NCBI GenBank assembly: GCA_030425385.1
Contig: JAUIAH010000005.1
Span: 1 to 64,000, forward strand
Direction of reading: 5' to 3'
DNA length: 64,000 nucleotides
From: Verrucomicrobiia bacterium
GTDB taxonomy: Bacteria; Verrucomicrobiota; Verrucomicrobiia; Verrucomicrobiales; DEV007
In this document: piece after piece, positions 1 to 64,000 of the stretch
Layout: every line of letters starts with the position of its first letter
Position numbering within the stretch: position 1 is the stretch's first letter
Notes under the pieces: generated by a model
What the model was told of the DNA's origin: nothing
What the model saw: only the letters and a program-made list of their open reading frames with translations
The model's database searches: none
Program-made: the position numbers and the translations under genes

Positions 1-109
1 TAGTCATCGAGAGAATCAGGCATCATTCGCGGCATTTGCCACGGTGTCCTCAATTGTGAGGCATCAACCCCTCTTCAGTGCCTCGTCGACGCATCGTTCG
101 GTGTCCATT

Positions 110-1048
110 TCAATGAGTCACTGCGCCCTTCCGTTGGGGGTCGTCAATTGACTGGACAAAGTCCGTCACACTGTTCGAGTCTGCTAACATCCATGTATCA
201 AGGACGAGTCTACTTGCACCGGGAACTCCATGATGCGTGTCGACCCATTCCAAAGCCGCAATTGGATCTCTCCGGGCATAAGCCTGGAGTACGACAGCTC
301 CAAGTCCCTGTCTGATTGATGACGGCGCAGTGTTCTGAAGGTATTCCAACGCCGCTGGCAAATCTCGTTTCGCCCACTCACGTAATACTGGCGAAAGAGC
401 CCACTCTCGTTTTGCCGGGGATAAACCCAGGGCCCACTTTCTGGCAGATTCAAAGTCGCGTTCAGCAAATCTCCGGGCGAATTGCAAGATGAGCATGTCT
501 GTAGCATTCCCGCGAGGCAAATTGGTCAATGCTTCTGCAAGCTTGGACGCCTCTGATTCAGGCCAGTCCCAATCCGCTGCTTGATTCTGTAGTATCGTGT
601 AGTCCTGGATTTGCCCTACCCACGCAAACGCGGCCATAGCGTCGACGTTCAACAAAGCGTACAGCATCGCTGCGCGCACATTGTTCAGGTAGAATTGCGG
701 GAACTTCGGAGGCAGATCCAGGACAGCGTTGAACGCAGCGTCGGGGTTCTCCGTCACCCAACTTGTAAAGAATGCTGTCGTAACGCTCCGATCTGGAATC
801 GGATCCGAAGCGCTCAGCCATGCGAGAAACTTGCGAGGATTCTTGTAAGCCCAGTTGCGGGCGGTTTGCTCCAATTCAGCCGACGAGCCTTCTATGGCTT
901 CGGCAATCTCACTCGTGGCGACCGCGGAAGAAACCAGCTCGGGAGAACTTCGATGTGATCCTGCCGGCAAATCTGGACGGCGGGTGCCTAGTTTCCAGCC
1001 TCCGATGGATGCCAAAATGCAAAGGAAGATCAAGGGTGCAGTCTTCAT
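110..1048 (-). CDS. Exported repeat protein, unknown function
   Basis: I do not recognise a named family. The 312-residue protein begins with a short hydrophobic segment (residues about 4-16) that could be a signal peptide or membrane anchor. The rest contains degenerate repeats of about 35 residues built on a pattern like 'W-A-x-x-D-P-x-A-A-x-x-W' (for example ARRDPIAALEWVD and AERDFESARKWAL), suggesting a helical repeat solenoid. Its ATG overlaps the stop codon of the upstream gene by 4 bases (ATGA), so the two are translationally coupled. The upstream neighbour has the same repeat pattern and is probably a paralogue. Such repeat proteins are, to my knowledge, common in Verrucomicrobiota; their role is unknown. 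Confidence 0.7.
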   Translation of the reverse strand: MKTAPLIFLCILASIGGWKLGTRRPDLPAGSHRSSPELVSSAVATSEIAEAIEGSSAELEQTARNWAYKNPRKFLAWLSASDPIPDRSVTTAFFTSWVTENPDAAFNAVLDLPPKFPQFYLNNVRAAMLYALLNVDAMAAFAWVGQIQDYTILQNQAADWDWPESEASKLAEALTNLPRGNATDMLILQFARRFAERDFESARKWALGLSPAKREWALSPVLREWAKRDLPAALEYLQNTAPSSIRQGLGAVVLQAYARRDPIAALEWVDTHHGVPGASRLVLDTWMLADSNSVTDFVQSIDDPQRKGAVTH

Positions 1049-2163
1049 TTATCAGGATCGGTCAATGCTGCTCTGAGTACCTCGCGGTCTGACACAGACA
1101 GGCTTGAATTGGCGACCGCATTTAGAACATTCCGTGGCTCGGTCGCTTTCCACGCCTCCACCACCTGCTGAAGGACGGTGAGTCGAATCTCGGGATCCAT
1201 GATGCTCGCTCCCCACTGAAATGCCATATCTGGCTGTTCCTTTGACAGCTCTCCTGCTAAGCCCGAAACGGCAGCGTCACGATTAAGCCCTGGAGGCAGC
1301 GTTGCCACCCAGTCCGAAGCACGATAGGAATCAACGCTGCTCCAACCGTACACGGCTTCCCGATATGCCATTGCTCTCTCGGTGGGATCGTCGATAGCGC
1401 TCAGCGCTTGCACCGTTCGATAAGGATCCTGTGTTGCCCAACTTTGAACAAACCGGGCGAGCGCATGATTTCTGCCGCTCGAAGATGGATGGCTCAAGAG
1501 CAACGAAAACGTATCCTCCGGCACGTCACGACTAAGGGCTTTGCCATTATCTGCGATGTATCGTTCACGATCCTCTTCAGGTTGAATCTCCAAGGCAGCA
1601 AAGCGATCCCTCTTGTGAACATACTTCATCGCCTTCTTTCGCAAGCTACTCTTATCGGCATCGTCGGGGAGCCGGTCAATCGCGGCGAACGCCGCCATGA
1701 AATCCCTTCCTGCCCACGACAACATCATCGATGACAGAACTTCAGCACGAAACGACAATGGCTCTTGGCGCTCTACCCACCTTGCCAACCGCGACGTCTC
1801 CTTCTCAGGAGGAGAAAAGGCGATCGACTTTGCGAGCTCAAGTGCGAATGCGCGATCTTCCAGACCATCGATAAATGCGAGAGTCCGTGCCGGATCGTCT
1901 GCGAACAGTAGTCGAATTGCTTTTTCTCTGTCGCCCGCGGTATCGACGTGCCCCTGTTCCAATTCTTTAAATAATGCGGAGACCTTTTCGCGATGAGAAC
2001 CAATCGAAGAAGCCTCTGGTGGCAACACGGAGTTCCGAGCGACCTCCGTGAGGCCGTCTTGAGGAACGACATCTCGCTCGCTCGCCCCGGTTAAAAGAAA
2101 AGCGGTGGCGTAAGAGAATACTCCTGAGCCAATGACCGCCATTGTTGCATAAACGAACTTCAT
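1045..2163 (-). CDS. Exported repeat protein, unknown function (paralogue of next gene)
   Basis: A 372-residue protein with an N-terminal hydrophobic stretch (residues about 4-25) consistent with an uncleaved anchor or signal peptide. At least five degenerate helical repeats follow, each with a D-P/D-F and a following A-x-x-W or A-x-x-A pattern (AGRDFMAAFAAID, ATQDPYRTVQALS, SSVDSYRASDWVA, SKEQPDMAFQWGA). It is first in a two-gene leftward unit and overlaps the downstream paralogue by 4 bases. No catalytic motif is visible. A scaffold or protein-binding role is possible but is only inference. Confidence 0.7.
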   Translation of the reverse strand: MKFVYATMAVIGSGVFSYATAFLLTGASERDVVPQDGLTEVARNSVLPPEASSIGSHREKVSALFKELEQGHVDTAGDREKAIRLLFADDPARTLAFIDGLEDRAFALELAKSIAFSPPEKETSRLARWVERQEPLSFRAEVLSSMMLSWAGRDFMAAFAAIDRLPDDADKSSLRKKAMKYVHKRDRFAALEIQPEEDRERYIADNGKALSRDVPEDTFSLLLSHPSSSGRNHALARFVQSWATQDPYRTVQALSAIDDPTERAMAYREAVYGWSSVDSYRASDWVATLPPGLNRDAAVSGLAGELSKEQPDMAFQWGASIMDPEIRLTVLQQVVEAWKATEPRNVLNAVANSSLSVSDREVLRAALTDPDK

Positions 2164-2336
2164 CTGAACATCAAGTATAGCCAGCGATCACAGTCTGACT
2201 GTAACATCTTTGTAAAACAGGCCGTCGGCAGAATACTGGGTGAAACGCCTCATACGATCCAGGGAAGTCTGAGGCACATCCCCCTTGAGTCTATCTTCTG
2301 GCGCAGCCACAAACTCACGGGCGTTGAAGCCCGACC

Positions 2337-2380
2337 TCCGGCGCGGCCATGCAAGTTCCACGCAGCATGGCCGCGCCGGA
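2337..2380. repeat. Perfect 16-bp inverted repeat (REP-like hairpin)
   Basis: The arms are 2337-2352 and 2365-2380, perfectly complementary with a 12-nt loop, GC-rich, ending TCCGG/CCGGA. A second small hairpin (CGGGC...GCCCG) lies about 10 bases to its left. The 2164-2404 gap holds nothing else. There is no T-tract, so a REP-type palindrome or short inverted-repeat element is likelier than an intrinsic terminator. Confidence 0.6.
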
Positions 2381-2404
2381 GTTTCCCGATTCTGGAAATT
2401 ATAA

Positions 2405-2707
2405 TCAAATGTTAGGCCCGTCGATGATGTCGACTGCTCCAGTCAAAAAGCAGAGCAGTCCCATGAAGATCGCCCCTACAAAGCCAAGCACCAGCAGGCT
2501 CTCGCTACGTGTCACCAGCCAATAACGCGTGTAACTCGGGAAGGGATCGGCAAGCTTGCGTCGGTAGAAGCGTCGTCGCTGGATCCAGTGAGAACCCAAC
2601 CAACCGACGACAAAGAGAACGCCACCTACGGCCCAAACGATGGCAGCGCGTTGATACGTGGTGAAGAGGGCGTCCATAGCGGTTGAATGATCGGGTGAAA
2701 CGACCAT
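2405..2707 (-). CDS. Small two-helix membrane protein
   Basis: A 100-residue protein with two hydrophobic segments (residues about 22-41 and 71-92), separated by a very basic loop containing RRRFYRRK. An AAGGTGG ribosome-binding site lies just before the ATG at 2707; an internal Met at residue 11 is a weaker alternative. It is the last gene of a leftward set with the 59-residue protein, DUF932 and SSB genes, and so probably belongs to the mobile module. The family is not recognised. Confidence 0.6.
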   Translation of the reverse strand: MVVSPDHSTAMDALFTTYQRAAIVWAVGGVLFVVGWLGSHWIQRRRFYRRKLADPFPSYTRYWLVTRSESLLVLGFVGAIFMGLLCFLTGAVDIIDGPNI

Positions 2708-2775
2708 TCAACCACCTTGGACAGCCCAGTGCAAATGATCACTAATTACAATGAAAGAGCATTGCAGCTAGAGCG

Positions 2776-2955
2776 TTAGATCAACCCTAGCAGGCTCAGC
2801 CAACTATCGGGATGATCCGGTTCGACGATGTCGCCTTCGGGCGTCTCGCAAACGCTATCGAGACTCCAGAACTCAAGCGCTTCGTCAGAAGGTCGCGGGT
2901 AAACTTCCCCGCGCCAATTAATCGTCGCTGTCTCCTGAGGTTGTGAAACCGTCAT
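2776..2955 (-). CDS. Small acidic protein of the SSB/DUF932 operon
   Basis: A 59-residue acidic protein, unrecognised. The start at 2955 is chosen because a good Shine-Dalgarno sequence (AGGAAAGGA) lies about 8 bases upstream and because the upstream in-frame residues are basic and overlap the DUF932 gene. The only notable features are a WRGEVYPRP segment and a C-terminal run of acidic residues and tryptophans. It lies 25 bases downstream of the DUF932 gene and is probably cotranscribed with it. Confidence 0.5.
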   Translation of the reverse strand: MTVSQPQETATINWRGEVYPRPSDEALEFWSLDSVCETPEGDIVEPDHPDSWLSLLGLI

Positions 2956-2980
2956 GGTCTGATCCTTTCCTGTGTGGACG

Positions 2981-3745
2981 TTAGGCAGGCAATGCCAGCG
3001 ACGAGTCCGAACCTGCCGCTTGTGCCGCACCATCCAACACGCCATGCAAGGCCTCGCTGCGTCGAGGCAACTGCATCAAACCACCCTTCAAGGTTTCGGT
3101 GAAGGCGTTGTAAAGCGACCACAGATTGCGGTCATTGAATTCCGGATGCTTCGGGGCTCGCCATTGCTCCAGCACCTTCGGCACCATCGTCGTCGTGATC
3201 GCCCGCGCATCCAGTGCTCTCACGATAAGGTCATGCGCTTCCGCATTGCCCATTTCCCGTTCCTGGTAGAGACTGGCTCGGCGTTCCGTCATGCCAACAA
3301 AGTCTGACAACTTGCCAATGGCTCGCGTCGTGACCTCCGGCAGGTCGCGCAAGATATTCGTGGTGTGGCGTCGCGCTAACACAACCTCACCAGAGAAAGA
3401 CGTGTTGTCGCAAACGAACACGCTGGAACCCATGGCCAACGCTGCGGGAAAGCGCTTGTCATGCGAATTGCGCAAACCAACGATCGTGCCCCATTGGTCG
3501 CCCTCCTGGCCATCGATGGCCACTTGCATCAATCCAAAGTAATGGGCTCCGGCACGGTTCAGGGCATGGGCCTCGTTGAGGATCTCCATGCCAGCGTCTT
3601 GCAATCCCCGGCGCACCTGTGCTGCCAAGGTGGCATGGCCCACCGGCTGCCAACGTCCCACCGCTTCCGGCGTCTTCACCCGCTCCAGTTCCTCGGGCTC
3701 GACAAGCGACCCGCCACAGTGTAAATAAAGATTATTGAGTTTCAT
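2981..3745 (-). CDS. DUF932 (plasmid/phage-type) protein
   Basis: This 254-residue protein matches the DUF932 family typical of plasmids, phages and integrative elements. The recognisable core is 'GLRNSHDKRFPAALAMGSSVFVCDN' (about residues 91-115, read as GLRNS, then F-V-C-D-N), followed by T-S-F-S-G-E. The biochemical role of the family is not established; it usually sits near recombination, SSB or conjugation genes, as here. It lies between an SSB gene and two small genes on the same strand. A purine-rich GGAAGCG segment lies upstream of the ATG. Confidence 0.8.
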   Translation of the reverse strand: MKLNNLYLHCGGSLVEPEELERVKTPEAVGRWQPVGHATLAAQVRRGLQDAGMEILNEAHALNRAGAHYFGLMQVAIDGQEGDQWGTIVGLRNSHDKRFPAALAMGSSVFVCDNTSFSGEVVLARRHTTNILRDLPEVTTRAIGKLSDFVGMTERRASLYQEREMGNAEAHDLIVRALDARAITTTMVPKVLEQWRAPKHPEFNDRNLWSLYNAFTETLKGGLMQLPRRSEALHGVLDGAAQAAGSDSSLALPA

Positions 3746-3849
3746 AATCGCTTCCGTTTTCCGACGTAGTTAGGTTTTGAGGCTCTGGCGGGAAGGGGCT
3801 GCCACCCCTCCCCGCGCTTGCCATGTGTTTTGTAACTAGCGGTCGTTGA

Positions 3850-4203
3850 TTAGGCCGCTTTCTCCTCCTTCTCGCTGGGCTTCGCAGCAAGAAACTGCCA
3901 GTCATCCACCCGCACCAGCAGGCGCGAATGCTTCTGGCCTTCGTGTTCCCACTGGTCGAGTTGCAACCGCCCTTCGATGCAAACAGGCACCTTGGTCGTG
4001 ACATGCTTCGCGAATGCCTCGCCCCGTGCTCCCCAGATATCGAGGTCAACGGCCACCAGCCGTTCCGTCGTTTCGCCATCGGCATTGCGCACCGTCTCAT
4101 TGTGGATCAAGCGAGCGCGCGTCACCGTGGTTTCACCAGCTTGGCGAGTCACTGCAGCTTTCGCGATATTGCCGGTCAATTGGATGTGGTTCTTCGTGAA
4201 CAT
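3850..4203 (-). CDS. ssb: Single-stranded DNA-binding protein (copy 1)
   Basis: A 117-residue OB-fold protein of the bacterial SSB family: it starts with the typical beta-1 'LTGNI', has 'TRARLIHNET' and 'DLDIWGARGEAFAKHV', and ends in a short charged tail without the classical acidic DDDIPF tip. It is about 55% identical by eye to the second SSB in this window (21824-22186). It is the first gene of the leftward SSB-DUF932 operon and has a GAAAGGA ribosome-binding site. Element-encoded SSBs of this kind coat transferred single strands; that role is inferred from context. Confidence 0.85.
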   Translation of the reverse strand: MFTKNHIQLTGNIAKAAVTRQAGETTVTRARLIHNETVRNADGETTERLVAVDLDIWGARGEAFAKHVTTKVPVCIEGRLQLDQWEHEGQKHSRLLVRVDDWQFLAAKPSEKEEKAA

Positions 4204-4247
4204 AGTTAGGTTCCTTTCGGGTAGGTATGTGGTTTTGTGTTTGTAAG

Positions 4248-4311
4248 TGAGAGCACCTCATACGCTCTCAAAGTGGTAATGATAGTATAGTGTTCTAATG
4301 AACAATTTCAA
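4248..4311 (-). promoter_or_regulatory. Promoter and operator-like inverted repeat of the ssb-DUF932 operon
   Basis: Read on the minus strand, TTGAAA (4306-4311) and TATACT (4284-4289) are 16 bases apart, a credible sigma-70 promoter in an AT-rich stretch. Just downstream of the predicted start is the inverted repeat TGAGAGC-N9-GCTCTCA (4248-4270), placed where a repressor would block initiation or the leader could fold. Both are predictions from sequence. Confidence 0.5.
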
Positions 4312-5318
4312 TGGAAATCGAGTGGTATACTGAAGAAAAACGCAGTTATAAATCATTGATAAACAATGCATTGCGCGCACGCGCCTCACCACCCTAACAA
4401 GCATCCCGTGAGCCGTCTGTTTCGCCAAAACAAGCCACCCGATCCGAACCACCCTCGGCCAACGAGCCGAGAGATGCGGTTGCGCCTAACAAGCAACCAA
4501 GAAGGATATAGGAAGCGGCGTCAGCCATGAGGAAAGAAAGAAGGGCGGATAGAAAAAACATTTTTTCGAGAGAAAAAAGGACGCGAAGCGAGAGGCGCGG
4601 ATCGGTGCAGGCGTCCTAAGGGAAAATGCCGCAGGGAAGGAGGGCTCCCTCTGGGATACCCATTTTCCCGTGGACGCCCAACCGTCCGTGCGGGGTGCGG
4701 AGCTTCTCCAAATCACCCACCGACCAACGGGAGGCTGACTTCAGAAAGCGCACGGTGTGGAACCAGCCGGGAGACGAGGGGTGGGAACGCGGTGGTCGTC
4801 TCCCGGCTGGTTGCATCACGGTGCAAGACCCCTCACACCAAAGGCGAAGCCCAAACCATGGCACGCGGGACGCGAGGGCTGGGTGTGGATCGTGGTCGGC
4901 TCAGGCGTCCCATGCGGTGCGGAGCTTCCAAACCTCCGGCACCGGGTGAAACCGGGTGCTGCCGATCATCGGTGGGTGGCGAGTAGTGGAGGAAGAACGG
5001 TCGTGGATGCGAGAGCCTCGAAGCTGGAAGCGGAAACCAAGCCCCCGCGCCGCTGGAACGAAGAAGCGCACGCATCCACGACGGTTCTGCGGTGGGGGCG
5101 GAGTGGAAAGTCATCCATGCATCCAAACAAAACGCGTCAGCGCATAAAGAATTGCCGCGAAGCGGATCGGGCGTTGCGGGTGTCCCGCAGAGAGGGTCGC
5201 GCCGCACGCAGTAGGCGCGCAGGGAGAGACCTCTCCCTCCAAACTGCTCTCTTCCAACCATATTCCTTCTCGTTTCTCTCAGATCCCAGAAAAACCGCCC
5301 AGAAAGTGACCATCCGAA
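4312..5318. other. Non-coding, inverted-repeat-rich region (candidate structured RNA or oriT)
   Basis: About 1 kb without a credible gene, between divergent ssb and kinase genes. Positions 4312-4600 are AT-richer, with polypurine tracts and an A6/T6 palindrome at 4552-4567. Positions 4605-5240 are packed with inverted repeats: GGCGTCC/GGACGCC (4610-4616/4672-4678) enclosing GGGAAAATG/CATTTTCCC (4620-4628/4661-4669) and a small GAGGG/CCCTC hairpin; a perfect 17-bp pair (4761-4777/4796-4812); an 18-bp pair with one mismatch (4993-5010 region/5071-5088); TGCGGG/CCCGCA (5175-5189); AGGGAGAG/CTCTCCCT (5221-5238). GGTGCGGAGCTTC occurs twice as a direct repeat (4694 and 4916). ORFs across it have no family resemblance. 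Confidence 0.6.
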
Positions 5319-5348
5319 TGTGATGTTGCCTGCAAAAGAGCGAACTAC
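5319..5348 (+). promoter_or_regulatory. 30-bp conserved motif, copy 1 (kinase gene)
   Basis: The block starts TGTGATGT and ends CGAACTAC, with CAAAA between, and ends 5 bases before the kinase ATG. It matches the blocks at 6631-6660 and 19674-19703 at 21 of 30 positions common to all three, with identical spacing. The two-box layout resembles an ECF-type -35/-10 promoter. If so, the transcript would be leaderless or nearly so. Confidence 0.7.
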
Positions 5349-5353
5349 TGACC

Positions 5354-6556
5354 ATGGAAAGCCAGTCGGAAACGGTCGGAGAAATCTCCTGTATCGCTTG
5401 TGGCACCCTCGTCTCCAATCCCAATGCCTCCGGTCTGTGTCAGCGATGCCTGCTCGCACCTCCCTCTGTCAATCAGTGGACACCCGCCGAACCACCAACC
5501 CTCGATGAAGTCGCCCAGGCTCTTCCTCGATTCCATGTCACCAAGTTGATCGGACGTGGCGCGACCGGAGCCGTCTTCGAAGCCCGTGACCGCGAACTTT
5601 CCCGAACCGTGGCGATCAAGGCCATGCGTGCACAAACGGACAACCCAGAATTCGCTGCTCGGTTTGCCCGTGAAGCCTCCGCCCTCGCCCGACTCAATCA
5701 TCCCCACGTCGTCACCATCTACGATGTCGGTGTGGTCGATGACTTGCACTACCTCGTCATGGAGCGGATGCAGCAAACGCTTGAAGACGAACTCACGGCA
5801 GGCTCCCTCACAAAAACACGTATCCTGCAGATCCTCTCCGACATCTGTGAAGGGGTGACCTGTGCGCATCTTGCGGGCGTCATCCACCGTGACCTCAAAC
5901 CGTCTAACATTCTCTTGGATGGTTCAGGACGAGCGAAGGTCAGCGACTTCGGCCTGGTCAAAGGAATCGCCGATCACGAGTTGTCAGGTGCCACCGTCAC
6001 CAAATCGGGCATGGCCGTCGGTTCCCCGTTCTACATGGCTCCCGAGCAAATCGAGAACCCGGCGCTGATCGATGCCCGTGCCGACATCTACGGACTCGGT
6101 GCCATCCTTCACAAGATGCTTACGGGTGAACCACCCAAGCCTGCGCAAAACGCCGACCGCAACTTCCGTCGCGTGCCACGAAAGCTCACACCCGTTGTTC
6201 AGCGTGCCTTGCATCCACAAGCAGACCAACGCTACAGCTCCGCAAATGAGTTGTTCCAGGCCGCCAAGGCTCAACTCGATCCCAGCCGAGCCGCGAAGCG
6301 CCGCATGCAGCTCGCCGCCCTCACTGCCGTCATCGGACTCACCACCGGGGCCTACTTCCTCGGCAGCCGTGATCGAATCCCCTATCGCAAGCATCTCTCA
6401 CAAGAAGACATCGCTGGACTTCCCCTGAAGAGCTTCGAGGCCGAAATCGACGGGGAGCTGACCCAGTGGCGGCATTGGGCCAACGATAACCCGGCCCGGC
6501 TGAGCATTCGCGGCTTCCGTGGAGCCGTCGACCGCATCCGGCTCTACACGCTGTGA
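5354..6556 (+). CDS. Zinc-ribbon Ser/Thr protein kinase with C-terminal membrane anchor
   Basis: A 400-residue Hanks-type kinase. Cys13, Cys16, Cys29 and Cys32 form an N-terminal zinc ribbon. The kinase domain (about 60-310) shows GRGATG in the P-loop, Lys89 in VAIKAM, the catalytic HRDLKPSN (Asp180), DFG (198-200) and the GSPFYMAPEQI activation-segment end, so it should be active. One transmembrane helix (about 320-338) is followed by some 60 residues ending RGFRGAVDRIRLYTL, which resembles the end of a LamG domain and may be a remnant. In PVC bacteria such kinases pair with ECF sigma factors; one is encoded at 10131. The ATG lies 5 bases after the shared 30-bp motif, with no ribosome-binding site. 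Confidence 0.9.
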   Translation: MESQSETVGEISCIACGTLVSNPNASGLCQRCLLAPPSVNQWTPAEPPTLDEVAQALPRFHVTKLIGRGATGAVFEARDRELSRTVAIKAMRAQTDNPEFAARFAREASALARLNHPHVVTIYDVGVVDDLHYLVMERMQQTLEDELTAGSLTKTRILQILSDICEGVTCAHLAGVIHRDLKPSNILLDGSGRAKVSDFGLVKGIADHELSGATVTKSGMAVGSPFYMAPEQIENPALIDARADIYGLGAILHKMLTGEPPKPAQNADRNFRRVPRKLTPVVQRALHPQADQRYSSANELFQAAKAQLDPSRAAKRRMQLAALTAVIGLTTGAYFLGSRDRIPYRKHLSQEDIAGLPLKSFEAEIDGELTQWRHWANDNPARLSIRGFRGAVDRIRLYTL

Positions 6557-6606
6557 GGCTCACCAGAGCGCCACAATAGTCGCTTGCCACCCTCACACAT
6601 TCGCTT

Positions 6607-6660
6607 TTCGCAGAACAATCGCAGAAAAAGTGTGATGTAGCCGCCGAAAAAACGAATTAC
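6607..6660 (+). promoter_or_regulatory. 30-bp conserved motif, copy 2, with upstream direct repeats (pilin-sigma operon)
   Basis: The motif occupies 6631-6660 (TGTGATGT ... CGAATTAC) and is directly preceded by two 11-bp direct repeats TCGCAGAAMAA (6608-6618 and 6619-6629). Copy 3 has a similar A-tract (CACAAAAAC) in the same place. It lies 32 bases before the pilin ATG and would drive the operon that ends in the ECF sigma gene, giving autoregulation. Promoter function is inferred from the threefold recurrence. Confidence 0.7.
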
Positions 6661-6692
6661 CCCGCGAATCCTAACCAACAACTGATTCGCGA

Positions 6693-6971
6693 ATGAATAC
6701 ACTATTCCAAAACTCCGTTACTCTCCTCGCTGCGGCGGGCGGACTCACGCAAAACCTCGGCCAAGTCGCCGGAGTGCTCAATGCCATCGGCATCCTCCTC
6801 TTCTTCGGAGGCCTGCTCATGGCCGCCATCATGTTCATGATCGGGCGTACCGAATATCTCAAATACGGCCTCGTCGGCTCAGGGGTCGGCGGGCTCGCGT
6901 GGGTCATCGTCAACACCTTCTTCCAGGCAGGCAACGGCGTCGATCCCGGCATCCAGTTGCAGAACTTCTAG
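6693..6971 (+). CDS. trbC: TrbC/VirB2-like pilin subunit
   Basis: A 92-residue protein with an N-terminal hydrophobic segment (about 7-25) and two more (about 33-51 and 57-75), ending in a short polar tail; the size and layout are typical of TrbC/VirB2 pilins. These form the conjugative pilus after membrane insertion and processing. It heads a compact operon with VirB3-like, VirB4 and sigma factor genes, which supports the call more than sequence identity does. No Shine-Dalgarno sequence is visible; CCTAACCAA lies 17 bases upstream of the ATG. Confidence 0.75.
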   Translation: MNTLFQNSVTLLAAAGGLTQNLGQVAGVLNAIGILLFFGGLLMAAIMFMIGRTEYLKYGLVGSGVGGLAWVIVNTFFQAGNGVDPGIQLQNF

Positions 6972-7006
6972 GCACGCGTCGGCCAAACCGCTCTCACACT
7001 TCGCGC

Positions 7007-7405
7007 ATGAATCGCACCGGCGACGGCCGACGTTACCACGAAGCGAACGCGGGGAGGGATTCCAAGCCTGTCATCTTCATCTTCGAAGGGAACAACGTTC
7101 TCTGGATGGTGTTAGGGTGTGGGCTTGCCCTCCTCGTGTTCCGTGTCACCCATGGGTGCTTCGCCTGGAGCCTCGGCGAATCCCTCGCGGCCAGCCTCGT
7201 CCCACTCACGATCTTCACCCTCTACGTCGTTCTGCTCAAGTCCGGCAAGCCCAAGAGCTTCGACCGCGAGTTCGGCGAATGGGGCATCATTCGCCTGCGC
7301 CAAGCCCTCGATGACCTTGGCTGGCTGCGCAACCGGCCCTACTTCGCCCCACGCAAGTCGACTGCAGCACGTCGTCCCCAATCTCAGCCTAACAAACCCT
7401 CATGA
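7007..7405 (+). CDS. VirB3/TrbD-like inner-membrane T4SS protein
   Basis: A 132-residue protein with two adjacent hydrophobic helices (about 33-50 and 57-77) after a polar N-terminus, then a basic C-terminal region containing FDREFGEWG. The length, helix pair and position between the VirB2-like pilin and the VirB4 ATPase match VirB3/TrbD, which anchors VirB4 at the membrane. The ATG at 7007 is preferred over an upstream in-frame ATG that overlaps the pilin gene. Its TGA overlaps the ATG of virB4 (ATGA), so the pair is translationally coupled. Confidence 0.7.
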   Translation: MNRTGDGRRYHEANAGRDSKPVIFIFEGNNVLWMVLGCGLALLVFRVTHGCFAWSLGESLAASLVPLTIFTLYVVLLKSGKPKSFDREFGEWGIIRLRQALDDLGWLRNRPYFAPRKSTAARRPQSQPNKPS

Positions 7406-10101
7406 GCAAACCCATCGACGGCTATCTTGTCGACGATCTCATCGTCTATCGCGGCCTGCAGAAAGGCGGTTATGTCGGGCGCGGCTTCCGCATCCATCCC
7501 CCCGATGTCGAGAACGCCGACATTGGCTGGCTCAACCACCTCGAAGACGAACTCCGCGTCCTCCTCGCCTCGCTCAAGGACACCTCGCGCATGCAGTTCC
7601 ACTGGTCGGTCGATTCCGATTACCAACGCGAACTCCTCGCCTACTACGCCAAGACCAAAGAGCTGGCCTCCAACGAATGGAGCCAGCGCCAGCGCAACGA
7701 ACGCTTTACCCGCTACTGGAAGCAAATGGAGAACCGCCAACTGCGCCGCGAACGTCTCCACCTCTATGTCACCAGCAAAATCGACGCCGGTGCCCTCCCG
7801 CGCGAAGGCGGCAAGCGCCAAATCTACGACCACGTCCTCGCCACCAACGGACGCGAACTCGACCAGTATGGAGAACTGTTCGCCCAGATCTTCCAAAGCC
7901 TCGGCGGCTCCGCACAAGCGTTAGGCGAGCAGGAGCACTTTGAAGAATTCTATCGCTACTTCAACACTTCCGCGCCCGACTGCGCCGACATCGACTACCA
8001 GGCACTCTACGATCCTGACAGAAGCCTACTCGAAAACTGTTTCAATGGGGAAGCCGCTCCCTTGTCCAAACCCGATCAGGGCTTCTACCTCGACGGCTAC
8101 TACCACGGCATCCTCGTCCTCAAGACCCTGCCCAAGACCACCTTCTCTGGCATGATCACCCAACTGACGGGTCTCGACATGTTAGACTACGCCATCACGG
8201 TCAACATCCGGGCGCTCGATGTCATGAAAGAGATCGAGAAAGAAGAAGGCGCATACGAGAAACTCCAGCATACCATTCAGCACTCGCCCAAGTTGCGCAT
8301 GCTCGCGGCCATGCAGAAGAAGGGACAAAAGATTTCCCGACTCATGTCGAACGAAGTCCTGCCCTATCAAGCGCAACTGATCGTGCGTTGCTGGGACACC
8401 GACAAAGCCGGACTCCGCGCCAAACTCGCCGCCTTGCGCAGCGCCATCTCCAAACTCAGTGGTGCCAAATACTACGACCCCGCGCTCCCCACCAGCAACC
8501 GCAACTACTTCTACGCCGCCATCCCCGGTTGGTGCTGGGACAAGTATGACGACTTCTCACACTACATCGAGGACATGAACCTCGCCAACCTGCTGCCGGT
8601 TTCCGCGACACCCACAGGCGATCTCGCCGATGCCGAAGCCCTCTACGACGGGGCCAACCGCAACCTCGTCGGGCTCAAAACCTTCGCCGGTCGTCCTGGT
8701 GCCGAAGCCCCACAACACGGCGTCATGTTCGGCATGAGCGGCGCGGGCAAATCGGTCAACATGATCGATCTCCTCACCCAAACCGAACCCTACTACGACT
8801 ACACCGTCATCGTCGAAGAGGGCCTCTCCTATGGACTCTACTCACAAACCGTCGACGACGAGACCAAGCCCATCATCATCCAGCCCAACGGCACCCTCAC
8901 CTTCAACTACCTTGACACTGGCGGACTTCCGCTCAGTCCCTTGCAGATCTCCAACGCCACCGCCCTTTGCCAACTCATGGCAGGTGTTTGTCAGGACGAA
9001 GACCGCAACCGACTCCGTGCCGCACAATTGTCAGGAGCCATTCGCCAACTCTACCGCGATGCCTACGACGACTGGAAACGTCGCCACCCGGATCAGCACC
9101 GAGGCCTCGTGCACGAAGTCGTGGCTACCAAACAATGGCTCGACCAACGCCTTCCACCCGGAGCGACGCTCTTCGATGCTCACATCGATCTCCGCGACAC
9201 CGATCCGGAAACGCGTGCTGAATTGCTCGCTAACATCGATGCTCAACACATCGACCAGGCCGAACGCGACCAAGCGCTCACTGAAGACCTGTTCCGCTTC
9301 GCCTTCGCCAAACTGTCAGCCGAGCAAATGCCCACGCACCGGCAATTGCAGGAACACCTCAGCCTCGGCACCCACGGAGCCCACGCCGAAGAACTGCGCC
9401 AACTCGCGCAGTTGTTGGAATCCTGGTGTGCCCATGGCAACTATGGCGCCCTCCTCGACGGCACGAACACCGTGAGTCTGCGCGGAAAGATGGCTCACTT
9501 CGAACTGGGTTACATCCCCGAGTCCGCGCAAGACCTCCGTGCCGTCGCAGCCTTTCTCATCACCAACCACGTGCGCAACGAAGTCATGACGCGTCGCCGC
9601 GATGTCCGCAAGCGCGTCATCCTGGAAGAACTCAGCGCCTTTCTCACCATCCCCGATGGCGACCGCATCACCCGCGAGTTCTACGAACGCATGCGCAAAT
9701 ACAACTGCTGGGTCTTCTCCGTCATCCAACAATTCAGTCGCTTTTATGATAGTCCCGTGCGCGCCAGCGTCATGGGCAACTCCCGGCTGCTCATGCTCCT
9801 CAAGCAACGCGACCGACTCGATCTCGACCGCATCTCCGAAGCCTTCCCGTTGCCGGACGTCACCCAACACGCCATCGCCAACTTCCCCGAACCCAAACAC
9901 TTCTCCAGCTTCGCCTACTACCGCGAAGCCGATGGTAAACCCGTCATCGCCAACGGCCGCAACGCCGCCTCACAAGAGATGCTCTACGCCACCGCCAGCG
10001 ACGGGGCCACCTTCGAACGCCGGGCCAAAGAAATGCAATCCGGCTCTGCTAACAAAACGCTCACTCAACGAATTGCCGAAGCCGCCGCTTCGCAAGCTTG
10101 A
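7402..10101 (+). CDS. trbE: VirB4/TrbE-family conjugation ATPase
   Basis: An 899-residue protein, usual for VirB4/TraC/TrbE ATPases that energise pilus assembly and substrate transfer. The Walker A motif is GMSGAGKS (about residues 444-451). The Walker B-like segment is RVILEEL (about 738-744), with Glu where Asp is commonest. The conserved 'EKEEGAYEKLQHTIQHS' region in the N-terminal half and 'KYNCWVFSVIQQFSRF' after Walker B fit the family. It starts 4 bases inside the VirB3-like gene and has CCTAACAAA 8 bases before the ATG. It should act on the cytoplasmic face of the inner membrane. Confidence 0.92.
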   Translation: MSKPIDGYLVDDLIVYRGLQKGGYVGRGFRIHPPDVENADIGWLNHLEDELRVLLASLKDTSRMQFHWSVDSDYQRELLAYYAKTKELASNEWSQRQRNERFTRYWKQMENRQLRRERLHLYVTSKIDAGALPREGGKRQIYDHVLATNGRELDQYGELFAQIFQSLGGSAQALGEQEHFEEFYRYFNTSAPDCADIDYQALYDPDRSLLENCFNGEAAPLSKPDQGFYLDGYYHGILVLKTLPKTTFSGMITQLTGLDMLDYAITVNIRALDVMKEIEKEEGAYEKLQHTIQHSPKLRMLAAMQKKGQKISRLMSNEVLPYQAQLIVRCWDTDKAGLRAKLAALRSAISKLSGAKYYDPALPTSNRNYFYAAIPGWCWDKYDDFSHYIEDMNLANLLPVSATPTGDLADAEALYDGANRNLVGLKTFAGRPGAEAPQHGVMFGMSGAGKSVNMIDLLTQTEPYYDYTVIVEEGLSYGLYSQTVDDETKPIIIQPNGTLTFNYLDTGGLPLSPLQISNATALCQLMAGVCQDEDRNRLRAAQLSGAIRQLYRDAYDDWKRRHPDQHRGLVHEVVATKQWLDQRLPPGATLFDAHIDLRDTDPETRAELLANIDAQHIDQAERDQALTEDLFRFAFAKLSAEQMPTHRQLQEHLSLGTHGAHAEELRQLAQLLESWCAHGNYGALLDGTNTVSLRGKMAHFELGYIPESAQDLRAVAAFLITNHVRNEVMTRRRDVRKRVILEELSAFLTIPDGDRITREFYERMRKYNCWVFSVIQQFSRFYDSPVRASVMGNSRLLMLLKQRDRLDLDRISEAFPLPDVTQHAIANFPEPKHFSSFAYYREADGKPVIANGRNAASQEMLYATASDGATFERRAKEMQSGSANKTLTQRIAEAAASQA

Positions 10102-10130
10102 ACCCCACCATTCACCCTGACAAACTCGCC

Positions 10131-10871
10131 ATGCCCAGTTCCCCCATGAAATCCTTCGATCACGCCGCGCTCTTTCCCACCACCCACTGGAGCACCGTCC
10201 GACGCGCCCAGGACGTCGCAGGCGACGATGGAACGCCTAACAAAGCCATCGACACCCTCTGCGCCACCTACTGGCGTCCCATCTGCCGCTACATCGTCTA
10301 CCTCGGGATCCCTGATCACGACGCCCGCGATCTCACCCAGGAATTCTTCCACCGGCTTGTCGTCGGTAAGAATCTATTTCTGCAAGTGCGGAAAGAAAGC
10401 GGCAAGCTCCGCACCTTCGTCTGTGTTGCCGTTCGACGCCTCGTCGCTGACGAGATCCGCAAACGCAACCGCCAGAAGCGCGGCGGCGGGATGGAGGACA
10501 CCTCGCTCGACGAACTCGATCCCCATCGCCAACCCACCGACCCCAATTCACCCGACCGCCAGTTCGACCTCCAATGGGCCCAAGCCCTCGTCGAACGTGC
10601 CCTTACCGAACTCGAAGCCGACTACCGCGCCCGAGGCAAACACGCCCTCTTCCTCGCCCTCCGCCCCTTCCTCAGCGGCGACCGCGAAACCGAATCCCAC
10701 CAGGCCATCGCCGACGAACTGCAGATCAGTGTCAATAACGTCAGCACCCAACTCCAACGCCTCCGCCAACGCTACGGCACCACCTTCCGTCAAAAAGTCG
10801 CCGAAACCGTTCCAGGCGGTGTCTCCGCCGAGGTCGATGCGGAGATCGTGTATTTGATGGGGCTAGTGTGA
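10131..10871 (+). CDS. ECF-type RNA polymerase sigma factor (kinase-associated family)
   Basis: About 246 residues. It opens with the family hallmark FPTTHWSTV, then region 2 with 'DHDARDLTQEFFHRL' and 'LRTFVCVAVRRLVADEIRKRNR', and region 4 with 'QAIADELQISVNNVSTQLQRLRQRYG' as the helix-turn-helix. Sigma factors of this type in PVC and acidobacterial genomes are usually partnered with zinc-ribbon Ser/Thr kinases such as the one at 5354. An upstream TTG at 10098 would overlap virB4; ATG 10131 is taken here and ATG 10146 is possible. It is last in the pilin operon, whose promoter region carries the 30-bp motif that it may recognise. Only 3 bases separate it from the convergent ackA gene. Confidence 0.88.
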   Translation: MPSSPMKSFDHAALFPTTHWSTVRRAQDVAGDDGTPNKAIDTLCATYWRPICRYIVYLGIPDHDARDLTQEFFHRLVVGKNLFLQVRKESGKLRTFVCVAVRRLVADEIRKRNRQKRGGGMEDTSLDELDPHRQPTDPNSPDRQFDLQWAQALVERALTELEADYRARGKHALFLALRPFLSGDRETESHQAIADELQISVNNVSTQLQRLRQRYGTTFRQKVAETVPGGVSAEVDAEIVYLMGLV

Positions 10872-10874
10872 GAC

Positions 10875-12071
10875 TCACATCGATTCGTGACTGCAGCAAA
10901 CTCGCACCGTTTTCATGGCGATCATGCGTTCTTCCTTGGCTCGGATCACCAACACTCGACCCTCTGAACGAAGACCAGAGAGGTCTCTGTCCTCACCGCA
11001 GAGCTGATTCTTGGCCTCATCCAAGTCGATGCCAAGGCAATCCAGACCCTGACAGACTTGTCTGCGCAGCGATGCTGAGTGCTCTCCAATCCCCGCAGTG
11101 AAGACCAATGCATCGATCCCACCGAGGGTCACGGCAAGTGCTCCTATTGCTGAGCGGACGTGGTCGGCGAAGAGATCGAGAGCCAGCTGGGCACGGGCGT
11201 TTCCCTCTTCGGCCGCTTGGGTGACCTTGCGGAAATCTGAAGAGATGCCTGAAACACCAGCAAGACCCGAGCGGCTGTTCAAGGCTTCGCAAAGCTCCCG
11301 AGGATCGATACGATGATGTTCAAGGAGGTGAAGCAGAATGCCAGGATCGACCGCGCCCGAGCGCGTGCCCATCATCAAGCCATCCAATGGGGTGAATCCC
11401 ATGGTGGTCGAGATCGGGCGTTCGCCGACTAACGCTGTTGCTGAGCACCCATTGCCTAAATGACAGACAATGGTGCGCAGGGTCTCGTCACCTGTCCGCC
11501 TGAGCATTTCGGTGACCCGTTTGGCACAGTAAGCGTGGCTGATTCCGTGAAATCCAAAGCGCCGTACGCCATAACATTCATACCATTCGTAAGGGACCGG
11601 GTAGACGTGGGCGCGAGCCGGCAAATCGGCGAAGAAGGCGGTGTCAAAAACCGCGACTTGGCGCACTGATGGCAGTGTGGCAAGGGCGGCTCGGATCGTT
11701 TCCAAGGCTGGTGGATTGTGCAAAGGGGCGAGTGCACTGAGCTGGGAGAGGTGTTGTAGCAATCGCCGATCAATCATCGTGGGTTGTCGAAACTCGGTGC
11801 CGCCGTGAACGACCCGATGGCCAACCGCCTGGATGGGTTGACCAATGGCCCGATCGGTGAGGAGAGTGAGAATCTCACCCACGAGGCTGGCGGGGTCACG
11901 CTGGGCAAGGACGCGTTTCCCTTTCCCCTTCTTCGAACAGTGCCAGGAGAGCTGCGCGCCTTCAGGATCGGGCCATTCCACGAGACCCCGTGCGCGCTCC
12001 TCAAGCTCGGGCCCTTCGAAGACGGCGAACTTGAGGGTGCTGGACCCGGAATTGAGGATGAGAACCCCCAT
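10875..12071 (-). CDS. ackA: Acetate kinase
   Basis: About 398 residues; converts acetyl phosphate + ADP to acetate + ATP. The family signatures are clear: LILNSGSSTLKF at the start, HRVVHGG, GFHGISHAYC and TTMGFTPLDGLMMGTRSGAVDPG (read in parts), and FTAGIGEHS near the end. The start is set at 12071 (MGVLILNSG) because the earlier in-frame ATG adds unrelated residues overlapping xfp. It begins 4 bases after the phosphoketolase stop, so the two are cotranscribed and consecutive in the pathway. It converges on the ECF sigma gene with a 3-base gap. Confidence 0.95.
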   Translation of the reverse strand: MGVLILNSGSSTLKFAVFEGPELEERARGLVEWPDPEGAQLSWHCSKKGKGKRVLAQRDPASLVGEILTLLTDRAIGQPIQAVGHRVVHGGTEFRQPTMIDRRLLQHLSQLSALAPLHNPPALETIRAALATLPSVRQVAVFDTAFFADLPARAHVYPVPYEWYECYGVRRFGFHGISHAYCAKRVTEMLRRTGDETLRTIVCHLGNGCSATALVGERPISTTMGFTPLDGLMMGTRSGAVDPGILLHLLEHHRIDPRELCEALNSRSGLAGVSGISSDFRKVTQAAEEGNARAQLALDLFADHVRSAIGALAVTLGGIDALVFTAGIGEHSASLRRQVCQGLDCLGIDLDEAKNQLCGEDRDLSGLRSEGRVLVIRAKEERMIAMKTVRVCCSHESM

Positions 12072-12075
12072 TGGT

Positions 12076-14448
12076 CTAACGCTTTGACTGCGGCCAGCTC
12101 CATTCGCGGATCTCAGGCATGTCCTGACCGTGCTCGGCAATGTAGCGTTTGTGCTCGATCAGCTTGTTACGCAGGGCTTGCTTGAGATACGCCGCCTTGG
12201 CACCAAGATTGGGCACTCGATCAATCACATCCTGGACGAGATGAAAGCGATCGAGATCATTCAGAACGACCATATCAAACGGCGTTGTGGTGGTACCTTC
12301 CTCTTTGTAACCACGGACATGAAGATTGCTGTGATTCGATCGACGATAGGCGAGACGATGAATCAGCCAGGGATATCCGTGGAATGCGAAGATGATGGGT
12401 TTGTCAGTTGTAAACATCGCATCGAAATCCCGATCAGACAGCCCGTGGGGATGTTCGTTAGGGGACTGCAACTTCATGAGGTTCACCACATTGATCACAC
12501 GAACTTTGAGTTCTGGAAGTTCACGGCGAATGATGTCCACAGCAGCGAGGGTTTCCAAAGTAGGCACGTCGCCGCAGCAAGCGAGGACGACATCAGGTTC
12601 GCCGCCCTGGTCATTGCTTGCCCATTCCCAAATGCTGATCCCGGCGGTGCAATGGGTCATGGCTTCATCAATGGTGAGCCATTGTCGAGACTGCTGTTTG
12701 CCTGCAACGATGACGTTCACATAGTTGCGACTTCGAAGGCAGTGATCGGTCACGGAAAGCAGGCAGTTGGCATCGGGTGGAAGATAGACCCGGATGATCT
12801 CGGCCTTCTTGTTCACGACGTGATCGATGAACCCCGGATCTTGGTGACTGAATCCGTTGTGGTCCTGACGCCAGACATGCGACGACAGTAAGTAGTTCAG
12901 TGAGGCAATGGGGCGCCGCCAGGGGATGTCGTTGCACACCTTCAGCCACTTGGCGTGCTGGTTGAACATCGAGTCGATGATGTGAATGAACGCTTCGTAG
13001 CAATTAAAGAACCCATGGCGCCCGGTGAGCAAGTAGCCCTCAAGCCAACCCTGACATTGGTGTTCTGAGAGCATCTCCATGACACGCCCATTTGGAGAAA
13101 TGTGGTCGTCCGTTTCTAACGTCTTTCCCACAAAGGCCCGCTCGGTCACGTCGAACACATCGCCCCAACGGTTCGAAGCGTTCTCGTCCGGGCTGAAGAC
13201 ACGAAAGTTTCGCGCTTCAAGGTTCAGTTTCATCACATCCCGAATGAACTTCCCTTGCACTCGGGTGGCTTCGGCGAAGCTACCGCCGGGATGAGGGACG
13301 TCCACGGCGTAGTCCCGATAGTCCGGCAAACGCAAGCTTTTCATGAGGAGACCACCGTTTGCATGAGGGTTGGCTCCCATCCGCCGCTCGCCGGTGGGAA
13401 CCAGCGCGGCCAGTTCCGGGCGCAGACTACCAAAGTCATCAAACAACTCCTCAGGTCGATAGCTCTTCATCCATTCTTCTAACAAGGTAACGTGATCCGG
13501 CTTCTCATGCATCTCTCCCATGGGCACCTGATGACTGCGCCAGTTGTCTTCCACCGGGTTGCCATCGACCTCGCGAGGGCAGGTCCATCCTTTCGGCGTT
13601 CGCAACACAATCATTGGCCAGCAAGGCCGAGTAGCGTCTTCCGTCGCTCTTTCCTTGATGACGCGAATGTCTTCCGCCACGCGAACCATGGTTGTCGCCA
13701 TGAGGCGGTGCATTTCCATCGGGTCGCGCCCCTCAACATAGTATGGGGAGTACCCGTAGCCGCGAAGGAGGTGATCGAGCTCTTCGTGGCTGATACGAGC
13801 GAGGACGGTGGGGTTGGCAATCTTGTAGCCGTTCAGGTGGAGGATCGGCAGCACCACACCATCATGACGCGGGTTCAGAAATTTGTTAGAATGCCAACTG
13901 GTAGCGAGGGGCCCGGTCTCTGCTTCGCCGTCCCCAATGACGCACGCCACGATCAGATCAGGATTGTCGAAAGCGGCCCCAAAGGCATGCGACAAGGCGT
14001 AGCCAAGTTCGCCGCCCTCGTGGATGCTCCCGGGGGTCTCGGGGGCGACGTGACTGGGAATACCGCCTGGGAAGCTGAATTGCTTGAACAGCCGTTTCAT
14101 CCCCGCTTCATCTTGGGTGATGTTAGGGTAATGCTCGGTGTAAGATCCTTCAAGGTAGGTGTGCGCCACCAGGCCCGGACCGCCATGACCCGGACCGGTG
14201 ATGTAGAGCATGTTGAGGTCGCGCTCATTGATGATGCGATTGAGATGGGTGTAGATGAAGTTCAGACCCGGTGTGGTCCCCCAGTGTCCAAGTAGCCTCG
14301 GCTTGATGTGCTCTTTCCGAAGAGGCTCTTTCAAGAGAGGATTGTCCAGAAGATAAATCTGCCCGACCGACAAGTAGTTCGACGCTCTCCAGTAGGCATC
14401 GAGGAGGTCGAGTTGTTTCTGTTCTTCCAATTCAAGCATGGGAAGCAC
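12076..14448 (-). CDS. xfp: Phosphoketolase (Xfp type)
   Basis: A 790-residue thiamine-diphosphate enzyme that cleaves xylulose 5-phosphate (and often fructose 6-phosphate) with phosphate to acetyl phosphate plus glyceraldehyde 3-phosphate or erythrose 4-phosphate. The diagnostic signature is [20 protein letters not shown] followed by the ThDP-binding motif [20 protein letters not shown] and SFPGGIPSH near the N-terminus and [14 protein letters not shown] near the C-terminus are also typical. Its product feeds the acetate kinase encoded 4 bases downstream, making a two-step substrate-level ATP route. Confidence 0.95.
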
Positions 14449-14516
14449 TTTGAGTTTCGGCCAAATCTGGAAATATCATTTACGCGCTAGCTATACTAAG
14501 CTCGGCATATCACGAT

Positions 14517-15455
14517 TCAGTACGCCTTTACGGGCGAAACGAATCCCGGCGGTTTGAGTGCCATGAGCGAACAGCTCAGCTCCTGGATGATGTTCTCTGC
14601 CGTGTTTCCGATCACGAAACCGGCGATCCCCGTCCTCGCGACCGTCCCCATCACCAGGATGTCGATCTCGTTCCGCCGGATGAATTCCGGTATCGACTTC
14701 TCCGGTCGCCCGCGAAGATGGTGCACAACTTGCTTTGCAGGAAGCTCGAGCTTCTCCAGCAGTGTTTGAAGGGCAGCGTGATGCCGTGCCCGTACTTCGG
14801 AGGCAGCCTGGGCGAGTTTCTCCTCGCCCACCCTCACCCAAGGGTTATCAATCACATACCCCTCCATTTCGAAGTCCCAACATGAAACGATCTGGAGTTC
14901 CCCGCTGCAACTTCCTGCGAGGGAACCTGAGAGCTCCAACATCCGTAACGAAAGAGCCTCTGGCTCTTGTTCCTTGTCATCAGGATCGATGGCGACCGCG
15001 ACCTTGATCTCGTCACGCGAACGGCTAATCGGCCGGGACAACCAAACGGGGCATGGACACTTCCGCAGCAGCGTCATGTCGAAGGCTTTGAAACCTCTAC
15101 CGCGATCGTGGGTTTCCGCCTCCTTGATGAGCAGGTCATGACCGTTCCTCAACATCTCCTCGATGACGCGAATGGGGGGACGCCTGCCGCTCACTAACTC
15201 GACGGATATCTCAACAGCGTCCCCTTCGATCTTGATCGCTTGCTTGGCAGAATGCACTGACTTGGTCGCCTGCTCCAAGAGGGATTGTTCGAATTTCGCC
15301 TTGTGGTCTGGCAGATCCTCTGGGAACCCGGGAGACATCACTAAGACCTTGAGGGGAGCCTTGTTGTTCCGCGCCAGACTGAGCGCTTGCTTCAGGCCCC
15401 CTGTTTCATCCGCGATGCCATGGCTTACGTAGAGAATGCTGTGGAAGTTGTCCAT
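14517..15455 (-). CDS. Tandem universal stress protein (UspA family)
   Basis: A 312-residue protein with two UspA domains (about 1-145 and 150-300). The second carries the ATP-binding pattern G-x2-G-x9-G-N-T in 'MGTVARTGIAGFVIGNTAENI' (about residues 272-292, quoted in part: GTVARTG, FVIGNTAENI). The first starts with the typical beta strand ILYVSHG but has a weaker nucleotide motif. Usp proteins modulate survival under starvation, hypoxia or energy limitation. It lies between the P-type ATPase and phosphoketolase genes on the same strand with gaps of 44 and 68 bases, so it is probably in the same operon. Confidence 0.88.
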   Translation of the reverse strand: MDNFHSILYVSHGIADETGGLKQALSLARNNKAPLKVLVMSPGFPEDLPDHKAKFEQSLLEQATKSVHSAKQAIKIEGDAVEISVELVSGRRPPIRVIEEMLRNGHDLLIKEAETHDRGRGFKAFDMTLLRKCPCPVWLSRPISRSRDEIKVAVAIDPDDKEQEPEALSLRMLELSGSLAGSCSGELQIVSCWDFEMEGYVIDNPWVRVGEEKLAQAASEVRARHHAALQTLLEKLELPAKQVVHHLRGRPEKSIPEFIRRNEIDILVMGTVARTGIAGFVIGNTAENIIQELSCSLMALKPPGFVSPVKAY

Positions 15456-15499
15456 GCTTAGCTGTTTCTTAGTTTGAGATTGGGGTAATGCGATACGGG

Positions 15500-18205
15500 C
15501 TACGTTGTTGGTGAGACCGGGTTCTTTAGGTTTAGGCGCAGCCGGATCTGTTTCTCGGTTTCGATGATCAAGAGCAACACCACGCCGATACTAACGATGA
15601 TCATTCCATCAAACAAAGGCACTGCTGCAGTCTCGAAGATGCGCTGTAGTGGCGGCAGGTAAGTGATGGCGAACTGGGCGATCGTGACGGTCGCGACGGT
15701 TGCCCAGATCATCTTGGTGCCCCTAACCAACTTCCAGGTGAACGAGGTTCCGTAGATGTTCCGGATGAAGAACAGGTGAAAGATCTCCATGACCACGAGG
15801 GTGTTTAGCGCCATGGTCCGCGCCAGTTCGACGGAGTAACCCCGGTCGACCGCATACGCGTAGATCCCAAACACGCCGGAGAGAAACAGCGTCGAGACGA
15901 GCACGATGTGCCACGCCAGTCCCCCTGTGAGCAGCGGCTCGTTGCTCGGGCGCGGGCTGCGGCGCATGGTATTGGATTCCGTCGGCTCAAAGGCCAGTGC
16001 GATCCCCAGGGTGACGGCGGTGATCAGGTTGACCCACAGGATCTGTACCGGCGTAATCGGTAGGTTCATGCCCAGGAGCAAAGCGATGAGAATCGTCAGG
16101 GCCTCACCGGCGTTGGTCGGCAAGGTCCAGCTGATCACCTTCTTGATGTTGTCGTAGACGGTGCGCCCCTCGCGCACAGCGGCGACGATCGAGGCAAAGT
16201 TGTCATCGGCAAGGACCAGCTCGGCGGCTTCCTTGGCCGCCTCACTGCCGCTCACGCCCATGGCGATGCCAGCATCCGCACGCTTGAGCGCCGGGGCATC
16301 GTTCACACCATCGCCCGTCATGGCCACCGTCAGGCCATGCGATTGCAAGGCCATGACGAGCCTCAGTTTGTGCTCTGGGCTTGTGCGGGCGAAGATGTCC
16401 GTATCCAAGACCGCGGATGCCAGCGTGGCGTCATCCATTCCATCCAGGTCGGCCCCGGTGAGCACCCGTTTGGGATTTTGAAGTCCGATCTGCCTGCCGA
16501 TAGCAGCCGCCGTTCCCTTGTGATCTCCGGTGATCATCTTCACCCGGATGCCGGCACCGTGGCACTCCGCCACCGCCTCGACCGCCTCGGGCCGCGGTGG
16601 ATCAATCAGCCCAACCAACCCGAGCAAGGTCAGGCCGCTTTCAACATCCGCAAACTCGAGCACGGTGTGTTCCGGTGAGACTGGCCTGATGGCGAATGCG
16701 AGCACGCGCTGCCCTTGCGCGGCTACAGCCTCGGCTTTCTCGTGCCAGTAGTCCCCATCCAAGGGCTCGGTGCCACCCGTCAGGCTGCGCTGCTCCGCAC
16801 ACATCGACAGGATCTGTTCCGGCGCGCCTTTGACCGAGATGAAGGCGTTCTTGCTGTGGTCATGGTTCAGGGTGGCCATGAACCGATGCTTCGCGTCGAA
16901 GGGGATGGCGTCGGTGCGCGTCCACGACGCCACTGTACTTCTGACGTCGATGCCGATCTTTCCAGCCAAGGCGAGCAACGCGCCTTCCATCGGGTCGCCC
17001 TCGACCGTCCAGACCCCCGCGTGTTCATGCAGCGACGCGTCGTTGCACAACGCTGCCGATCGGCCGAGTTCATCGAGGATCGCATGTTCGCGAGCACTCA
17101 CGGTAGCGTCGTTCAATCTGATGATGCCGTTAGGTTCGTATCCGGCTCCCTCAAGCACGAAGACATGGCTGTGCGTTGCGACCGAGGCAGCCATCATCTC
17201 ATTGCGTGTCAGGGTGCCGGTCTTGTCGGAGCAGATCACCGAAACGGAGCCCAGCGTCTCAATCGACGGCAATCGACGGACGATGGCGTGCCGCCGCGCC
17301 ATGGCCTGCACGCCCACCGCCAGGGTGATCGTGAGGACGGCTGGGAGCCCCTCGGGTATGGCCGCGACCGACAAGCCCACGACTGCCATGAACAGGTCGG
17401 CGAACTCGAAATGCTCGACGAAATACCCAAAGACCAGCATGACGGCGGCAATCAGAAGGATCAAGATGGTCAGCCATTTGGCAAAGACGTTCATCTGCCT
17501 GACCAGAGGTGTCGCGAGCACCTCGACTTCCGAGAGCAAGCCGCTGATACGCCCGATTTCCGTGTTTCCACCCGTAGCGACGACGACCCCGCGTCCCATC
17601 CCGCTGGTAACCATCGTCCCGCTGAATGCCATGCAAGTACGATCACCAAGTGCTGCCTCGGATGCTACGGGCTCCGTCTGCTTCTCCACCGGCACGGATT
17701 CCCCCGTGAGAATGGCCTCCTGGATCTGAAGGCCGCTCGCCTGGATGAGGCGCAGGTCGGCTGGCACCTTATCCCCAGCCTCCAGGATGACTAAGTCCCC
17801 AGGAACGATACTCTCTCCCTCCACGCTCCGGCGGACGCCGCCTCGCAAGACCGAGGCTCGGAGGGCGAGCATCCGGCGGATCGCCTCCATCGCCTTCTCG
17901 GCCTTGCCCTCTTGGATGAAGCCGATCGCTGCGTTAGCGATGACCACCGCCAGGATGACCATCGTGTCGATGAGGTGCCCAAGCGAAGCGGTGATGACTG
18001 CCGCCCCCAAGAGAACGTAGATCAGAATATTGTGGAAATGCAGGACGAACCGGACCAGCGCACTTCGCTTCTTCGGCTCTGGCAGACGGTTCGGTCCGTG
18101 CTTCGACAAGCGGTGCGCAGCCTCCTCATTGGACAGGCCATCTGTCGAGCTGGCTAGATTTCCGAGAACAACCTCTCGTGCCTGATGGTGCCAGAGGATT
18201 CCCAT
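15500..18205 (-). CDS. P2-type cation-transporting ATPase
   Basis: A 901-residue P-type ATPase. An N-terminal cation-ATPase domain ([17 protein letters not shown]) is followed by about ten transmembrane helices, the actuator motif [10 protein letters not shown], the phosphorylation motif [12 protein letters not shown] (Asp about 326) and the hinge [19 protein letters not shown]. The membrane segment [12 protein letters not shown] points to the Ca2+/Na+/K+ P2 group rather than heavy-metal pumps; the exact ion cannot be told from sequence by eye. It starts 3 bases after the alcohol dehydrogenase stop. Its grouping with stress and fermentation genes suggests ion homeostasis under energy stress. 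Confidence 0.9.
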
Positions 18206-18208
18206 TGG

Positions 18209-19285
18209 CTAAGGAGTGATGGCGATCTTGAGAACCCCGTCCCGCTGGTTGGCGAAGAGTTCGTAGGCTTCCACAATCTGTTCCAAGCTAAACCGGTGCG
18301 TGATCAGCGGCTCGCAATCGATGCGTCCTGTGGCGATCACGTTCATCAGCCGCCTCATGCGTTCCTTCCCACCCGGGCACAGCGACGTGACGATTTTGTG
18401 GTCACCCAATCCTGCATGGAACGCGGCGAGCGGGATGGTCAAATCTTCGGAGTAGACGCCGAGGCTCGACAGGGTTCCTCCCGGCTTCAGCACGCGGAGG
18501 CAACTCTCAAACGTCGACTGCAACCCCAAGGCTTCGATCGCCACATCGACGCCCCGGCCATTGGTGGCCTCCATGATGGCGTCGACAGGGTCAGACTCGC
18601 CGAAGTCGATCACGAGATCCGCACCGAAGCGCTTGGCCATCTCGATCCGCTCGGGAACGGTCTCGACGGCGATGATCGTGGTCGCACCGCGTAGTTTGGC
18701 ACCCGTAGTCGCACAGAGACCAATGGGCCCCTGAGCAAAGACCGCCACAGTATCACCGATCTTGATGTTCCCCGATTCCGCTCCAGCAAATCCCGTGGAC
18801 ATGATGTCAGGGCACATGAGCACCTGCTCGTCGGTCAAGGCATCCGGCACAGGAGCCAGGTTCGCCATGGCGTCTGGCACTAACAGATACTCCGCTTGGG
18901 AACCATCGATGGTGTTCCCGAAGCGCCAACCGCCGATCGGCTTGAGGCCGTGAGCGGCACTCTGACCATCCTGAGCGTGCAAACCATCGAGACTAGCGTT
19001 CGAGTATCCGCTAGGGCAAATTGCGCCTGCGATGACGCGTTGGCCTTCACGGTAGCCCTCAACATTGCGGCCGAGCTTCTCAATGATGCCAACCGGCTCA
19101 TGGCCAACCGTCAGTCCCTTGGCGACGGGGTATTCCCCCTTCAGAATATGGACATCGGTTCCACAGATCGTCGTGGTGGTGATCCGGATGAGCGCGTCGC
19201 TCGGCCCCACCTCCGGGATGGGTTTCTCATCGAGGACGATCCGGCCAGGTTCAACAAAAACGGCTGCATTCATGGCGGTTGGCAT
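18209..19285 (-). CDS. Zinc-dependent alcohol dehydrogenase (secondary-alcohol type)
   Basis: About 358 residues, medium-chain dehydrogenase superfamily. Catalytic-zinc ligands are visible in ICGTDVHILKG (Cys) and TVGHEPVGII (His, Glu). The Rossmann motif VFAQGPIGLCA departs from the strict GxGxxG. The four-cysteine structural-zinc lobe is missing; the loop reads GAICPSGYSNASLDGLHA, as in the clostridial/thermophile secondary-alcohol dehydrogenases. The start is MPTAMNAAV at 19285 (ATG 19273 is equally possible); the longer frame adds 49 unrelated residues. As first gene of the leftward operon it could reoxidise NAD(P)H during phosphoketolase fermentation. No FNR-type box is seen upstream. 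Confidence 0.9.
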   Translation of the reverse strand: MPTAMNAAVFVEPGRIVLDEKPIPEVGPSDALIRITTTTICGTDVHILKGEYPVAKGLTVGHEPVGIIEKLGRNVEGYREGQRVIAGAICPSGYSNASLDGLHAQDGQSAAHGLKPIGGWRFGNTIDGSQAEYLLVPDAMANLAPVPDALTDEQVLMCPDIMSTGFAGAESGNIKIGDTVAVFAQGPIGLCATTGAKLRGATTIIAVETVPERIEMAKRFGADLVIDFGESDPVDAIMEATNGRGVDVAIEALGLQSTFESCLRVLKPGGTLSSLGVYSEDLTIPLAAFHAGLGDHKIVTSLCPGGKERMRRLMNVIATGRIDCEPLITHRFSLEQIVEAYELFANQRDGVLKIAITP

Positions 19286-19403
19286 GAAAGACGAAACACA
19301 TGCTTCGCGTTGCATTCTATGCAGTTCTTGGTCTGAAGTGTCCGCAGCTTGGCGGCTTAGCGATCTAGTCGATGACATTGCCACAGCCGTCTTTGCTGGC
19401 TTA

Positions 19404-19568
19404 GCGCGTAAAGCTGCGAACGTCAGGCTCACTGACTAAACGATCATCGATGGTGCGCGACGATGCGGGCCTCGCGCATACGAAGCCGAGGGCATCGGCG
19501 CCTGCCGCAAGAGCTAGCTGTGCTTCAGCCAGTGATGCGATACCACATATTTTGATCTGAGTCCGCAT
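19404..19568 (-). pseudogene. trpF 5' fragment (phosphoribosylanthranilate isomerase)
   Basis: Fifty-five codons starting ATG at 19568 encode the unmistakable N-terminus of PRA isomerase (IKICGIASLAEAQLALAAGADALGFV) and then run out after a few unrelated residues. The intact enzyme is about 200 residues, so about three quarters is missing. It lies between the metabolic operon and the second half of the conjugation module, on the strand of the former, and looks like a rearrangement scar. Confidence 0.7.
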
Positions 19569-19673
19569 GAAGTCGAGTCTAGCGGTAGCACACTTGCGAG
19601 GTTCAAGCGACTTCACAGGTACTTTCTCAATACTCCCCTCCCTTGTGATCCGGCGGAGGACTCTCACAAAAAC

Positions 19674-19703
19674 TGTGATGTTGGCGACAAAATGACGAAT
19701 TAC
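19674..19703 (+). promoter_or_regulatory. 30-bp conserved motif, copy 3 (lipoprotein-trb operon)
   Basis: Begins TGTGATGT and ends CGAATTAC, 7 bases before the ATG of the lipoprotein gene, with CACAAAAAC directly upstream. It shares 21 of 30 positions with both other copies. It is on the plus strand, like the downstream secretion genes, and separate from the leftward metabolic operon. Confidence 0.7.
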
Positions 19704-19710
19704 CCTGGCG

Positions 19711-20157
19711 ATGAAAGCATTTGCCAGGAAAGCCGTCGGGTTGCCCGTGTTGATCGCGGCAACGAGCCTTGCATCCACTAGTTGTAGTAGCGTCCCGCAC
19801 GCGGCGACCAATGCGGTTGCTGCCAGCACTGGAGCCCTCCTTGGCCATGAGTTCACGGATGGTGAACCGGAAGGGGCCCTTCTCGGTGCGGCGGCAGGCG
19901 TGGTCACTGGGGAAGTGCTGCATCACGTCCAACAGAGCAAGGAAGCCAAGGCTTTTACGACCGGTTACAACAAGGGCCGGAGCGATGAAGTGAAGCGGCT
20001 CTACTGGGTGCAGAAGAATCTGCATCGTGGGGACGAGTTCAGCGACGGGGCCGATCTCTTTCCGGCGTACTACGAAATGCCCGTGCCGGAGCACGTGAGT
20101 TCGGACGGCACGATCATCGAGCCTCACACAGAAGTCATCGAAGTCCTGGAGCCATGA
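19711..20157 (+). CDS. Glycine-zipper lipoprotein of the T4SS module
   Basis: A 148-residue protein with a lipoprotein signal: a basic start, a hydrophobic run and a lipobox LASTSC (lipidated Cys about residue 25). A small-residue segment follows, with ALLGAAAGVVTGEVL, a glycine-zipper type membrane-active helix, then a charged C-terminal half with KGRSDEVKRLYWVQK. The family is not recognised. The position at the head of the TrbJ/TrbL half suggests an outer-membrane lipoprotein role such as VirB7-like assembly or entry exclusion; this is inference. The start abuts the 30-bp motif, with no ribosome-binding site. Confidence 0.65.
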   Translation: MKAFARKAVGLPVLIAATSLASTSCSSVPHAATNAVAASTGALLGHEFTDGEPEGALLGAAAGVVTGEVLHHVQQSKEAKAFTTGYNKGRSDEVKRLYWVQKNLHRGDEFSDGADLFPAYYEMPVPEHVSSDGTIIEPHTEVIEVLEP

Positions 20158-20525
20158 GAGCGCGATTCACCCATGACGGCGCGCTGGATCATCATGCGCA
20201 CAACGAACACGAACTCTTTCGCCGTGCTGACGAGGCACTCGAACGGCAAAGGCGTTTGGATCACTCGGCAATGGCAAGCCAAGTGCCTGCCCTCGCCAAA
20301 CCACTAACGCTATCTCCGTTGGCAAAAAGGCCAACTGCGATGAGCCCTGCCGCTCCAACCGCACCGTCAGGTGCGACGTTTCCCGGCATGCAAACGATGT
20401 CGCACGAGCAAATAGCCCTCACCCATCCACACGCGGGCGCATTATCCACTCCCCTCCCGTGGCCATCACGTGAATCGGAGACCGCTGCACCAAGCATCGG
20501 CATCACCTCAAGGAGGAAGCGTTAG
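20154..20525 (+). CDS. Small Pro/Ala-rich protein, unknown function
   Basis: A 123-residue unrecognised protein. Its ATG overlaps the lipoprotein stop by 4 bases (ATGA) and its TAG falls just after the AGGAGG of the next gene, an arrangement that favours a real coupled gene. The N-terminal third is charged with His/Arg/Glu heptad-like spacing (HNEHELFRRADEALERQRR); the rest is low-complexity Pro/Ala/Ser/Thr, likely disordered. No membrane segment is seen. Confidence 0.45.
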   Translation: MRARFTHDGALDHHAHNEHELFRRADEALERQRRLDHSAMASQVPALAKPLTLSPLAKRPTAMSPAAPTAPSGATFPGMQTMSHEQIALTHPHAGALSTPLPWPSRESETAAPSIGITSRRKR

Positions 20526-20529
20526 AGTC

Positions 20530-20895
20530 ATGAACGCCATCAGACGCATCGACACACCCGAGGCAGCCTATCAATTGCGCCGAGCCCTGGCAGAACATAC
20601 AGGCGGCAATGTCACCGCCGTCACCATGAAGCCGGTGCAAACCCTGGAAGACGGCATCATGAAACGGCACCTCGCCGCGACGGTTGATGGGGAACGCAAG
20701 CGCTTCGTGGCGGTCGCCGCGAACGGCAAGGTCGGCATCTACGACGCCCGCTTCGATCTGCAGCCCAAACAGATTCACCAATTGCTCGCCAAGGTTGAAT
20801 CGCACCAGCTCAAGACTCCTACCAAAGCCAACGGCTGGCCCGTGCGCTCACCCACAACGGCATCCCTTTCCAACGCCCATATCCGAAGGCGCTGA
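20530..20895 (+). CDS. Hypothetical protein of the T4SS module
   Basis: A 121-residue protein without recognised domains. The start MNAIRRIDT at 20530 is chosen because AGGAGG lies 14 bases upstream; an earlier in-frame ATG at 20470 would overlap the previous gene. The body is an alternating strand/helix sequence (ERKRFVAVAANGKVGIYDARFDL), compatible with a small alpha/beta fold, with a basic C-terminal tail. It lies 34 bases before the TrbJ-like gene on the same strand. Confidence 0.55.
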   Translation: MNAIRRIDTPEAAYQLRRALAEHTGGNVTAVTMKPVQTLEDGIMKRHLAATVDGERKRFVAVAANGKVGIYDARFDLQPKQIHQLLAKVESHQLKTPTKANGWPVRSPTTASLSNAHIRRR

Positions 20896-20929
20896 ATCAC
20901 CCAAACCTAACCAACCACGATACCGAACC

Positions 20930-21778
20930 ATGAAAACCACCCTATTCACGATCCTTATCGCCTCCTGCGCCCTCGCTTCGCTGCCAACAAAGAGTCACGC
21001 CACGGGCATCCCCGTGGTCGATGCGGCCCACATCGCCGCGAACCGAGTCTCACACTCCATCGACTATGTCCAACAGGTCTTACACGAAGCCAATCAGCAA
21101 ACGCAGATTGCCAAGCAGGTTGAGCAGATCACCCAGCTCTATGAACAGATCGAGCAGCTCTACACCCAGATTGAGCAGATGGACAATTACCTCGAACGCT
21201 TCGGCGATCCCAAAGAGATCCTCGATCTCGCGGGATTTGATGGGCTCATCAACGATCTCGGCCAAGCCACCAGCGGGCTCGACATCGAAGCCATCCTACC
21301 TGATCTCACTGGCGAGGAACTCTTCGAATTCGACGGCAACGGGCTCTTTCAACCCATCGAGCCTGACATTGTCGTTGGCGGCGATGAAGTGGAACGCGAT
21401 GCCGAACGCTACAAGCCCGAGGACGCGACTCGCGAAACCATTGCCCAGTATCGGGAGAAGAAAGCCGAAGTCATCGAACGACGCGATGCTCTTCGAGACA
21501 ACATCTCGCAAACCGTCAACGCCATCCAATCCGCCGAGACTGACAGTGAAGTCAAGAAGTTGACTGGTGTTTTGATAGGTCAACAAACTGAACTGCAAGC
21601 CATCGATCAGGAACTGGAGATTGCCAAAGGCGACGCCGAAGCCCGGGCCATCGAGAACGAGAACCAGCGGATCGCCGAAGCGAAAGCCCGTGCCGAAGAA
21701 ACAGTGCGCCGCTTCGAAGCCGCCAACCGCGCCGATGTGCAGACCTACCGACTCGATCAATCACCCTATGGCTGGTGA
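20930..21778 (+). CDS. trbJ: TrbJ/VirB5-like conjugal transfer protein
   Basis: A 282-residue exported protein with a clear signal peptide (residues 1 to about 24, ending SHA). The periplasmic N-terminal segment is Gln-rich and coiled (QQTQIAKQVEQITQLYEQIE), the usual hallmark of TrbJ/VirB5-type minor pilus proteins. A second long coiled coil (about 170-270) follows. TrbJ/VirB5 proteins sit at the pilus tip and contact recipients. CCTAACCAA lies 18 bases before the ATG and no Shine-Dalgarno sequence is seen. The gene order TrbJ, SSB, TrbL supports the call. Confidence 0.75.
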   Translation: MKTTLFTILIASCALASLPTKSHATGIPVVDAAHIAANRVSHSIDYVQQVLHEANQQTQIAKQVEQITQLYEQIEQLYTQIEQMDNYLERFGDPKEILDLAGFDGLINDLGQATSGLDIEAILPDLTGEELFEFDGNGLFQPIEPDIVVGGDEVERDAERYKPEDATRETIAQYREKKAEVIERRDALRDNISQTVNAIQSAETDSEVKKLTGVLIGQQTELQAIDQELEIAKGDAEARAIENENQRIAEAKARAEETVRRFEAANRADVQTYRLDQSPYGW

Positions 21779-21823
21779 TCGCATTCACACTCTCCCATCG
21801 ACCCTAACAAGCCACCTGAAACT

Positions 21824-22186
21824 ATGTTCCAACGCAACCGCATCGAACTCACCGGCAACATCACCAAGCCACCCAAGACGGCCACCGCTGGCGACACCAG
21901 CGTCACGCGGGCCAGGCTGATTCACAACGAAACCGTGCAGCGTTCCAACGGCGAAACCTTCGAACGGCTCACTGCCGTCGAGATTCAAATCTGGGGCAAA
22001 TCAGGCGAAGCATTCGTCGAACACGTCACCAGCAAGAAGCCCATCTACATCGAAGGATCGTTGCAACTCGCGGAGTGGGAAAAGGACGGCGAGCGCCTCT
22101 TCCACCACTACATCCGCGTCAACCACTGGCAATTCCTCCTCCCCAAAGCAAACGCGGAATTGGAAGCGGCAGACCAAGCTGCCTAA
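21824..22186 (+). CDS. ssb: Single-stranded DNA-binding protein (copy 2)
   Basis: A 120-residue SSB-family OB-fold protein starting MFQRNRIELTGNI, with TRARLIHNETVQ and EIQIWGKSGEAF in the same places as the first SSB. Like that copy, it lacks the acidic C-terminal peptide that recruits host repair proteins. It lies inside the TrbJ-TrbL operon, 45 bases after trbJ and 18 before trbL. CCTAACAAGC is 15 bases upstream of its ATG. Placement within the transfer operon suggests it coats transferred single-stranded DNA. Confidence 0.85.
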   Translation: MFQRNRIELTGNITKPPKTATAGDTSVTRARLIHNETVQRSNGETFERLTAVEIQIWGKSGEAFVEHVTSKKPIYIEGSLQLAEWEKDGERLFHHYIRVNHWQFLLPKANAELEAADQAA

Positions 22187-22204
22187 CCAAACGGCGACCG
22201 CCCC

Positions 22205-23341
22205 ATGGACGATTTCGACATTCTCTTCCCCACGTTCAAAGCCAACGTGGCCGAACTGCACGAAGGCCTTCTCGTCTTCGCCTACATCACCTTGGTGCTC
22301 GGGCTGCTGCTCGCCGCCTATAGGGGAATGTTCGGCAGTTTCAGCGAAATCGTCAGAGCTTTGGTGGCGGTCGCCGTCCTCAGTATCGCCCTCGGTTACA
22401 TCGACGACTGGGTCTTCGATGCGGGCAACCTCGTGACCGAGTTCGTCCTCGAAGGACTCGACACCGATCCGCGCGAAACGCACACGCGCTTCGGGGAACT
22501 GCTCACCAACCCGGTCGATGAAGGCGATGACCAATCGTGGCTCGACCGAATCTTCGATGCCCAAACCGCCATCGCCGAACTGTTAGCCAAAGGCCTCATC
22601 CTCATCGCGGCCAAGATCGCCTGGGTGATCGTTTGGCTGGCCTATTTCATTCACAAAGCCCTCGTCTATTTCGGCGTTGCCCTCGCGCCCATCTTCCTCC
22701 CCATGCTCATGCTCAACGCCACGCGTGGCATTGCCGTGCGTTACATCATGGGCCTCCTCTCCCTCATCATGTGGCCACTCGGCTGGGCCGTGGCCAACCT
22801 CATGACCCAATCCCTCATGGACAACGCCGCCGATCGAACTCTGTATGAATTCGGTGGTGTATTAGGCCAAGCCTCCTATGCCCCGCAGATGCTCATCTTC
22901 ATGCTCATCGCCTCCATATGGCTCGTGGCCAGCACCATCGGCGCGCCCATCATCATGAGCCGCATCCTCACCAGCGGAGCCCAGATCGGCAGCGCCCTGT
23001 TAGGCGGCTTCGCCGGAAGCGCGGTCGGTGCTGGAAGCGGCGCTGTCGGAGGTGCCATGCTCGGCGGCAGCGTTGGCGGCCCGGCCGGAGCCGTCGCCGG
23101 AGCTGCCATGGGCGGAGCCGGAGGCTTCACCAGCGGAGCTATCGGCGGCCCCAGTTCCGGGATGGCCACAGGTGCGGGCATGGGGGCATTCTCCATGGTA
23201 ACCGGCGGTGGCGCGAGCGCAGGTGAAGAGGCGAGCAGTGGAAGCGACGGAAGCTCAACCGGAGGCAGCAAGAACTCAGAAGGTTCCAAGACTCCGAGCA
23301 ACTACAACGCTGAGGCTGCTGCTCTCGCGGCGAAAAGCTAA
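22205..23341 (+). CDS. trbL: TrbL/VirB6-like polytopic T4SS protein
   Basis: A 378-residue inner-membrane protein with several hydrophobic helices: about 22-42, 45-62, 127-170, 180-200 and 225-255. The C-terminal 120 residues are a long glycine/alanine/serine-rich tract (GGFAGSAVGAGSGAVGGAML and similar), as in many TrbL proteins. TrbL/VirB6 forms part of the inner-membrane channel. It is the last recognisable gene of the conjugation module here. A modest hairpin lies 28 bases after its stop, and decayed sequence and an IS follow. Confidence 0.8.
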   Translation: MDDFDILFPTFKANVAELHEGLLVFAYITLVLGLLLAAYRGMFGSFSEIVRALVAVAVLSIALGYIDDWVFDAGNLVTEFVLEGLDTDPRETHTRFGELLTNPVDEGDDQSWLDRIFDAQTAIAELLAKGLILIAAKIAWVIVWLAYFIHKALVYFGVALAPIFLPMLMLNATRGIAVRYIMGLLSLIMWPLGWAVANLMTQSLMDNAADRTLYEFGGVLGQASYAPQMLIFMLIASIWLVASTIGAPIIMSRILTSGAQIGSALLGGFAGSAVGAGSGAVGGAMLGGSVGGPAGAVAGAAMGGAGGFTSGAIGGPSSGMATGAGMGAFSMVTGGGASAGEEASSGSDGSSTGGSKNSEGSKTPSNYNAEAAALAAKS

Positions 23342-23368
23342 AATCGGGCAGTATCGACACACGATAGA

Positions 23369-23396
23369 GATTCAGGATTCTGGGACTCTCTGAATC
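23369..23396 (+). terminator. Weak hairpin after trbL
   Basis: GATTCAG (23369-23375) and CTGAATC (23390-23396) form a 7-bp stem, flanked by AGA/TCT. There is no T-tract, so this is only a possible terminator or processing site at the end of the trb operon. Confidence 0.25.
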
Positions 23397-23424
23397 ATCT
23401 CGACTTTGGAGCCGTGCGCACCAG

Positions 23425-23450
23425 CCCAACTCCTTCGTGCTGTTGGTTTG
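23425..23450 (+). pseudogene. Left part of IS-interrupted phosphatase fragment
   Basis: Positions 23430-23450 (CCCAACTCCTTCG followed by TGCTGTTGGTTTG, with the first bases of the IS end) match the intact phosphatase-cytochrome gene at about 26639-26664 with two substitutions. The match stops at the IS terminus and resumes on its other side at 25613. Confidence 0.6.
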
Positions 23451-25612
23451 CTAGCCCGACTTTCACGATTCGCGGAGAGGGTGTTTTTTTCTTTTTAGAT
23501 TTTCGTGAAGATTCGTGAAGTGGGCAGCTTTCGTTGGCTTATTCTCAAATTTTGCGTCCCGAAGGCGCTTGGATTAGGCAAGGAATCCGTTGTCGTCTCG
23601 GAAAGATTTTGACGTTCTTTCGCGGAGGCTTGTGGGGGAGACCCTGCCCCTTTACCAGGCATTGCGCGCCGCTACTTTGCAGGTGCAATGCATCTGAAGT
23701 GCAACAAGCGAAGAAAAGACGGCAAGCTCCACCGCTACTGGAGCGTGGTCGAGAGCTACCGGCTGGCCAACGGCAAGACAGCAAAGCGCCAGATTCTCTA
23801 CCTCGGCGAAATCAACGACAGCCAGAAGTTGGCCTGGTGCAGATCCATCGAAGCACTCGAAGGCCGATCCCAGCAACCACAACAAATCGCCCTGTTTCCC
23901 ACCGATCGCCAACCGCCTGGGGAACTCTCGCACAACGGGCGCAAAGTGCGACCTATCAAAATCGACGTCGCAGCCATAGAACTGTGCCGCCCCCGGCAAT
24001 GGGGTGCCTGCTGGCTCGCCCTGCAAATTTGGAACCTGTTAGGCCTCGACGAATTCTTCGCACCAAAGCTGCCTCCCAGCCGCAAAGGCACGCCATGGTA
24101 CAAGATCCTGCAGCTACTCGTTTGCGCCCGCCTCATCAAGCCCTCTTCGGAGTGGTACCTGCACCGCGAATGGTATCGTCAGAGCGCCATGGGCGACCTC
24201 CTCGGCATGCATCCTGACATCGTTCCAAAGAACGCCCTCTACCACTGCCACGACAAACTCCTCGAGCACAAAAGCGCCCTCTTCCAGCATCTTAGAAATC
24301 GCTGGCAAGACCTCTTCGACGCCAAATTCGAAGTCCTCCTCTACGACCTGACCAGCACCTACTTCGAAAGCGATCCGCCCGAAGACCCCGACTCCAGCAA
24401 GCGCCGCTTCGGCTACAGTCGCGACAAGCGCCCCGACTGCGTCCAAGTCGTCATCGCCCTCATTGTCACTCCCGAAGGCTTCCCGTTGACCTACGAAGTG
24501 CTCCCCGGCAACACCCAGGACAAGCAGACCCTTCGCGACTTCCTGCAGAAAATCGAAAACCTCTACGGCAAAGCCGATCGCATCTGGGTCATGGATCGTG
24601 GCATCCCCACCGAAGAAGTCCTCGCCGAAATGCGTCAGGACAAGCCCGACCATCCCCCCGTGCACTACATCGTCGGCACCCCAAAAGGCAGACTTACACG
24701 CTACGAAAAACGCTTCCTTGAGAAAGACTGGGAACAAGTGCGCCCCGGAGTTGAAGTCAAACACCTCGAAGAAACCGGCGAACAATACGTGCTCGCCCGC
24801 AGCAGCAAACGCGTCGGCAAAGAACGCTCCATGCGCAAGCGTCGGCTCAAGAAACTCTGGGCCCGGCTCAAAGAACTGCGCACCATGGAACAAACCCGCG
24901 ACGAACTGCTCATGCGTCTTGGAGCAGCCAAAAAAGAAGCCGGACGCGTGTGGCATCTTGTTAAAGTCGACATTCCCCAGCTCAATCCGAGCGACCAAGC
25001 CGTCACCCCACAGACCTTCACCTTCACCCTGCGACGCGAAAAACTTCGTGCCGCCATGCGCCGCGAAGGCCGCTACCTTTTGCGCGCCTTCGTTCCCGAC
25101 ACCATGCCAGCCCCCGAGATTTGGCGACAATACATCGGACTAACCGAGATAGAAGAAAGCTTCAAAAACCTCAAAGGCGACCTCGCCATCCGCCCCGTGT
25201 ATCATCAAACAGACGAGCGGATCGAAGCCCACATCTTCGTGAGTTTCTTATCCTACTGCCTGCACGTCGCCCTGCGTGCAAAACTGCGTCCCCTGGCTAG
25301 CGGACTTACCCCGCGAGCCGTGCTCGAAAAATTCGGCACCCTGCAAATGATCGACGTGCACCTCCCCACCGCAGACGACAAAGAACTCATCATGCCCCGC
25401 TACACCCGCCCCGACAAAGACCTCACCCTGCTCCTGACCCGCATGGGGCTCGAGCTTCCCCAACAACCACCCCCAACCCTCCGCGACCTGACTGCCCAAC
25501 TCTGATCCAATCGCCTTCCCCCCTGGCTTGTGGGGGAGACCTTTTTCGCCAAAACCCTGAAAACACAGGATCGACAGTCTCAAATCACGCCGAATCGTGA
25601 AAGTCGGGCTAG
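23451..25612 (+). mobile_element. IS1634/IS4-like insertion sequence with CTAG duplication
   Basis: The ends are inverted: 23451-23472 and 25591-25612 match perfectly over 22 bp (reading CTAG then CCCGACTTTCACGATTCG). The flanks, when joined through a single CTAG, reconstitute the reading of the intact paralogous gene around 26660, so CTAG is best taken as a 4-bp target duplication and 23455-25608 as the element proper with 18-bp terminal repeats. A 17-bp sequence beginning GGCTTGTGGGGG is repeated in the same orientation inside both ends (23627-23643, 25525-25541). The single transposase gene is intact. Confidence 0.88.
23688..25505 (+). CDS. IS1634-family (DDE) transposase
   Basis: A 605-residue transposase. 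Catalytic residues are recognisable: Asp in LLYDLTSTYFES, Asp in RIWVMDRGIPTEE, and Glu in IGLTEIEESFKNLKGDL, in the order expected for the IS4-type DDE fold with the long insertion of the IS1634 group. The N-terminal segment with RYWSVVESYRLANGKTAKR is the usual opening of this family. The frame is open throughout, so the element may be active. Long antisense open frames across it are codon-bias shadows. Confidence 0.92.
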   Translation: MHLKCNKRRKDGKLHRYWSVVESYRLANGKTAKRQILYLGEINDSQKLAWCRSIEALEGRSQQPQQIALFPTDRQPPGELSHNGRKVRPIKIDVAAIELCRPRQWGACWLALQIWNLLGLDEFFAPKLPPSRKGTPWYKILQLLVCARLIKPSSEWYLHREWYRQSAMGDLLGMHPDIVPKNALYHCHDKLLEHKSALFQHLRNRWQDLFDAKFEVLLYDLTSTYFESDPPEDPDSSKRRFGYSRDKRPDCVQVVIALIVTPEGFPLTYEVLPGNTQDKQTLRDFLQKIENLYGKADRIWVMDRGIPTEEVLAEMRQDKPDHPPVHYIVGTPKGRLTRYEKRFLEKDWEQVRPGVEVKHLEETGEQYVLARSSKRVGKERSMRKRRLKKLWARLKELRTMEQTRDELLMRLGAAKKEAGRVWHLVKVDIPQLNPSDQAVTPQTFTFTLRREKLRAAMRREGRYLLRAFVPDTMPAPEIWRQYIGLTEIEESFKNLKGDLAIRPVYHQTDERIEAHIFVSFLSYCLHVALRAKLRPLASGLTPRAVLEKFGTLQMIDVHLPTADDKELIMPRYTRPDKDLTLLLTRMGLELPQQPPPTLRDLTAQL

Positions 25613-25705
25613 GTGAAGATGAGAACTCTACCTGCACTGTCATCACGGCAAAGATCGAGGACCAGCCGTCGCCATCCTCGGTCGAGAACAGGAAGAATTG
25701 TCACC
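25613..25705 (+). pseudogene. Right part of IS-interrupted phosphatase fragment
   Basis: This stretch aligns with 26668-26762 of the intact gene and covers the catalytic loop region (CTGCACTGTCATCA is preserved). It has a 1-base deletion (GAGAACTC against GAGAAACTC), a 3-base deletion and several substitutions. Together with 23425-23450 it is a dead partial copy that was the IS target. Confidence 0.65.
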
Positions 25706-25710
25706 GGCGA

Positions 25711-26306
25711 CAAGCTGGTCGAAGAAGACCTTCCCGATGTCCCCGTCTACACCTCGCCCGAAGGGATGGCGGAAATACCTATCGACCAGTTGATTGCCAC
25801 TGCATCACAGCACCGGCGAAGATTCGGCGGCCTGTTCTATCTGATCAAGCACACCGCTTCCCTGACAGAATTGCACTCGCACGGGGTATCCGACTCTGGC
25901 CGCTACAGGGCTCGCCGCGTTTCGCCAACTGCTCAGCCTCAACCATGTCGTCAGTTCGGGCTGTATGTCCATCAAGGTTCTAGCCACAGAGATCTACCTC
26001 AGCCCCAGCACCGTTTTTGGCATCATTGATCGATTGGAGACACGGCACCTCGTCGAACGCCATCGATCCAAACCCGACAAGAGGTTGGTGAAAGTCATCC
26101 CGACCGAAGACGGAAGAAAGCTCGTCAAACGTTCCCCATCAGCGCTTCACGAAGATTTGGTGGCAGGGTTTCGCGAGTTGTCAGGAGGAGACCAAGAACG
26201 CATCGCTGACGCGATCGAGCAACTTGTCTCAGTGATGGAGATCGAGCAAGTCGATGCAGCGCCCATCTTGGAGACGAAGCCTGATCTCGACATGCCCTTG
26301 TCTTGA
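25711..26306 (+). pseudogene. Frameshifted MarR-family transcriptional regulator
   Basis: The C-terminal half (from about 25920) reads as a MarR winged helix: FRQLLSLNHVVSSGCMSIK, then EIYLSPSTVFGIIDRLETRHLVERH and a beta-wing with DKRLVKVIPTEDGR. The N-terminal helix region (IPIDQLIATASQHRRRFGG, then LFYLIKHTASL) lies in another frame, with the switch around 25900-25920. A start at 25965 would remove the first helices and part of the helix-turn-helix, so I read the gene as broken. It sits directly upstream of the phosphatase-cytochrome gene, which it may once have regulated. Confidence 0.6.
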
Positions 26307-26336
26307 AAAGCTGCGAGTTTTCGCATACTACGGAAC

Positions 26337-27236
26337 ATGATAGACTTTCGCTTCGCGCTCTCGGCAGCCATGCTGCATCTCTGTCAGATCTTCCTATGGG
26401 CAGTCGATCCCGAACCCGTTGAGATCCCAGGGGTGGCCAATGCCTTTCTTGTCACCGAGCAAATTCTTTCCGGTTCGGAACCCAATGGCGAAGCCACATT
26501 TACTGCTCTCAGAGAGATGGGAGTGTCCGTGGTGGTGAGCGTCGATGGCAAGAAGCCTGACATTGAGGCGGCGAAGCGCCACGGGCTCCGGTACGTTCAT
26601 CTGCCAATCGGCTACGATGATGTGCCAACGGAACGCCAAGCCCAACTCCTTCGCGCCGTTGGTTTGTTAGGCGAAGATGAGAAACTCTACCTGCACTGTC
26701 ATCATGGCAAACATCGAGGCCCAGCCGCCGTCGCCATCCTCGGTCGAGATCAGGAAGAATGGTCAGCGGAGAAGGCCGAAGGTTGGCTGGAGACAGCAGG
26801 CACGGCCGAGGATTACCAAGGCCTCTTCCGTGCGGTGAGGGAATGGAAACCAGTTGAGGAAGAGCCACACGTCTTCGCCGACGAGCTCCCCGAGGCCGTT
26901 GAAGCGCCTGGCATTGTAGAAGCCATGGTCGCCCTTGATCGGCATCTTGATGACCTGAAGGGGGTTCAGAAAGCAGGCTGGAAATCGCCGCCGGATCACC
27001 CCGACATCACTCCTGGGGAAGTGGCAACATTGCTATGGGAGGGCTATCGCGAAACCATGCGACTACCAGAAACACCAACGCGCCCGGAGGCCTACCGGAA
27101 ACTGCTAGAAGACGGAGAAAAAGCCGCTAAATTTCTACGAACAGCCGTTCGATCCGGAAAGCCTTCACCCATGGACGAATCGCTGAAGCTCGTTCGCAAG
27201 AACTGCATCTCGTGCCACAAGCAATACCGCAACTGA
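26337..27236 (+). CDS. Dual-specificity-type phosphatase fused to C-terminal cytochrome c'-like domain
   Basis: A 299-residue protein. After an N-terminal hydrophobic segment (residues about 6-23, signal or anchor), residues about 30-165 form a cysteine-phosphatase domain. The active-site loop is His120-Cys121-x5-Arg127 (HCHHGKHRG), with LPIGYDD upstream as the likely general-acid loop. The C-terminal 120 residues are helical and end with Cys290-x-x-Cys293-His294 six residues before the end. A CxxCH at the extreme C-terminus is the layout of the cytochrome c'/c556 four-helix bundle. Export is implied by heme attachment. Decayed copies of the gene lie on both sides. A heme-linked phosphatase is inferred; substrate and role are unknown. 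Confidence 0.75.
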   Translation: MIDFRFALSAAMLHLCQIFLWAVDPEPVEIPGVANAFLVTEQILSGSEPNGEATFTALREMGVSVVVSVDGKKPDIEAAKRHGLRYVHLPIGYDDVPTERQAQLLRAVGLLGEDEKLYLHCHHGKHRGPAAVAILGRDQEEWSAEKAEGWLETAGTAEDYQGLFRAVREWKPVEEEPHVFADELPEAVEAPGIVEAMVALDRHLDDLKGVQKAGWKSPPDHPDITPGEVATLLWEGYRETMRLPETPTRPEAYRKLLEDGEKAAKFLRTAVRSGKPSPMDESLKLVRKNCISCHKQYRN

Positions 27237-27299
27237 ATTGGCACTCTAACGCTATCACTCTCAGCTTTCCAAAGCCTTCATCCAACCTCATGCTGCGGA

Positions 27300-27569
27300 A
27301 TGCAGTCTTCTAGATGTTCATTATTCTTGTTGCTCCTGCTTCTTGAGTCGGCACTCAGCGGCGCAGCCCTCTCGGCAACAAGGCGGCACCTCTTTCAGAT
27401 CTCCATGCGGCTAGCAGATTCCAACGTCGTGTCAGTGGTGTTGAGCGTCGATGGCAGGAGGCCTGATCTTGATGCAGTAAAGCGCCATTGGATGGCGCTG
27501 CTTCTATCACCATTTCGCAGGATACGAAGTCGAGAATTAATGAGCATTGTTGGCATTGTTGGCAAATGA
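27300..27569 (+). pseudogene. Decayed copy of the phosphatase domain
   Basis: The stretch NVVSVVLSVDGRRPDLDAVKRHW (27421-27489, quoted in part: VVSVVLSVDG, RRPDLDAVKRH) matches VSVVVSVDGKKPDIEAAKRHG of the intact gene just upstream. The catalytic loop and the cytochrome part are absent and the frame ends soon after. The rest of the 27237-27590 gap holds nothing recognisable. Confidence 0.6.
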
Positions 27570-27590
27570 TGCAGGCGATTACGCAAACTT

Positions 27591-28949
27591 TCACCATGCC
27601 CAGCCCTTGCGAAACTCTCGGCGCACAAACCGATTGGCAGATTCGTTATTCGTCACACGCATGTTAGGGCCATCCCAGAGCAAGGGGCCGTTGCTGCGGA
27701 TGGCGAGATTGCCTAACAAGACCACTTCGGTCATGGGGCCGGCGTATTCAAAGTTCGAACACGCAGGTTCGCCACCTTTGCAAGCATCGATCCAGTTCTG
27801 CTGGTGATCGTCGACCCGAGGAATTGTCTTGGCGGGTCTTTCGAAATCTTCCATCCGCGACAAAGGAATAAGCGATGGTTTACCGCCGTGAGATTTATGC
27901 ATGATCTTGCCTTTGTCACCGATATATAGACATCCGTCGACTAACAGTTCGTCTTCCGGTCCAAGTTCGGCAGGGCGGGGAGGTTTAAGGCCACCATCAT
28001 ACCAGTACATGGTTACGGGCGGGAGGTCGCCTCGGGCAGGAAATTGATAAGTGATCATGGAAGCGAGCGGAGCCGTTTCCCGACTGACATGCGAACTACT
28101 CGCCTCCACACTCTCCGGATGGCCTAACTGAAGCGCCCAGTAAGGGTGATCGATGATGTGGCAGCCCATGTCGCCTAAGGCACCCGTGCCAAAGTCCCAC
28201 CAACCGCGCCAGTCGAAGGGCACATAAGTGGGGTGGTAAGGGCGATGTGGCGCTGGGCCTAACCAAAGATCCCAATCCAAGGAGTCCGGAACCGGCGGTT
28301 TGTCCGCAGGCCGGTAGGGAACGCCTTGTGGCCAATACAATTCGCCGTCAAAGCGCGTGCCGCGAAGCGGTCGATCACTCCAGCAATGCACTTCGCGCAC
28401 CTTTCCAATGACCCCAGCGCGAATCCATTCCACGGTTTGGCGCGCGCCTTCGGACGAATGGCCTTGGTTTCCCATTTGGGTGGCGACTTTGTATTTGCGT
28501 GCGGCTTCGGTCAGTTGCCTCGCCTCCCAAATGCTATGGGTCAGCGGCTTCTCAGTGTAGACGTGTTTGCCACGCTGCATAGCATCCATGGTCGCCACCG
28601 CGTGGGTGTGGTCCGGAGTGGCGATGATCACCGCATCGATTTCCTTGCCCATCTTGTCTAGCATGACCCGGAAATCTTTGAAGCGCTTTGCCTTGGGGAA
28701 GCGCTTGAACGTTTCCGCGCCGCGCTTGGCATCGACATCACATAAGGCCACGATGTTCTCGCCTGCACATCCACTGATGACGGGCACCCCTCGACCCCCG
28801 ATGCCAATCGCAGCAATGTTCAGCTTGTTGTTAGGCGACTGTGCTCGAAGCCCTGACATGATGGTTAGGCCTGTGAGCGCACCAGTCGCGCTGGTTTGCT
28901 TGAGGAAATGTCGGCGATTGATCGATGGTGAATAATGCAGGTCTTTCAT
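27591..28949 (-). CDS. Gfo/Idh/MocA-family oxidoreductase, Tat-exported
   Basis: A 452-residue protein. A twin-arginine-type signal (NRRHFLKQTSATGALTGL, residues about 11-30) precedes a Rossmann domain with AIGIGGRGVP, then the family motif VYTEKPLTHSIWEARQL containing the E-K-P catalytic lysine. The C-terminal domain contains HCWSDRPLRG and GALGDMGCHIIDHPYWAL (read in parts), typical of the planctomycete/verrucomicrobial secreted subgroup. These enzymes use tightly bound NAD(P) on sugars or sugar acids. It diverges from the pectate lyase at 29068 with a 118-bp shared upstream region, so the two may be co-regulated. Confidence 0.88.
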   Translation of the reverse strand: MKDLHYSPSINRRHFLKQTSATGALTGLTIMSGLRAQSPNNKLNIAAIGIGGRGVPVISGCAGENIVALCDVDAKRGAETFKRFPKAKRFKDFRVMLDKMGKEIDAVIIATPDHTHAVATMDAMQRGKHVYTEKPLTHSIWEARQLTEAARKYKVATQMGNQGHSSEGARQTVEWIRAGVIGKVREVHCWSDRPLRGTRFDGELYWPQGVPYRPADKPPVPDSLDWDLWLGPAPHRPYHPTYVPFDWRGWWDFGTGALGDMGCHIIDHPYWALQLGHPESVEASSSHVSRETAPLASMITYQFPARGDLPPVTMYWYDGGLKPPRPAELGPEDELLVDGCLYIGDKGKIMHKSHGGKPSLIPLSRMEDFERPAKTIPRVDDHQQNWIDACKGGEPACSNFEYAGPMTEVVLLGNLAIRSNGPLLWDGPNMRVTNNESANRFVRREFRKGWAW

Positions 28950-29067
28950 GAGATTGGCCTACGATTTTGGGTATCGCTTTGTCAACCGTGATGTCTGTTT
29001 GGTGTTTGCCCTCCACGGTGTTTGCCGATTAATTCGACTGAGCGGGAACCCTAGACCAATCATTCCT

Positions 29068-30723
29068 ATGAGATTGAATTCACAGAAACACCCATTGATA
29101 AAGCCATTGCTCTTCATGCTTCTGAGCGGGCTCACGGCATGCCTATTGGAAGCGCAGTCAATCGGAGGACTGCCTGCCTTTCCACAGGCTGAAGGGTGGG
29201 GAGCTTATGCGAAGGGCGGGCGAGGTGGCAAAGTGATTTTTGTAGAGAATCTGAATGACGACGGCCCAGGTAGCCTCCGTGGGGCGGTGGAGGATCCTGA
29301 TCCTAGAACCGTGTTGTTTCGTGTATCCGGAACCATTGAACTGAAATCAGATCTCGAGATCAAACATCCTTATATCACGATCGCTGGACAGACCGCGCCG
29401 GGCGACGGAATCTGTCTGAAGAACTTTCCGCTGAGGATCACTCAGACTCATGATGTCATTGTAAGAGGGGTCCGGGTGCGACCAGGCATTGAGTGGTTAC
29501 CAGAAGGAAAAAGTAGTGACGCCATTGCTGTCGAGCATTCTCGGAATGTGATCATTGACCATTGCTCAGCCAGTTGGTCGACCGATGAGATTATCAATAC
29601 CAATAATCTAAACGCCAATATCACTATCCAGTGGTGTCTCTTCGCAGAATCATTGAACGATTCTGTGCAGCAGCGTGAGCATGGATATGCCGCCACCCTT
29701 GGGGGAGTCAGATCCTCCTTTCACCACAATCTATTAGCACACAACAAAGGGAGGAATCCCAGCATCGGCGGGGGCGACCGCAATAGGAGGAGCGAACTCG
29801 ATATCAGAAACAACGTAGTATACAACTGGGTGTCCCGGGTGTGTGACGGGAAACCTCATGCCGTTAATTTCGTGGCCAACTACTACCGGCCGGGCCCAGC
29901 CACGCCAACCAGCAGAAAGAAGGTTGTCGCAGAGATTCAGTCATCTGAAAAATACGGGTTTAACTCGCAATGGTACATAGCGGACAATCATATTGAAGGA
30001 TTTCCTGCGTTAACTGCGAATAACTGGAATGGGGCAGTGCGGTTTAGAGCCGGATGCAGCATGGAGAAGAATCGGGCACGCACTCCTTTTGAGAATACGG
30101 GTTTCAATACACGAGACGCAAAGCAGGCCTACCTAGAGGTGCTGAATCACGTTGGCGTCACGACACCTAAAAGAGATCTGGTGGATCGGCGCATCATTGA
30201 TGATGTTCGCAGAGGTCGGGCCAGCATTGGGAATGGCATTATCGACAACGTCGACCAGGTGGGAGGATGGCCCGAATTGTCGACCAATGATATCCCCGTA
30301 GACACTGATAACGACGGCATGCCCGATCACTGGGAAATCCGCGAAGGGCTGGACATCAGGGATCCATTGGACCGTGCCGATGTGAGTGAAGGGCAAGTTT
30401 ATGACAACCTAGAGCGCTACCTAAACGAGTTGGCATCCGGTCAGCCTTACCTGCTTCCCCCGGTCGGGTTGGAAGCTCACTTAGAGAACGATCGAACGCT
30501 GGTTCTCTCCTGGACGGACATCTCGGATGGTGAACGGGGTTTTGTGATTCAACGGGCCGATATCAATGGCAACTATTCGACTCTGGACACGGTTGGGCCG
30601 GGTGTCACCCGATTCACCTGCGTTCCTGACACATCCAGTTCAGAAGCGTCATATAGGGTTTACGCCTTTGACGATAAGCGCATTTCGATTGTCTCAAAAA
30701 CCGCCAATATTGAATCAAGATGA
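29068..30723 (+). CDS. Pectate lyase-like protein (PL1) with fibronectin-like C-terminus
   Basis: About 551 residues. A signal peptide starts at MRLNSQKH (29068); the longer frame adds a non-signal extension. The catalytic beta-helix runs from about 30 to 400 and carries the PL1 core [17 protein letters not shown] and VIIDHCSASWSTDE. An aspartate-rich calcium-type segment DTDNDGMPDHWE follows, then an approximately 90-residue fibronectin type III-like domain (LVLSWTDISDGERGFVIQR). The enzyme should cleave polygalacturonate by beta-elimination outside the cell or in the periplasm. The next gene is a second PL1 protein. Confidence 0.85.
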   Translation: MRLNSQKHPLIKPLLFMLLSGLTACLLEAQSIGGLPAFPQAEGWGAYAKGGRGGKVIFVENLNDDGPGSLRGAVEDPDPRTVLFRVSGTIELKSDLEIKHPYITIAGQTAPGDGICLKNFPLRITQTHDVIVRGVRVRPGIEWLPEGKSSDAIAVEHSRNVIIDHCSASWSTDEIINTNNLNANITIQWCLFAESLNDSVQQREHGYAATLGGVRSSFHHNLLAHNKGRNPSIGGGDRNRRSELDIRNNVVYNWVSRVCDGKPHAVNFVANYYRPGPATPTSRKKVVAEIQSSEKYGFNSQWYIADNHIEGFPALTANNWNGAVRFRAGCSMEKNRARTPFENTGFNTRDAKQAYLEVLNHVGVTTPKRDLVDRRIIDDVRRGRASIGNGIIDNVDQVGGWPELSTNDIPVDTDNDGMPDHWEIREGLDIRDPLDRADVSEGQVYDNLERYLNELASGQPYLLPPVGLEAHLENDRTLVLSWTDISDGERGFVIQRADINGNYSTLDTVGPGVTRFTCVPDTSSSEASYRVYAFDDKRISIVSKTANIESR

Positions 30724-30788
30724 TAGATATACTGAAGCGATGCCACCAATTGCGATTGGAAGGTTCCCAACCCAAGCCCACCGCAGCG

Positions 30789-33491
30789 ATGCAATATAGA
30801 AACACCACGCGGTTCCATCGGGCTGTCCTCATCCTGGCGACTTTACTTGTACCCTCCTCATGGATTCTAGCGAACGAGATCCCAGCCTTTCCTGGGGCCG
30901 AAGGTCATGGGAGGTACGCCATCGGAGGACGAGGTGGGCGAGTGATCAAAGTGACCAACCTGCATGACAGCGGCGAAGGCAGTCTGCGTGCCGCGATTGA
31001 AGCTGAAGGGGCGCGAATCGTTGTTTTTGACGTGTCGGGGACGATCGCCCTAGAGAGTCGGCTCGTCATACGAAATGGATCGATCACGATCGCTGGGCAA
31101 ACCGCTCCAGGAGACGGCATCTGCATCAAGAATCACGAGGTCTTCCTTGAGGCCTGTGAAGACGTCATTATTCGATATGTTCGTTTTCGAATGGGTGATG
31201 AAGCCCGGCAACAAGCGGATGCTCTTGGAGGTCAAAAGAACAGAAACGTGATCATCGATCATTGTTCCATGAGTTGGTCCACCGATGAATGCGCCTCCTT
31301 TTATGCCAACGAGAGTTTCACCATGCAATGGTGCTTGATTGGAGAAAGTCTGCGCCAATCGGTTCACGAAAGCGGCAAGCACGGATTTGGCGGCGTCTGG
31401 GGCGGCAAGAAGGCCTCGTTTCATCATAATTTGCTTGCGCATCACGACGGCAGAAATCCGAGGCTTGGGGAATATGCATCCTCTTATGCGCTATCCGATC
31501 TCGTCGATATTCGAAATAATGTAATCTACAACTGGCAAGGCAGCAGTTGTTACGGAGGCGAAGGGATGAATGTCAATATGGTGAACAACTATTACAAGCC
31601 AGGACCCGCCACCACAAGACACCGAGAAAGAATCGTGGCCATATGGAATCGAGTGGAGACCTGGGATGCCCTGTACAACGTTTGGGGGAAGTTCTACATT
31701 GATGGCAATGTATTAGAGGGATCAGAACGAGCGACGAAAGATAACTGGACTTATGGCGTGCAGTTTGATTCCAAATGGAGCCAGATATCGGATGCTGAGA
31801 GACAAGGTTTGCGCCGGGAAGACCCCCTGGAAGCCGGGATTGTCACCACGCATTCCGCGGAGGAAGCGTATGAGAAGGTGCTGCAATTTGCGGGCGCCAG
31901 TTTACAGAGGGACTCGGTCGATGCGAGAATCGTTCATGATGTCACCACCGGCACGGCAACGTGCATGGATGGAGGGAATGGCAGCACCGATGGTTTTATT
32001 GATACGCAAGCCGCTGTGGGCGGCTGGCCCGAACTGAAATCATTGCCGGCGCCTGCTGACACGGATGGCGACGGGATGCCGGATGAATGGGAGATTGCCA
32101 AGGGATTGGATCCTAAGGATCCCAGCGATGGGATCCAAGATGCAAACAACGATGGCTACACCAATATGGAAGATTATCTGAATGGATTAGCTCTCCAACA
32201 TCAAGACACGAAGCCACGCATCCATACCGTTAGCCCTGCAAAGAATGCGATTTTCATCACACCCAATGAGGCGAGCATTGAGGTTGATGCCTATGCTAAC
32301 AACTATAACGGCGGATCTATAAGCAAGCTTGAGCTTTATGTGGATCAGCAACTCGAAAGAACGATCAACAACGCTAATCAAATCGTGGCCAAGCTAAGCG
32401 GGGTTTTACCGGGGATGCACCACATTACAATCAAAGCAACGGACAACACAGGCAACCTGAGCACGGAAACCACTTCGGTGTATGTGGGAACAAGATCCGT
32501 CAGGGTGAATATTGAAGAAGACGCACACCACGGACAAGTGGTGTTACAGCCTGAGGGAGGAGTCTATGTGGAAGGGATCGATGTCACCATGGAGGCCATT
32601 CCAGACGAAGGCTACCGTTTCCATGCATGGATTAAGGATGTCGAAAGCGACGATCAGCGGCTAACGATCAAGACCGCCAAGGACATCACCGTAAAGCCCG
32701 TGTTTGTGGCGAACGAAGACCCCATGGATCGATACAAGAAACCGATCAAGATCACCTTCGGCCCGCTGGAAGGCTTTTATGCCCCTTCGGGCTACTTGGT
32801 AGATGGTGGCAGTCCTTATTCGGAGAAACTGAATGGGTATACCTACGGTTGGCTTGGGGGATACAACCTTTCAGGTTCACATGAGCCTTCAGAATCGAAC
32901 TTAGCATTGGCAACCCACAATGTTTTTGAAACTGAGGACAGCAGTTATTCTTGGGGCATTGCCTTACCAAGAGGTTTCTACAACGTGAAGCTAGGCCTAG
33001 GAGCCAAACAATCCCAAAAGGTGATCAAGGTGAACCTCGGGCAATCACGTTCAGATATTCCCCCGTTGGCGCTTAATGATGCTATAGAGACGGATAAGGT
33101 CGAGGCCTACCCGTTCGAAAATGTTGAGATCAAAGACGGCGGCAGCTATTCGGATTCGCGATTGACTCTAAGCAGTGCCAATAGAACAGAAATCTATTTC
33201 ATTGAGATCGAACCGGTGAAGACTGGAGGATCAAGAAAGCTGAAAGTCATGAATGGCAGTGGCGGTGGTACCTACCATGATCTGTCCGATCGAGTCATGA
33301 TCACGGCCAACCCGCCCGCCGAAGGCATGGTTTTTGATCGATGGATTGGCAATTCCGAGCCGCAGTATTTCGAGGGAATGGATCAATGGAAGAAGAGTAC
33401 GGAGTATATCGAAGACATCTACGACTCGACCACGTTTGTGACCCAATTGGATTACGTGACGAGCGTTACGGCCACGTATAGGAGGAAGTGA
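30789..33491 (+). CDS. Multidomain pectate lyase-like protein (PL1)
   Basis: About 900 residues. A signal peptide (from ATG 30789) is followed by a PL1 beta-helix (about 30-420) with [17 protein letters not shown] and [17 protein letters not shown], then the calcium-type [12 protein letters not shown] segment. C-terminal modules follow: an Ig-like domain (about 475-570), an InlB/BspA-like repeat ([19 protein letters not shown]), a carbohydrate-binding-like domain with [18 protein letters not shown], and a second small repeat. The segment 33127-33419 within the C-terminus is duplicated at 54637-54930. The modules suggest adhesion of the lyase to pectin or to the cell surface. Confidence 0.85.
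33127..33419 (+). repeat. 293-bp direct repeat, copy 1 (inside PL1 gene)
   Basis: Matches 54637-54930 in the same orientation with about six substitutions and one inserted T, roughly 97% identity by eye. This copy is in frame within the intact C-terminus of the 30789 gene, so it is the source or the selected copy. Confidence 0.9.
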
Positions 33492-33523
33492 TCGCTCGCC
33501 GTAAGCACACCGAAATAGATCGC

Positions 33524-34717
33524 ATGAATGAATCGACAAAGACCCTAACGCCAGCTCGCATCGCCTCCATTGACGCCTACCGCGGCTTCGTCATGCTTTT
33601 GATGATGGCCGGCGGGCTGAAGGCGGTTTCAAACGCGCTCCCAGACAGCACGCTTTGGAAGGCACTTGCTTGGAATCAGACCCACGTGCAATGGCTCGGG
33701 TGTACGCTGCACGATTTGATCCAGCCGTCGTTCACCTTTCTCGTGGGCGTGGTGTTGCCATTCTCAATCGCCAGCCGCACGGCGCGCGGTCAGTCGCACA
33801 GGCAGATGACGCTCCACGCCTTTGGACGCGCACTCATATTGATTCTGCTCGGTGTGTTTCTGCGGAGCGTCGATAAACCGATTCTCAACTGGACTTTTGA
33901 AGACACGCTGACCCAGATCGGCCTCGGTTACGGCGTGTTGTTCCTGTTAGGCTTCCGCCCGCATCGCGACCAGTGGATCGCCCTCGGCACGATCCTGATT
34001 GGTTACTGGGCCGCCTTCGCCCTATATCCGCTGCCTGGCGCAGGCTTCGACTATGCCAGGGTGGGCGTGAACGAAGCCTGGCAACAGCAACACCTGATGG
34101 AAGGCTTCTCGGCGCATTGGAACAAGAATAGCAACCTTGCCTGGGCCTTCGATACCTGGTGGTTGAACGTGTTCCCGCGCGAAGAGGCATTCGCCTACAA
34201 CGGCGGCGGTTACGCGACGCTCAGCTTCATTCCGACACTGGGAACGATGGTGCTGGGGTTGATCGCTGGCGGAGTGTTGAAGAGCGACCGCGCGGCGCAA
34301 GCGAAACTGAAATGGTTCATCATCGCGGGTGTCAGCTTTCTCATGGCTGGATGGCTCCTCGGCGTGACGGGCATCTGTCCTGTGGTGAAACGCATCTGGA
34401 CGCCGAGCTGGACCCTCTTCAGTGGTGGCTGGTGCTTTCTGTTGTTGGGCGGGTTCTTCGCCGTGATGGATCTCTGGCAGAAGCGCTCATGGGCGTTTCC
34501 GCTGATCGTGATCGGGATGAACTCCATCGCCGCCTACGTCATGGCGGGCCTGTTTGACGACTTCATCGCGTCGATGCTCAAGACGATTCTCGGCCAAGAC
34601 TTCTTTCAATTCCTTGGGAAGCCATATGAACCCCTCTTGCACGACACCGCGACGCTTCTCATGCTGTGGCTGATCCTGTTCTGGATGTATCGTCGAAAAC
34701 TCTTCCTTAGGATTTAG
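33524..34717 (+). CDS. DUF5009/HGSNAT-like membrane acyltransferase
   Basis: About 397 residues. It starts with the family hallmark [17 protein letters not shown], followed by [20 protein letters not shown], where the His is the likely catalytic residue. At least eight to ten hydrophobic helices follow. Related proteins (heparan-alpha-glucosaminide N-acetyltransferase, bacterial NagX) move acetyl groups onto amino sugars across a membrane. The ATG 33524 is preferred over a GTG at 33488 that overlaps the PL1 stop. It follows the pectate lyase by 32 bases, so it is probably in the same operon. Confidence 0.8.
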
Positions 34718-34768
34718 TCAGGACGAGCCCTTGAAGCGCTTTGATCTCCGCTCATTCGGCGTCGGGGT

Positions 34769-36193
34769 TTATTGAGGCTGCTTCAAGTAGATGTCCTTGA
34801 ACTGCACGGTCATCGGCTTGCCTGAGCGCAGCTGCAAACCGAGGATTCCCTCTAGATCGTAGTGGGCTTCCTCGTTATCGATCAACTCTGACGCTGTCAC
34901 ACCGTTGATTCGCAAAATCATTTGGTGTCCCTTGGCGAAGATGTGATAGTCGTTCCATTGAGGCCACTTGTTGAACGTCGCTTCCGAGTCGATCTTGGTT
35001 CGCGTGCGTTTGCCATCCTTATCGATCACCGTTTTGGAACCATTGGCGCTGAGGAGTTCCGGTCCGTCGCGTTTGTGTAGCTCATCACAGACCCCACCCA
35101 GATACCCGCCGGATTGGTAGATGTCTGCTTGGTATCCGATCGCCAGACCGTCCTCACGAATCATACTACGAAACTGCACCCCGGAGTTGCAGCCATTGCC
35201 CTGGACGCGGAACTTGAGCTTGAGTTCGAAGTCGGCCACGTCACCGCCCTGCCAGACCATGAACTGATTTGAGGTGCAAGGGTTCTCTTCGGTCGACTGG
35301 CCAGTGATCGCACCGTCTCGGATCGACCAGTAGCTCATGTTCAGAGCCCGCCAGCCCTCAAGCGTCTTGCCGTCGAAGATCTTGTGAAACTCACCCGCAG
35401 GGAAGCTCGGCAACGGCGAAGCTGGCTCAGGTGCCGGGATCTGATCAACGGGCACCACCGTACCGCCAGCCTCGGCCAGAGCCCGCAGTTCCTTGAGTGA
35501 GAGCGCCCGATCATAGACACGCACATCATCGATGAGGCCATGAAAGAGCCTTCCCGTCGCTTGCGCGTTCGCACCGATGAGTACGGTGTAATCGTTGACA
35601 CTGATGCTAGGTGACGAGTTCGTCGACGCGTCTAGCACACCATTCACGAAGATCAACCGTTTGCTGCCGTCTAGCATCCCCACCACGTGATGCCACTGCC
35701 CATCGGCAACGTCCTTGTTGCCAGCGAGATCACCGACTTGTTCACGCGAGAGATCCGACGTGGCAAACCCCACCCCCTCAGTTTGGTTAGCCCGATGCAG
35801 CCTCCACGCGCGGTCCCCTTTCGTCACAATCCCTTGCCACGCCTTCGTAAACTCCTTCACCAGAATCCAGGCGGACACCGTAACGTTACCCGTGATGTCA
35901 AAGTCGCTTTCATTCGGAATCGACACGAAGTCGTCCGTTCCGTCGAATTGCAGTGCACCACCGATTCGACCCTCGACCCATGTCGCGCCACCCATGACCG
36001 TCCCATGGTTGCCCCTGCCGGAAACATCGCGTGCCATCGATCCCTTGCCTTCATCGAACGTCCAATGGCCCACCAGTCCGCGGGTGAGATCTTGAGTCGT
36101 GGTGTCGCCCATACTATCATGAGCACTAAGTGAGAACATTGCGACGGCTAGAATGGCCATGTGCTGATCCCATAAATTCCTGGTTCGTTTCAT
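34769..36193 (-). CDS. LamG-DUF1080 exported protein
   Basis: A 474-residue secreted protein (hydrophobic signal about 12-25). Residues about 38-245 are a LamG/concanavalin-like domain (LVGHWTFDEGKGSMARDVSGRGNHG ... LFHGLIDDVRVYDRALS, quoted in part). The C-terminal part (about 268-474) is DUF1080, starting FHKIFDGKTLEGW and containing NSGVQFRSMI and YHIFAKGHQMILRING. Members of DUF1080 include 3-keto-disaccharide hydrolases, which would fit with secreted Gfo/Idh oxidoreductases such as the one at 27591; this link is inference. Confidence 0.85.
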   Translation of the reverse strand: MKRTRNLWDQHMAILAVAMFSLSAHDSMGDTTTQDLTRGLVGHWTFDEGKGSMARDVSGRGNHGTVMGGATWVEGRIGGALQFDGTDDFVSIPNESDFDITGNVTVSAWILVKEFTKAWQGIVTKGDRAWRLHRANQTEGVGFATSDLSREQVGDLAGNKDVADGQWHHVVGMLDGSKRLIFVNGVLDASTNSSPSISVNDYTVLIGANAQATGRLFHGLIDDVRVYDRALSLKELRALAEAGGTVVPVDQIPAPEPASPLPSFPAGEFHKIFDGKTLEGWRALNMSYWSIRDGAITGQSTEENPCTSNQFMVWQGGDVADFELKLKFRVQGNGCNSGVQFRSMIREDGLAIGYQADIYQSGGYLGGVCDELHKRDGPELLSANGSKTVIDKDGKRTRTKIDSEATFNKWPQWNDYHIFAKGHQMILRINGVTASELIDNEEAHYDLEGILGLQLRSGKPMTVQFKDIYLKQPQ

Positions 36194-36363
36194 CGCTGCT
36201 CGCGTCCACCGCCTTGCTAGTGAAGTGGTACGAGATCATCCTAGTCAAACGCTCGGCATCGTCGAGCCATTCCGACGGTCTCGGACTGGGCTCGTCTTCC
36301 TAGGTTAAGTGCCGCCGGCAAGGGGCGCATCGTCTTGAAGCGTGGGTCGGCCGCCAATCACGG

Positions 36364-37728
36364 CTAATTCGGGGGAGGCATCAGCGAATGAAGGTACTCC
36401 TCTAAGTTCGTGTACCCATCACCGTCCTGGTCGTTGTTGCGATCGTTTCCGTGGGATGGGTCGAGACCACAGGCCTTCTCCCAGGCATCGGGCATGCCAT
36501 CACGATCCGAATCGATCGGAGCGGGTTTGGAGGTGAGCGTCGGCCAGCCACCGACATCCGCTTGAGAATCAATCCGCCGATGCGTCCGGTCGCGAACACC
36601 TTGGACCACGCGCTTGTCCGCCGCGTCTCGGACCAAGGACGCTCCCGCGGTAGCTAACACTTGTGTGTAGGCTTCCTCGGCTGGCTGGGTGGCCGGACGG
36701 TCATCGGCCGCAACGAGCTGCCCGGGCAGGAGAGAGGTTTCCTTGGGCACTTTGCCAGGATACCCCTTGTCCCGGACTCCCCACTGCATGGCCGAGGGGT
36801 TGTCTGCGGTCCAGGCGTCGTTCCACTCAAAGACCGATCCATTGAGGTAGGCAAAGGTCGCGTGATCCACTTTGACCTTTGGACGAATGGGAAAGCGGTC
36901 GGCAGCCGTCCGTGTGTTTGGCCCCGGACGATAGTAGTTGTTCACGATATTGAAACGACCGATCCCGAGATTCAGCGAGCCTTCCCAATTGTAGATCACA
37001 TTGTTGCGAAAGTCGAAGATGGCGCCGCCATTGGTTTCTTCAGGAGGCAGACTGCCCAAGGTTGGGTGCCGATTGCGGCTGCTGAAGAAGAGATTGTGAT
37101 GGAGCGAAACGTTTCCCGTGGTCTTGCGCAAAGACATGAGCATGGCATGCGGGCCCTTGTGATGCGTGCTGTCATGCAGTGCCTCACCAAAAAGCGACCA
37201 TTGCAAGGTGAAGTTCGAAAGATGATCCGTGTCCATGGTACCGTCCACTCCCCAAGTCGCCGTGACATGGTCGAAGATGACGTTTCGAGCGTGCGAGAGA
37301 TGGAGAGTATCGCCGGAGGTCTTGCTCTCATCCCCCAGCCGGAAGCGCAGGTAACGCACCACAATGTTAGAAGCGTTCTTGAGCTGAAAGGTGTGATCGC
37401 GCAGCGTGATCCCATCGCCCGGGGCTGTCTGGCCAGCGATGGTCAGCCCATCATGATTCTCCACCCGAAGCGGCTTCTTGAGGGCAATGGTTCCGCTCCG
37501 CTCGAAAACGATGGTACGTGGTCCTTCGGCGCTTTCGATACCAAATCGCAAGGAGCCCTCACCAGAGTCCTCCAAGTGGGTCACCTGGTAGACGTCGCCA
37601 CCTCGGCCACCAGTGGCGAAGCGTCCGTAACCTTCCGCACCTGGAAACGCGAGAGGCGACTCCGCCAAGATCGAAGAAAGCAACATTGCACTGCAGTATG
37701 TACCTAGAAGCAAGCGGTGAAGAAGCAT
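36364..37728 (-). CDS. Pectate lyase-like protein (PL1), third copy
   Basis: About 454 residues. A signal peptide (MLLHRLLLGTYCSAMLLSS, start 37728) is followed by a PL1 beta-helix with [17 protein letters not shown] and VIFDHVTATWGVDGTMD, and ends in a calcium-type DSDRDGMPDAWE ... DQDGDGYTNLEEYL tail. The HCS of the other two copies is replaced by HVT, so substrate or activity may differ. It is transcribed leftward, 170 bases upstream of the LamG-DUF1080 gene. Confidence 0.83.
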   Translation of the reverse strand: MLLHRLLLGTYCSAMLLSSILAESPLAFPGAEGYGRFATGGRGGDVYQVTHLEDSGEGSLRFGIESAEGPRTIVFERSGTIALKKPLRVENHDGLTIAGQTAPGDGITLRDHTFQLKNASNIVVRYLRFRLGDESKTSGDTLHLSHARNVIFDHVTATWGVDGTMDTDHLSNFTLQWSLFGEALHDSTHHKGPHAMLMSLRKTTGNVSLHHNLFFSSRNRHPTLGSLPPEETNGGAIFDFRNNVIYNWEGSLNLGIGRFNIVNNYYRPGPNTRTAADRFPIRPKVKVDHATFAYLNGSVFEWNDAWTADNPSAMQWGVRDKGYPGKVPKETSLLPGQLVAADDRPATQPAEEAYTQVLATAGASLVRDAADKRVVQGVRDRTHRRIDSQADVGGWPTLTSKPAPIDSDRDGMPDAWEKACGLDPSHGNDRNNDQDGDGYTNLEEYLHSLMPPPN

Positions 37729-37838
37729 GGGCGAATTGAAGTCAGGAATGCGGAGGAAAGCAATCAAAGGCATCCGCCTTCACCATTCCGGTAAAAGAGC
37801 AGCAAGAGTTATTCCGCATCAGGCCTATGCCCTTATGG

Positions 37839-38945
37839 TTAAGATTCTTGGAGGAACGCGATGAGATCGCGAATCTGTTGGGGTGTGATGGCGGCTTCTA
37901 TCCCTTCGGGCATTAGGGAAGTTGCAACCACCTCTTTGCGTTTGATGGATTGTCGAGGCACACGTTGTTCGAGCCCCTGTGCTAACTTGAGTGAAACGCC
38001 CTTTGCATCATCTCCTGCCAGCAAGCCAGTGAAGACCGTGCCGTCATGCGTCTCCACGACACAGGTGACGTAGTTAGGATTAATGGCTATGTTAGTGCAT
38101 CAGATGTGCGACAACAGATCTTCCACGCTACGATGGGAAACACCGGTGAGATTGGGCCCCACGTTCTTCCCCAGGCTTCCGGCCTGGTGACACAAAGCAC
38201 AATGTGTTTCGAATAGTTTCTTGCCAATGGTGATGTCACCGGAGGCGGGAAGTTTGCCTAACCACTCTTCGACCAATGCTTTGCGATTGCTATACTCTTC
38301 GTCTCCAAAGTAACTCTTGGCACGCTTGGCAATCGCGCCTGATGACCAGCGCAAAAGCGTGCGGCGCTGTTCGAGATCCAAGTTCAGTTCCTGGACCGTG
38401 ATCTGCTTGGCATCGAGCGCATCGAGTACCGCCACACGACCTGACGTTCGTCGAAGGCTCCATTGAATGAGCTGCGGTCGAAAACTTGGGGACAGGCCGC
38501 GCCACCGTAGAATGACCTCCTGAGCAAAGTTATCTGAATCATGCAAGCGCAGCCCTCGTAGGGTAGCTTCCTGAACTTCGGGTACCTGTGTTGCGTCCAG
38601 CTGCTCTAACAAGACCTCCTTCGCCTCAGGCACTTCCGCTATGAGGGCAATGGCGGCTAAACGCTCTGGCAAATCGCGTGCTGAGTCGCGGGCGCTTGAC
38701 GCCGCGCTTCGCCACGATTGTGGGTCATTTCGGTAAAACTTTCCATCGCCCGCCACACGGAGACTGCCGCGGCGGTTGGCATGATCGACAAACACCAGTT
38801 CACCGCGATAGCAGTGCGCCTTTTCCAGTGGGGGGAACTCTCCGGACTTGGGGCGGAAAGGGTCGGCTCCCGGTTCTTGGTTGTTGGTTGTTGACCGACA
38901 GAAATTCCAAGGACGAGGAACGAACCACCAAGCGCCAACAACCAA
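37839..38945 (-). pseudogene. Chimeric remnant: hypothetical-protein fragment joined to heme-binding C-terminus
   Basis: The first part (38755-38880) is about 80% identical to the N-terminal segment of the 38978-40267 gene ([25 protein letters not shown]). It then switches to the C-terminal HEAT-like and cytochrome region of a PVC 'putative heme-binding' protein, with [22 protein letters not shown]. The frame is stopped by TGA at 38100-38102 but continues in the same frame as NIAINPNYVTCVVETHDGT and PEGIEAAITPQQIRDLIAFL, the normal end of that family. Fusion point plus internal stop make a non-functional remnant. Confidence 0.7.
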
Positions 38946-38949
38946 GAAC
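38873..38949. repeat. 15-bp inverted repeat of TTGGTTCTTGG-type sequence
   Basis: GTTCTTGGTTGTTGG (38873-38887) and CCAACAACCAAGAAC (38935-38949) are perfect inverted arms around 47 bases. The surrounding bases, and 41640-41665 after the DUF1552 gene, are degenerate repeats of the same TTCTTGG/TTCGTGG words. It lies at the fusion point of the chimeric pseudogene. Confidence 0.55.
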
Positions 38950-38977
38950 TACGAACGAGGAACCAGGAACACATAAG

Positions 38978-40267
38978 TCAGTATTTTGGAAAGATAGAAG
39001 GAGTCGGAAAGCGGGCTTCGGGGTCGCTTCCGTCGCCGATGAACTCTTCCCGGGGAAGGTTGACCCGGGGCCAGTTGCCGGGGCAGACGCGGATAACCCT
39101 GCCGGGGCGGATGCCTTCGATGATCAGGTCGGTCGCAAAACGAATCCGGGTGCGACTGTTGGCAAGCGCGACTTCGCCGGGTGCTTTCGTGACGTCGAGG
39201 ATGGTGCCCTTTGAGGCCATGTGCGCGGGACCATAGTTGCCGCCAGTGTGCTTCAGGGTGTTTTCGACTCCATTCATCATGGCCGAGACACCCTTCCTAA
39301 AGTCGGCGTAGAGCGATTCGTCCATGCCGCCGAACAAAGTCACCGTCACGGTGGCGTGACCAAACTTTCCATATTCGACAGCATCGACCCGGGCGGGCAT
39401 CCAGCGGCTGCGGATAAATGCCTTGTGCGTTTCGGTCTGGACGTGGGCGGCGCGCTGCATCGCGGTGTCGTCCAGCCAAATGTCCGAGATGTGGAACCGG
39501 GTGAACACCCCGCTTGGCGTGGGTTTCCAAGTGACCCCGAGCAGAACAGTCTGATCTTCGAGGGATTTCTTGCCGCTGGCGGGCCAGATGTTTTCGGCGA
39601 TCAAGTCCGCGACTCCAAGGCGTTCGCGACCGCGCCAGATGCGGGTGGCGGCGTCGAAGGTCATCGTTTCCTCCTCGACCTCAAAGTCGGTGCCTTCCTT
39701 CGGTTCTCGGCTGGCAACGATCGTTCCTGCGTTGTTCTTGAGATCCAATTCCTTGAGCTTCCAGACCAGTCCTTCGCGCAGGCAGTGGCTCGGTTCGTCT
39801 TCGAGAAGAAGGACGTGGTTCTCGGCGGGCGCGATTCCTTTGCCGCTGTAGCCAGAGGTTTTGTTTTTGCTATCAATAGGCAGCACCGGCACGGCGGAAA
39901 TCGTCGGATCGGGCGGAAGAAAAGCGCGAACGTGCAGGACGGCGCCGAGCGGGATGTCCCGGAGATCCGCTGGCGCCCCATGATAGCGCACCATGCCATA
40001 AGGCAGCATGGCGAAGGGGTGCGGCGCGTTGCGGAAATACGTGCCTTCGCCTTGCACGCGGATGCTGCCGCGGCGGTTGGCATGGTCCACGAAAACGAGT
40101 TCTCCGCGGTAGGTGTGCGCCTTTTCGAGAGGCGGGAATTTTCCGGGCTCGGGGCGGAAGGGTTCGTCTTCGGCTACGGCAAATATGACTAGCAACAAGG
40201 CAAGTCCGCCTATGAGTCCGATCGGTCGAATAGGACTTGTCCCAATCCTGAGATTACCGCGACTCAT
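38978..40267 (-). CDS. Exported hypothetical protein, end of cytochrome operon
   Basis: A 429-residue protein with an N-terminal hydrophobic segment (about 14-32), a likely signal peptide. No catalytic motif is recognised. It opens with [28 protein letters not shown], and the rest is mostly beta-strand pattern with repeated small OB/SH3-like stretches ([19 protein letters not shown]). Its ATG overlaps the DUF1552 stop by 4 bases. A fragment of a paralogue lies just downstream in the pseudogene. Confidence 0.65.
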
Positions 40268-41637
40268 ATCCCGATCACCCGGTTACTGTCGCCGAACTGA
40301 TCGGTCGCGACGCCCATCTTTTGCGCCATGAGAAGCAGCAGGTTGCTCAGGTGGGCGTCAGTGTTCACGGGGCGTCCGCAGATCTGGTAATGCGCGGAGG
40401 TGAGCGCTCCTTCAGCGTCCAGCGCGTAGCCTTTGAAAGCTGCGGCGTCGCGGTTGAAGTCGAGATGGCTGCCGTGCTTCAGGCCGAGGCCCGAGCCGCC
40501 GGCGAGCACCAGCGGGAGATTCGCGTTGCCGTGACTGTGGCCGTAGCACATTCCGCTGCCGAAGAGCGACATGGTGGTCTCGAGCAGCGGCTTGCCATCG
40601 AGGTCCTTCGTCTCCCCGAGGCGGGTGAGGAAGTAGCTGAACTGCTCGATGGCAAAGGTGTCGTAGTTGGTGAGCTTTTCCATGTAACCGGCATCGCCGC
40701 CGTGGTGGCTGAGCTGGTGGCGCGACTCGGTGATGCCGATTTCGGGAATCGAAAAGGCGTCCCCCTCGCCGCCCAGGCTGAAGGTGGCCACGCGGGTCAC
40801 GTCCGTCTGAAACGCGAGCACCATGAGGTCGTAGACGGTGCGGAAATATTCGCCCGCCTGGGTCTTGGGAATGTTCCGGTTGGTGCGTTTGCGATCGGCA
40901 TTGGAGATCTCCGGAAGCGGCGTGTCGAGCCAGGCATCAGCTCGCCGGGTGCGGATTTCCGCCTCACGCACCGAGGTGAGGTACTGGTCGAGGCGGCCTC
41001 TGTCCTCCGCGCCCATCTTCTTCTCCAACTGGCGTACTTCGGCGAGATTGTCATCGAGCACGCTGGCCTTTCGACGCAGGGATTTTCGCTGCGCATCGAC
41101 TCCGCCCTTCGGTTCCTCAAACAGGGAAGCGAAGATTTCACTGCAACGACGCAGTGCGGGCAATTGCACGCCGTCCGCGGTCCAGGCGAGGGAACCCTGC
41201 GTGAGGGCGATTTCCATCGAGGGGTAGCGGGTGTGTTGCGCGGTGACCTCCGCCATCTTCTGGTCCACGGAAATGGTATTGCGGTCCGAGGGTCCGAGCT
41301 TTCCGCCGGTCAGGAAGACGTTGATACAGTTGTGATGGTGACCGAGCGCTCCCGGGTGATGTAGTCCGCTGATGGGCGTGATGACATCGCGGTGCTTCTC
41401 CAGCGGCTTGAGCGACCGGGAGAACTGGTAGTTCTTCCCCGGCGTGAGGATCTGGTAGTTCAGGGAGTGGACGCCGTTGGCGAGGTAAATGAAGGCGCTT
41501 CGCCGGGGCGATGCGGTGGTTCGCTCCGCCGCCCGGAGCGGGACCATGCATTCCAGCATTGGCAGGGAAATGCAGGCGCCCATCGCGCGAAGCGCGTGCC
41601 GGCGGTTGATCCGCCAGGATTGGGATAGGTAGTTCAT
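40264..41637 (-). CDS. DUF1552 protein, Tat-exported (copy A)
   Basis: A 457-residue member of DUF1552, related to the DUF1501/sulfatase-like superfamily. A twin-arginine signal ([19 protein letters not shown]) leads into [15 protein letters not shown] and [16 protein letters not shown], and later '[24 protein letters not shown]', quoted in part. These are the conserved H/D-containing stretches of the family. The function is unknown; members occur next to planctomycete cytochrome genes, and here it follows a DUF1592 gene by 34 bases. It overlaps the next gene by 4 bases. Confidence 0.85.
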
Positions 41638-41671
41638 AAATGTTCTTGGTTCGTTGTTCGTGTTTTGGGCG

Positions 41672-44107
41672 TTAGCGCTCTTTAATTAGGCCGGAGAGGG
41701 CCACCGCGCGGATGGTATCCTTGACGCGGTAACCGGTTTTCTTGGCTTCGGCCTGGATGGAGTTTAGATGGTCCTCGTCATCCACCGTCAGCACGCGGCG
41801 CAAGGCGTAGGTGCAGAGGTGCTCAATGAAGGCTCGAGCGACTTTGTCGCGGCCTTCGAGCAAGAGCTTCTTGAATGCGTTGGCGTCTTGGAAGGCACGT
41901 CCATCTGGCATGACACCAGAAGCATCGACCACCGGGTTCTCACCCTTGCCCTTTGGAACCCGCTCCCGGTCTCGCCATTGGCCGATGGCATCGTAGTGAT
42001 CCCAGGCAAAGCCCAGGGGATCGATTTTCGCGTGGCAGGACGCACAGTTTGCGTCCGTGGCGTGCACCTCCAACCTCTGGCGGACGGTCACCTTGTCGCC
42101 TTCCGGAGGAACGGGCTCGATGGGATCCACGTTCGCCGGCGGGGGCGGGGGCGTCTTGTTGAGAATCACTTCGCTGAGCCAGACGCCGCGGTGGACCGGT
42201 CGGTGGCGGGTGCCGTCCGAAGTCAATCCGAGCACCGCGCCCATCGTCAGCAATCCGCCGCGACGATCTTCCGGTTTGAGGGAGACGCGCTGGAAGTCTC
42301 CGGTATTCGGCTCCGGCAGTCCGTAGAAATCACAGAGCCGGGCGTTGACCATGGTCCAGTCGGAATCGAGGAAATGATCGATAGGTAGGTTTTTCGCGAG
42401 CATCTCGCGGAAAAACTCGACCGGCTCATTGCGCATGCTCGTCTCGAGCCAGTCGTCGTAGACCGGGTAGAGCTTTCTGTCCGGCGGGAACATGCCGACG
42501 CGATGCAGTTGCAGCCACTGCCGCGAGAAGTCTTCGATGAAACGGTTGATTCGCTCGTCCACCAACATCCGGTCCACTTCCTTCCGCAGCCCATCGCCGT
42601 TCAGGGCGCCGCCTTTGGCCGCGGCGAAGAGACCGTCGTCGGGCATCGAACTCCAAAGAAAATACGAGAGCCGCGAGGCGAGTTCCCACTCGGTGAGGCG
42701 TTCACGGGCCACGGGATCGCCCTCGACCAAATAGATGAAATGTCTCGAGGTCAGCACCCGCAGCATCGCCCCTCGAAAGGCCTCGGCCGCCGTTTCACCG
42801 TCCTCGCGATCAACGCGGTAGGATTCGAGGTAGCCCTTTAGCTCCTCCATCTGCACCGATCGCCGCCAGGCGCGTTCGGCAAACCGCTGGAGATGCTCCG
42901 CGACCACCTCTGTCGTCGCATCATCGGGCGGGATCACGCCCTTGCGCCGAGACATCTCTGCCCCCGACACCAGCGGACCCTCCCATTCGATCCAATCGAG
43001 GATCACCGTGGAAAAAATCCCATTCCCCTCACCATCGAACATCTGCGGGGCGTTCGGATTCAAGAGCAGGGTCTCGCTGCTGTGCGTGAAGATATATCCG
43101 CCCCGGCTGGCGAGCGCATTGCGGAAGGCGGCGCCTCCCCTTCGATCGATCACATCGGTTGCCACCACGGCGAAATGCAGCCCGGTCGGCATCTCGAGAA
43201 ACACCTCGAACTCATAAACCTCCGGACTGTCCTCCGGAGCCGTGATGTCGAATTCGATGAGGCCCTCCACGGTCTCCTCACTGGTTCCCTTGCCGATGCT
43301 GAGGTGGGCCGGCTGGCCGCCGGGCGGGCGGATACCGCTGGCCTGGAGGCGAAGTTTGTAAAGCCCGCTGTGTTCCGAACCTGTGCGTCCAAACCAGTGA
43401 GGTTGGAGGGCAGCCTGAGTTCGGCCGGGGAAAAGGAGGTAACGCAGAGGCCGCTTGATGCCGAACCGGTCCAACGCCTCCTGCTGCTTCTCGCCACCAC
43501 CGTAACGCAACTCCGCCGCCGTCTTTCGAACCTTGCGCGCCTCGCTCGAAGCGGAGGGAAAGGCGCGGTCGAGCACGAGCTCAGCGGCCCGGTAATAACG
43601 ATCCACATGCGAAGGCGAGAGCGAAAGCTGCGAGCCGATGCGCTCATACCCGTGCCAGAGCGTGTCCTCATTCAACTCGCCCGGTTTCGTCGGATCGTAG
43701 CGCACGCCGAGCAGGTCGTAGACTGTGTTTTGATACTCCTTCCGGCTAAGCCGATAATGCGCCACCGCAGGCCGCGCCGCCATCCGCGCCGCCTTACCTT
43801 CCTTGATCCGGGAATCGAGTTGCACAACGAACGCCGCGATTTCATCCTGCTTCGGCTTCGGCTCGTCTTCCGGAGGCATCTCGCCGCTGTTGACCTTTTC
43901 GAGGACCTCCGCCCAGAGATGGCTGTCTTCGCCCATTCGAAAATTACGCGAGAGCTGGTCGACACGCAGGTCGCCCTTCTCCTTATCCGGGCCGTGGCAG
44001 CTGACACAATGCGTCTCGAGAAAGACCTCGAACGGCTCCTTTGCCGAAACCACTGTTGCCAGGGTGAAGGTTGCAAGGAGGATGAAACAAGATCGGCTCA
44101 TGGTCAT
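41672..44107 (-). CDS. Planctomycete cytochrome/DUF1587-1592-1588-1585 protein (copy A)
   Basis: About 811 residues. A signal peptide precedes an N-terminal cytochrome module [15 protein letters not shown], then '[17 protein letters not shown]' (DUF1587), '[15 protein letters not shown]' and '[18 protein letters not shown]' (DUF1592), '[16 protein letters not shown]' (DUF1588), a second CxxCH in [17 protein letters not shown] and the terminal DUF1585. These giant exported proteins are probably heme proteins partnering the adjacent DUF1552 protein, in line with the three-pair layout of this operon. ATG 44107 is used; ATG 44122 and 44101 are alternatives. Confidence 0.88.
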
Positions 44108-44252
44108 GTTGGGGCGGATCACAGTTGGGTCGATTTCGATTTCTTCATGTCACGGAAATCAGGTAAACGCGGATTCTTCCGGACGACTTGTTCAGTTTTG
44201 AAAAGGAGCCACGAACTTGGAGCCAAACGATTTCGGGAAGGGATCGAAACCA

Positions 44253-45584
44253 TCAAACCTCTTCCAGCATCATCGAGGCATCGCCAAAGCTCTTCGGCCT
44301 GACGTCCATCTTGTCCATCATCGACAGGAACAGCCGGCACAATTGCCGATCGGGCTTCCCGCGATAATCCAGCACCCGCCCGCCTTGGATTCGGCCTCCC
44401 GCGCCGCCGAGCAGCAGGATCGGCAACTGATCGTTGTCGTGCTTCGCGCCGGCCATCATGCTCGAACAGCTCAGGAGCATCGTGTTGTCGAGCAGCGTCC
44501 GTTCGCCTTCCCGGATTGCGTCGAGCTTCCCGGCGAGGTAAGCGAGCTGCTCCATGAAGAACTGGTTCACTTTCAGCCAGTCCTCCTTGTCGGAATGGGA
44601 AAGCAGGTGATGGATCATGTAGTCGATCCCGTTGCCGGGCTGCTGAATTGAGCCGAGATTCGGAAACCGCAACGCGCTGTGGTCGTTGTTGAGCTTCAGC
44701 GTCGTGATCCGCGTCGTGTCCGTCTGAAACCCAAGCGTGATGATGTCGCACATCAGCCGCATGTGTTCGCCGATGTCCTGCGGGATACCGTCGGCCGGCC
44801 GCGCGATGTTTGGCTCGGTCAACGTCGGCCGCCAACCTTGAAGTTCGCCGCGTTGGCCGGCATTCTCGATGCGTTGTTCGACCTCTCTGACGGAATTCAA
44901 ATACTCGTCGAGTTTCTGTTGATCGGCCGAGCTGATGTTGCGGCGCAGCGCCTTCCCATCCGCGAGGACTGCGTCGAGCACCGACCTATCCGCGGGTGTC
45001 GCGGCGTCTTTGAAGAGACGGTCGAAAGCGAGCGCCGGGAAGATTTCGAGCGGTGTCGGTGTGGTCGGCGAATTCCACGAAATGTGCGAGCTGTAGAGCA
45101 TCGAGTAGTTCTTATGAACCGACGGGTTCGAACGCTCACAGCCCAACACGAGACTGGGAACCTTCGTCGACCGGCCGTAATTCTGCGCCAGCAATTGGTC
45201 GAAACTCGTACCTGAACGAATCTCTCCGCCGGACGCGATCGGCGCGCCGGAAAGCAGGTTGCCGGTCTGCGAACTGTGGATGTTCCCCTTGCGCGCCTCC
45301 TCATGATACAGGCCGCTGATGAAGAGCATTTTCTGGCGGTAATCTGCGAGCGGTGCGAGAACCTTTCCCAGCTCCATGGTTTGGCCCTCGCCCTTGGCCC
45401 ACCATTCTTTGGAGTGGAAACCGTTCCCGGAAAACACGACGGCGAGCCGAACCGGCGCTTCGCTGGCGGGCTTGTTCGAGCGCGGGTCGTCGCCCCAGAC
45501 GTTGTGAGATTCGAGCCACGGCAGCGCCATGGTGACTCCGGCTCCACGGAGGAAATTGCGGCGGGTGAATTGGTGGGTTTTCAT
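44253..45584 (-). CDS. DUF1552 protein, Tat-exported (copy B)
   Basis: About 443 residues starting MKTHQFTRRNFLRGAGVTMALPWLE, a textbook twin-arginine signal (start 45584; the longer frame overlaps the upstream gene). The body shows FSGNGFHSKEWWAKG, LFISGLYHEEARKGNIHSSQ and 'LLSCSSMMAGAKHDNDQLPIL', the conserved blocks of DUF1552. It lies 16 bases after the large DUF1592 gene, its likely partner. Confidence 0.85.
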   Translation of the reverse strand: MKTHQFTRRNFLRGAGVTMALPWLESHNVWGDDPRSNKPASEAPVRLAVVFSGNGFHSKEWWAKGEGQTMELGKVLAPLADYRQKMLFISGLYHEEARKGNIHSSQTGNLLSGAPIASGGEIRSGTSFDQLLAQNYGRSTKVPSLVLGCERSNPSVHKNYSMLYSSHISWNSPTTPTPLEIFPALAFDRLFKDAATPADRSVLDAVLADGKALRRNISSADQQKLDEYLNSVREVEQRIENAGQRGELQGWRPTLTEPNIARPADGIPQDIGEHMRLMCDIITLGFQTDTTRITTLKLNNDHSALRFPNLGSIQQPGNGIDYMIHHLLSHSDKEDWLKVNQFFMEQLAYLAGKLDAIREGERTLLDNTMLLSCSSMMAGAKHDNDQLPILLLGGAGGRIQGGRVLDYRGKPDRQLCRLFLSMMDKMDVRPKSFGDASMMLEEV

Positions 45585-45600
45585 GGCGGTTGATTTGGTT

Positions 45601-48600
45601 TTAGTTGTCAGGATCATGTCCCCGGACGTTTCGAAATTGCGGACTTTGCACGATCAGGTCGATCGCGGTTTGAACGCGGTGGTCGTTCGCTTCGAGAGCG
45701 GCCTGCATTTCCTCCAGCAGTTGCTGATCCGAAAGTTGCACGCTCCGGCCTAACGCATATCCCAAAAGCTTGCGGCAGAACTGCCGGACGAAGTCGTCAC
45801 GCCGCGATTCGAGCAGGTAGGAACGAAGCCCCTCGATGCCGACGAATCGCGTGCCGTCTTCCAGATTCGCAGTTGTATCCGCGCCGCCCCGCGAGCGGCC
45901 GATGGCGTCGAACCCTTCCAGCGCAAAGCCAAGCGGGTCGACCTTCGCGTGACAGCGGGCGCAGGCCGGATCAGAGCTGTGCTTTTCAATGAGTTGCCGC
46001 TCGGTCAGGCCCTCGGGCGCTTCGTCCGGGAGAACAGGGACGTCCTTGGGCGGCTTCGGAAGTTTTTCGCCGAGGACGACTTCGTAAACCCAATTGCCGC
46101 GCAAGATCGGGCTGGTCCGCGAGGCACCGCTGTGTTTGGCTAACGTGGAGGCAAAGCCCAGAATCCCGCCGCGTCCGCGTTCGCGCATTCCGTCGACGCG
46201 TCGCCAGCCCTCGTCTTCGATCTCGATGCCGTAGTGCTCGGCGAGCGGTTTATTCACGAAGCTGTAATCGGCGTCGAGCAACGACAATACCGGGCGGTCG
46301 TTCTGAAACAGGTCGACGAAGAAGAGCACGGCTTCTTCCTGCATGTCGTCACGCAGATCCGCGAACGTCGGAAAATGCCGCTCGCTTTTTTCATCCAACG
46401 TCGCCAGATCCCTGACATGCAGCCACTGCGCGCCAAACTCGGTTGCCAGCCGGCGGACTTTGGGGTCGGCGAGCATCCGGCGGGATTGCACGGCGAGCGC
46501 TTTGGGATCACGCAATTCGCTGGCGGCGGCTGAAGCGAGGAGTTCGGCGTCCGGCGTCGAGGACCACAAAAAGTAGCTGAGCCGCGTCGCCAATTCCCAA
46601 TCCGAAATCGGCGCGGGATCGGAACCGGGAGCGGCGTGTTCACCGCGATACAAAAACGCCGGAGAAACAAACACCCGCGCCAGCAGCTGCCGAAGCGCAT
46701 CCTCGTGCGCGAGATCCTGCCTGCGAAGGGCATCATACAAGGCGGGTAATTCAGCGCGTTCGCCTTCGCTCAAGGGACGCCGCCAAGCCCGTTCGGCAAA
46801 TTCGACGAGCGCCGCCACCTGATTCGGCTCGACTTCGACCAGACGTTTCTCAAACGCCGCGGCGCGCGTTTTGATCGGCTCGCGCATCGGCTCGAACGCG
46901 CTCGGATCAGCGTCCTGTGTCGCGAACTGCCAAAGCTGATCATAGGCGTCGGCCAACCGAAGCGGTTCCCGGCTGACATAACGCAACTCGTCCCAAAGCC
47001 GGTTCAACTCCGCGGCCTCCCCGTCGTCCAACATCAGCCGGCTCAGCTCCTCATCCTCGCGGTGAAACAAGGCCAGCGTGACCACTTCGTCGACGGGGAC
47101 GATCTGGGTGTAGGTCAGGGCGGCGGGGAAGAGCGCTTGGAATTCGGCGATGTCGGCGAGCACGCTGGTTTCGGCCGCGCCGCCTTCACGCACCAGAATC
47201 GGGCGTTCGGGGCTCATCGGCGGACCGGCCGCAGTCCACGCCTTTCCCTTGCCGGCGCCAAGCGGTTTCAATTCGCCCAACAAAAGCGGCAGTGGGTGTG
47301 GCGGAGCGATGACCGACGCGTAAGCCTGCGCCGTCGTCTCGTTGGTGGACTTGTCAGGGTGCAGCTCGACCAACGCTTCAAACTCCGCTCCAAACGCCAG
47401 CGAATCGGGCACTGGAAACTCGAGCGTCGTGGGCGCGACCTGCTCGATATCTTCAGCTTCGCCCGTGTCTTGGGGCAGCCAGCGAAACTCGCCCCGCAGG
47501 TCGGTCACGAGAGATCGAACCTGCTTGTCTGCATCCGTCTCCGGCTTGAGAAGCGCCGCTTGAACAGCTTGCGGGTTCGCCTTCGCCCCCGTGAGGATCG
47601 CAGCCCGCCATTTCCCGAGTTCCGAATCGGGCGGAACCGCCGGACCGGACTCCTCCGCCTTCGAATCGGCGAAGTGCCAGACGCCGAGCGGATTGCTTTC
47701 GTGGATCCGATCGACGATGTCGCCCGCCAGATCCCAGGAATCGCCGCTCTCGCGATTTTCCGTGATGGTCAGGCTGATCCGCGTCGTGTCGCAGGAATGA
47801 TTGCGGTCAATCGGCATGATTGTAAGCCGGATCACTTCTCCGCGTTTTACGGCCAACGTTTTGTCGGAAAAGTCATTGCGGCCGCCGTTCGGGAACCGCC
47901 CGTTGGCGATCGTATCGGATCCCGCCGCCCGCAACCGTTCGACCTTCCACGAAGCGCCGTTGCCACAGGCGCCATCGGCATCGGCGATCAACCCGCCGAC
48001 GGTCACTTCTCCATCGATCGGGCTTTGCCAGAACACGATCGAATCAATGTCCGGCGCCGGATGCACGGTCACCGCGCGGCCCGGCACGGTGAAGGTCACG
48101 TGCGAAATCGCGTCCTCGCTCTGGTTGACGAGCAGGCTCGGCAAGCCATTTCCGCGCCGCCAACCCTTCAACGCCTCCCAGCCTCCGACGTTTTCCATTT
48201 TATCGGTGAAATGCCCGCCCGGGTTCATGTCGGCGTCGCCCAGCTTCAGCAGCTGCATCCAGTCGGTCGCCAGTTCCGGATCGAGCGATCGCTTGATCGC
48301 CAACTCCTCTAGCGGCTGCCCGTTCTGATGAGCCAAGGCGACGATTCCGAGATACGCCGCCGTTCGCGCCAGTTCGCGATCCTGCTTCGCTTGCGCCTTT
48401 TCGAGCAGGCTACCGAGCTTGCTAAGCGGAATCGGAGCGCGATTCGGAAACCTCAGCTGCGGCTGACGCCAGACAATCGCATCGCCCTCGCCCTGCGGAC
48501 CGTCTCCGGCTTCGCCCGCCGCGAGGTAAATCGTGATCGTCCGTCCGTCGCGATGTTCCGGCAATTTGAACTTCACGGTCTGCAAACTCGCGACCGGCGT

Positions 48601-49590
48601 CGTTGGCAGCTGCCAGCGTTTCGGCGCGCCGCGTTTGCCGATGTGGCCGACTTTCGAAAAGTAAAAAAGCGACAATTGCAATTGCTGGATTATCTTCGCG
48701 ATCTCAGCCAATTCATCCGGCTTGGCCTCGCGGAAATGCGAGCGAATCGGATCGAGCAAAACGGATGGCTCATCGCTCTGCAACGCCGCCTCAAGCGTCG
48801 CCAAATATTTCTCGCTGAGCCCATTTCGTTCGCCGGTCTTCAGCGCGCGCAAATAGGCTTCGAGCGGAATCACCGTCCGCTCCGGAACATCTTTGACGGT
48901 CGTGCCGTGAGCCGGAGCCTGACCACTCGGGTGTCCGTGTCGAAGATGAAACTCGCGAATCGCAGCCAGTTTTGCATTCGTCCAATCCGCCCGCGAATCG
49001 CTCGGCGAAAACTCAATCCGGTCCGGCAAAATTACCGCGTGACTCGCGATTTCCTTCGCCGCGTCGAGATATTTCGTTAGCAGCCCGGGCGACATCACGA
49101 GCGCCGAACCCACGTTCGTGAATCCCTCACCCGCGGCGCCATCAACCGGATACTCCCGCGCCGGATCGAGCGACTCGACGCCCGTCAGGTCGCGAATCGT
49201 GTAGGTGTATTCGTGGTTCGAAAGCCGCCGCAAAACAACCGGCCCCGGATCGCCCGCATTGGCCAGCGCGATTCCATCGAGCGTCTGCTGAACCCACGCC
49301 GTGAACTGCTTGCGTTCCTCAGCCGTGAACTGCGGCTTCTTCTTCGGCGGCATCTCGCCGTCCTCGATCTGATGAAGCACATTCTCCCAAACGCCGGAGT
49401 CAGCCGCGATCTCAGTAATTGAGGTAAATCGCTCCAGATCGAGATCGCCCTTCTGCGTTTCGGCGCCGTGACAATCGAGGCAGTAGCGGCCCAGCAGCTG
49501 CTGAATCGGCGGTGGGATCGGTTCGGCGGGTTTGCCCATCGCGATAGTCGCGACAAACCAGAGGGAGATTGCAGCAATGGCCTTTTTCAT
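45601..49590 (-). CDS. Giant planctomycete cytochrome/DUF1592-type protein with inserted beta module (copy B)
   Basis: At 1329 residues this is about 500 longer than its relative at 41672. Domains in order: signal peptide, cytochrome RYCLDCHGAETQKGDL, DUF1587 (RLSNHEYTYTIRDLTGVE), an inserted region of about 470-640, a long linker, then DUF1592 ([17 protein letters not shown]), DUF1588, a second CxxCH in CARCHAKVDPLGFALEGFD and DUF1585. The inserted region reads LKGWRRGNGLPSLLVNQ then VKRGEVIRLTIMPIDRNHSCD, and is also present, in swapped order, in the 50982 gene. The ATG overlaps the DUF1501 stop by 4 bases. Confidence 0.87.
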   Translation of the reverse strand: MKKAIAAISLWFVATIAMGKPAEPIPPPIQQLLGRYCLDCHGAETQKGDLDLERFTSITEIAADSGVWENVLHQIEDGEMPPKKKPQFTAEERKQFTAWVQQTLDGIALANAGDPGPVVLRRLSNHEYTYTIRDLTGVESLDPAREYPVDGAAGEGFTNVGSALVMSPGLLTKYLDAAKEIASHAVILPDRIEFSPSDSRADWTNAKLAAIREFHLRHGHPSGQAPAHGTTVKDVPERTVIPLEAYLRALKTGERNGLSEKYLATLEAALQSDEPSVLLDPIRSHFREAKPDELAEIAKIIQQLQLSLFYFSKVGHIGKRGAPKRWQLPTTPVASLQTVKFKLPEHRDGRTITIYLAAGEAGDGPQGEGDAIVWRQPQLRFPNRAPIPLSKLGSLLEKAQAKQDRELARTAAYLGIVALAHQNGQPLEELAIKRSLDPELATDWMQLLKLGDADMNPGGHFTDKMENVGGWEALKGWRRGNGLPSLLVNQSEDAISHVTFTVPGRAVTVHPAPDIDSIVFWQSPIDGEVTVGGLIADADGACGNGASWKVERLRAAGSDTIANGRFPNGGRNDFSDKTLAVKRGEVIRLTIMPIDRNHSCDTTRISLTITENRESGDSWDLAGDIVDRIHESNPLGVWHFADSKAEESGPAVPPDSELGKWRAAILTGAKANPQAVQAALLKPETDADKQVRSLVTDLRGEFRWLPQDTGEAEDIEQVAPTTLEFPVPDSLAFGAEFEALVELHPDKSTNETTAQAYASVIAPPHPLPLLLGELKPLGAGKGKAWTAAGPPMSPERPILVREGGAAETSVLADIAEFQALFPAALTYTQIVPVDEVVTLALFHREDEELSRLMLDDGEAAELNRLWDELRYVSREPLRLADAYDQLWQFATQDADPSAFEPMREPIKTRAAAFEKRLVEVEPNQVAALVEFAERAWRRPLSEGERAELPALYDALRRQDLAHEDALRQLLARVFVSPAFLYRGEHAAPGSDPAPISDWELATRLSYFLWSSTPDAELLASAAASELRDPKALAVQSRRMLADPKVRRLATEFGAQWLHVRDLATLDEKSERHFPTFADLRDDMQEEAVLFFVDLFQNDRPVLSLLDADYSFVNKPLAEHYGIEIEDEGWRRVDGMRERGRGGILGFASTLAKHSGASRTSPILRGNWVYEVVLGEKLPKPPKDVPVLPDEAPEGLTERQLIEKHSSDPACARCHAKVDPLGFALEGFDAIGRSRGGADTTANLEDGTRFVGIEGLRSYLLESRRDDFVRQFCRKLLGYALGRSVQLSDQQLLEEMQAALEANDHRVQTAIDLIVQSPQFRNVRGHDPDN

Positions 49591-50978
49591 GCCAACACCT
49601 CCCGGACAACGTGTCCTTCCACATCCGTGAGCCGGTAATCCCGCCCCGCGTGGCGGTAGGTCAGCTTTTCGTGATCGAAACCCATGAGGTGCAGGATGGT
49701 GGCGTGAAAATCGTGAACGTGGACTGGTTTTTCGACCGCTCGCATGCCGTGCTCGTCCGTCGCTCCATGGACGATGCCGCCTTTGACCCCGCCGCCCGCG
49801 AGCCAGGAACTGAAGGCCCAGCTGTGATGTTCGCGCCCCTTGGCATCGGCGTTGTTGTTGAACGGGGTGCGGCCGAATTCGGTCGTCCAGACGACAAGGG
49901 TGTCGTCGAGCATACCGCGCCGCTTCAGGTCCTCAAGGAGGGCGGCGATGGGCTGGTCGACGTTTTTCGCCAAGCCAACATGGGTCATCATGTCGCCGTG
50001 GGCGTCCCAGTTGCCGGAGGAACCGGTGTCGATCAGTTCGACGAATCGGACGCCGCGCTCGACCAGCCTCCGGGCGGCGAGGCATTGCCAGCCAAAGCCG
50101 CTGGTCTGACCGCGTTCCAGGGCATAGCTTTCCAGGGTGGCGTCGGTTTCCTGCTTGAAATCGAAGGCCTCGGGCACGGCCATCTGCATGCCGAACGCGG
50201 TTTCGAAGGTGCGCAGGCGGGCTTCGAGCAGGGGATCGTTGCTTCCCCGAGCGGCGAGGTGGGCCTCGTTGATCCCACGCAGCGCGGCCAGTTCGATAGC
50301 CTGACGATCGGCTGGAATTCGAGGCGCAACGTTAGCGACGGGCTGTGCCCCCGGAACCACGAGCGTCCCCTGGTGCGCGCCGGGAAGGAAGTCGTTCGCG
50401 TAAACTTGAGTGCCCGCGTAAGTCTGCTTCGGCGCGATGACGACGAAGCCCGGCAGGTTGCGGTTCATCGTGCCGAGCCCGTAGCTGACCCACGACCCGA
50501 TGCTGGGCCGGGCGAAGGCGAAGGAGCCGGTGTGCATCCCCAGCGTCGCGTTGTAATGGTTCGAGTGCGAGGTGTGCATCGAGCGGATCAGCGCGATGTC
50601 ATCGAGGCAACCGGCGACGTGCGGGAAGAGCGTGCTGACCTCGGTGCCGCATTGCCCGTGCGGCGCGAACTCCCACTGCGGGCGCTTGAGATAGATGCGT
50701 TCGTAGCCGGGCCGGTTCTGGATCTCGGGGTGATCGGCCTTGATCTCCTTGCCGTGGTCGCGGGTCAGTGCCGGCTTGGAGTCGAAGGTGTCGACGTGCG
50801 AGACGCCGCCGGTCATGAAGAGGAAGATGACGTTTCTGGCCGTGGCGGGGTGATGCGGATCGCGCAGCGCCAGAGGATCGCCAGAGTCCGCCAGCAACTG
50901 CTGGAGAATGCCGGGAAAAAGCGCCGAACCCGCGGCGGCGGAATGGAGAAAGCGGCGGCGGGTAAAGTGATTTTGCAT
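49587..50978 (-). CDS. DUF1501 protein, Tat-exported
   Basis: A 463-residue DUF1501 protein (alkaline-phosphatase/sulfatase-like fold). Twin-arginine signal TRRRFLHSAAAGSALFPG; conserved blocks VIFLFMTGGVSHVDTFDSKP, SMHTSHSNHYNATLGMHTG, and WTTEFGRTPFNNNADAKGREHH, where the H/D/R residues probably bind metal. These proteins almost always pair with a DUF1549/DUF1553 cytochrome protein, which is encoded 3 bases upstream here. The substrate is unknown. Confidence 0.9.
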   Translation of the reverse strand: MQNHFTRRRFLHSAAAGSALFPGILQQLLADSGDPLALRDPHHPATARNVIFLFMTGGVSHVDTFDSKPALTRDHGKEIKADHPEIQNRPGYERIYLKRPQWEFAPHGQCGTEVSTLFPHVAGCLDDIALIRSMHTSHSNHYNATLGMHTGSFAFARPSIGSWVSYGLGTMNRNLPGFVVIAPKQTYAGTQVYANDFLPGAHQGTLVVPGAQPVANVAPRIPADRQAIELAALRGINEAHLAARGSNDPLLEARLRTFETAFGMQMAVPEAFDFKQETDATLESYALERGQTSGFGWQCLAARRLVERGVRFVELIDTGSSGNWDAHGDMMTHVGLAKNVDQPIAALLEDLKRRGMLDDTLVVWTTEFGRTPFNNNADAKGREHHSWAFSSWLAGGGVKGGIVHGATDEHGMRAVEKPVHVHDFHATILHLMGFDHEKLTYRHAGRDYRLTDVEGHVVREVLA

Positions 50979-50981
50979 GGA

Positions 50982-53861
50982 TCAGTCGAGGTGGAGGAAT
51001 TCATTTCCGGCCAGGAGCACTCGCACGTAGGCGCGCCATTTTTCCGGTGGGCCCGCGGGGTATTGCTTCAGGAAAGCTTTCGCGGCCTCCCGTTCCCCCG
51101 GGGCGGGTTCCCGCTGAAACAGAACCCGGTAGATCCGCCCGAGCTTTTTATCGTCTTCGAGAGAGGCGAAGCGATCGGCGAAAGCGGCGGCCTGCTCGTG
51201 GAAGAACGGATCATTCAGGAAATACAAGGCCTGCGTCGGCACGGTGCTCGTCTGCCGTCCCGGTGTGCTCGCGTTCGGATCGGCCCCGTCGAACAAGGCG
51301 AGGAACGGGTGCCGCCGCTGGCGCTGCACCATGAGGTAGGCGCTGCGCTTTTTGGTTTCGTAGACCGCGTTGAAGGGATGGTGCTGGGTGAACTTCCACG
51401 TTTCCTCCTTCGGAAACGGATGGGCCTCAGCTGGCTCCGGATCGAGTTGCCCTGACACGAACAGAAGGCTGTCTCGGATCTCCTCCGCGCTAAGCCTCCG
51501 CCGGCCGAAGCGTCCCAGCAGCCGATTTTCCGGATCGACTTCGGCCAGCAGCAGCTGACGGTCGCTGCTCTGCTGATACGCCGCCGTGTTCATGATCAGC
51601 CGGTGCATCGGCTTCACACGATAGCCGCCGGCGACGAACTCGGCCGCGAGCCAGTCGAGCAATTCGGGATGGGTCGGTGCTTCTCCACGCGAACCGAAAT
51701 TGTTCGGCGTCCCTACGAGGCCCCGGCCAAAATGCCAGTGCCAGATGCGATTGACCATGACCCGCGCCGTCACCGGATGTTCCGCGATCCAGTCGCCCAG
51801 CTCAAGACGACCGCTTTGCCCGGGATCGGCAATGTCATCGCCACCGAAAACCGAGAGCCATCGGCGTGGAACTTCGGCGCCTAGTTTTTCGTGATCTCCC
51901 CGCTCTTGGAAACGGGCGTTGGCCGGATCGCCTTCGGTTACCGCGTAGGCGACCGGGATGACGGGTTTCGGGCCGGGATCGACGTGTTTGCGATTCAGGT
52001 CTATTCCGGTTTTGACTAACCCATCACCCAACTTCGGCGTGGCGAGATGGGAAAGCTGAAACGAAACGCCGTCGCCGCCGCTCGGGTGGACATCTTCGAC
52101 CATGCCCGAGATATCGACCGTGCCATCCAGCGGGCTCACCCAGCCCACGGAGACGGGCCGGTTTCGTTCCGGATGCATGAAAACCGAACGGGCCGGAAGC
52201 GTGGTCCAGACCCGAACCACTTGCTCGTCCGTGTTCACGAACACCGAAAGCGCGTCGCCTTTGCGCTTCCACGCTTTCAACGAGGCGTTGCTTTGGAGCG
52301 ATTCGTGCAACGTGGTGAGAAAAGCCGGGCCGACCGTCGATTCGTAGAAGCACCACGTCGCTCCGTGATCACCCCGAGGATTCCCGGAGGTAAAACCGTC
52401 GATCAAATCCTCCAGCGACCAACTCCGTTCGCCACCGCGTTCGGTGATTTTGAGGCGAACCTGCGTGCTGTCTGCAGCGTGGCTTCCATTTGGGAAAACT
52501 GTCAGCTGCACGACCTCACCCTCCCTGACCTCCAATTCCTTCCGCGCGAAATCGACGTTTGCCCCTTCCGCCACCTTATCTTCGGCCACTGTGTGAACGT
52601 TACTTGCGACCAAGCCCTTGAGCTCCTCGACCATCTCCTCGTTCTGTTTCTTTGTGGCGTCAGCTTCAGCCACCTTCGCCTGCCACTGCTGGAGCAGCGC
52701 ATCTACCTCCGCCTGTGGGATCAGCGGAATCAAATCGCGTGGCTGACCTTTCGGTTCGCAGCCCGGAAAGGCGAATCGCGTGGACTCAAAAATCCCGTAG
52801 AGCGCGTAGTAATCCTCCGCAGTGACCGGGTCATACTTGTGATCGTGACAACGCGCGCAGCCGGTGGTCAGGCCGAGAAAGTTCTTGCCGAGATTGTCGA
52901 TCACGTCCTCGTGCATCAGGTAGGCGCGCTTGTCGATATCGTGACCGAAACGACGCGCGATCGCGAGGTAGCCGGTGGCAACGATACCCTCGTTGAGCCG
53001 TTCCCGGGATTCCCCCGCGCGGATCAGATCGCCCGCCAGTTGGAGCCTGACAAACTCATCAAACGGTTTGTCCGCATTGAACGACTCAATCACCCAGTTG
53101 CGATAGCGCCACGCGTGAGGCAGCGGCCGGTCCGTGTTTTCGCCCGCGGTATCCGCATAGCGGACCACGTCCAGCCAATGCCGCCCCCAGCGCACGCCGT
53201 ATTGCCGAGATTCCAGCAGCCGGTCGATGACTTTCGCGAACGCATCCGGCGAGTCATCCGCCAGAAATGCCTCGACTTCCTCCGGCGTCGGCGGCAGTCC
53301 GGTGAGGTCGTAGGTCGCCCGGCGAATCAAGGTTCGCTTGTCCGCGGCGGGAACCGGCTCCAACGATTTCTCGGAGAGCTTCTCCTCGATGAAGGCGTCG
53401 ATTTTCTCGGGTGTCGGCTCCGGCAGCGGCCGGAACGCCCACCAGGACTTCGCCTCCTCCTCGCTCATCCCGCCGAGCTTCGTTTCGGCAATGCGCGGGT
53501 CCGGCGCGCCCATCCGAACCCACTCCTCCAATGACGCGATCTGGGCATCGGTTAGTCTGCCGCCCTTTTTCTTCGGTGGCATGGCCAGGTCTGGATCCCG
53601 ATACTGGATCGCCTGGATGAGGAGCGACTCGCCAGGATTTCCCGGAACGATCACCGGGCCGCTGTCCCCACCTTTTTCCCAACCCTGCCGGGTGTCGAGG
53701 AGGAGTCCTCCCTTTGAATTCATCTCGGCGTGGCACTCGTAACAGTGCTTGATCAGGATCGGTCGGACCTGTTTTTCGAAGAACGCAATGCCATCGCCAG
53801 ACGCCCATGAGATACCCGTCAGGCTGCAACAAAGGACAATGGTAGAGATCAGCGTTTTCAT
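50982..53861 (-). CDS. Planctomycete cytochrome-DUF1549-DUF1553 protein with inserted beta module
   Basis: About 959 residues from ATG 53861 (MKTLISTIVLCCSL, a signal peptide). Order: cytochrome module HCYECHAEMNSKGGLLLDTR, DUF1549 (LIRRATYDLTGLPPTPEEVE, RWGRHWLDVVRYADTAGEN), an inserted region at about 425-607, then DUF1553 (ARVMVNRIWHWHFGRGLVGT, LDWLAAEFVAGGYRVKPMH). The insert holds the two submodules of the 45601 protein in reverse order. The ATG overlaps the GntR stop by 4 bases. It is the usual partner of DUF1501, encoded 3 bases downstream. Confidence 0.9.
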   Translation of the reverse strand: MKTLISTIVLCCSLTGISWASGDGIAFFEKQVRPILIKHCYECHAEMNSKGGLLLDTRQGWEKGGDSGPVIVPGNPGESLLIQAIQYRDPDLAMPPKKKGGRLTDAQIASLEEWVRMGAPDPRIAETKLGGMSEEEAKSWWAFRPLPEPTPEKIDAFIEEKLSEKSLEPVPAADKRTLIRRATYDLTGLPPTPEEVEAFLADDSPDAFAKVIDRLLESRQYGVRWGRHWLDVVRYADTAGENTDRPLPHAWRYRNWVIESFNADKPFDEFVRLQLAGDLIRAGESRERLNEGIVATGYLAIARRFGHDIDKRAYLMHEDVIDNLGKNFLGLTTGCARCHDHKYDPVTAEDYYALYGIFESTRFAFPGCEPKGQPRDLIPLIPQAEVDALLQQWQAKVAEADATKKQNEEMVEELKGLVASNVHTVAEDKVAEGANVDFARKELEVREGEVVQLTVFPNGSHAADSTQVRLKITERGGERSWSLEDLIDGFTSGNPRGDHGATWCFYESTVGPAFLTTLHESLQSNASLKAWKRKGDALSVFVNTDEQVVRVWTTLPARSVFMHPERNRPVSVGWVSPLDGTVDISGMVEDVHPSGGDGVSFQLSHLATPKLGDGLVKTGIDLNRKHVDPGPKPVIPVAYAVTEGDPANARFQERGDHEKLGAEVPRRWLSVFGGDDIADPGQSGRLELGDWIAEHPVTARVMVNRIWHWHFGRGLVGTPNNFGSRGEAPTHPELLDWLAAEFVAGGYRVKPMHRLIMNTAAYQQSSDRQLLLAEVDPENRLLGRFGRRRLSAEEIRDSLLFVSGQLDPEPAEAHPFPKEETWKFTQHHPFNAVYETKKRSAYLMVQRQRRHPFLALFDGADPNASTPGRQTSTVPTQALYFLNDPFFHEQAAAFADRFASLEDDKKLGRIYRVLFQREPAPGEREAAKAFLKQYPAGPPEKWRAYVRVLLAGNEFLHLD

Positions 53862-54535
53862 GCGGGCTCCTCCTCTGCGTCGCCGATCGGAAGCCATTCC
53901 CGCCACGCCTGGATGTGTTTGCGCAGGATTCGCTCGCAGGCGACGCCAGACTGATTCCGGAAGACATCCAGAATCTGATCGTGGGAATCGGCGGTGTCCT
54001 TGAGGGTGTTCAGATCCTGCGCCCGATGGTGACGGTAAAGATCGCCGAGCCAGAACTCCAGTTCGCCGCGCAGGGAACGCCAGGCTTTGAGCAGGCGGCT
54101 GTTCCCGGAAGCGGCGACCAGCGTTTCGTGAAAGTCGAGGTCCAGTCGGGTGACATCGGCTAGAGAATCGGCTAGAGAATCGGCCTCGCGCGTGGCGCCA
54201 ACGATTCTCCGCAGCTCATCGTAACGCCGTTGGCTCAGTGGATAGGCCGCCCGGGCCGCGGCGGGTTCCAGGACAAGCCGCATCGCATAGAGTTCCTCGA
54301 AATCGCGAACCGTTAGCTCTCTTACCACGGTCCGGCTGGTACGGGTAAACTTCAGCAGCCCCTCCCGTTCCAGGGTGGCAAAGGCCTCGCGCACCGGCAC
54401 ACGGCTCACACCCAGGCGCTTTGCCTCGGCGGCTTCGGCGAGCCGGGTTCCGGGCGTCAGTTCGCCCCGGTGGATCTCCCGACGCAGGCGATCGGCGGTG
54501 GAACCTGCCAGTGTCATGGATTTAGGGTCGCTCAT
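53858..54535 (-). CDS. GntR-family regulator, FCD (FadR/UxuR-like) type
   Basis: About 225 residues from ATG 54535 (MSDPKSMTL). Winged helix-turn-helix at about 8-75 with GVSRVPVREAFATLEREGLL; the rest is an all-helical FCD ligand domain with the metal-site pattern D-x3-H in LDFHETLVAASGN and a later H in DSHDQILDVF. It is the first gene of the eight-gene operon. The GGTATACC palindromes next to its start match the type of site bound by UxuR/ExuR-like FCD regulators, which sense hexuronates; with pectate lyases nearby, a uronate-responsive, autoregulated repressor is likely. Confidence 0.88.
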   Translation of the reverse strand: MSDPKSMTLAGSTADRLRREIHRGELTPGTRLAEAAEAKRLGVSRVPVREAFATLEREGLLKFTRTSRTVVRELTVRDFEELYAMRLVLEPAAARAAYPLSQRRYDELRRIVGATREADSLADSLADVTRLDLDFHETLVAASGNSRLLKAWRSLRGELEFWLGDLYRHHRAQDLNTLKDTADSHDQILDVFRNQSGVACERILRKHIQAWREWLPIGDAEEEPA

Positions 54536-54573
54536 TTGGTATACCGAAATGAGACACGCGATTCGGTATACCG
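54536..54573 (-). promoter_or_regulatory. Twin GGTATACC operators at the gntR start
   Basis: GGTATACC occurs at 54538-54545, within CATTTGGTATACCGAAATG (a near-perfect 19-bp dyad), and again inside the perfect palindrome CGGTATACCG (54564-54573). The centres are 27 bp apart, and the first abuts the ATG. The motif resembles the known UxuR-type TTGGTATACCAA site. Confidence 0.7.
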
Positions 54574-54636
54574 TCAAGCGGGGGACTCGCCACCGAGAAG
54601 CGCCAACTCAAGCGCAAGTGGAAGGCCCACATCCGC

Positions 54637-54930
54637 AGATCAAAGACGCCGGCAGCTATTCGGATTCGCGATTGACTCCAAGCAGTGCCAATAGGACTGA
54701 AATCTATTTCATTTGAGATCGAACCGGTGAAAGCTGGAGGATCAAGAAAGCTGAAAGTCATGAATGGCAGTGGCGGTGGTACCTACCATGATCTGTCCGA
54801 TCGAGTCATGATCACGGCCAACCCGCCCGCCGAAGGCATGGTTTTTGATCGATGGATTGGCAATTCCGAGCCGCAGTATTTCGAGGGAATGGATCAATGG
54901 AAGAAGAGTACGGAGTATATCGAAGACATC
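54637..54930 (+). repeat. 293-bp direct repeat, copy 2 (dead PL1 fragment)
   Basis: About 97% identical to 33127-33419 inside the second pectate lyase gene. One extra T (ATTTCATTTGAG against ATTTCATTGAG) breaks the frame, so it is non-coding here. It fills the gap between the gntR operator and the stop of the alpha/beta hydrolase gene. Confidence 0.9.
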
Positions 54931-54943
54931 CTGATCGCGATCG

Positions 54944-56791
54944 TCATGGCGTGTCGACCAGCTCGATCCGGCGCAGGGTCTTGATTCCCTCCGGCGAGGC
55001 AAGTTTGACTTTCTCCTGGGTAGCCTCTTTCGCGAGGGTCACTTCAAGAGTGGTGATCTTTGACCATTCGAGCGTCTTCCCGTCATCGCTTTTGAAATCG
55101 TCCCGCCGGATTTGGATGCGCTGCGGGCCCTTGCCTTCGATCCGTTTCGTGAAGGTGAATTTCCCGAGGTTGTCTTCCCTGCTTAGAAACTGGCTTTCCG
55201 CGCGTAGTCGCAACGAGAGTGCCTCGCCCTGCGGGTCGATGGTCATGGCGAGTTGCTTGGTGTTCGAGCGATCCACATAAGGGCTTTGAAACTTGTAAGT
55301 GCGGATCGTTCGTCCATCTCGGCTCGACCAGTCTCGCGTACCGTTCTTGAAGTCTTCAAAGATCACCTCGGGCCTTTGCAACTTCGTTAGCGCGCGCCGA
55401 TCAACCGACTTTGGCACGATCATCTGTTCGGTCGAGTTCAGGGTGTAGGTCGACGTTTCACCTCGCTCCAAGGGTATCGTTTCTGGAAGCTGGTAGCGGC
55501 AAATGGCAAAGACGTAGAGTGGCAATGCCTCATGGACGGCAAGCTCTGCTGTCCAACTGGCGTCGGATTGGATCGCCGTTGCCCGCTCCCAGAATCGAGT
55601 GCGTGAATTGGGATCGTAGCTGTAGAAGATCTCCGTCTGGACCAGCCGATCTGGAGCGTCAGGGGTGACCGTGAAGCGGGCGATGTCGCCGTTCACGTTC
55701 AAAGTCGATGGAGGGGTGGGCGGAATGTTCTGCGGGCGACCTTTCAAATACTGTTCGAACCAGAGATTGAGCATCACCCATTGTTCGGGATCAGGGGCGT
55801 GATTCTGATGCACGTTGCAGGTGACGCGCCAGTCCTTGTGTTCTAACAGAGCCATCGATTGGTAAATTCTTTCAAACGTCGAATGGAAATCGTTGGAGGA
55901 GCTGATGAACACGACGGGGCACTTGACCAAGGGCCAGTAGACGCTGGCGTCGATAGTCGACTGGTAAAGTGCCAGATCCTTGAAAGACGAGCTGATACCG
56001 CTGCCTGCAATGTTTCCAGGGAAGTCGACGTGTTTGAATCCGCTGCCACCGACGAAGGGGGCGACTGCCTTCAGACGCGGGTCGATCGCGACTAACGAAG
56101 TGATCATGCCGCCCATCGAGAACCCACTGAACCCAATGCGATTTGCTTCCACCTCGGGTTGCTGTTCGAGGAAGGTGATCGCCCGACGTGCAGCGACGGT
56201 CAGTAAGAACCAATTGGCGTTTCGAGGGCTGGGCACGCGATCGATGGTGTGTTCATCTGGTTGGAGATTCCGTTTCCAGCCTTCCCTCAAGGCTTTGCGA
56301 TAGAAGCGTGGCCCCTGAGTCGGATCGACCTTACCCCAATCGGTGTTGATCTTGATGTCATCTTCCAAAGGCCGACCGAGCCAATTGATGTCCACGGTCG
56401 CAAAGCCCTGCTTCGCGAAGTACAAGCCACGATTACGCTCCGCCCGTTGACCACCGCCATGGCTCCAGACAAAGGCCGCGTGCTTCCTGCCATCATCGGG
56501 AAAGGAATAGTAAGCAGCGATACGTGCCTCTGTTCCCTTGAAGGTCCCGACCTTGAACGTGACATAGCGAATGACCACCCCCTCGGTCTGCCATTCCTTG
56601 AGGACTCGAATGTCGAGCGGTTCCTTCCGGGCATCGTAGTCTTTCCAAAGGTCGACCACCTTGCGCGGGACCTCGGCGTCTTCTTGATACTGGGTGAAGG
56701 TTTCTTCAGCCTGTAGCTGTGAGGCTAGCAGAGTCAGAAGCAGGAAGAGGGAGCGTCTTCGCATGCTGCGATTGGCCATGTCACGGTTCAT
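54944..56791 (-). CDS. Exported alpha/beta hydrolase (acetyl-xylan-esterase-like)
   Basis: About 615 residues. A signal peptide (MRRRSLFLLLTLLASQLQA) occurs 9 residues after the chosen start; ATGs at 56779 and 56764 are also possible. The hydrolase core has FVWSHGGGQRAERNRG (oxyanion HGGG), the nucleophile elbow GFSGFSMGG (Ser), and later VVFISSSNDFHSTF and NVHQNHAPDPEQW for the Asp/His. An approximately 200-residue C-terminal beta domain follows. It resembles CE7/CE15-like esterases acting on plant polysaccharides. It overlaps the heparinase-like gene stop and is last in a leftward operon. Confidence 0.82.
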   Translation of the reverse strand: MNRDMANRSMRRRSLFLLLTLLASQLQAEETFTQYQEDAEVPRKVVDLWKDYDARKEPLDIRVLKEWQTEGVVIRYVTFKVGTFKGTEARIAAYYSFPDDGRKHAAFVWSHGGGQRAERNRGLYFAKQGFATVDINWLGRPLEDDIKINTDWGKVDPTQGPRFYRKALREGWKRNLQPDEHTIDRVPSPRNANWFLLTVAARRAITFLEQQPEVEANRIGFSGFSMGGMITSLVAIDPRLKAVAPFVGGSGFKHVDFPGNIAGSGISSSFKDLALYQSTIDASVYWPLVKCPVVFISSSNDFHSTFERIYQSMALLEHKDWRVTCNVHQNHAPDPEQWVMLNLWFEQYLKGRPQNIPPTPPSTLNVNGDIARFTVTPDAPDRLVQTEIFYSYDPNSRTRFWERATAIQSDASWTAELAVHEALPLYVFAICRYQLPETIPLERGETSTYTLNSTEQMIVPKSVDRRALTKLQRPEVIFEDFKNGTRDWSSRDGRTIRTYKFQSPYVDRSNTKQLAMTIDPQGEALSLRLRAESQFLSREDNLGKFTFTKRIEGKGPQRIQIRRDDFKSDDGKTLEWSKITTLEVTLAKEATQEKVKLASPEGIKTLRRIELVDTP

Positions 56792-59042
56792 TGCCTGGTT
56801 CCGTGGTGTAAGTGTAATGCCAAGCGCCGGAAACGATCCTACCATTGATACGAATATCCTTGTCTTCGTGCTTGATCGTGACCCACTCGACGCGGTTCGG
56901 CTCGAACTGTAGCTTCAAGACGGTGGCACCAAGGTCATCGCGAATCACGGTGATGCCGGAAGCGCCGGCGGTGGCTCCGAGATCGCCTTTGGCGTATTCC
57001 GCTTTGGCGCCTGGTTGATTGGAAGACACTCGGGCTTTGGTGGCTGCGTGAGGGTAATACACTTGAGTCGAATGCACGCGATCACCGGCTGACGGCGTGC
57101 CTTCCCAAACGTAACGTAGCTGGGCCGGAGTAACCGCTGTGCGCGGATCTTCGGCCGTTCGATCGACGACCTGCATTCTCCAATTCGGTTGCGGGGAGAA
57201 ATAGACGAGAAGATCCGCGGGCGGCGTGCGCATGACGACTTTGCCATTAGAAGCCACGGGAGCTGTCATGAAGGTGTTAGCCCAATGGCTCCCGATCTGC
57301 GGGCCGATGTTCTGGGTGTTCCAAAGCGCAGCGACCCTGGCATGGAAAGATTCTTCAAACTCCACGGTTTCACGTCTTACGAGAAATCGATTCTTCACAG
57401 AAACATAATCCTGAATGACCCGCACAGGAAGCCCCATCGGGTTGCGCATTTCCACACGCGCGAAGCTGGCTTGATCGGTGTCTTGTATCTTAATAACGCG
57501 CGTCATCATGTCTTGCATCTTGCCGCGTTGCCAGTGCTCGTTGATGCGATCGGGGTCAGGCAGGTAACGGAGCTTGGCTTTTCCGGAGAGATCGGTGATG
57601 GCGATGCGATTCTCGGGACTCTCGCCTTTCGAAGTCACCAATTGCGTGAAGGGCGCGCCCCACCGATTCATGCCGACAATGCCGCCTGCATTGTAGGGGA
57701 AACTGGTGGGCACGAGTTCGACGAGCACAAAGAAGTCGCCTGGATCCCAACCGCTTCGAAGAATGAGTTTGTCAGGAACCATGCGCTCGGTGAAGGCTTG
57801 GTTGCAGCAGAGATTGGCGCGATCAGGATGCGGATCCAAATGGGAAAGGAAACGCCCGACGATGTCTTTGTCGCGATGCGGCATGCGAATGTGTTCGCGG
57901 CGTTCCGTGGTGAGTACACCTGCTGCGGGCTCGGTCGGCTGTATCGAGTCATCGGCCCGCAACCAGGCGAGCACGAGGTAAGGGGCGGTTTCGGAGTGCA
58001 AGAGATAGCCATCGCCCAAGGTGGCGTCGTTCTGATAGAGCAAATAGTTCATCGCCTTGTGCGCTGCGAAACGATAGGCGCCCTTCTTGGTCGCCGATGC
58101 CGCCGCTTCTAACACACCGACACGCAAGGCAGCTGTGCTGTTCCAGCCGCCGTTGGGGCCGTAAGGATTGATCGCTCCATCAGGCGTGATTTCCATCATC
58201 AGCCGGTCCCAGATCTTCTGCATGTCGTCGTCTGACAAATACCGATCATCGCCTAACAACTGGTCGCCGGAGAAGGTATAAGCACGGACGGAATCCTGGA
58301 AATAGCCGGTGTCATTCTGAAGCAAATCTTTCTTGCTCCAGAAATCCTCCCAGACCAGTTCGGCATAGCGTTTCCAATGCTCAGCCTCGGGGATGTCGGG
58401 ATACCATTTGGCTGCTAACCCTTTCGCTAAGGCCTCGGGCATCGAACGATGACAGGGGCCACGCCATTCGATCGGCTCACTTCCCCACACGTGAAGATGC
58501 CGGCAGTAATCGAGCCAAAGTTCGCGAAACCAGGCCTCCTTTGCGGTGATCAAGCCACCAGCCAGAAGGTGTTTCCGGTAAACAGGAAGAAAGGCAGGAG
58601 GCTCTGCGAACTGTTCCACCCAGCCTTTGGCTTCGATCTCGGCCTTGAGGGCGCGATGGTAGTCTTTGAGCATGTCGATGCAGGCTTGCCCCCAACGCGC
58701 CTCCTTCGTTTGCACATATTTGGCCAATACCGGGAGCAACAAGGTGGGGCCGCCCATTCCTCGCTTGGGCTGATCGACGAATTCTAACGTTCCACTTTCT
58801 TCGATCCACTCCATGTAAGTCTCCCGAGTCACTGGTGTCTTGGGAATTGGATAGTAGGAAGGGTTGTCTACATCTGGACTGCCAAAACGATAGCGCTCGA
58901 CGGGTGGCGCATAGTAAGCGGGCGAGCCAACGCGTTCGACGGCAGGGATGTCCTCCGCAGCGGCCTCGGGGGTGATTACTGCGTGTACGACGAAAGTCGC
59001 CAGAAAAACTGCCGAGGAAGAAAGTGTCAGTATGGAATGCAT
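56781..59042 (-). CDS. Heparinase II/III-like exported protein
   Basis: About 753 residues with a signal peptide from ATG 59042. The first 400 residues are helix-rich, like an (alpha/alpha) toroid (GGWNSTAALRVGVLEAA; HKAMNYLLYQNDATLGDG). The second half is beta-rich with 'DKLILRSGWDPGDFFVLVEL' and GGIVGMNRWGAPFTQLVTS, similar to the heparinase II/III sandwich. This layout fits PL families cleaving uronic-acid polysaccharides. I cannot assign the substrate or confirm the catalytic Tyr/His by eye. It starts 1 base after the stop of the GHL6-like gene. Confidence 0.6.
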   Translation of the reverse strand: MHSILTLSSSAVFLATFVVHAVITPEAAAEDIPAVERVGSPAYYAPPVERYRFGSPDVDNPSYYPIPKTPVTRETYMEWIEESGTLEFVDQPKRGMGGPTLLLPVLAKYVQTKEARWGQACIDMLKDYHRALKAEIEAKGWVEQFAEPPAFLPVYRKHLLAGGLITAKEAWFRELWLDYCRHLHVWGSEPIEWRGPCHRSMPEALAKGLAAKWYPDIPEAEHWKRYAELVWEDFWSKKDLLQNDTGYFQDSVRAYTFSGDQLLGDDRYLSDDDMQKIWDRLMMEITPDGAINPYGPNGGWNSTAALRVGVLEAAASATKKGAYRFAAHKAMNYLLYQNDATLGDGYLLHSETAPYLVLAWLRADDSIQPTEPAAGVLTTERREHIRMPHRDKDIVGRFLSHLDPHPDRANLCCNQAFTERMVPDKLILRSGWDPGDFFVLVELVPTSFPYNAGGIVGMNRWGAPFTQLVTSKGESPENRIAITDLSGKAKLRYLPDPDRINEHWQRGKMQDMMTRVIKIQDTDQASFARVEMRNPMGLPVRVIQDYVSVKNRFLVRRETVEFEESFHARVAALWNTQNIGPQIGSHWANTFMTAPVASNGKVVMRTPPADLLVYFSPQPNWRMQVVDRTAEDPRTAVTPAQLRYVWEGTPSAGDRVHSTQVYYPHAATKARVSSNQPGAKAEYAKGDLGATAGASGITVIRDDLGATVLKLQFEPNRVEWVTIKHEDKDIRINGRIVSGAWHYTYTTEPGNEP

Positions 59043-59043
59043 T

Positions 59044-61224
59044 CTAATAGTGGCATTGAATGACCTCGTGGATGTCATCCACGATGAGTTCCAGGCGTTT
59101 GCCGCGCCTATTAATCTGCGTCGTGGGGTTCAGGGCGTTGGCGTCGTGGAAGTTGTCCCGTAGTTCGATGCTGGCCCGGAACATGGGAGCGTCTTCGATG
59201 AGGCCAGGCAGGACGTAAGGACGATCCTTGACCGGAGTGGTTTGCGATGTCGCGTTGTAGGCGATGAAATGAATGCGCAGCGTCTTTGATGCAGGATCAT
59301 CCGTTACCACGGCCTCAACGTTTGCTGGTGCTTGAATCTTCACGCGGGGAGCAGGATTCAGATAGCGCACGGCGTTGGCAAACACCTTTCTGGCCTCGAC
59401 GATGTGGTGCTCACTAGCAGTCGTGTAATCCGGTGATCCTGCGAAGGTGAGCACCTTGCCTTCGCCTAGAGGATTCACCAGAATGGCAGGGCCGACGACG
59501 TTGCGGGCGCTTAGTGGCCACTCCGGGTTGTAACTCTCAGGCTTGGCAAGGGATCGGCGATGGGAATCTAGCAAATGCCCTACCGGGATCGCTGTGGTGG
59601 CTTCGTAGACTGTAGACGGACCGCGGACGAGAAACGGCCAGTTCGGAGGAATCTCTGCAGACAATTCCTTTACGGCCTCGGTCTCAGGCGAGAAACGCAT
59701 CCAATTATCTGAGGTCTCCAGCTGTTGTTGCACCTTCGCTCCGATCAAAGATTCCAGCGTCGAGGCTGTCCTTGGTTTGTCCATGTGATCGAACTGGCCA
59801 CTCTGTCCAGTCACGATGAGATGGCCACCTGCCTCCACGTAGCTACGAAAGAGTGCTAACTCGCGATCTGTTAGAATTCCCGTGTTCGGGATGAGAATGA
59901 CAGGGAATTGTCTCATGCCTTCGAGCGTAAGGTTCTCATCGAACAGAAATCCGAAGCCGAGATGTTCGTAGACGCACGCTTTGTGCGCGCCTTGGATGCT
60001 CCGGTACCACGTCGTCGGCTGATCCTTTCCCAGCCAGTCGCGGGATCGAGCGCTAACGTAGATGCCGACCTCCCTCACAGGCGAGTGCCCGAACTCGGAT
60101 CGCTTGTTACGTGCTTCGCCGAGGAGTTCACCGATGCGGTCATAGGCAACGGGATCAAGCCAACCATCATAGGCTGTCTTGTCGATCATCGTTGCGAAGG
60201 CACCATGAGCCAACAAGGTGAACATTTCCCAGCGCATGTCATTCAGCGGACGGGTCGTCTGATCGTGATACATCCTGACACCACGCTGAACAGCGACCTG
60301 AAACCGTTTGCCTGGTGTGGCGGCGCGATACCATTCAGCGTTGAAGCTGGCCGACAGCGCACCGAAGGCCCATAGGCCCGCTTCGCCAGTTACGAAATCA
60401 CCGTTGCCGGCGTGTAGCACTGGAGTTTGACCCACTTCCCAGGAGAACGGTGGGTTACCATGATAGTTGAAATCCACTGTTAAACCTGGATCGAGACTGC
60501 GGACGTGCTCGGCTAGCATCTTCTCAAAGCGATCACTGGTGGCGTAACGGAATTGCAGCATCCGATCCCACTTCTCATCACTCCAATCTACCCCTTTGGG
60601 CAGGGCGTGGCCGTGTTCGGTCTGGAAGCGATCCTGACAATGTTCACACCAGCATCCGAGGGGTGGCCCGAAGCCCTGATCCACCATGTCCAGGTGAAAG
60701 CCGGCGATGCCATAACTCGCGATCTCTGTTAGCAACACCTTAACCGAATCCCCGTAAGGCGAGTTGAAGCAGACGAGATGGTCAATGGGAGTGCCGTCTG
60801 CTTGGCGCGCTTTCCATTCGGGATGCTGGCGCAGTTCGTGTGCTGGATACTGCAACTGGCAGTAGGCGATGATCGGCAACTGATGTTTCTTTGCCTCATC
60901 GACCGCCTCGCGCAGCACATCGCGATCACCCAGGCCGACTGGCTTTGGCACCAGCTCGGAGTTATGAAAGGTGAACTCTCCGTCCCTCACCCATAGCACT
61001 AGGTATTCGGCGTTCGCCTCCACGCTCTTTCGAACGATTTCGGCACCGTCGAAGCGGCTGGCATAGTCAGACGCGTGATTGCCGCCCGCAAATTGTGCGC
61101 CGGTCGGGCCGACCTCCAGACCGACCAACGCGCGATGGAACCACGGGGAATCAGCGACGGCATGCGTCGCAATTGAGAACCATCCGATGAAGGCCGCCGT
61201 AAAACCGAGGACTAACGTTCTCAT
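59044..61224 (-). CDS. GHL6/GH42-like exported glycoside hydrolase-family protein
   Basis: A 726-residue secreted protein (signal about 1-25). N-terminal (beta/alpha)8 barrel: DGAEIVRKSVEANAEYLVLW, then 'GIAGFHLDMVDQG' (a probable Asp at a strand end) and a CWCEHCQDRF metal-type cluster common in 'hypothetical glycosyl hydrolase 6'. Then a beta-galactosidase trimerization-like domain (FPVILIPNTGILTDRELALF ... GGHLIVTGQSG) and a C-terminal beta domain. Many relatives are alpha-L-fucosidase- or galactosidase-like. The substrate is unknown. Its ATG region overlaps the beta-helix gene stop (61221-61224). Confidence 0.72.
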   Translation of the reverse strand: MRTLVLGFTAAFIGWFSIATHAVADSPWFHRALVGLEVGPTGAQFAGGNHASDYASRFDGAEIVRKSVEANAEYLVLWVRDGEFTFHNSELVPKPVGLGDRDVLREAVDEAKKHQLPIIAYCQLQYPAHELRQHPEWKARQADGTPIDHLVCFNSPYGDSVKVLLTEIASYGIAGFHLDMVDQGFGPPLGCWCEHCQDRFQTEHGHALPKGVDWSDEKWDRMLQFRYATSDRFEKMLAEHVRSLDPGLTVDFNYHGNPPFSWEVGQTPVLHAGNGDFVTGEAGLWAFGALSASFNAEWYRAATPGKRFQVAVQRGVRMYHDQTTRPLNDMRWEMFTLLAHGAFATMIDKTAYDGWLDPVAYDRIGELLGEARNKRSEFGHSPVREVGIYVSARSRDWLGKDQPTTWYRSIQGAHKACVYEHLGFGFLFDENLTLEGMRQFPVILIPNTGILTDRELALFRSYVEAGGHLIVTGQSGQFDHMDKPRTASTLESLIGAKVQQQLETSDNWMRFSPETEAVKELSAEIPPNWPFLVRGPSTVYEATTAIPVGHLLDSHRRSLAKPESYNPEWPLSARNVVGPAILVNPLGEGKVLTFAGSPDYTTASEHHIVEARKVFANAVRYLNPAPRVKIQAPANVEAVVTDDPASKTLRIHFIAYNATSQTTPVKDRPYVLPGLIEDAPMFRASIELRDNFHDANALNPTTQINRRGKRLELIVDDIHEVIQCHY

Positions 61225-62489
61225 CGTGACTGACGCTCGTCCAACAACCGATCGGCTGCTTTGATCTCGTTACCCTCTAACACAACTGCACCGGCTTCTT
61301 TCCCGATGCGAATTCCTGTCGACTGCCTTCCCGCGCCAGTGTCTTCAATGACATTGTTTCGAATGATCGTTCCTTCCGTGGCGCCATCGACAAAGAGACC
61401 CCAGCCGTCGTTATCCCGCACGGTGTTGGCTTCAAAAGTCACGCGGTGCGCTGCCATGGGCTTGGTCTCGGCACGCCAATAGACGCCGCCGCGTTTGTTG
61501 CCGATCATGGTGTTGTTACGAACGAAATTATCACTGTCCTTGTGGCCTATGGACATGCCGTGGCCACCATTGTTCTCAAGCCAATTGCCTTCAGCGACAC
61601 CACCGCGAACGCGCCAGCAGAAGAAGAAGCCGTCTTCACCATTGTCAACGGCCCGGCAGTCTTTCACCGTGGGGCGTTGCGAACCGCTACCCGGATGCAG
61701 TCCAAAGCCCGCGCAGGATTCCACCACGCATTTCTCTAACGTGACATCATTTGATTGTTGGAAACTGATGCCGTCGCCATTGTAGTGACGGACCGTGCAG
61801 TTTGTGATCACACAGTTGTCGCCACGATAAAGAAAGATACCTGCCGTGCGGCAGCCATCAACCTTGGTCGGATTCTCGCTGCGATTGCCATCCACGCTGA
61901 GATTCTCCACGCGTGCATCTTGGAGATGGTAGCCACTGATGACCGGATAGATCGTGGCGGCAAAGCCATCATCATGCATCATGATATCGGCGTTCATCGA
62001 ACGTGTGAGCGTGAAGTAATGGTCGCGAGCATTGAGGATCGTCGCGCAGACCCCATGGAAATTGCGCTGCGATTTCGACGCGACATAGACGCCGCCACCA
62101 ATGGTAAAGCCCTCTGGATTCTGCACCGTGATGGCCGCTTCGCCAAAGTCGCCATCAGCCGCGAGAAGCGAGCGGTACTCGCGGTCTTTCTTCAACACCG
62201 TCTTCTCCCCCGCGCCGCGAATGGTCACTCGACTGCGGAGATGAAGGGAGTCGCGCATGAGGTATTCGCCAGGGCCGATTTCAACGATGCCACCGCCGAG
62301 GTTGCCGACGTAGTCCACGGCGGCCTGCAGCGCACGATTGTCCTTGCCTGTGATGTCCGCATCGCGATGCCCAACAGTGATGCGTACTGCGGGCTGGGCA
62401 TGAAGGTCATTCTCGGCGTGCTTGCGACCGGCTTGGTCACTGTAAGCCGTCGTTGTGAGGAATGTTAGGAAGAATAGAAGGTTTCTCAT
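61221..62489 (-). CDS. Right-handed parallel beta-helix protein
   Basis: About 422 residues with a signal peptide (MRNLLFFLTFLTTTAYS). A GTG at 62501 overlapping the previous stop is an alternative start. The body is a repeat of beta-helix coils (DNCVITNCTVRHYNGDGISF, DVTLEKCVVESCAGFGLHPG, DNFVRNNTMIGNKRGGVYW) typical of PL6/PL-like or NosD-type carbohydrate-active proteins, opening with a pectate-lyase-3-type segment 'DNRALQAAVDYVGNLGGGIVEI'. It could be a lyase or epimerase on uronate polymers. It is coupled to neighbours by 4-base overlaps. Confidence 0.75.
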   Translation of the reverse strand: MRNLLFFLTFLTTTAYSDQAGRKHAENDLHAQPAVRITVGHRDADITGKDNRALQAAVDYVGNLGGGIVEIGPGEYLMRDSLHLRSRVTIRGAGEKTVLKKDREYRSLLAADGDFGEAAITVQNPEGFTIGGGVYVASKSQRNFHGVCATILNARDHYFTLTRSMNADIMMHDDGFAATIYPVISGYHLQDARVENLSVDGNRSENPTKVDGCRTAGIFLYRGDNCVITNCTVRHYNGDGISFQQSNDVTLEKCVVESCAGFGLHPGSGSQRPTVKDCRAVDNGEDGFFFCWRVRGGVAEGNWLENNGGHGMSIGHKDSDNFVRNNTMIGNKRGGVYWRAETKPMAAHRVTFEANTVRDNDGWGLFVDGATEGTIIRNNVIEDTGAGRQSTGIRIGKEAGAVVLEGNEIKAADRLLDERQSR

Positions 62490-62497
62490 TGGAAGTG

Positions 62498-64000
62498 TCA
62501 CTTGCTGGATGATTCGTGGAGTTCCCGTAATACCTGGAGATCGGTTTCTTTGCCGCCAGGATCAAAGTCGAGTGCGTTCTCGGCGGCGATCAGGGCTTGG
62601 CGATTTGCTTCAATGCGAGTGCGCTCGCCGGGTTTCGCCGCGGCGACATAGATGGCGACGCGGCTGGCTTCATCGCGGATGATGATCGTGCTGTCGTTCA
62701 CGGTAGCGTCTATTTCGCGGAGGCCATCGGCATCGACGCGAAAGACTTCATCAATGGCGTTGAGATAAGCGGGAATCTTAAATTGAAACGTCGTCTCCCG
62801 CGGTGCGCCGAATTTAAAGACGCGCTCCTGTTTGTCCGCTTTGTAATCGAGATCAAGCGCAAACAACACCGCGCCGCGTGGCCCTGCGATCACGTCAAGA
62901 TCCCAATCGGGTTTGCCGTCGCGTAGGATGCGCTGGTGACTAACGGCATCACCTTCCAAGTAATAGTGTTCGAGCATGCGGATCTCGCGCCCGACCCGTG
63001 TGATTGGGTCAATGAGATCTGGATAGGCTAACAATGATCGTAGGCTCAAGTTGAACCAATAGAGGGAAGTGATTCGGCTGCTGAGTCCGTGGTAGGCTTG
63101 AAGCCGGAGTTCATCGGAGGTCGGCGATGAACGTTCGCGCCCGCCGTAGCCGCGCCATCCATGATGAGCGCCTTGTGACCAATAGGCAACCGGGCGGGGC
63201 CGATTGAGTTCGCGTAGAGAACGAGACATTTCCCCGATCGTTTCCAAGGGCGCTCCCCAGCGAATCGACTCGCCGTCCCAGCGATCATAGCGACTCCATG
63301 AGTCGGGTGACGGCGCGGTCACGCGGTAAGCATCGTAGTGCGGGTAGTCGGACAGTCCGGCATAGAAGCGCCAGATTCGCTCTTCGCTATGCGTGACCGA
63401 CGTGGGCAGGCGTGTGGGTGCGTAGGGGGTAAAGGCCTTCCAAACGTCTTGTGGCGAAACGGGTGTGCCGCCGCCGTATTGGGGCTCGCCAAGGAACTCA
63501 ACTGCGTGGATACGTGGAAGCATCTCGTCTGTGTCGTAATGTGAGATCGGTTGCAGACGGTTCATGTATTTGAGCGGATAACGCTCAAAGAGGTCACTGT
63601 CAGAGTAACCAGAAACTTCCTGGTGCATGCCCGTATTCACATGCATGCGACGCAACGCCTTGAGATACGGTTCTGCCTGAAGCGTATTGATCGTTCCGAG
63701 TTTATCCGCCACCCAACCGCCACCGATGTCAAAGACCTCACGTTTGATCCGCTGATGAGCCCAGGCCGTGATCGATTGCTCATCGGCATCTGTTAGTCGA
63801 ACTTGCAATGCGGCGTACGTCAATGGAAGTGGCCCGGTGGAGACACGCGCGCCGCCGCGATCTTTGGCAGGAATCATGCTGTCCTGCGGAAAGCGAGCCA
63901 TCTCCGCACGGATCCAGGGTTGAGGCACTAGCGCTCTCCAAGTGGCATTGCTCTTGGGGAGCCACAGCCGACAGGCGTCTAATTTCACTGCGCCCTCGGT
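62498..64000 (-). CDS. Partial glycoside-hydrolase-like protein (5' end outside window)
   Basis: At least 500 residues. The frame is open to the window edge, and the first in-frame GTG at 63988 is probably internal. It looks like the barrel and C-terminal beta domain of a secreted glycosidase: RRMHVNTGMHQEVSGYSDSD, YWSQGAHHGWRGYG, 'YHGLSSRITSLYWFNLSLRS' and a beta-rich end with FKFGAPRETTFQFKIPAYL. I cannot name the family. It is the most upstream member seen of the leftward operon running to 54944. Confidence 0.6.
   Translation of the reverse strand, partial: TEGAVKLDACRLWLPKSNATWRALVPQPWIRAEMARFPQDSMIPAKDRGGARVSTGPLPLTYAALQVRLTDADEQSITAWAHQRIKREVFDIGGGWVADKLGTINTLQAEPYLKALRRMHVNTGMHQEVSGYSDSDLFERYPLKYMNRLQPISHYDTDEMLPRIHAVEFLGEPQYGGGTPVSPQDVWKAFTPYAPTRLPTSVTHSEERIWRFYAGLSDYPHYDAYRVTAPSPDSWSRYDRWDGESIRWGAPLETIGEMSRSLRELNRPRPVAYWSQGAHHGWRGYGGRERSSPTSDELRLQAYHGLSSRITSLYWFNLSLRSLLAYPDLIDPITRVGREIRMLEHYYLEGDAVSHQRILRDGKPDWDLDVIAGPRGAVLFALDLDYKADKQERVFKFGAPRETTFQFKIPAYLNAIDEVFRVDADGLREIDATVNDSTIIIRDEASRVAIYVAAAKPGERTRIEANRQALIAAENALDFDPGGKETDLQVLRELHESSSK

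Follow-up and report, generated by a model that had tools for sequence, protein, structure and literature searches.

Introduction

Known ECF sigma factors that are switched by kinases have lost the acidic DAED motif of region sigma2.2 (PMC8103513; PMC13147305). In Xanthomonas citri, the transmembrane Hanks-type kinase PknS and the ECF43 sigma factor EcfK, from which the DxxD of sigma2.2 has been lost, are encoded together and control the type VI secretion system (T6SS) of the host; EcfK is phosphorylated directly by PknS, which also modifies the linker between sigma2 and sigma4 (PMC13147305). A second kinase-ECF pair, PknT-EcfP of Vibrio parahaemolyticus, governs polymyxin resistance, with the DAED of EcfP replaced by STTA (PMC8103513). 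The groups ECF43, ECF59 and former ECF60 are defined by the exchange of DAED/DxxD for uncharged residues with a phospho-acceptor and by a Hanks-type kinase gene nearby.

The locus described here lies in a window of 64,000 nucleotides (positions 1–64000 of contig C48) of a Verrucomicrobiia genome, G000, of 8.0 Mb in 74 contigs. It resembles PknS-EcfK in that a transmembrane Hanks kinase and an ECF sigma factor are encoded together and in having a contact-dependent secretion machine as candidate target. It differs in that this target is the type IV secretion system (T4SS) of a mobile element, with relaxase, partition and recombination genes. VirB2-B10, a coupling protein and a TrwC relaxase are shared with VirB/D4-type elements carrying a MobF (TrwC) relaxase, from which it is set apart by a divergent VirB4, by an additional AAA+ protein and lipoprotein, and by transfer operons that contain sigma genes. 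Kinase-ECF control of a secretion system is therefore already known from the T6SS, and what would be new is its application to a conjugative element. The open-licence literature yielded no paper on T4SS regulation in Verrucomicrobia and no description of such control for a T4SS, in agreement with an earlier note on this DNA.

Results

Organization of the locus

Between positions 5354 and 10871 the genes follow the order membrane Ser/Thr kinase, virB2, virB3, virB4 and FPTTHWS-type ECF sigma, all on the forward strand. The Hanks-type kinase (5354..6556; Pkinase PF00069, E=2e-49) has a CxxC/CxxC N-terminus, a catalytic domain and a membrane segment. The VirB2-like pilin (6693..6971) and the VirB3-like protein (7007..7405) gave no family-model match in Pfam or NCBIfam and were assigned from position, membrane pattern and conservation across related loci. 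The VirB4 ATPase (7402..10101) matched PF19044 (TraG P-loop, 1e-8) and the TraC/VirB4 NCBIfam models TIGR00929 and TIGR02746 (5e-26 and 2e-23), while the last gene of the virB2-3-4 operon, encoding the FPTTHWS-type sigma factor S1 (10098..10871), was identified from PF07638 (Sigma70_ECF, 4.5e-6), TIGR02937 (5e-14) and its position in a tree; its start codon is uncertain, with TTG at 10098 and an ATG further 3', near 10131, as the candidates. The bracketing of virB2-virB3-virB4 by kinase and sigma, as proposed in the earlier note, was thus confirmed, with Pfam/NCBIfam support for kinase, VirB4 and sigma.

A further operon on the same strand encodes a glycine-zipper lipoprotein (19711..20157; weak Pfam Gly-zipper match, place conserved in related T4SS), a conserved element protein of 123 aa (20154..20525), a VirB5-like protein of uncertain start (20684..21778; TIGR02791, E=2e-4), a single-strand binding protein (21824..22186; PF00436) and a VirB6/TrbL-like protein (22205..23341; PF04610, E=5e-4). 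On the reverse strand, a DUF932 protein (2981..3745; PF06067) and a second single-strand binding protein (3850..4203; PF00436; present also in contigs C39, C27 and C6) form the divergent SSB-DUF932 module of the element.

The conjugative element and its copies

The element spans roughly 65 kb and comprises a MobF relaxase, a coupling protein, VirB2-10, ParA and a recombinase. Profile matches were obtained for all of the VirB/D4-type hallmarks VirB4, VirB6, VirB10 and coupling protein. There are three VirB4 copies in G000, on C48 (the window), C39 (98%) and C27 (81%). Comparison of C48 with C39 delimited the element segments to 2294-10871 and 19665-23232 of the window and, beyond it, C48:71339-81741, separated by an unrelated block at about 10.9–19.6 kb, a DDE transposase gene (23688-25505) and unrelated genes. 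The block between the two T4SS operons (10875-19640) is mostly on the opposite strand and carries acetate kinase-like, phosphoketolase-like, universal stress-like and cation-ATPase-like genes (named by eye); the transposase gene lies just 3' of virB6, and in contig C409 of a relative, G064, virB4 sequence directly borders a related transposase sequence.

The fuller copy on C39 includes VirB6, VirB8-10, the AAA+ protein, a second sigma factor (S2) and a TrwB/TraG-type coupling protein and, at 118–126 kb, a TrwC relaxase (PF08751, E=2e-61), ParA genes and a weakly matching tyrosine recombinase (125051-126409, E=5e-5); a serine-type recombinase was matched on C6. We infer that the relaxase end of C39 belongs to the same integrated unit, with about 8 kb of other genes intervening. 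No relaxase was found on the examined part of C48. Judged from sequence, the window copy is broken and unlikely to transfer itself, and the C39 copy looks more complete. A search of PLSDB plasmids returned distant VirB4 proteins only (27–32%) and no match to the sigma factor.

Intact homologues of the kinase (559–606 aa) align with CxxC...CxxC before the kinase domain, followed by a membrane segment and a C-terminal domain. With 400 aa, against 559 aa in the C39 sister copy, the kinase of the window is a shortened form; an in-frame loss of 477 bp at a few bases of microhomology has removed 159 residues of the C-terminal outer domain. A structural identification of this domain was attempted, but the AlphaFold model was poor (pLDDT 46) and showed just a strand-rich end. 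On C27 an intact kinase gene (577 aa) adjoins SSB-DUF932 at 70.2 kb; virB2 is still preceded by what remains of a kinase gene, interrupted by stops. The approximately 37 kb between them (C27:72000-108600) hold mainly metal-efflux-like genes (named by eye), a similar set being found 3' of the sigma gene in G064:C260. A DNA methyltransferase-like gene (N6_Mtase, Eco57I; C27:113805-117104) immediately follows S1 in the C27 element. On C39 a second kinase gene (61470-63161), with no motif in front, is convergent to the S2-coupling-protein operon.

A promoter-like motif confined to the element

The upstream regions of the kinase and virB2 have TGTGATGT-N14-CGAANTAC in common, and the core motif was defined as TGTGATGTT-N13-CGAAYTAC. 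In the window it occurs on the forward strand at 5319..5348, as TGTGATGT-N14-CGAACTAC, 5 nt 5' of the kinase ATG; at 6631..6660, 32 nt 5' of the virB2 ATG, the virB2 of G064 also having a motif; and at 19674..19703, 7 nt 5' of the lipoprotein ATG. The candidate promoter shared by kinase and transfer genes in the earlier note is found again at a further operon and is element-specific. The exact core was found 15 times in G000, each time at element genes, with no occurrence in 383 other genomes of the class and none for the reversed control. When up to one mismatch was allowed in 75 genomes of the family, more than two sites were present only in G000 (16), G064 (14) and G065 (5). The 31 distinct sites from G000, G064, G065 and G068 gave the refined form TGTGATGTT-N7-ARA-N-RRCGAAYTAC, in which positions outside the search pattern were also conserved (T9 in 28/31, A17 in 28/31 and A19 in 29/31). 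The refined motif had no match in IMG/VR.

Genes and operons 3' of the motif are the kinase, virB2-3-4-S1, lipoprotein-virB5-virB6 and virB8-9-10-AAA-S2-coupling protein, and it also precedes the TrwC relaxase, ParA operons and an HTH gene with a serine recombinase. A long ORF began within 60 nt at 19 of 36 sites (31% expected by chance), a count that is not decisive alone; in G064 some sites lie at the end of a contig or are followed by ORFs that are short or uncertain. The decisive evidence is instead the narrow range of spacings and which genes lie downstream. Distances to the start codon cluster at 5–8 nt, and at 29–33 nt for virB2. Since the motif often ends 5–8 nt before the start codon, its two blocks would take the -35 and -10 positions if the transcript is leaderless. 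The -35 block is without the AAC usual for ECF promoters (PMC8103513). A common -35-like TGTGA before all FPTTHWS sigma genes of G000 was also considered and was not enriched.

The C27 element carries a variant, CGTGAT...CGAATTA(A/G), before the kinase (70167), virB2 (109313), the lipoprotein (118186) and ParA (61019), and its S1 shares 44% identity with that of the window. The site before the coupling-protein operon on C8, which is probably the continuation of C27, S2 being apparently divided between the two contig ends, starts with CGTGAT and ends with CGAATTCA. That one cell contains two promoter variants, each paired with its own element, points to an element-encoded recogniser; a weaker alternative is that the sites within the element share descent.

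Distribution in relatives

The order virB4 then S1 was found in the three G000 copies and in two loci of G064 (genus g11), with the kinase 5' of virB2 in C39 and, directly so, in G064:C42; synteny is kept between the genera and the sigma has diverged to about 50%. In genus g24 of family f4, where VirB4 is about 50% identical, a divergent kinase and an FPTTHWS-type sigma unrelated to S1 precede virB2 in 17 of 18 readable loci, counting two at contig edges and one with the pair displaced and inverted; the locus without the pair is that of G134. Conserved TGTGAC-N3-T-rich blocks were seen before the T4SS-linked sigma of g24 (L130, L132-L134, L137), and in opposite orientation before virB2. Pair and motif were absent from T4SS with VirB4 identity of 46% or less and from genus g31 (48%). 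The co-location survey suggested in the earlier note thus bore out the linkage for the nearest T4SS loci, which have the sigma wherever their flank can be read, and not for these more distant lineages.

In the sigma tree, S1 clusters with S2 (99/97), and the g24 sigmas make up a separate clade (100/100). Sigma and T4SS thus became associated on two or more occasions, unless the sigma was exchanged for another. This separation gives no support to a single ancestral T4SS sigma from which those of both families descend.

Discussion

The locus probably belongs to a conjugative element with its own transcription switch, comprising a motif recognised by an element ECF sigma, feedback and a kinase input. 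The recogniser would be S1, encoded 3' of virB4, or the paralogue S2 from the virB8-10 operon, or both, the two candidates being indistinguishable here. As both lie inside motif-bearing operons, the sigma, once active, would raise its own level and that of all transfer genes, and this positive feedback may amount to commitment to transfer. With less confidence, the membrane kinase, with its zinc-ribbon-like N-terminus, may provide the input by activating the sigma or a partner, presumably by a means other than the known DAED-replacement switch; kinase control is the weakest part of the mechanism.

Direct phosphorylation of S1 by the kinase, switching S1 on as in PknS-EcfK and PknT-EcfP, is a possibility to which we give somewhat less than even weight. 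It would fit a kinase gene that adjoins the T4SS operon and is itself under the motif, the 26 of 34 FPTTHWS-type sigmas of G000 that lie within 3 kb of a kinase, the recurrence of a sigma-kinase pair beside virB2 in another family and the precedent of EcfK. A Hanks-type kinase gene is indeed near S1, about 3.5 kb away across virB2-3-4, but the acidic sigma2.2 residues given up by ECF43, ECF59 and former ECF60 are kept (DARD or DAED in S1, EAED, SAED or DAED in S2, DAED in the g24 sigmas). Any action of the kinase on these sigmas would thus take a different route, possibly through the sigma2-sigma4 linker. In addition, S1 and the g24 sigmas do not group in sigma trees, the window kinase is without most of its outer domain and the kinase could have another target. 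Of the control scheme put forward in the earlier note, sigma control of the T4SS is well supported, by the element-specific motif before transfer operons, by the gene order conserved in a second genus and by a sigma-kinase-T4SS linkage that occurs independently in another family; the kinase route via sigma phosphorylation is not, given the retained acidic motif and the truncated window kinase.

The motif might instead be an operator for an element-encoded DNA-binding regulator, with the sigma acting elsewhere. In G000, G064 and G065 the first gene of the motif-bearing ParA operon encodes a conserved, uncharacterised protein of 117–133 aa that might bind DNA, and the G065 assembly (70% complete) has its five motif sites in the absence of S1, S2 and VirB4. 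We regard this as unlikely, however, as the motif is asymmetric, is directed into the gene wherever one can be identified and is spaced from start codons as -35 and -10 elements would be, and the 117-aa protein has no DNA-binding family match. The G065 element possibly relies on the sigma of another element; its relaxase, ParA and excisionase-like genes on C582 and C693 (L208, L209) bear the motif. Still less probable, and already disfavoured, is that the pair is a passenger that regulates other genes, one of many such pairs having landed near a T4SS. The 34 sigmas of this type in 8 Mb and the T4SS lineages that lack the pair would agree with this, but synteny is kept between genera despite the sigma divergence, the promoter motif is confined to the element and a second, independent linkage exists in g24, where one checked genome has only five such sigmas. 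On the sequence evidence, the most likely reading remains that an element-encoded sigma drives transfer, its own expression included.

A broader view, which we put forward tentatively at close to even weight, is that the element has an ECF sigma regulon of its own, which covers transfer, partition and excision and is gated by a sensor kinase, with distinct sigma-promoter pairs in coexisting elements and at least two origins in Verrucomicrobiota. If this is true, a sigma encoded by the element and subject to positive feedback decides conjugation in Verrucomicrobiota, and the 30-bp promoter can be used directly to search for such elements, to map their regulons and to ask which signal triggers transfer. 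Kinase-ECF signalling would then extend from the T6SS to the T4SS, two T4SS lineages having recruited it separately.
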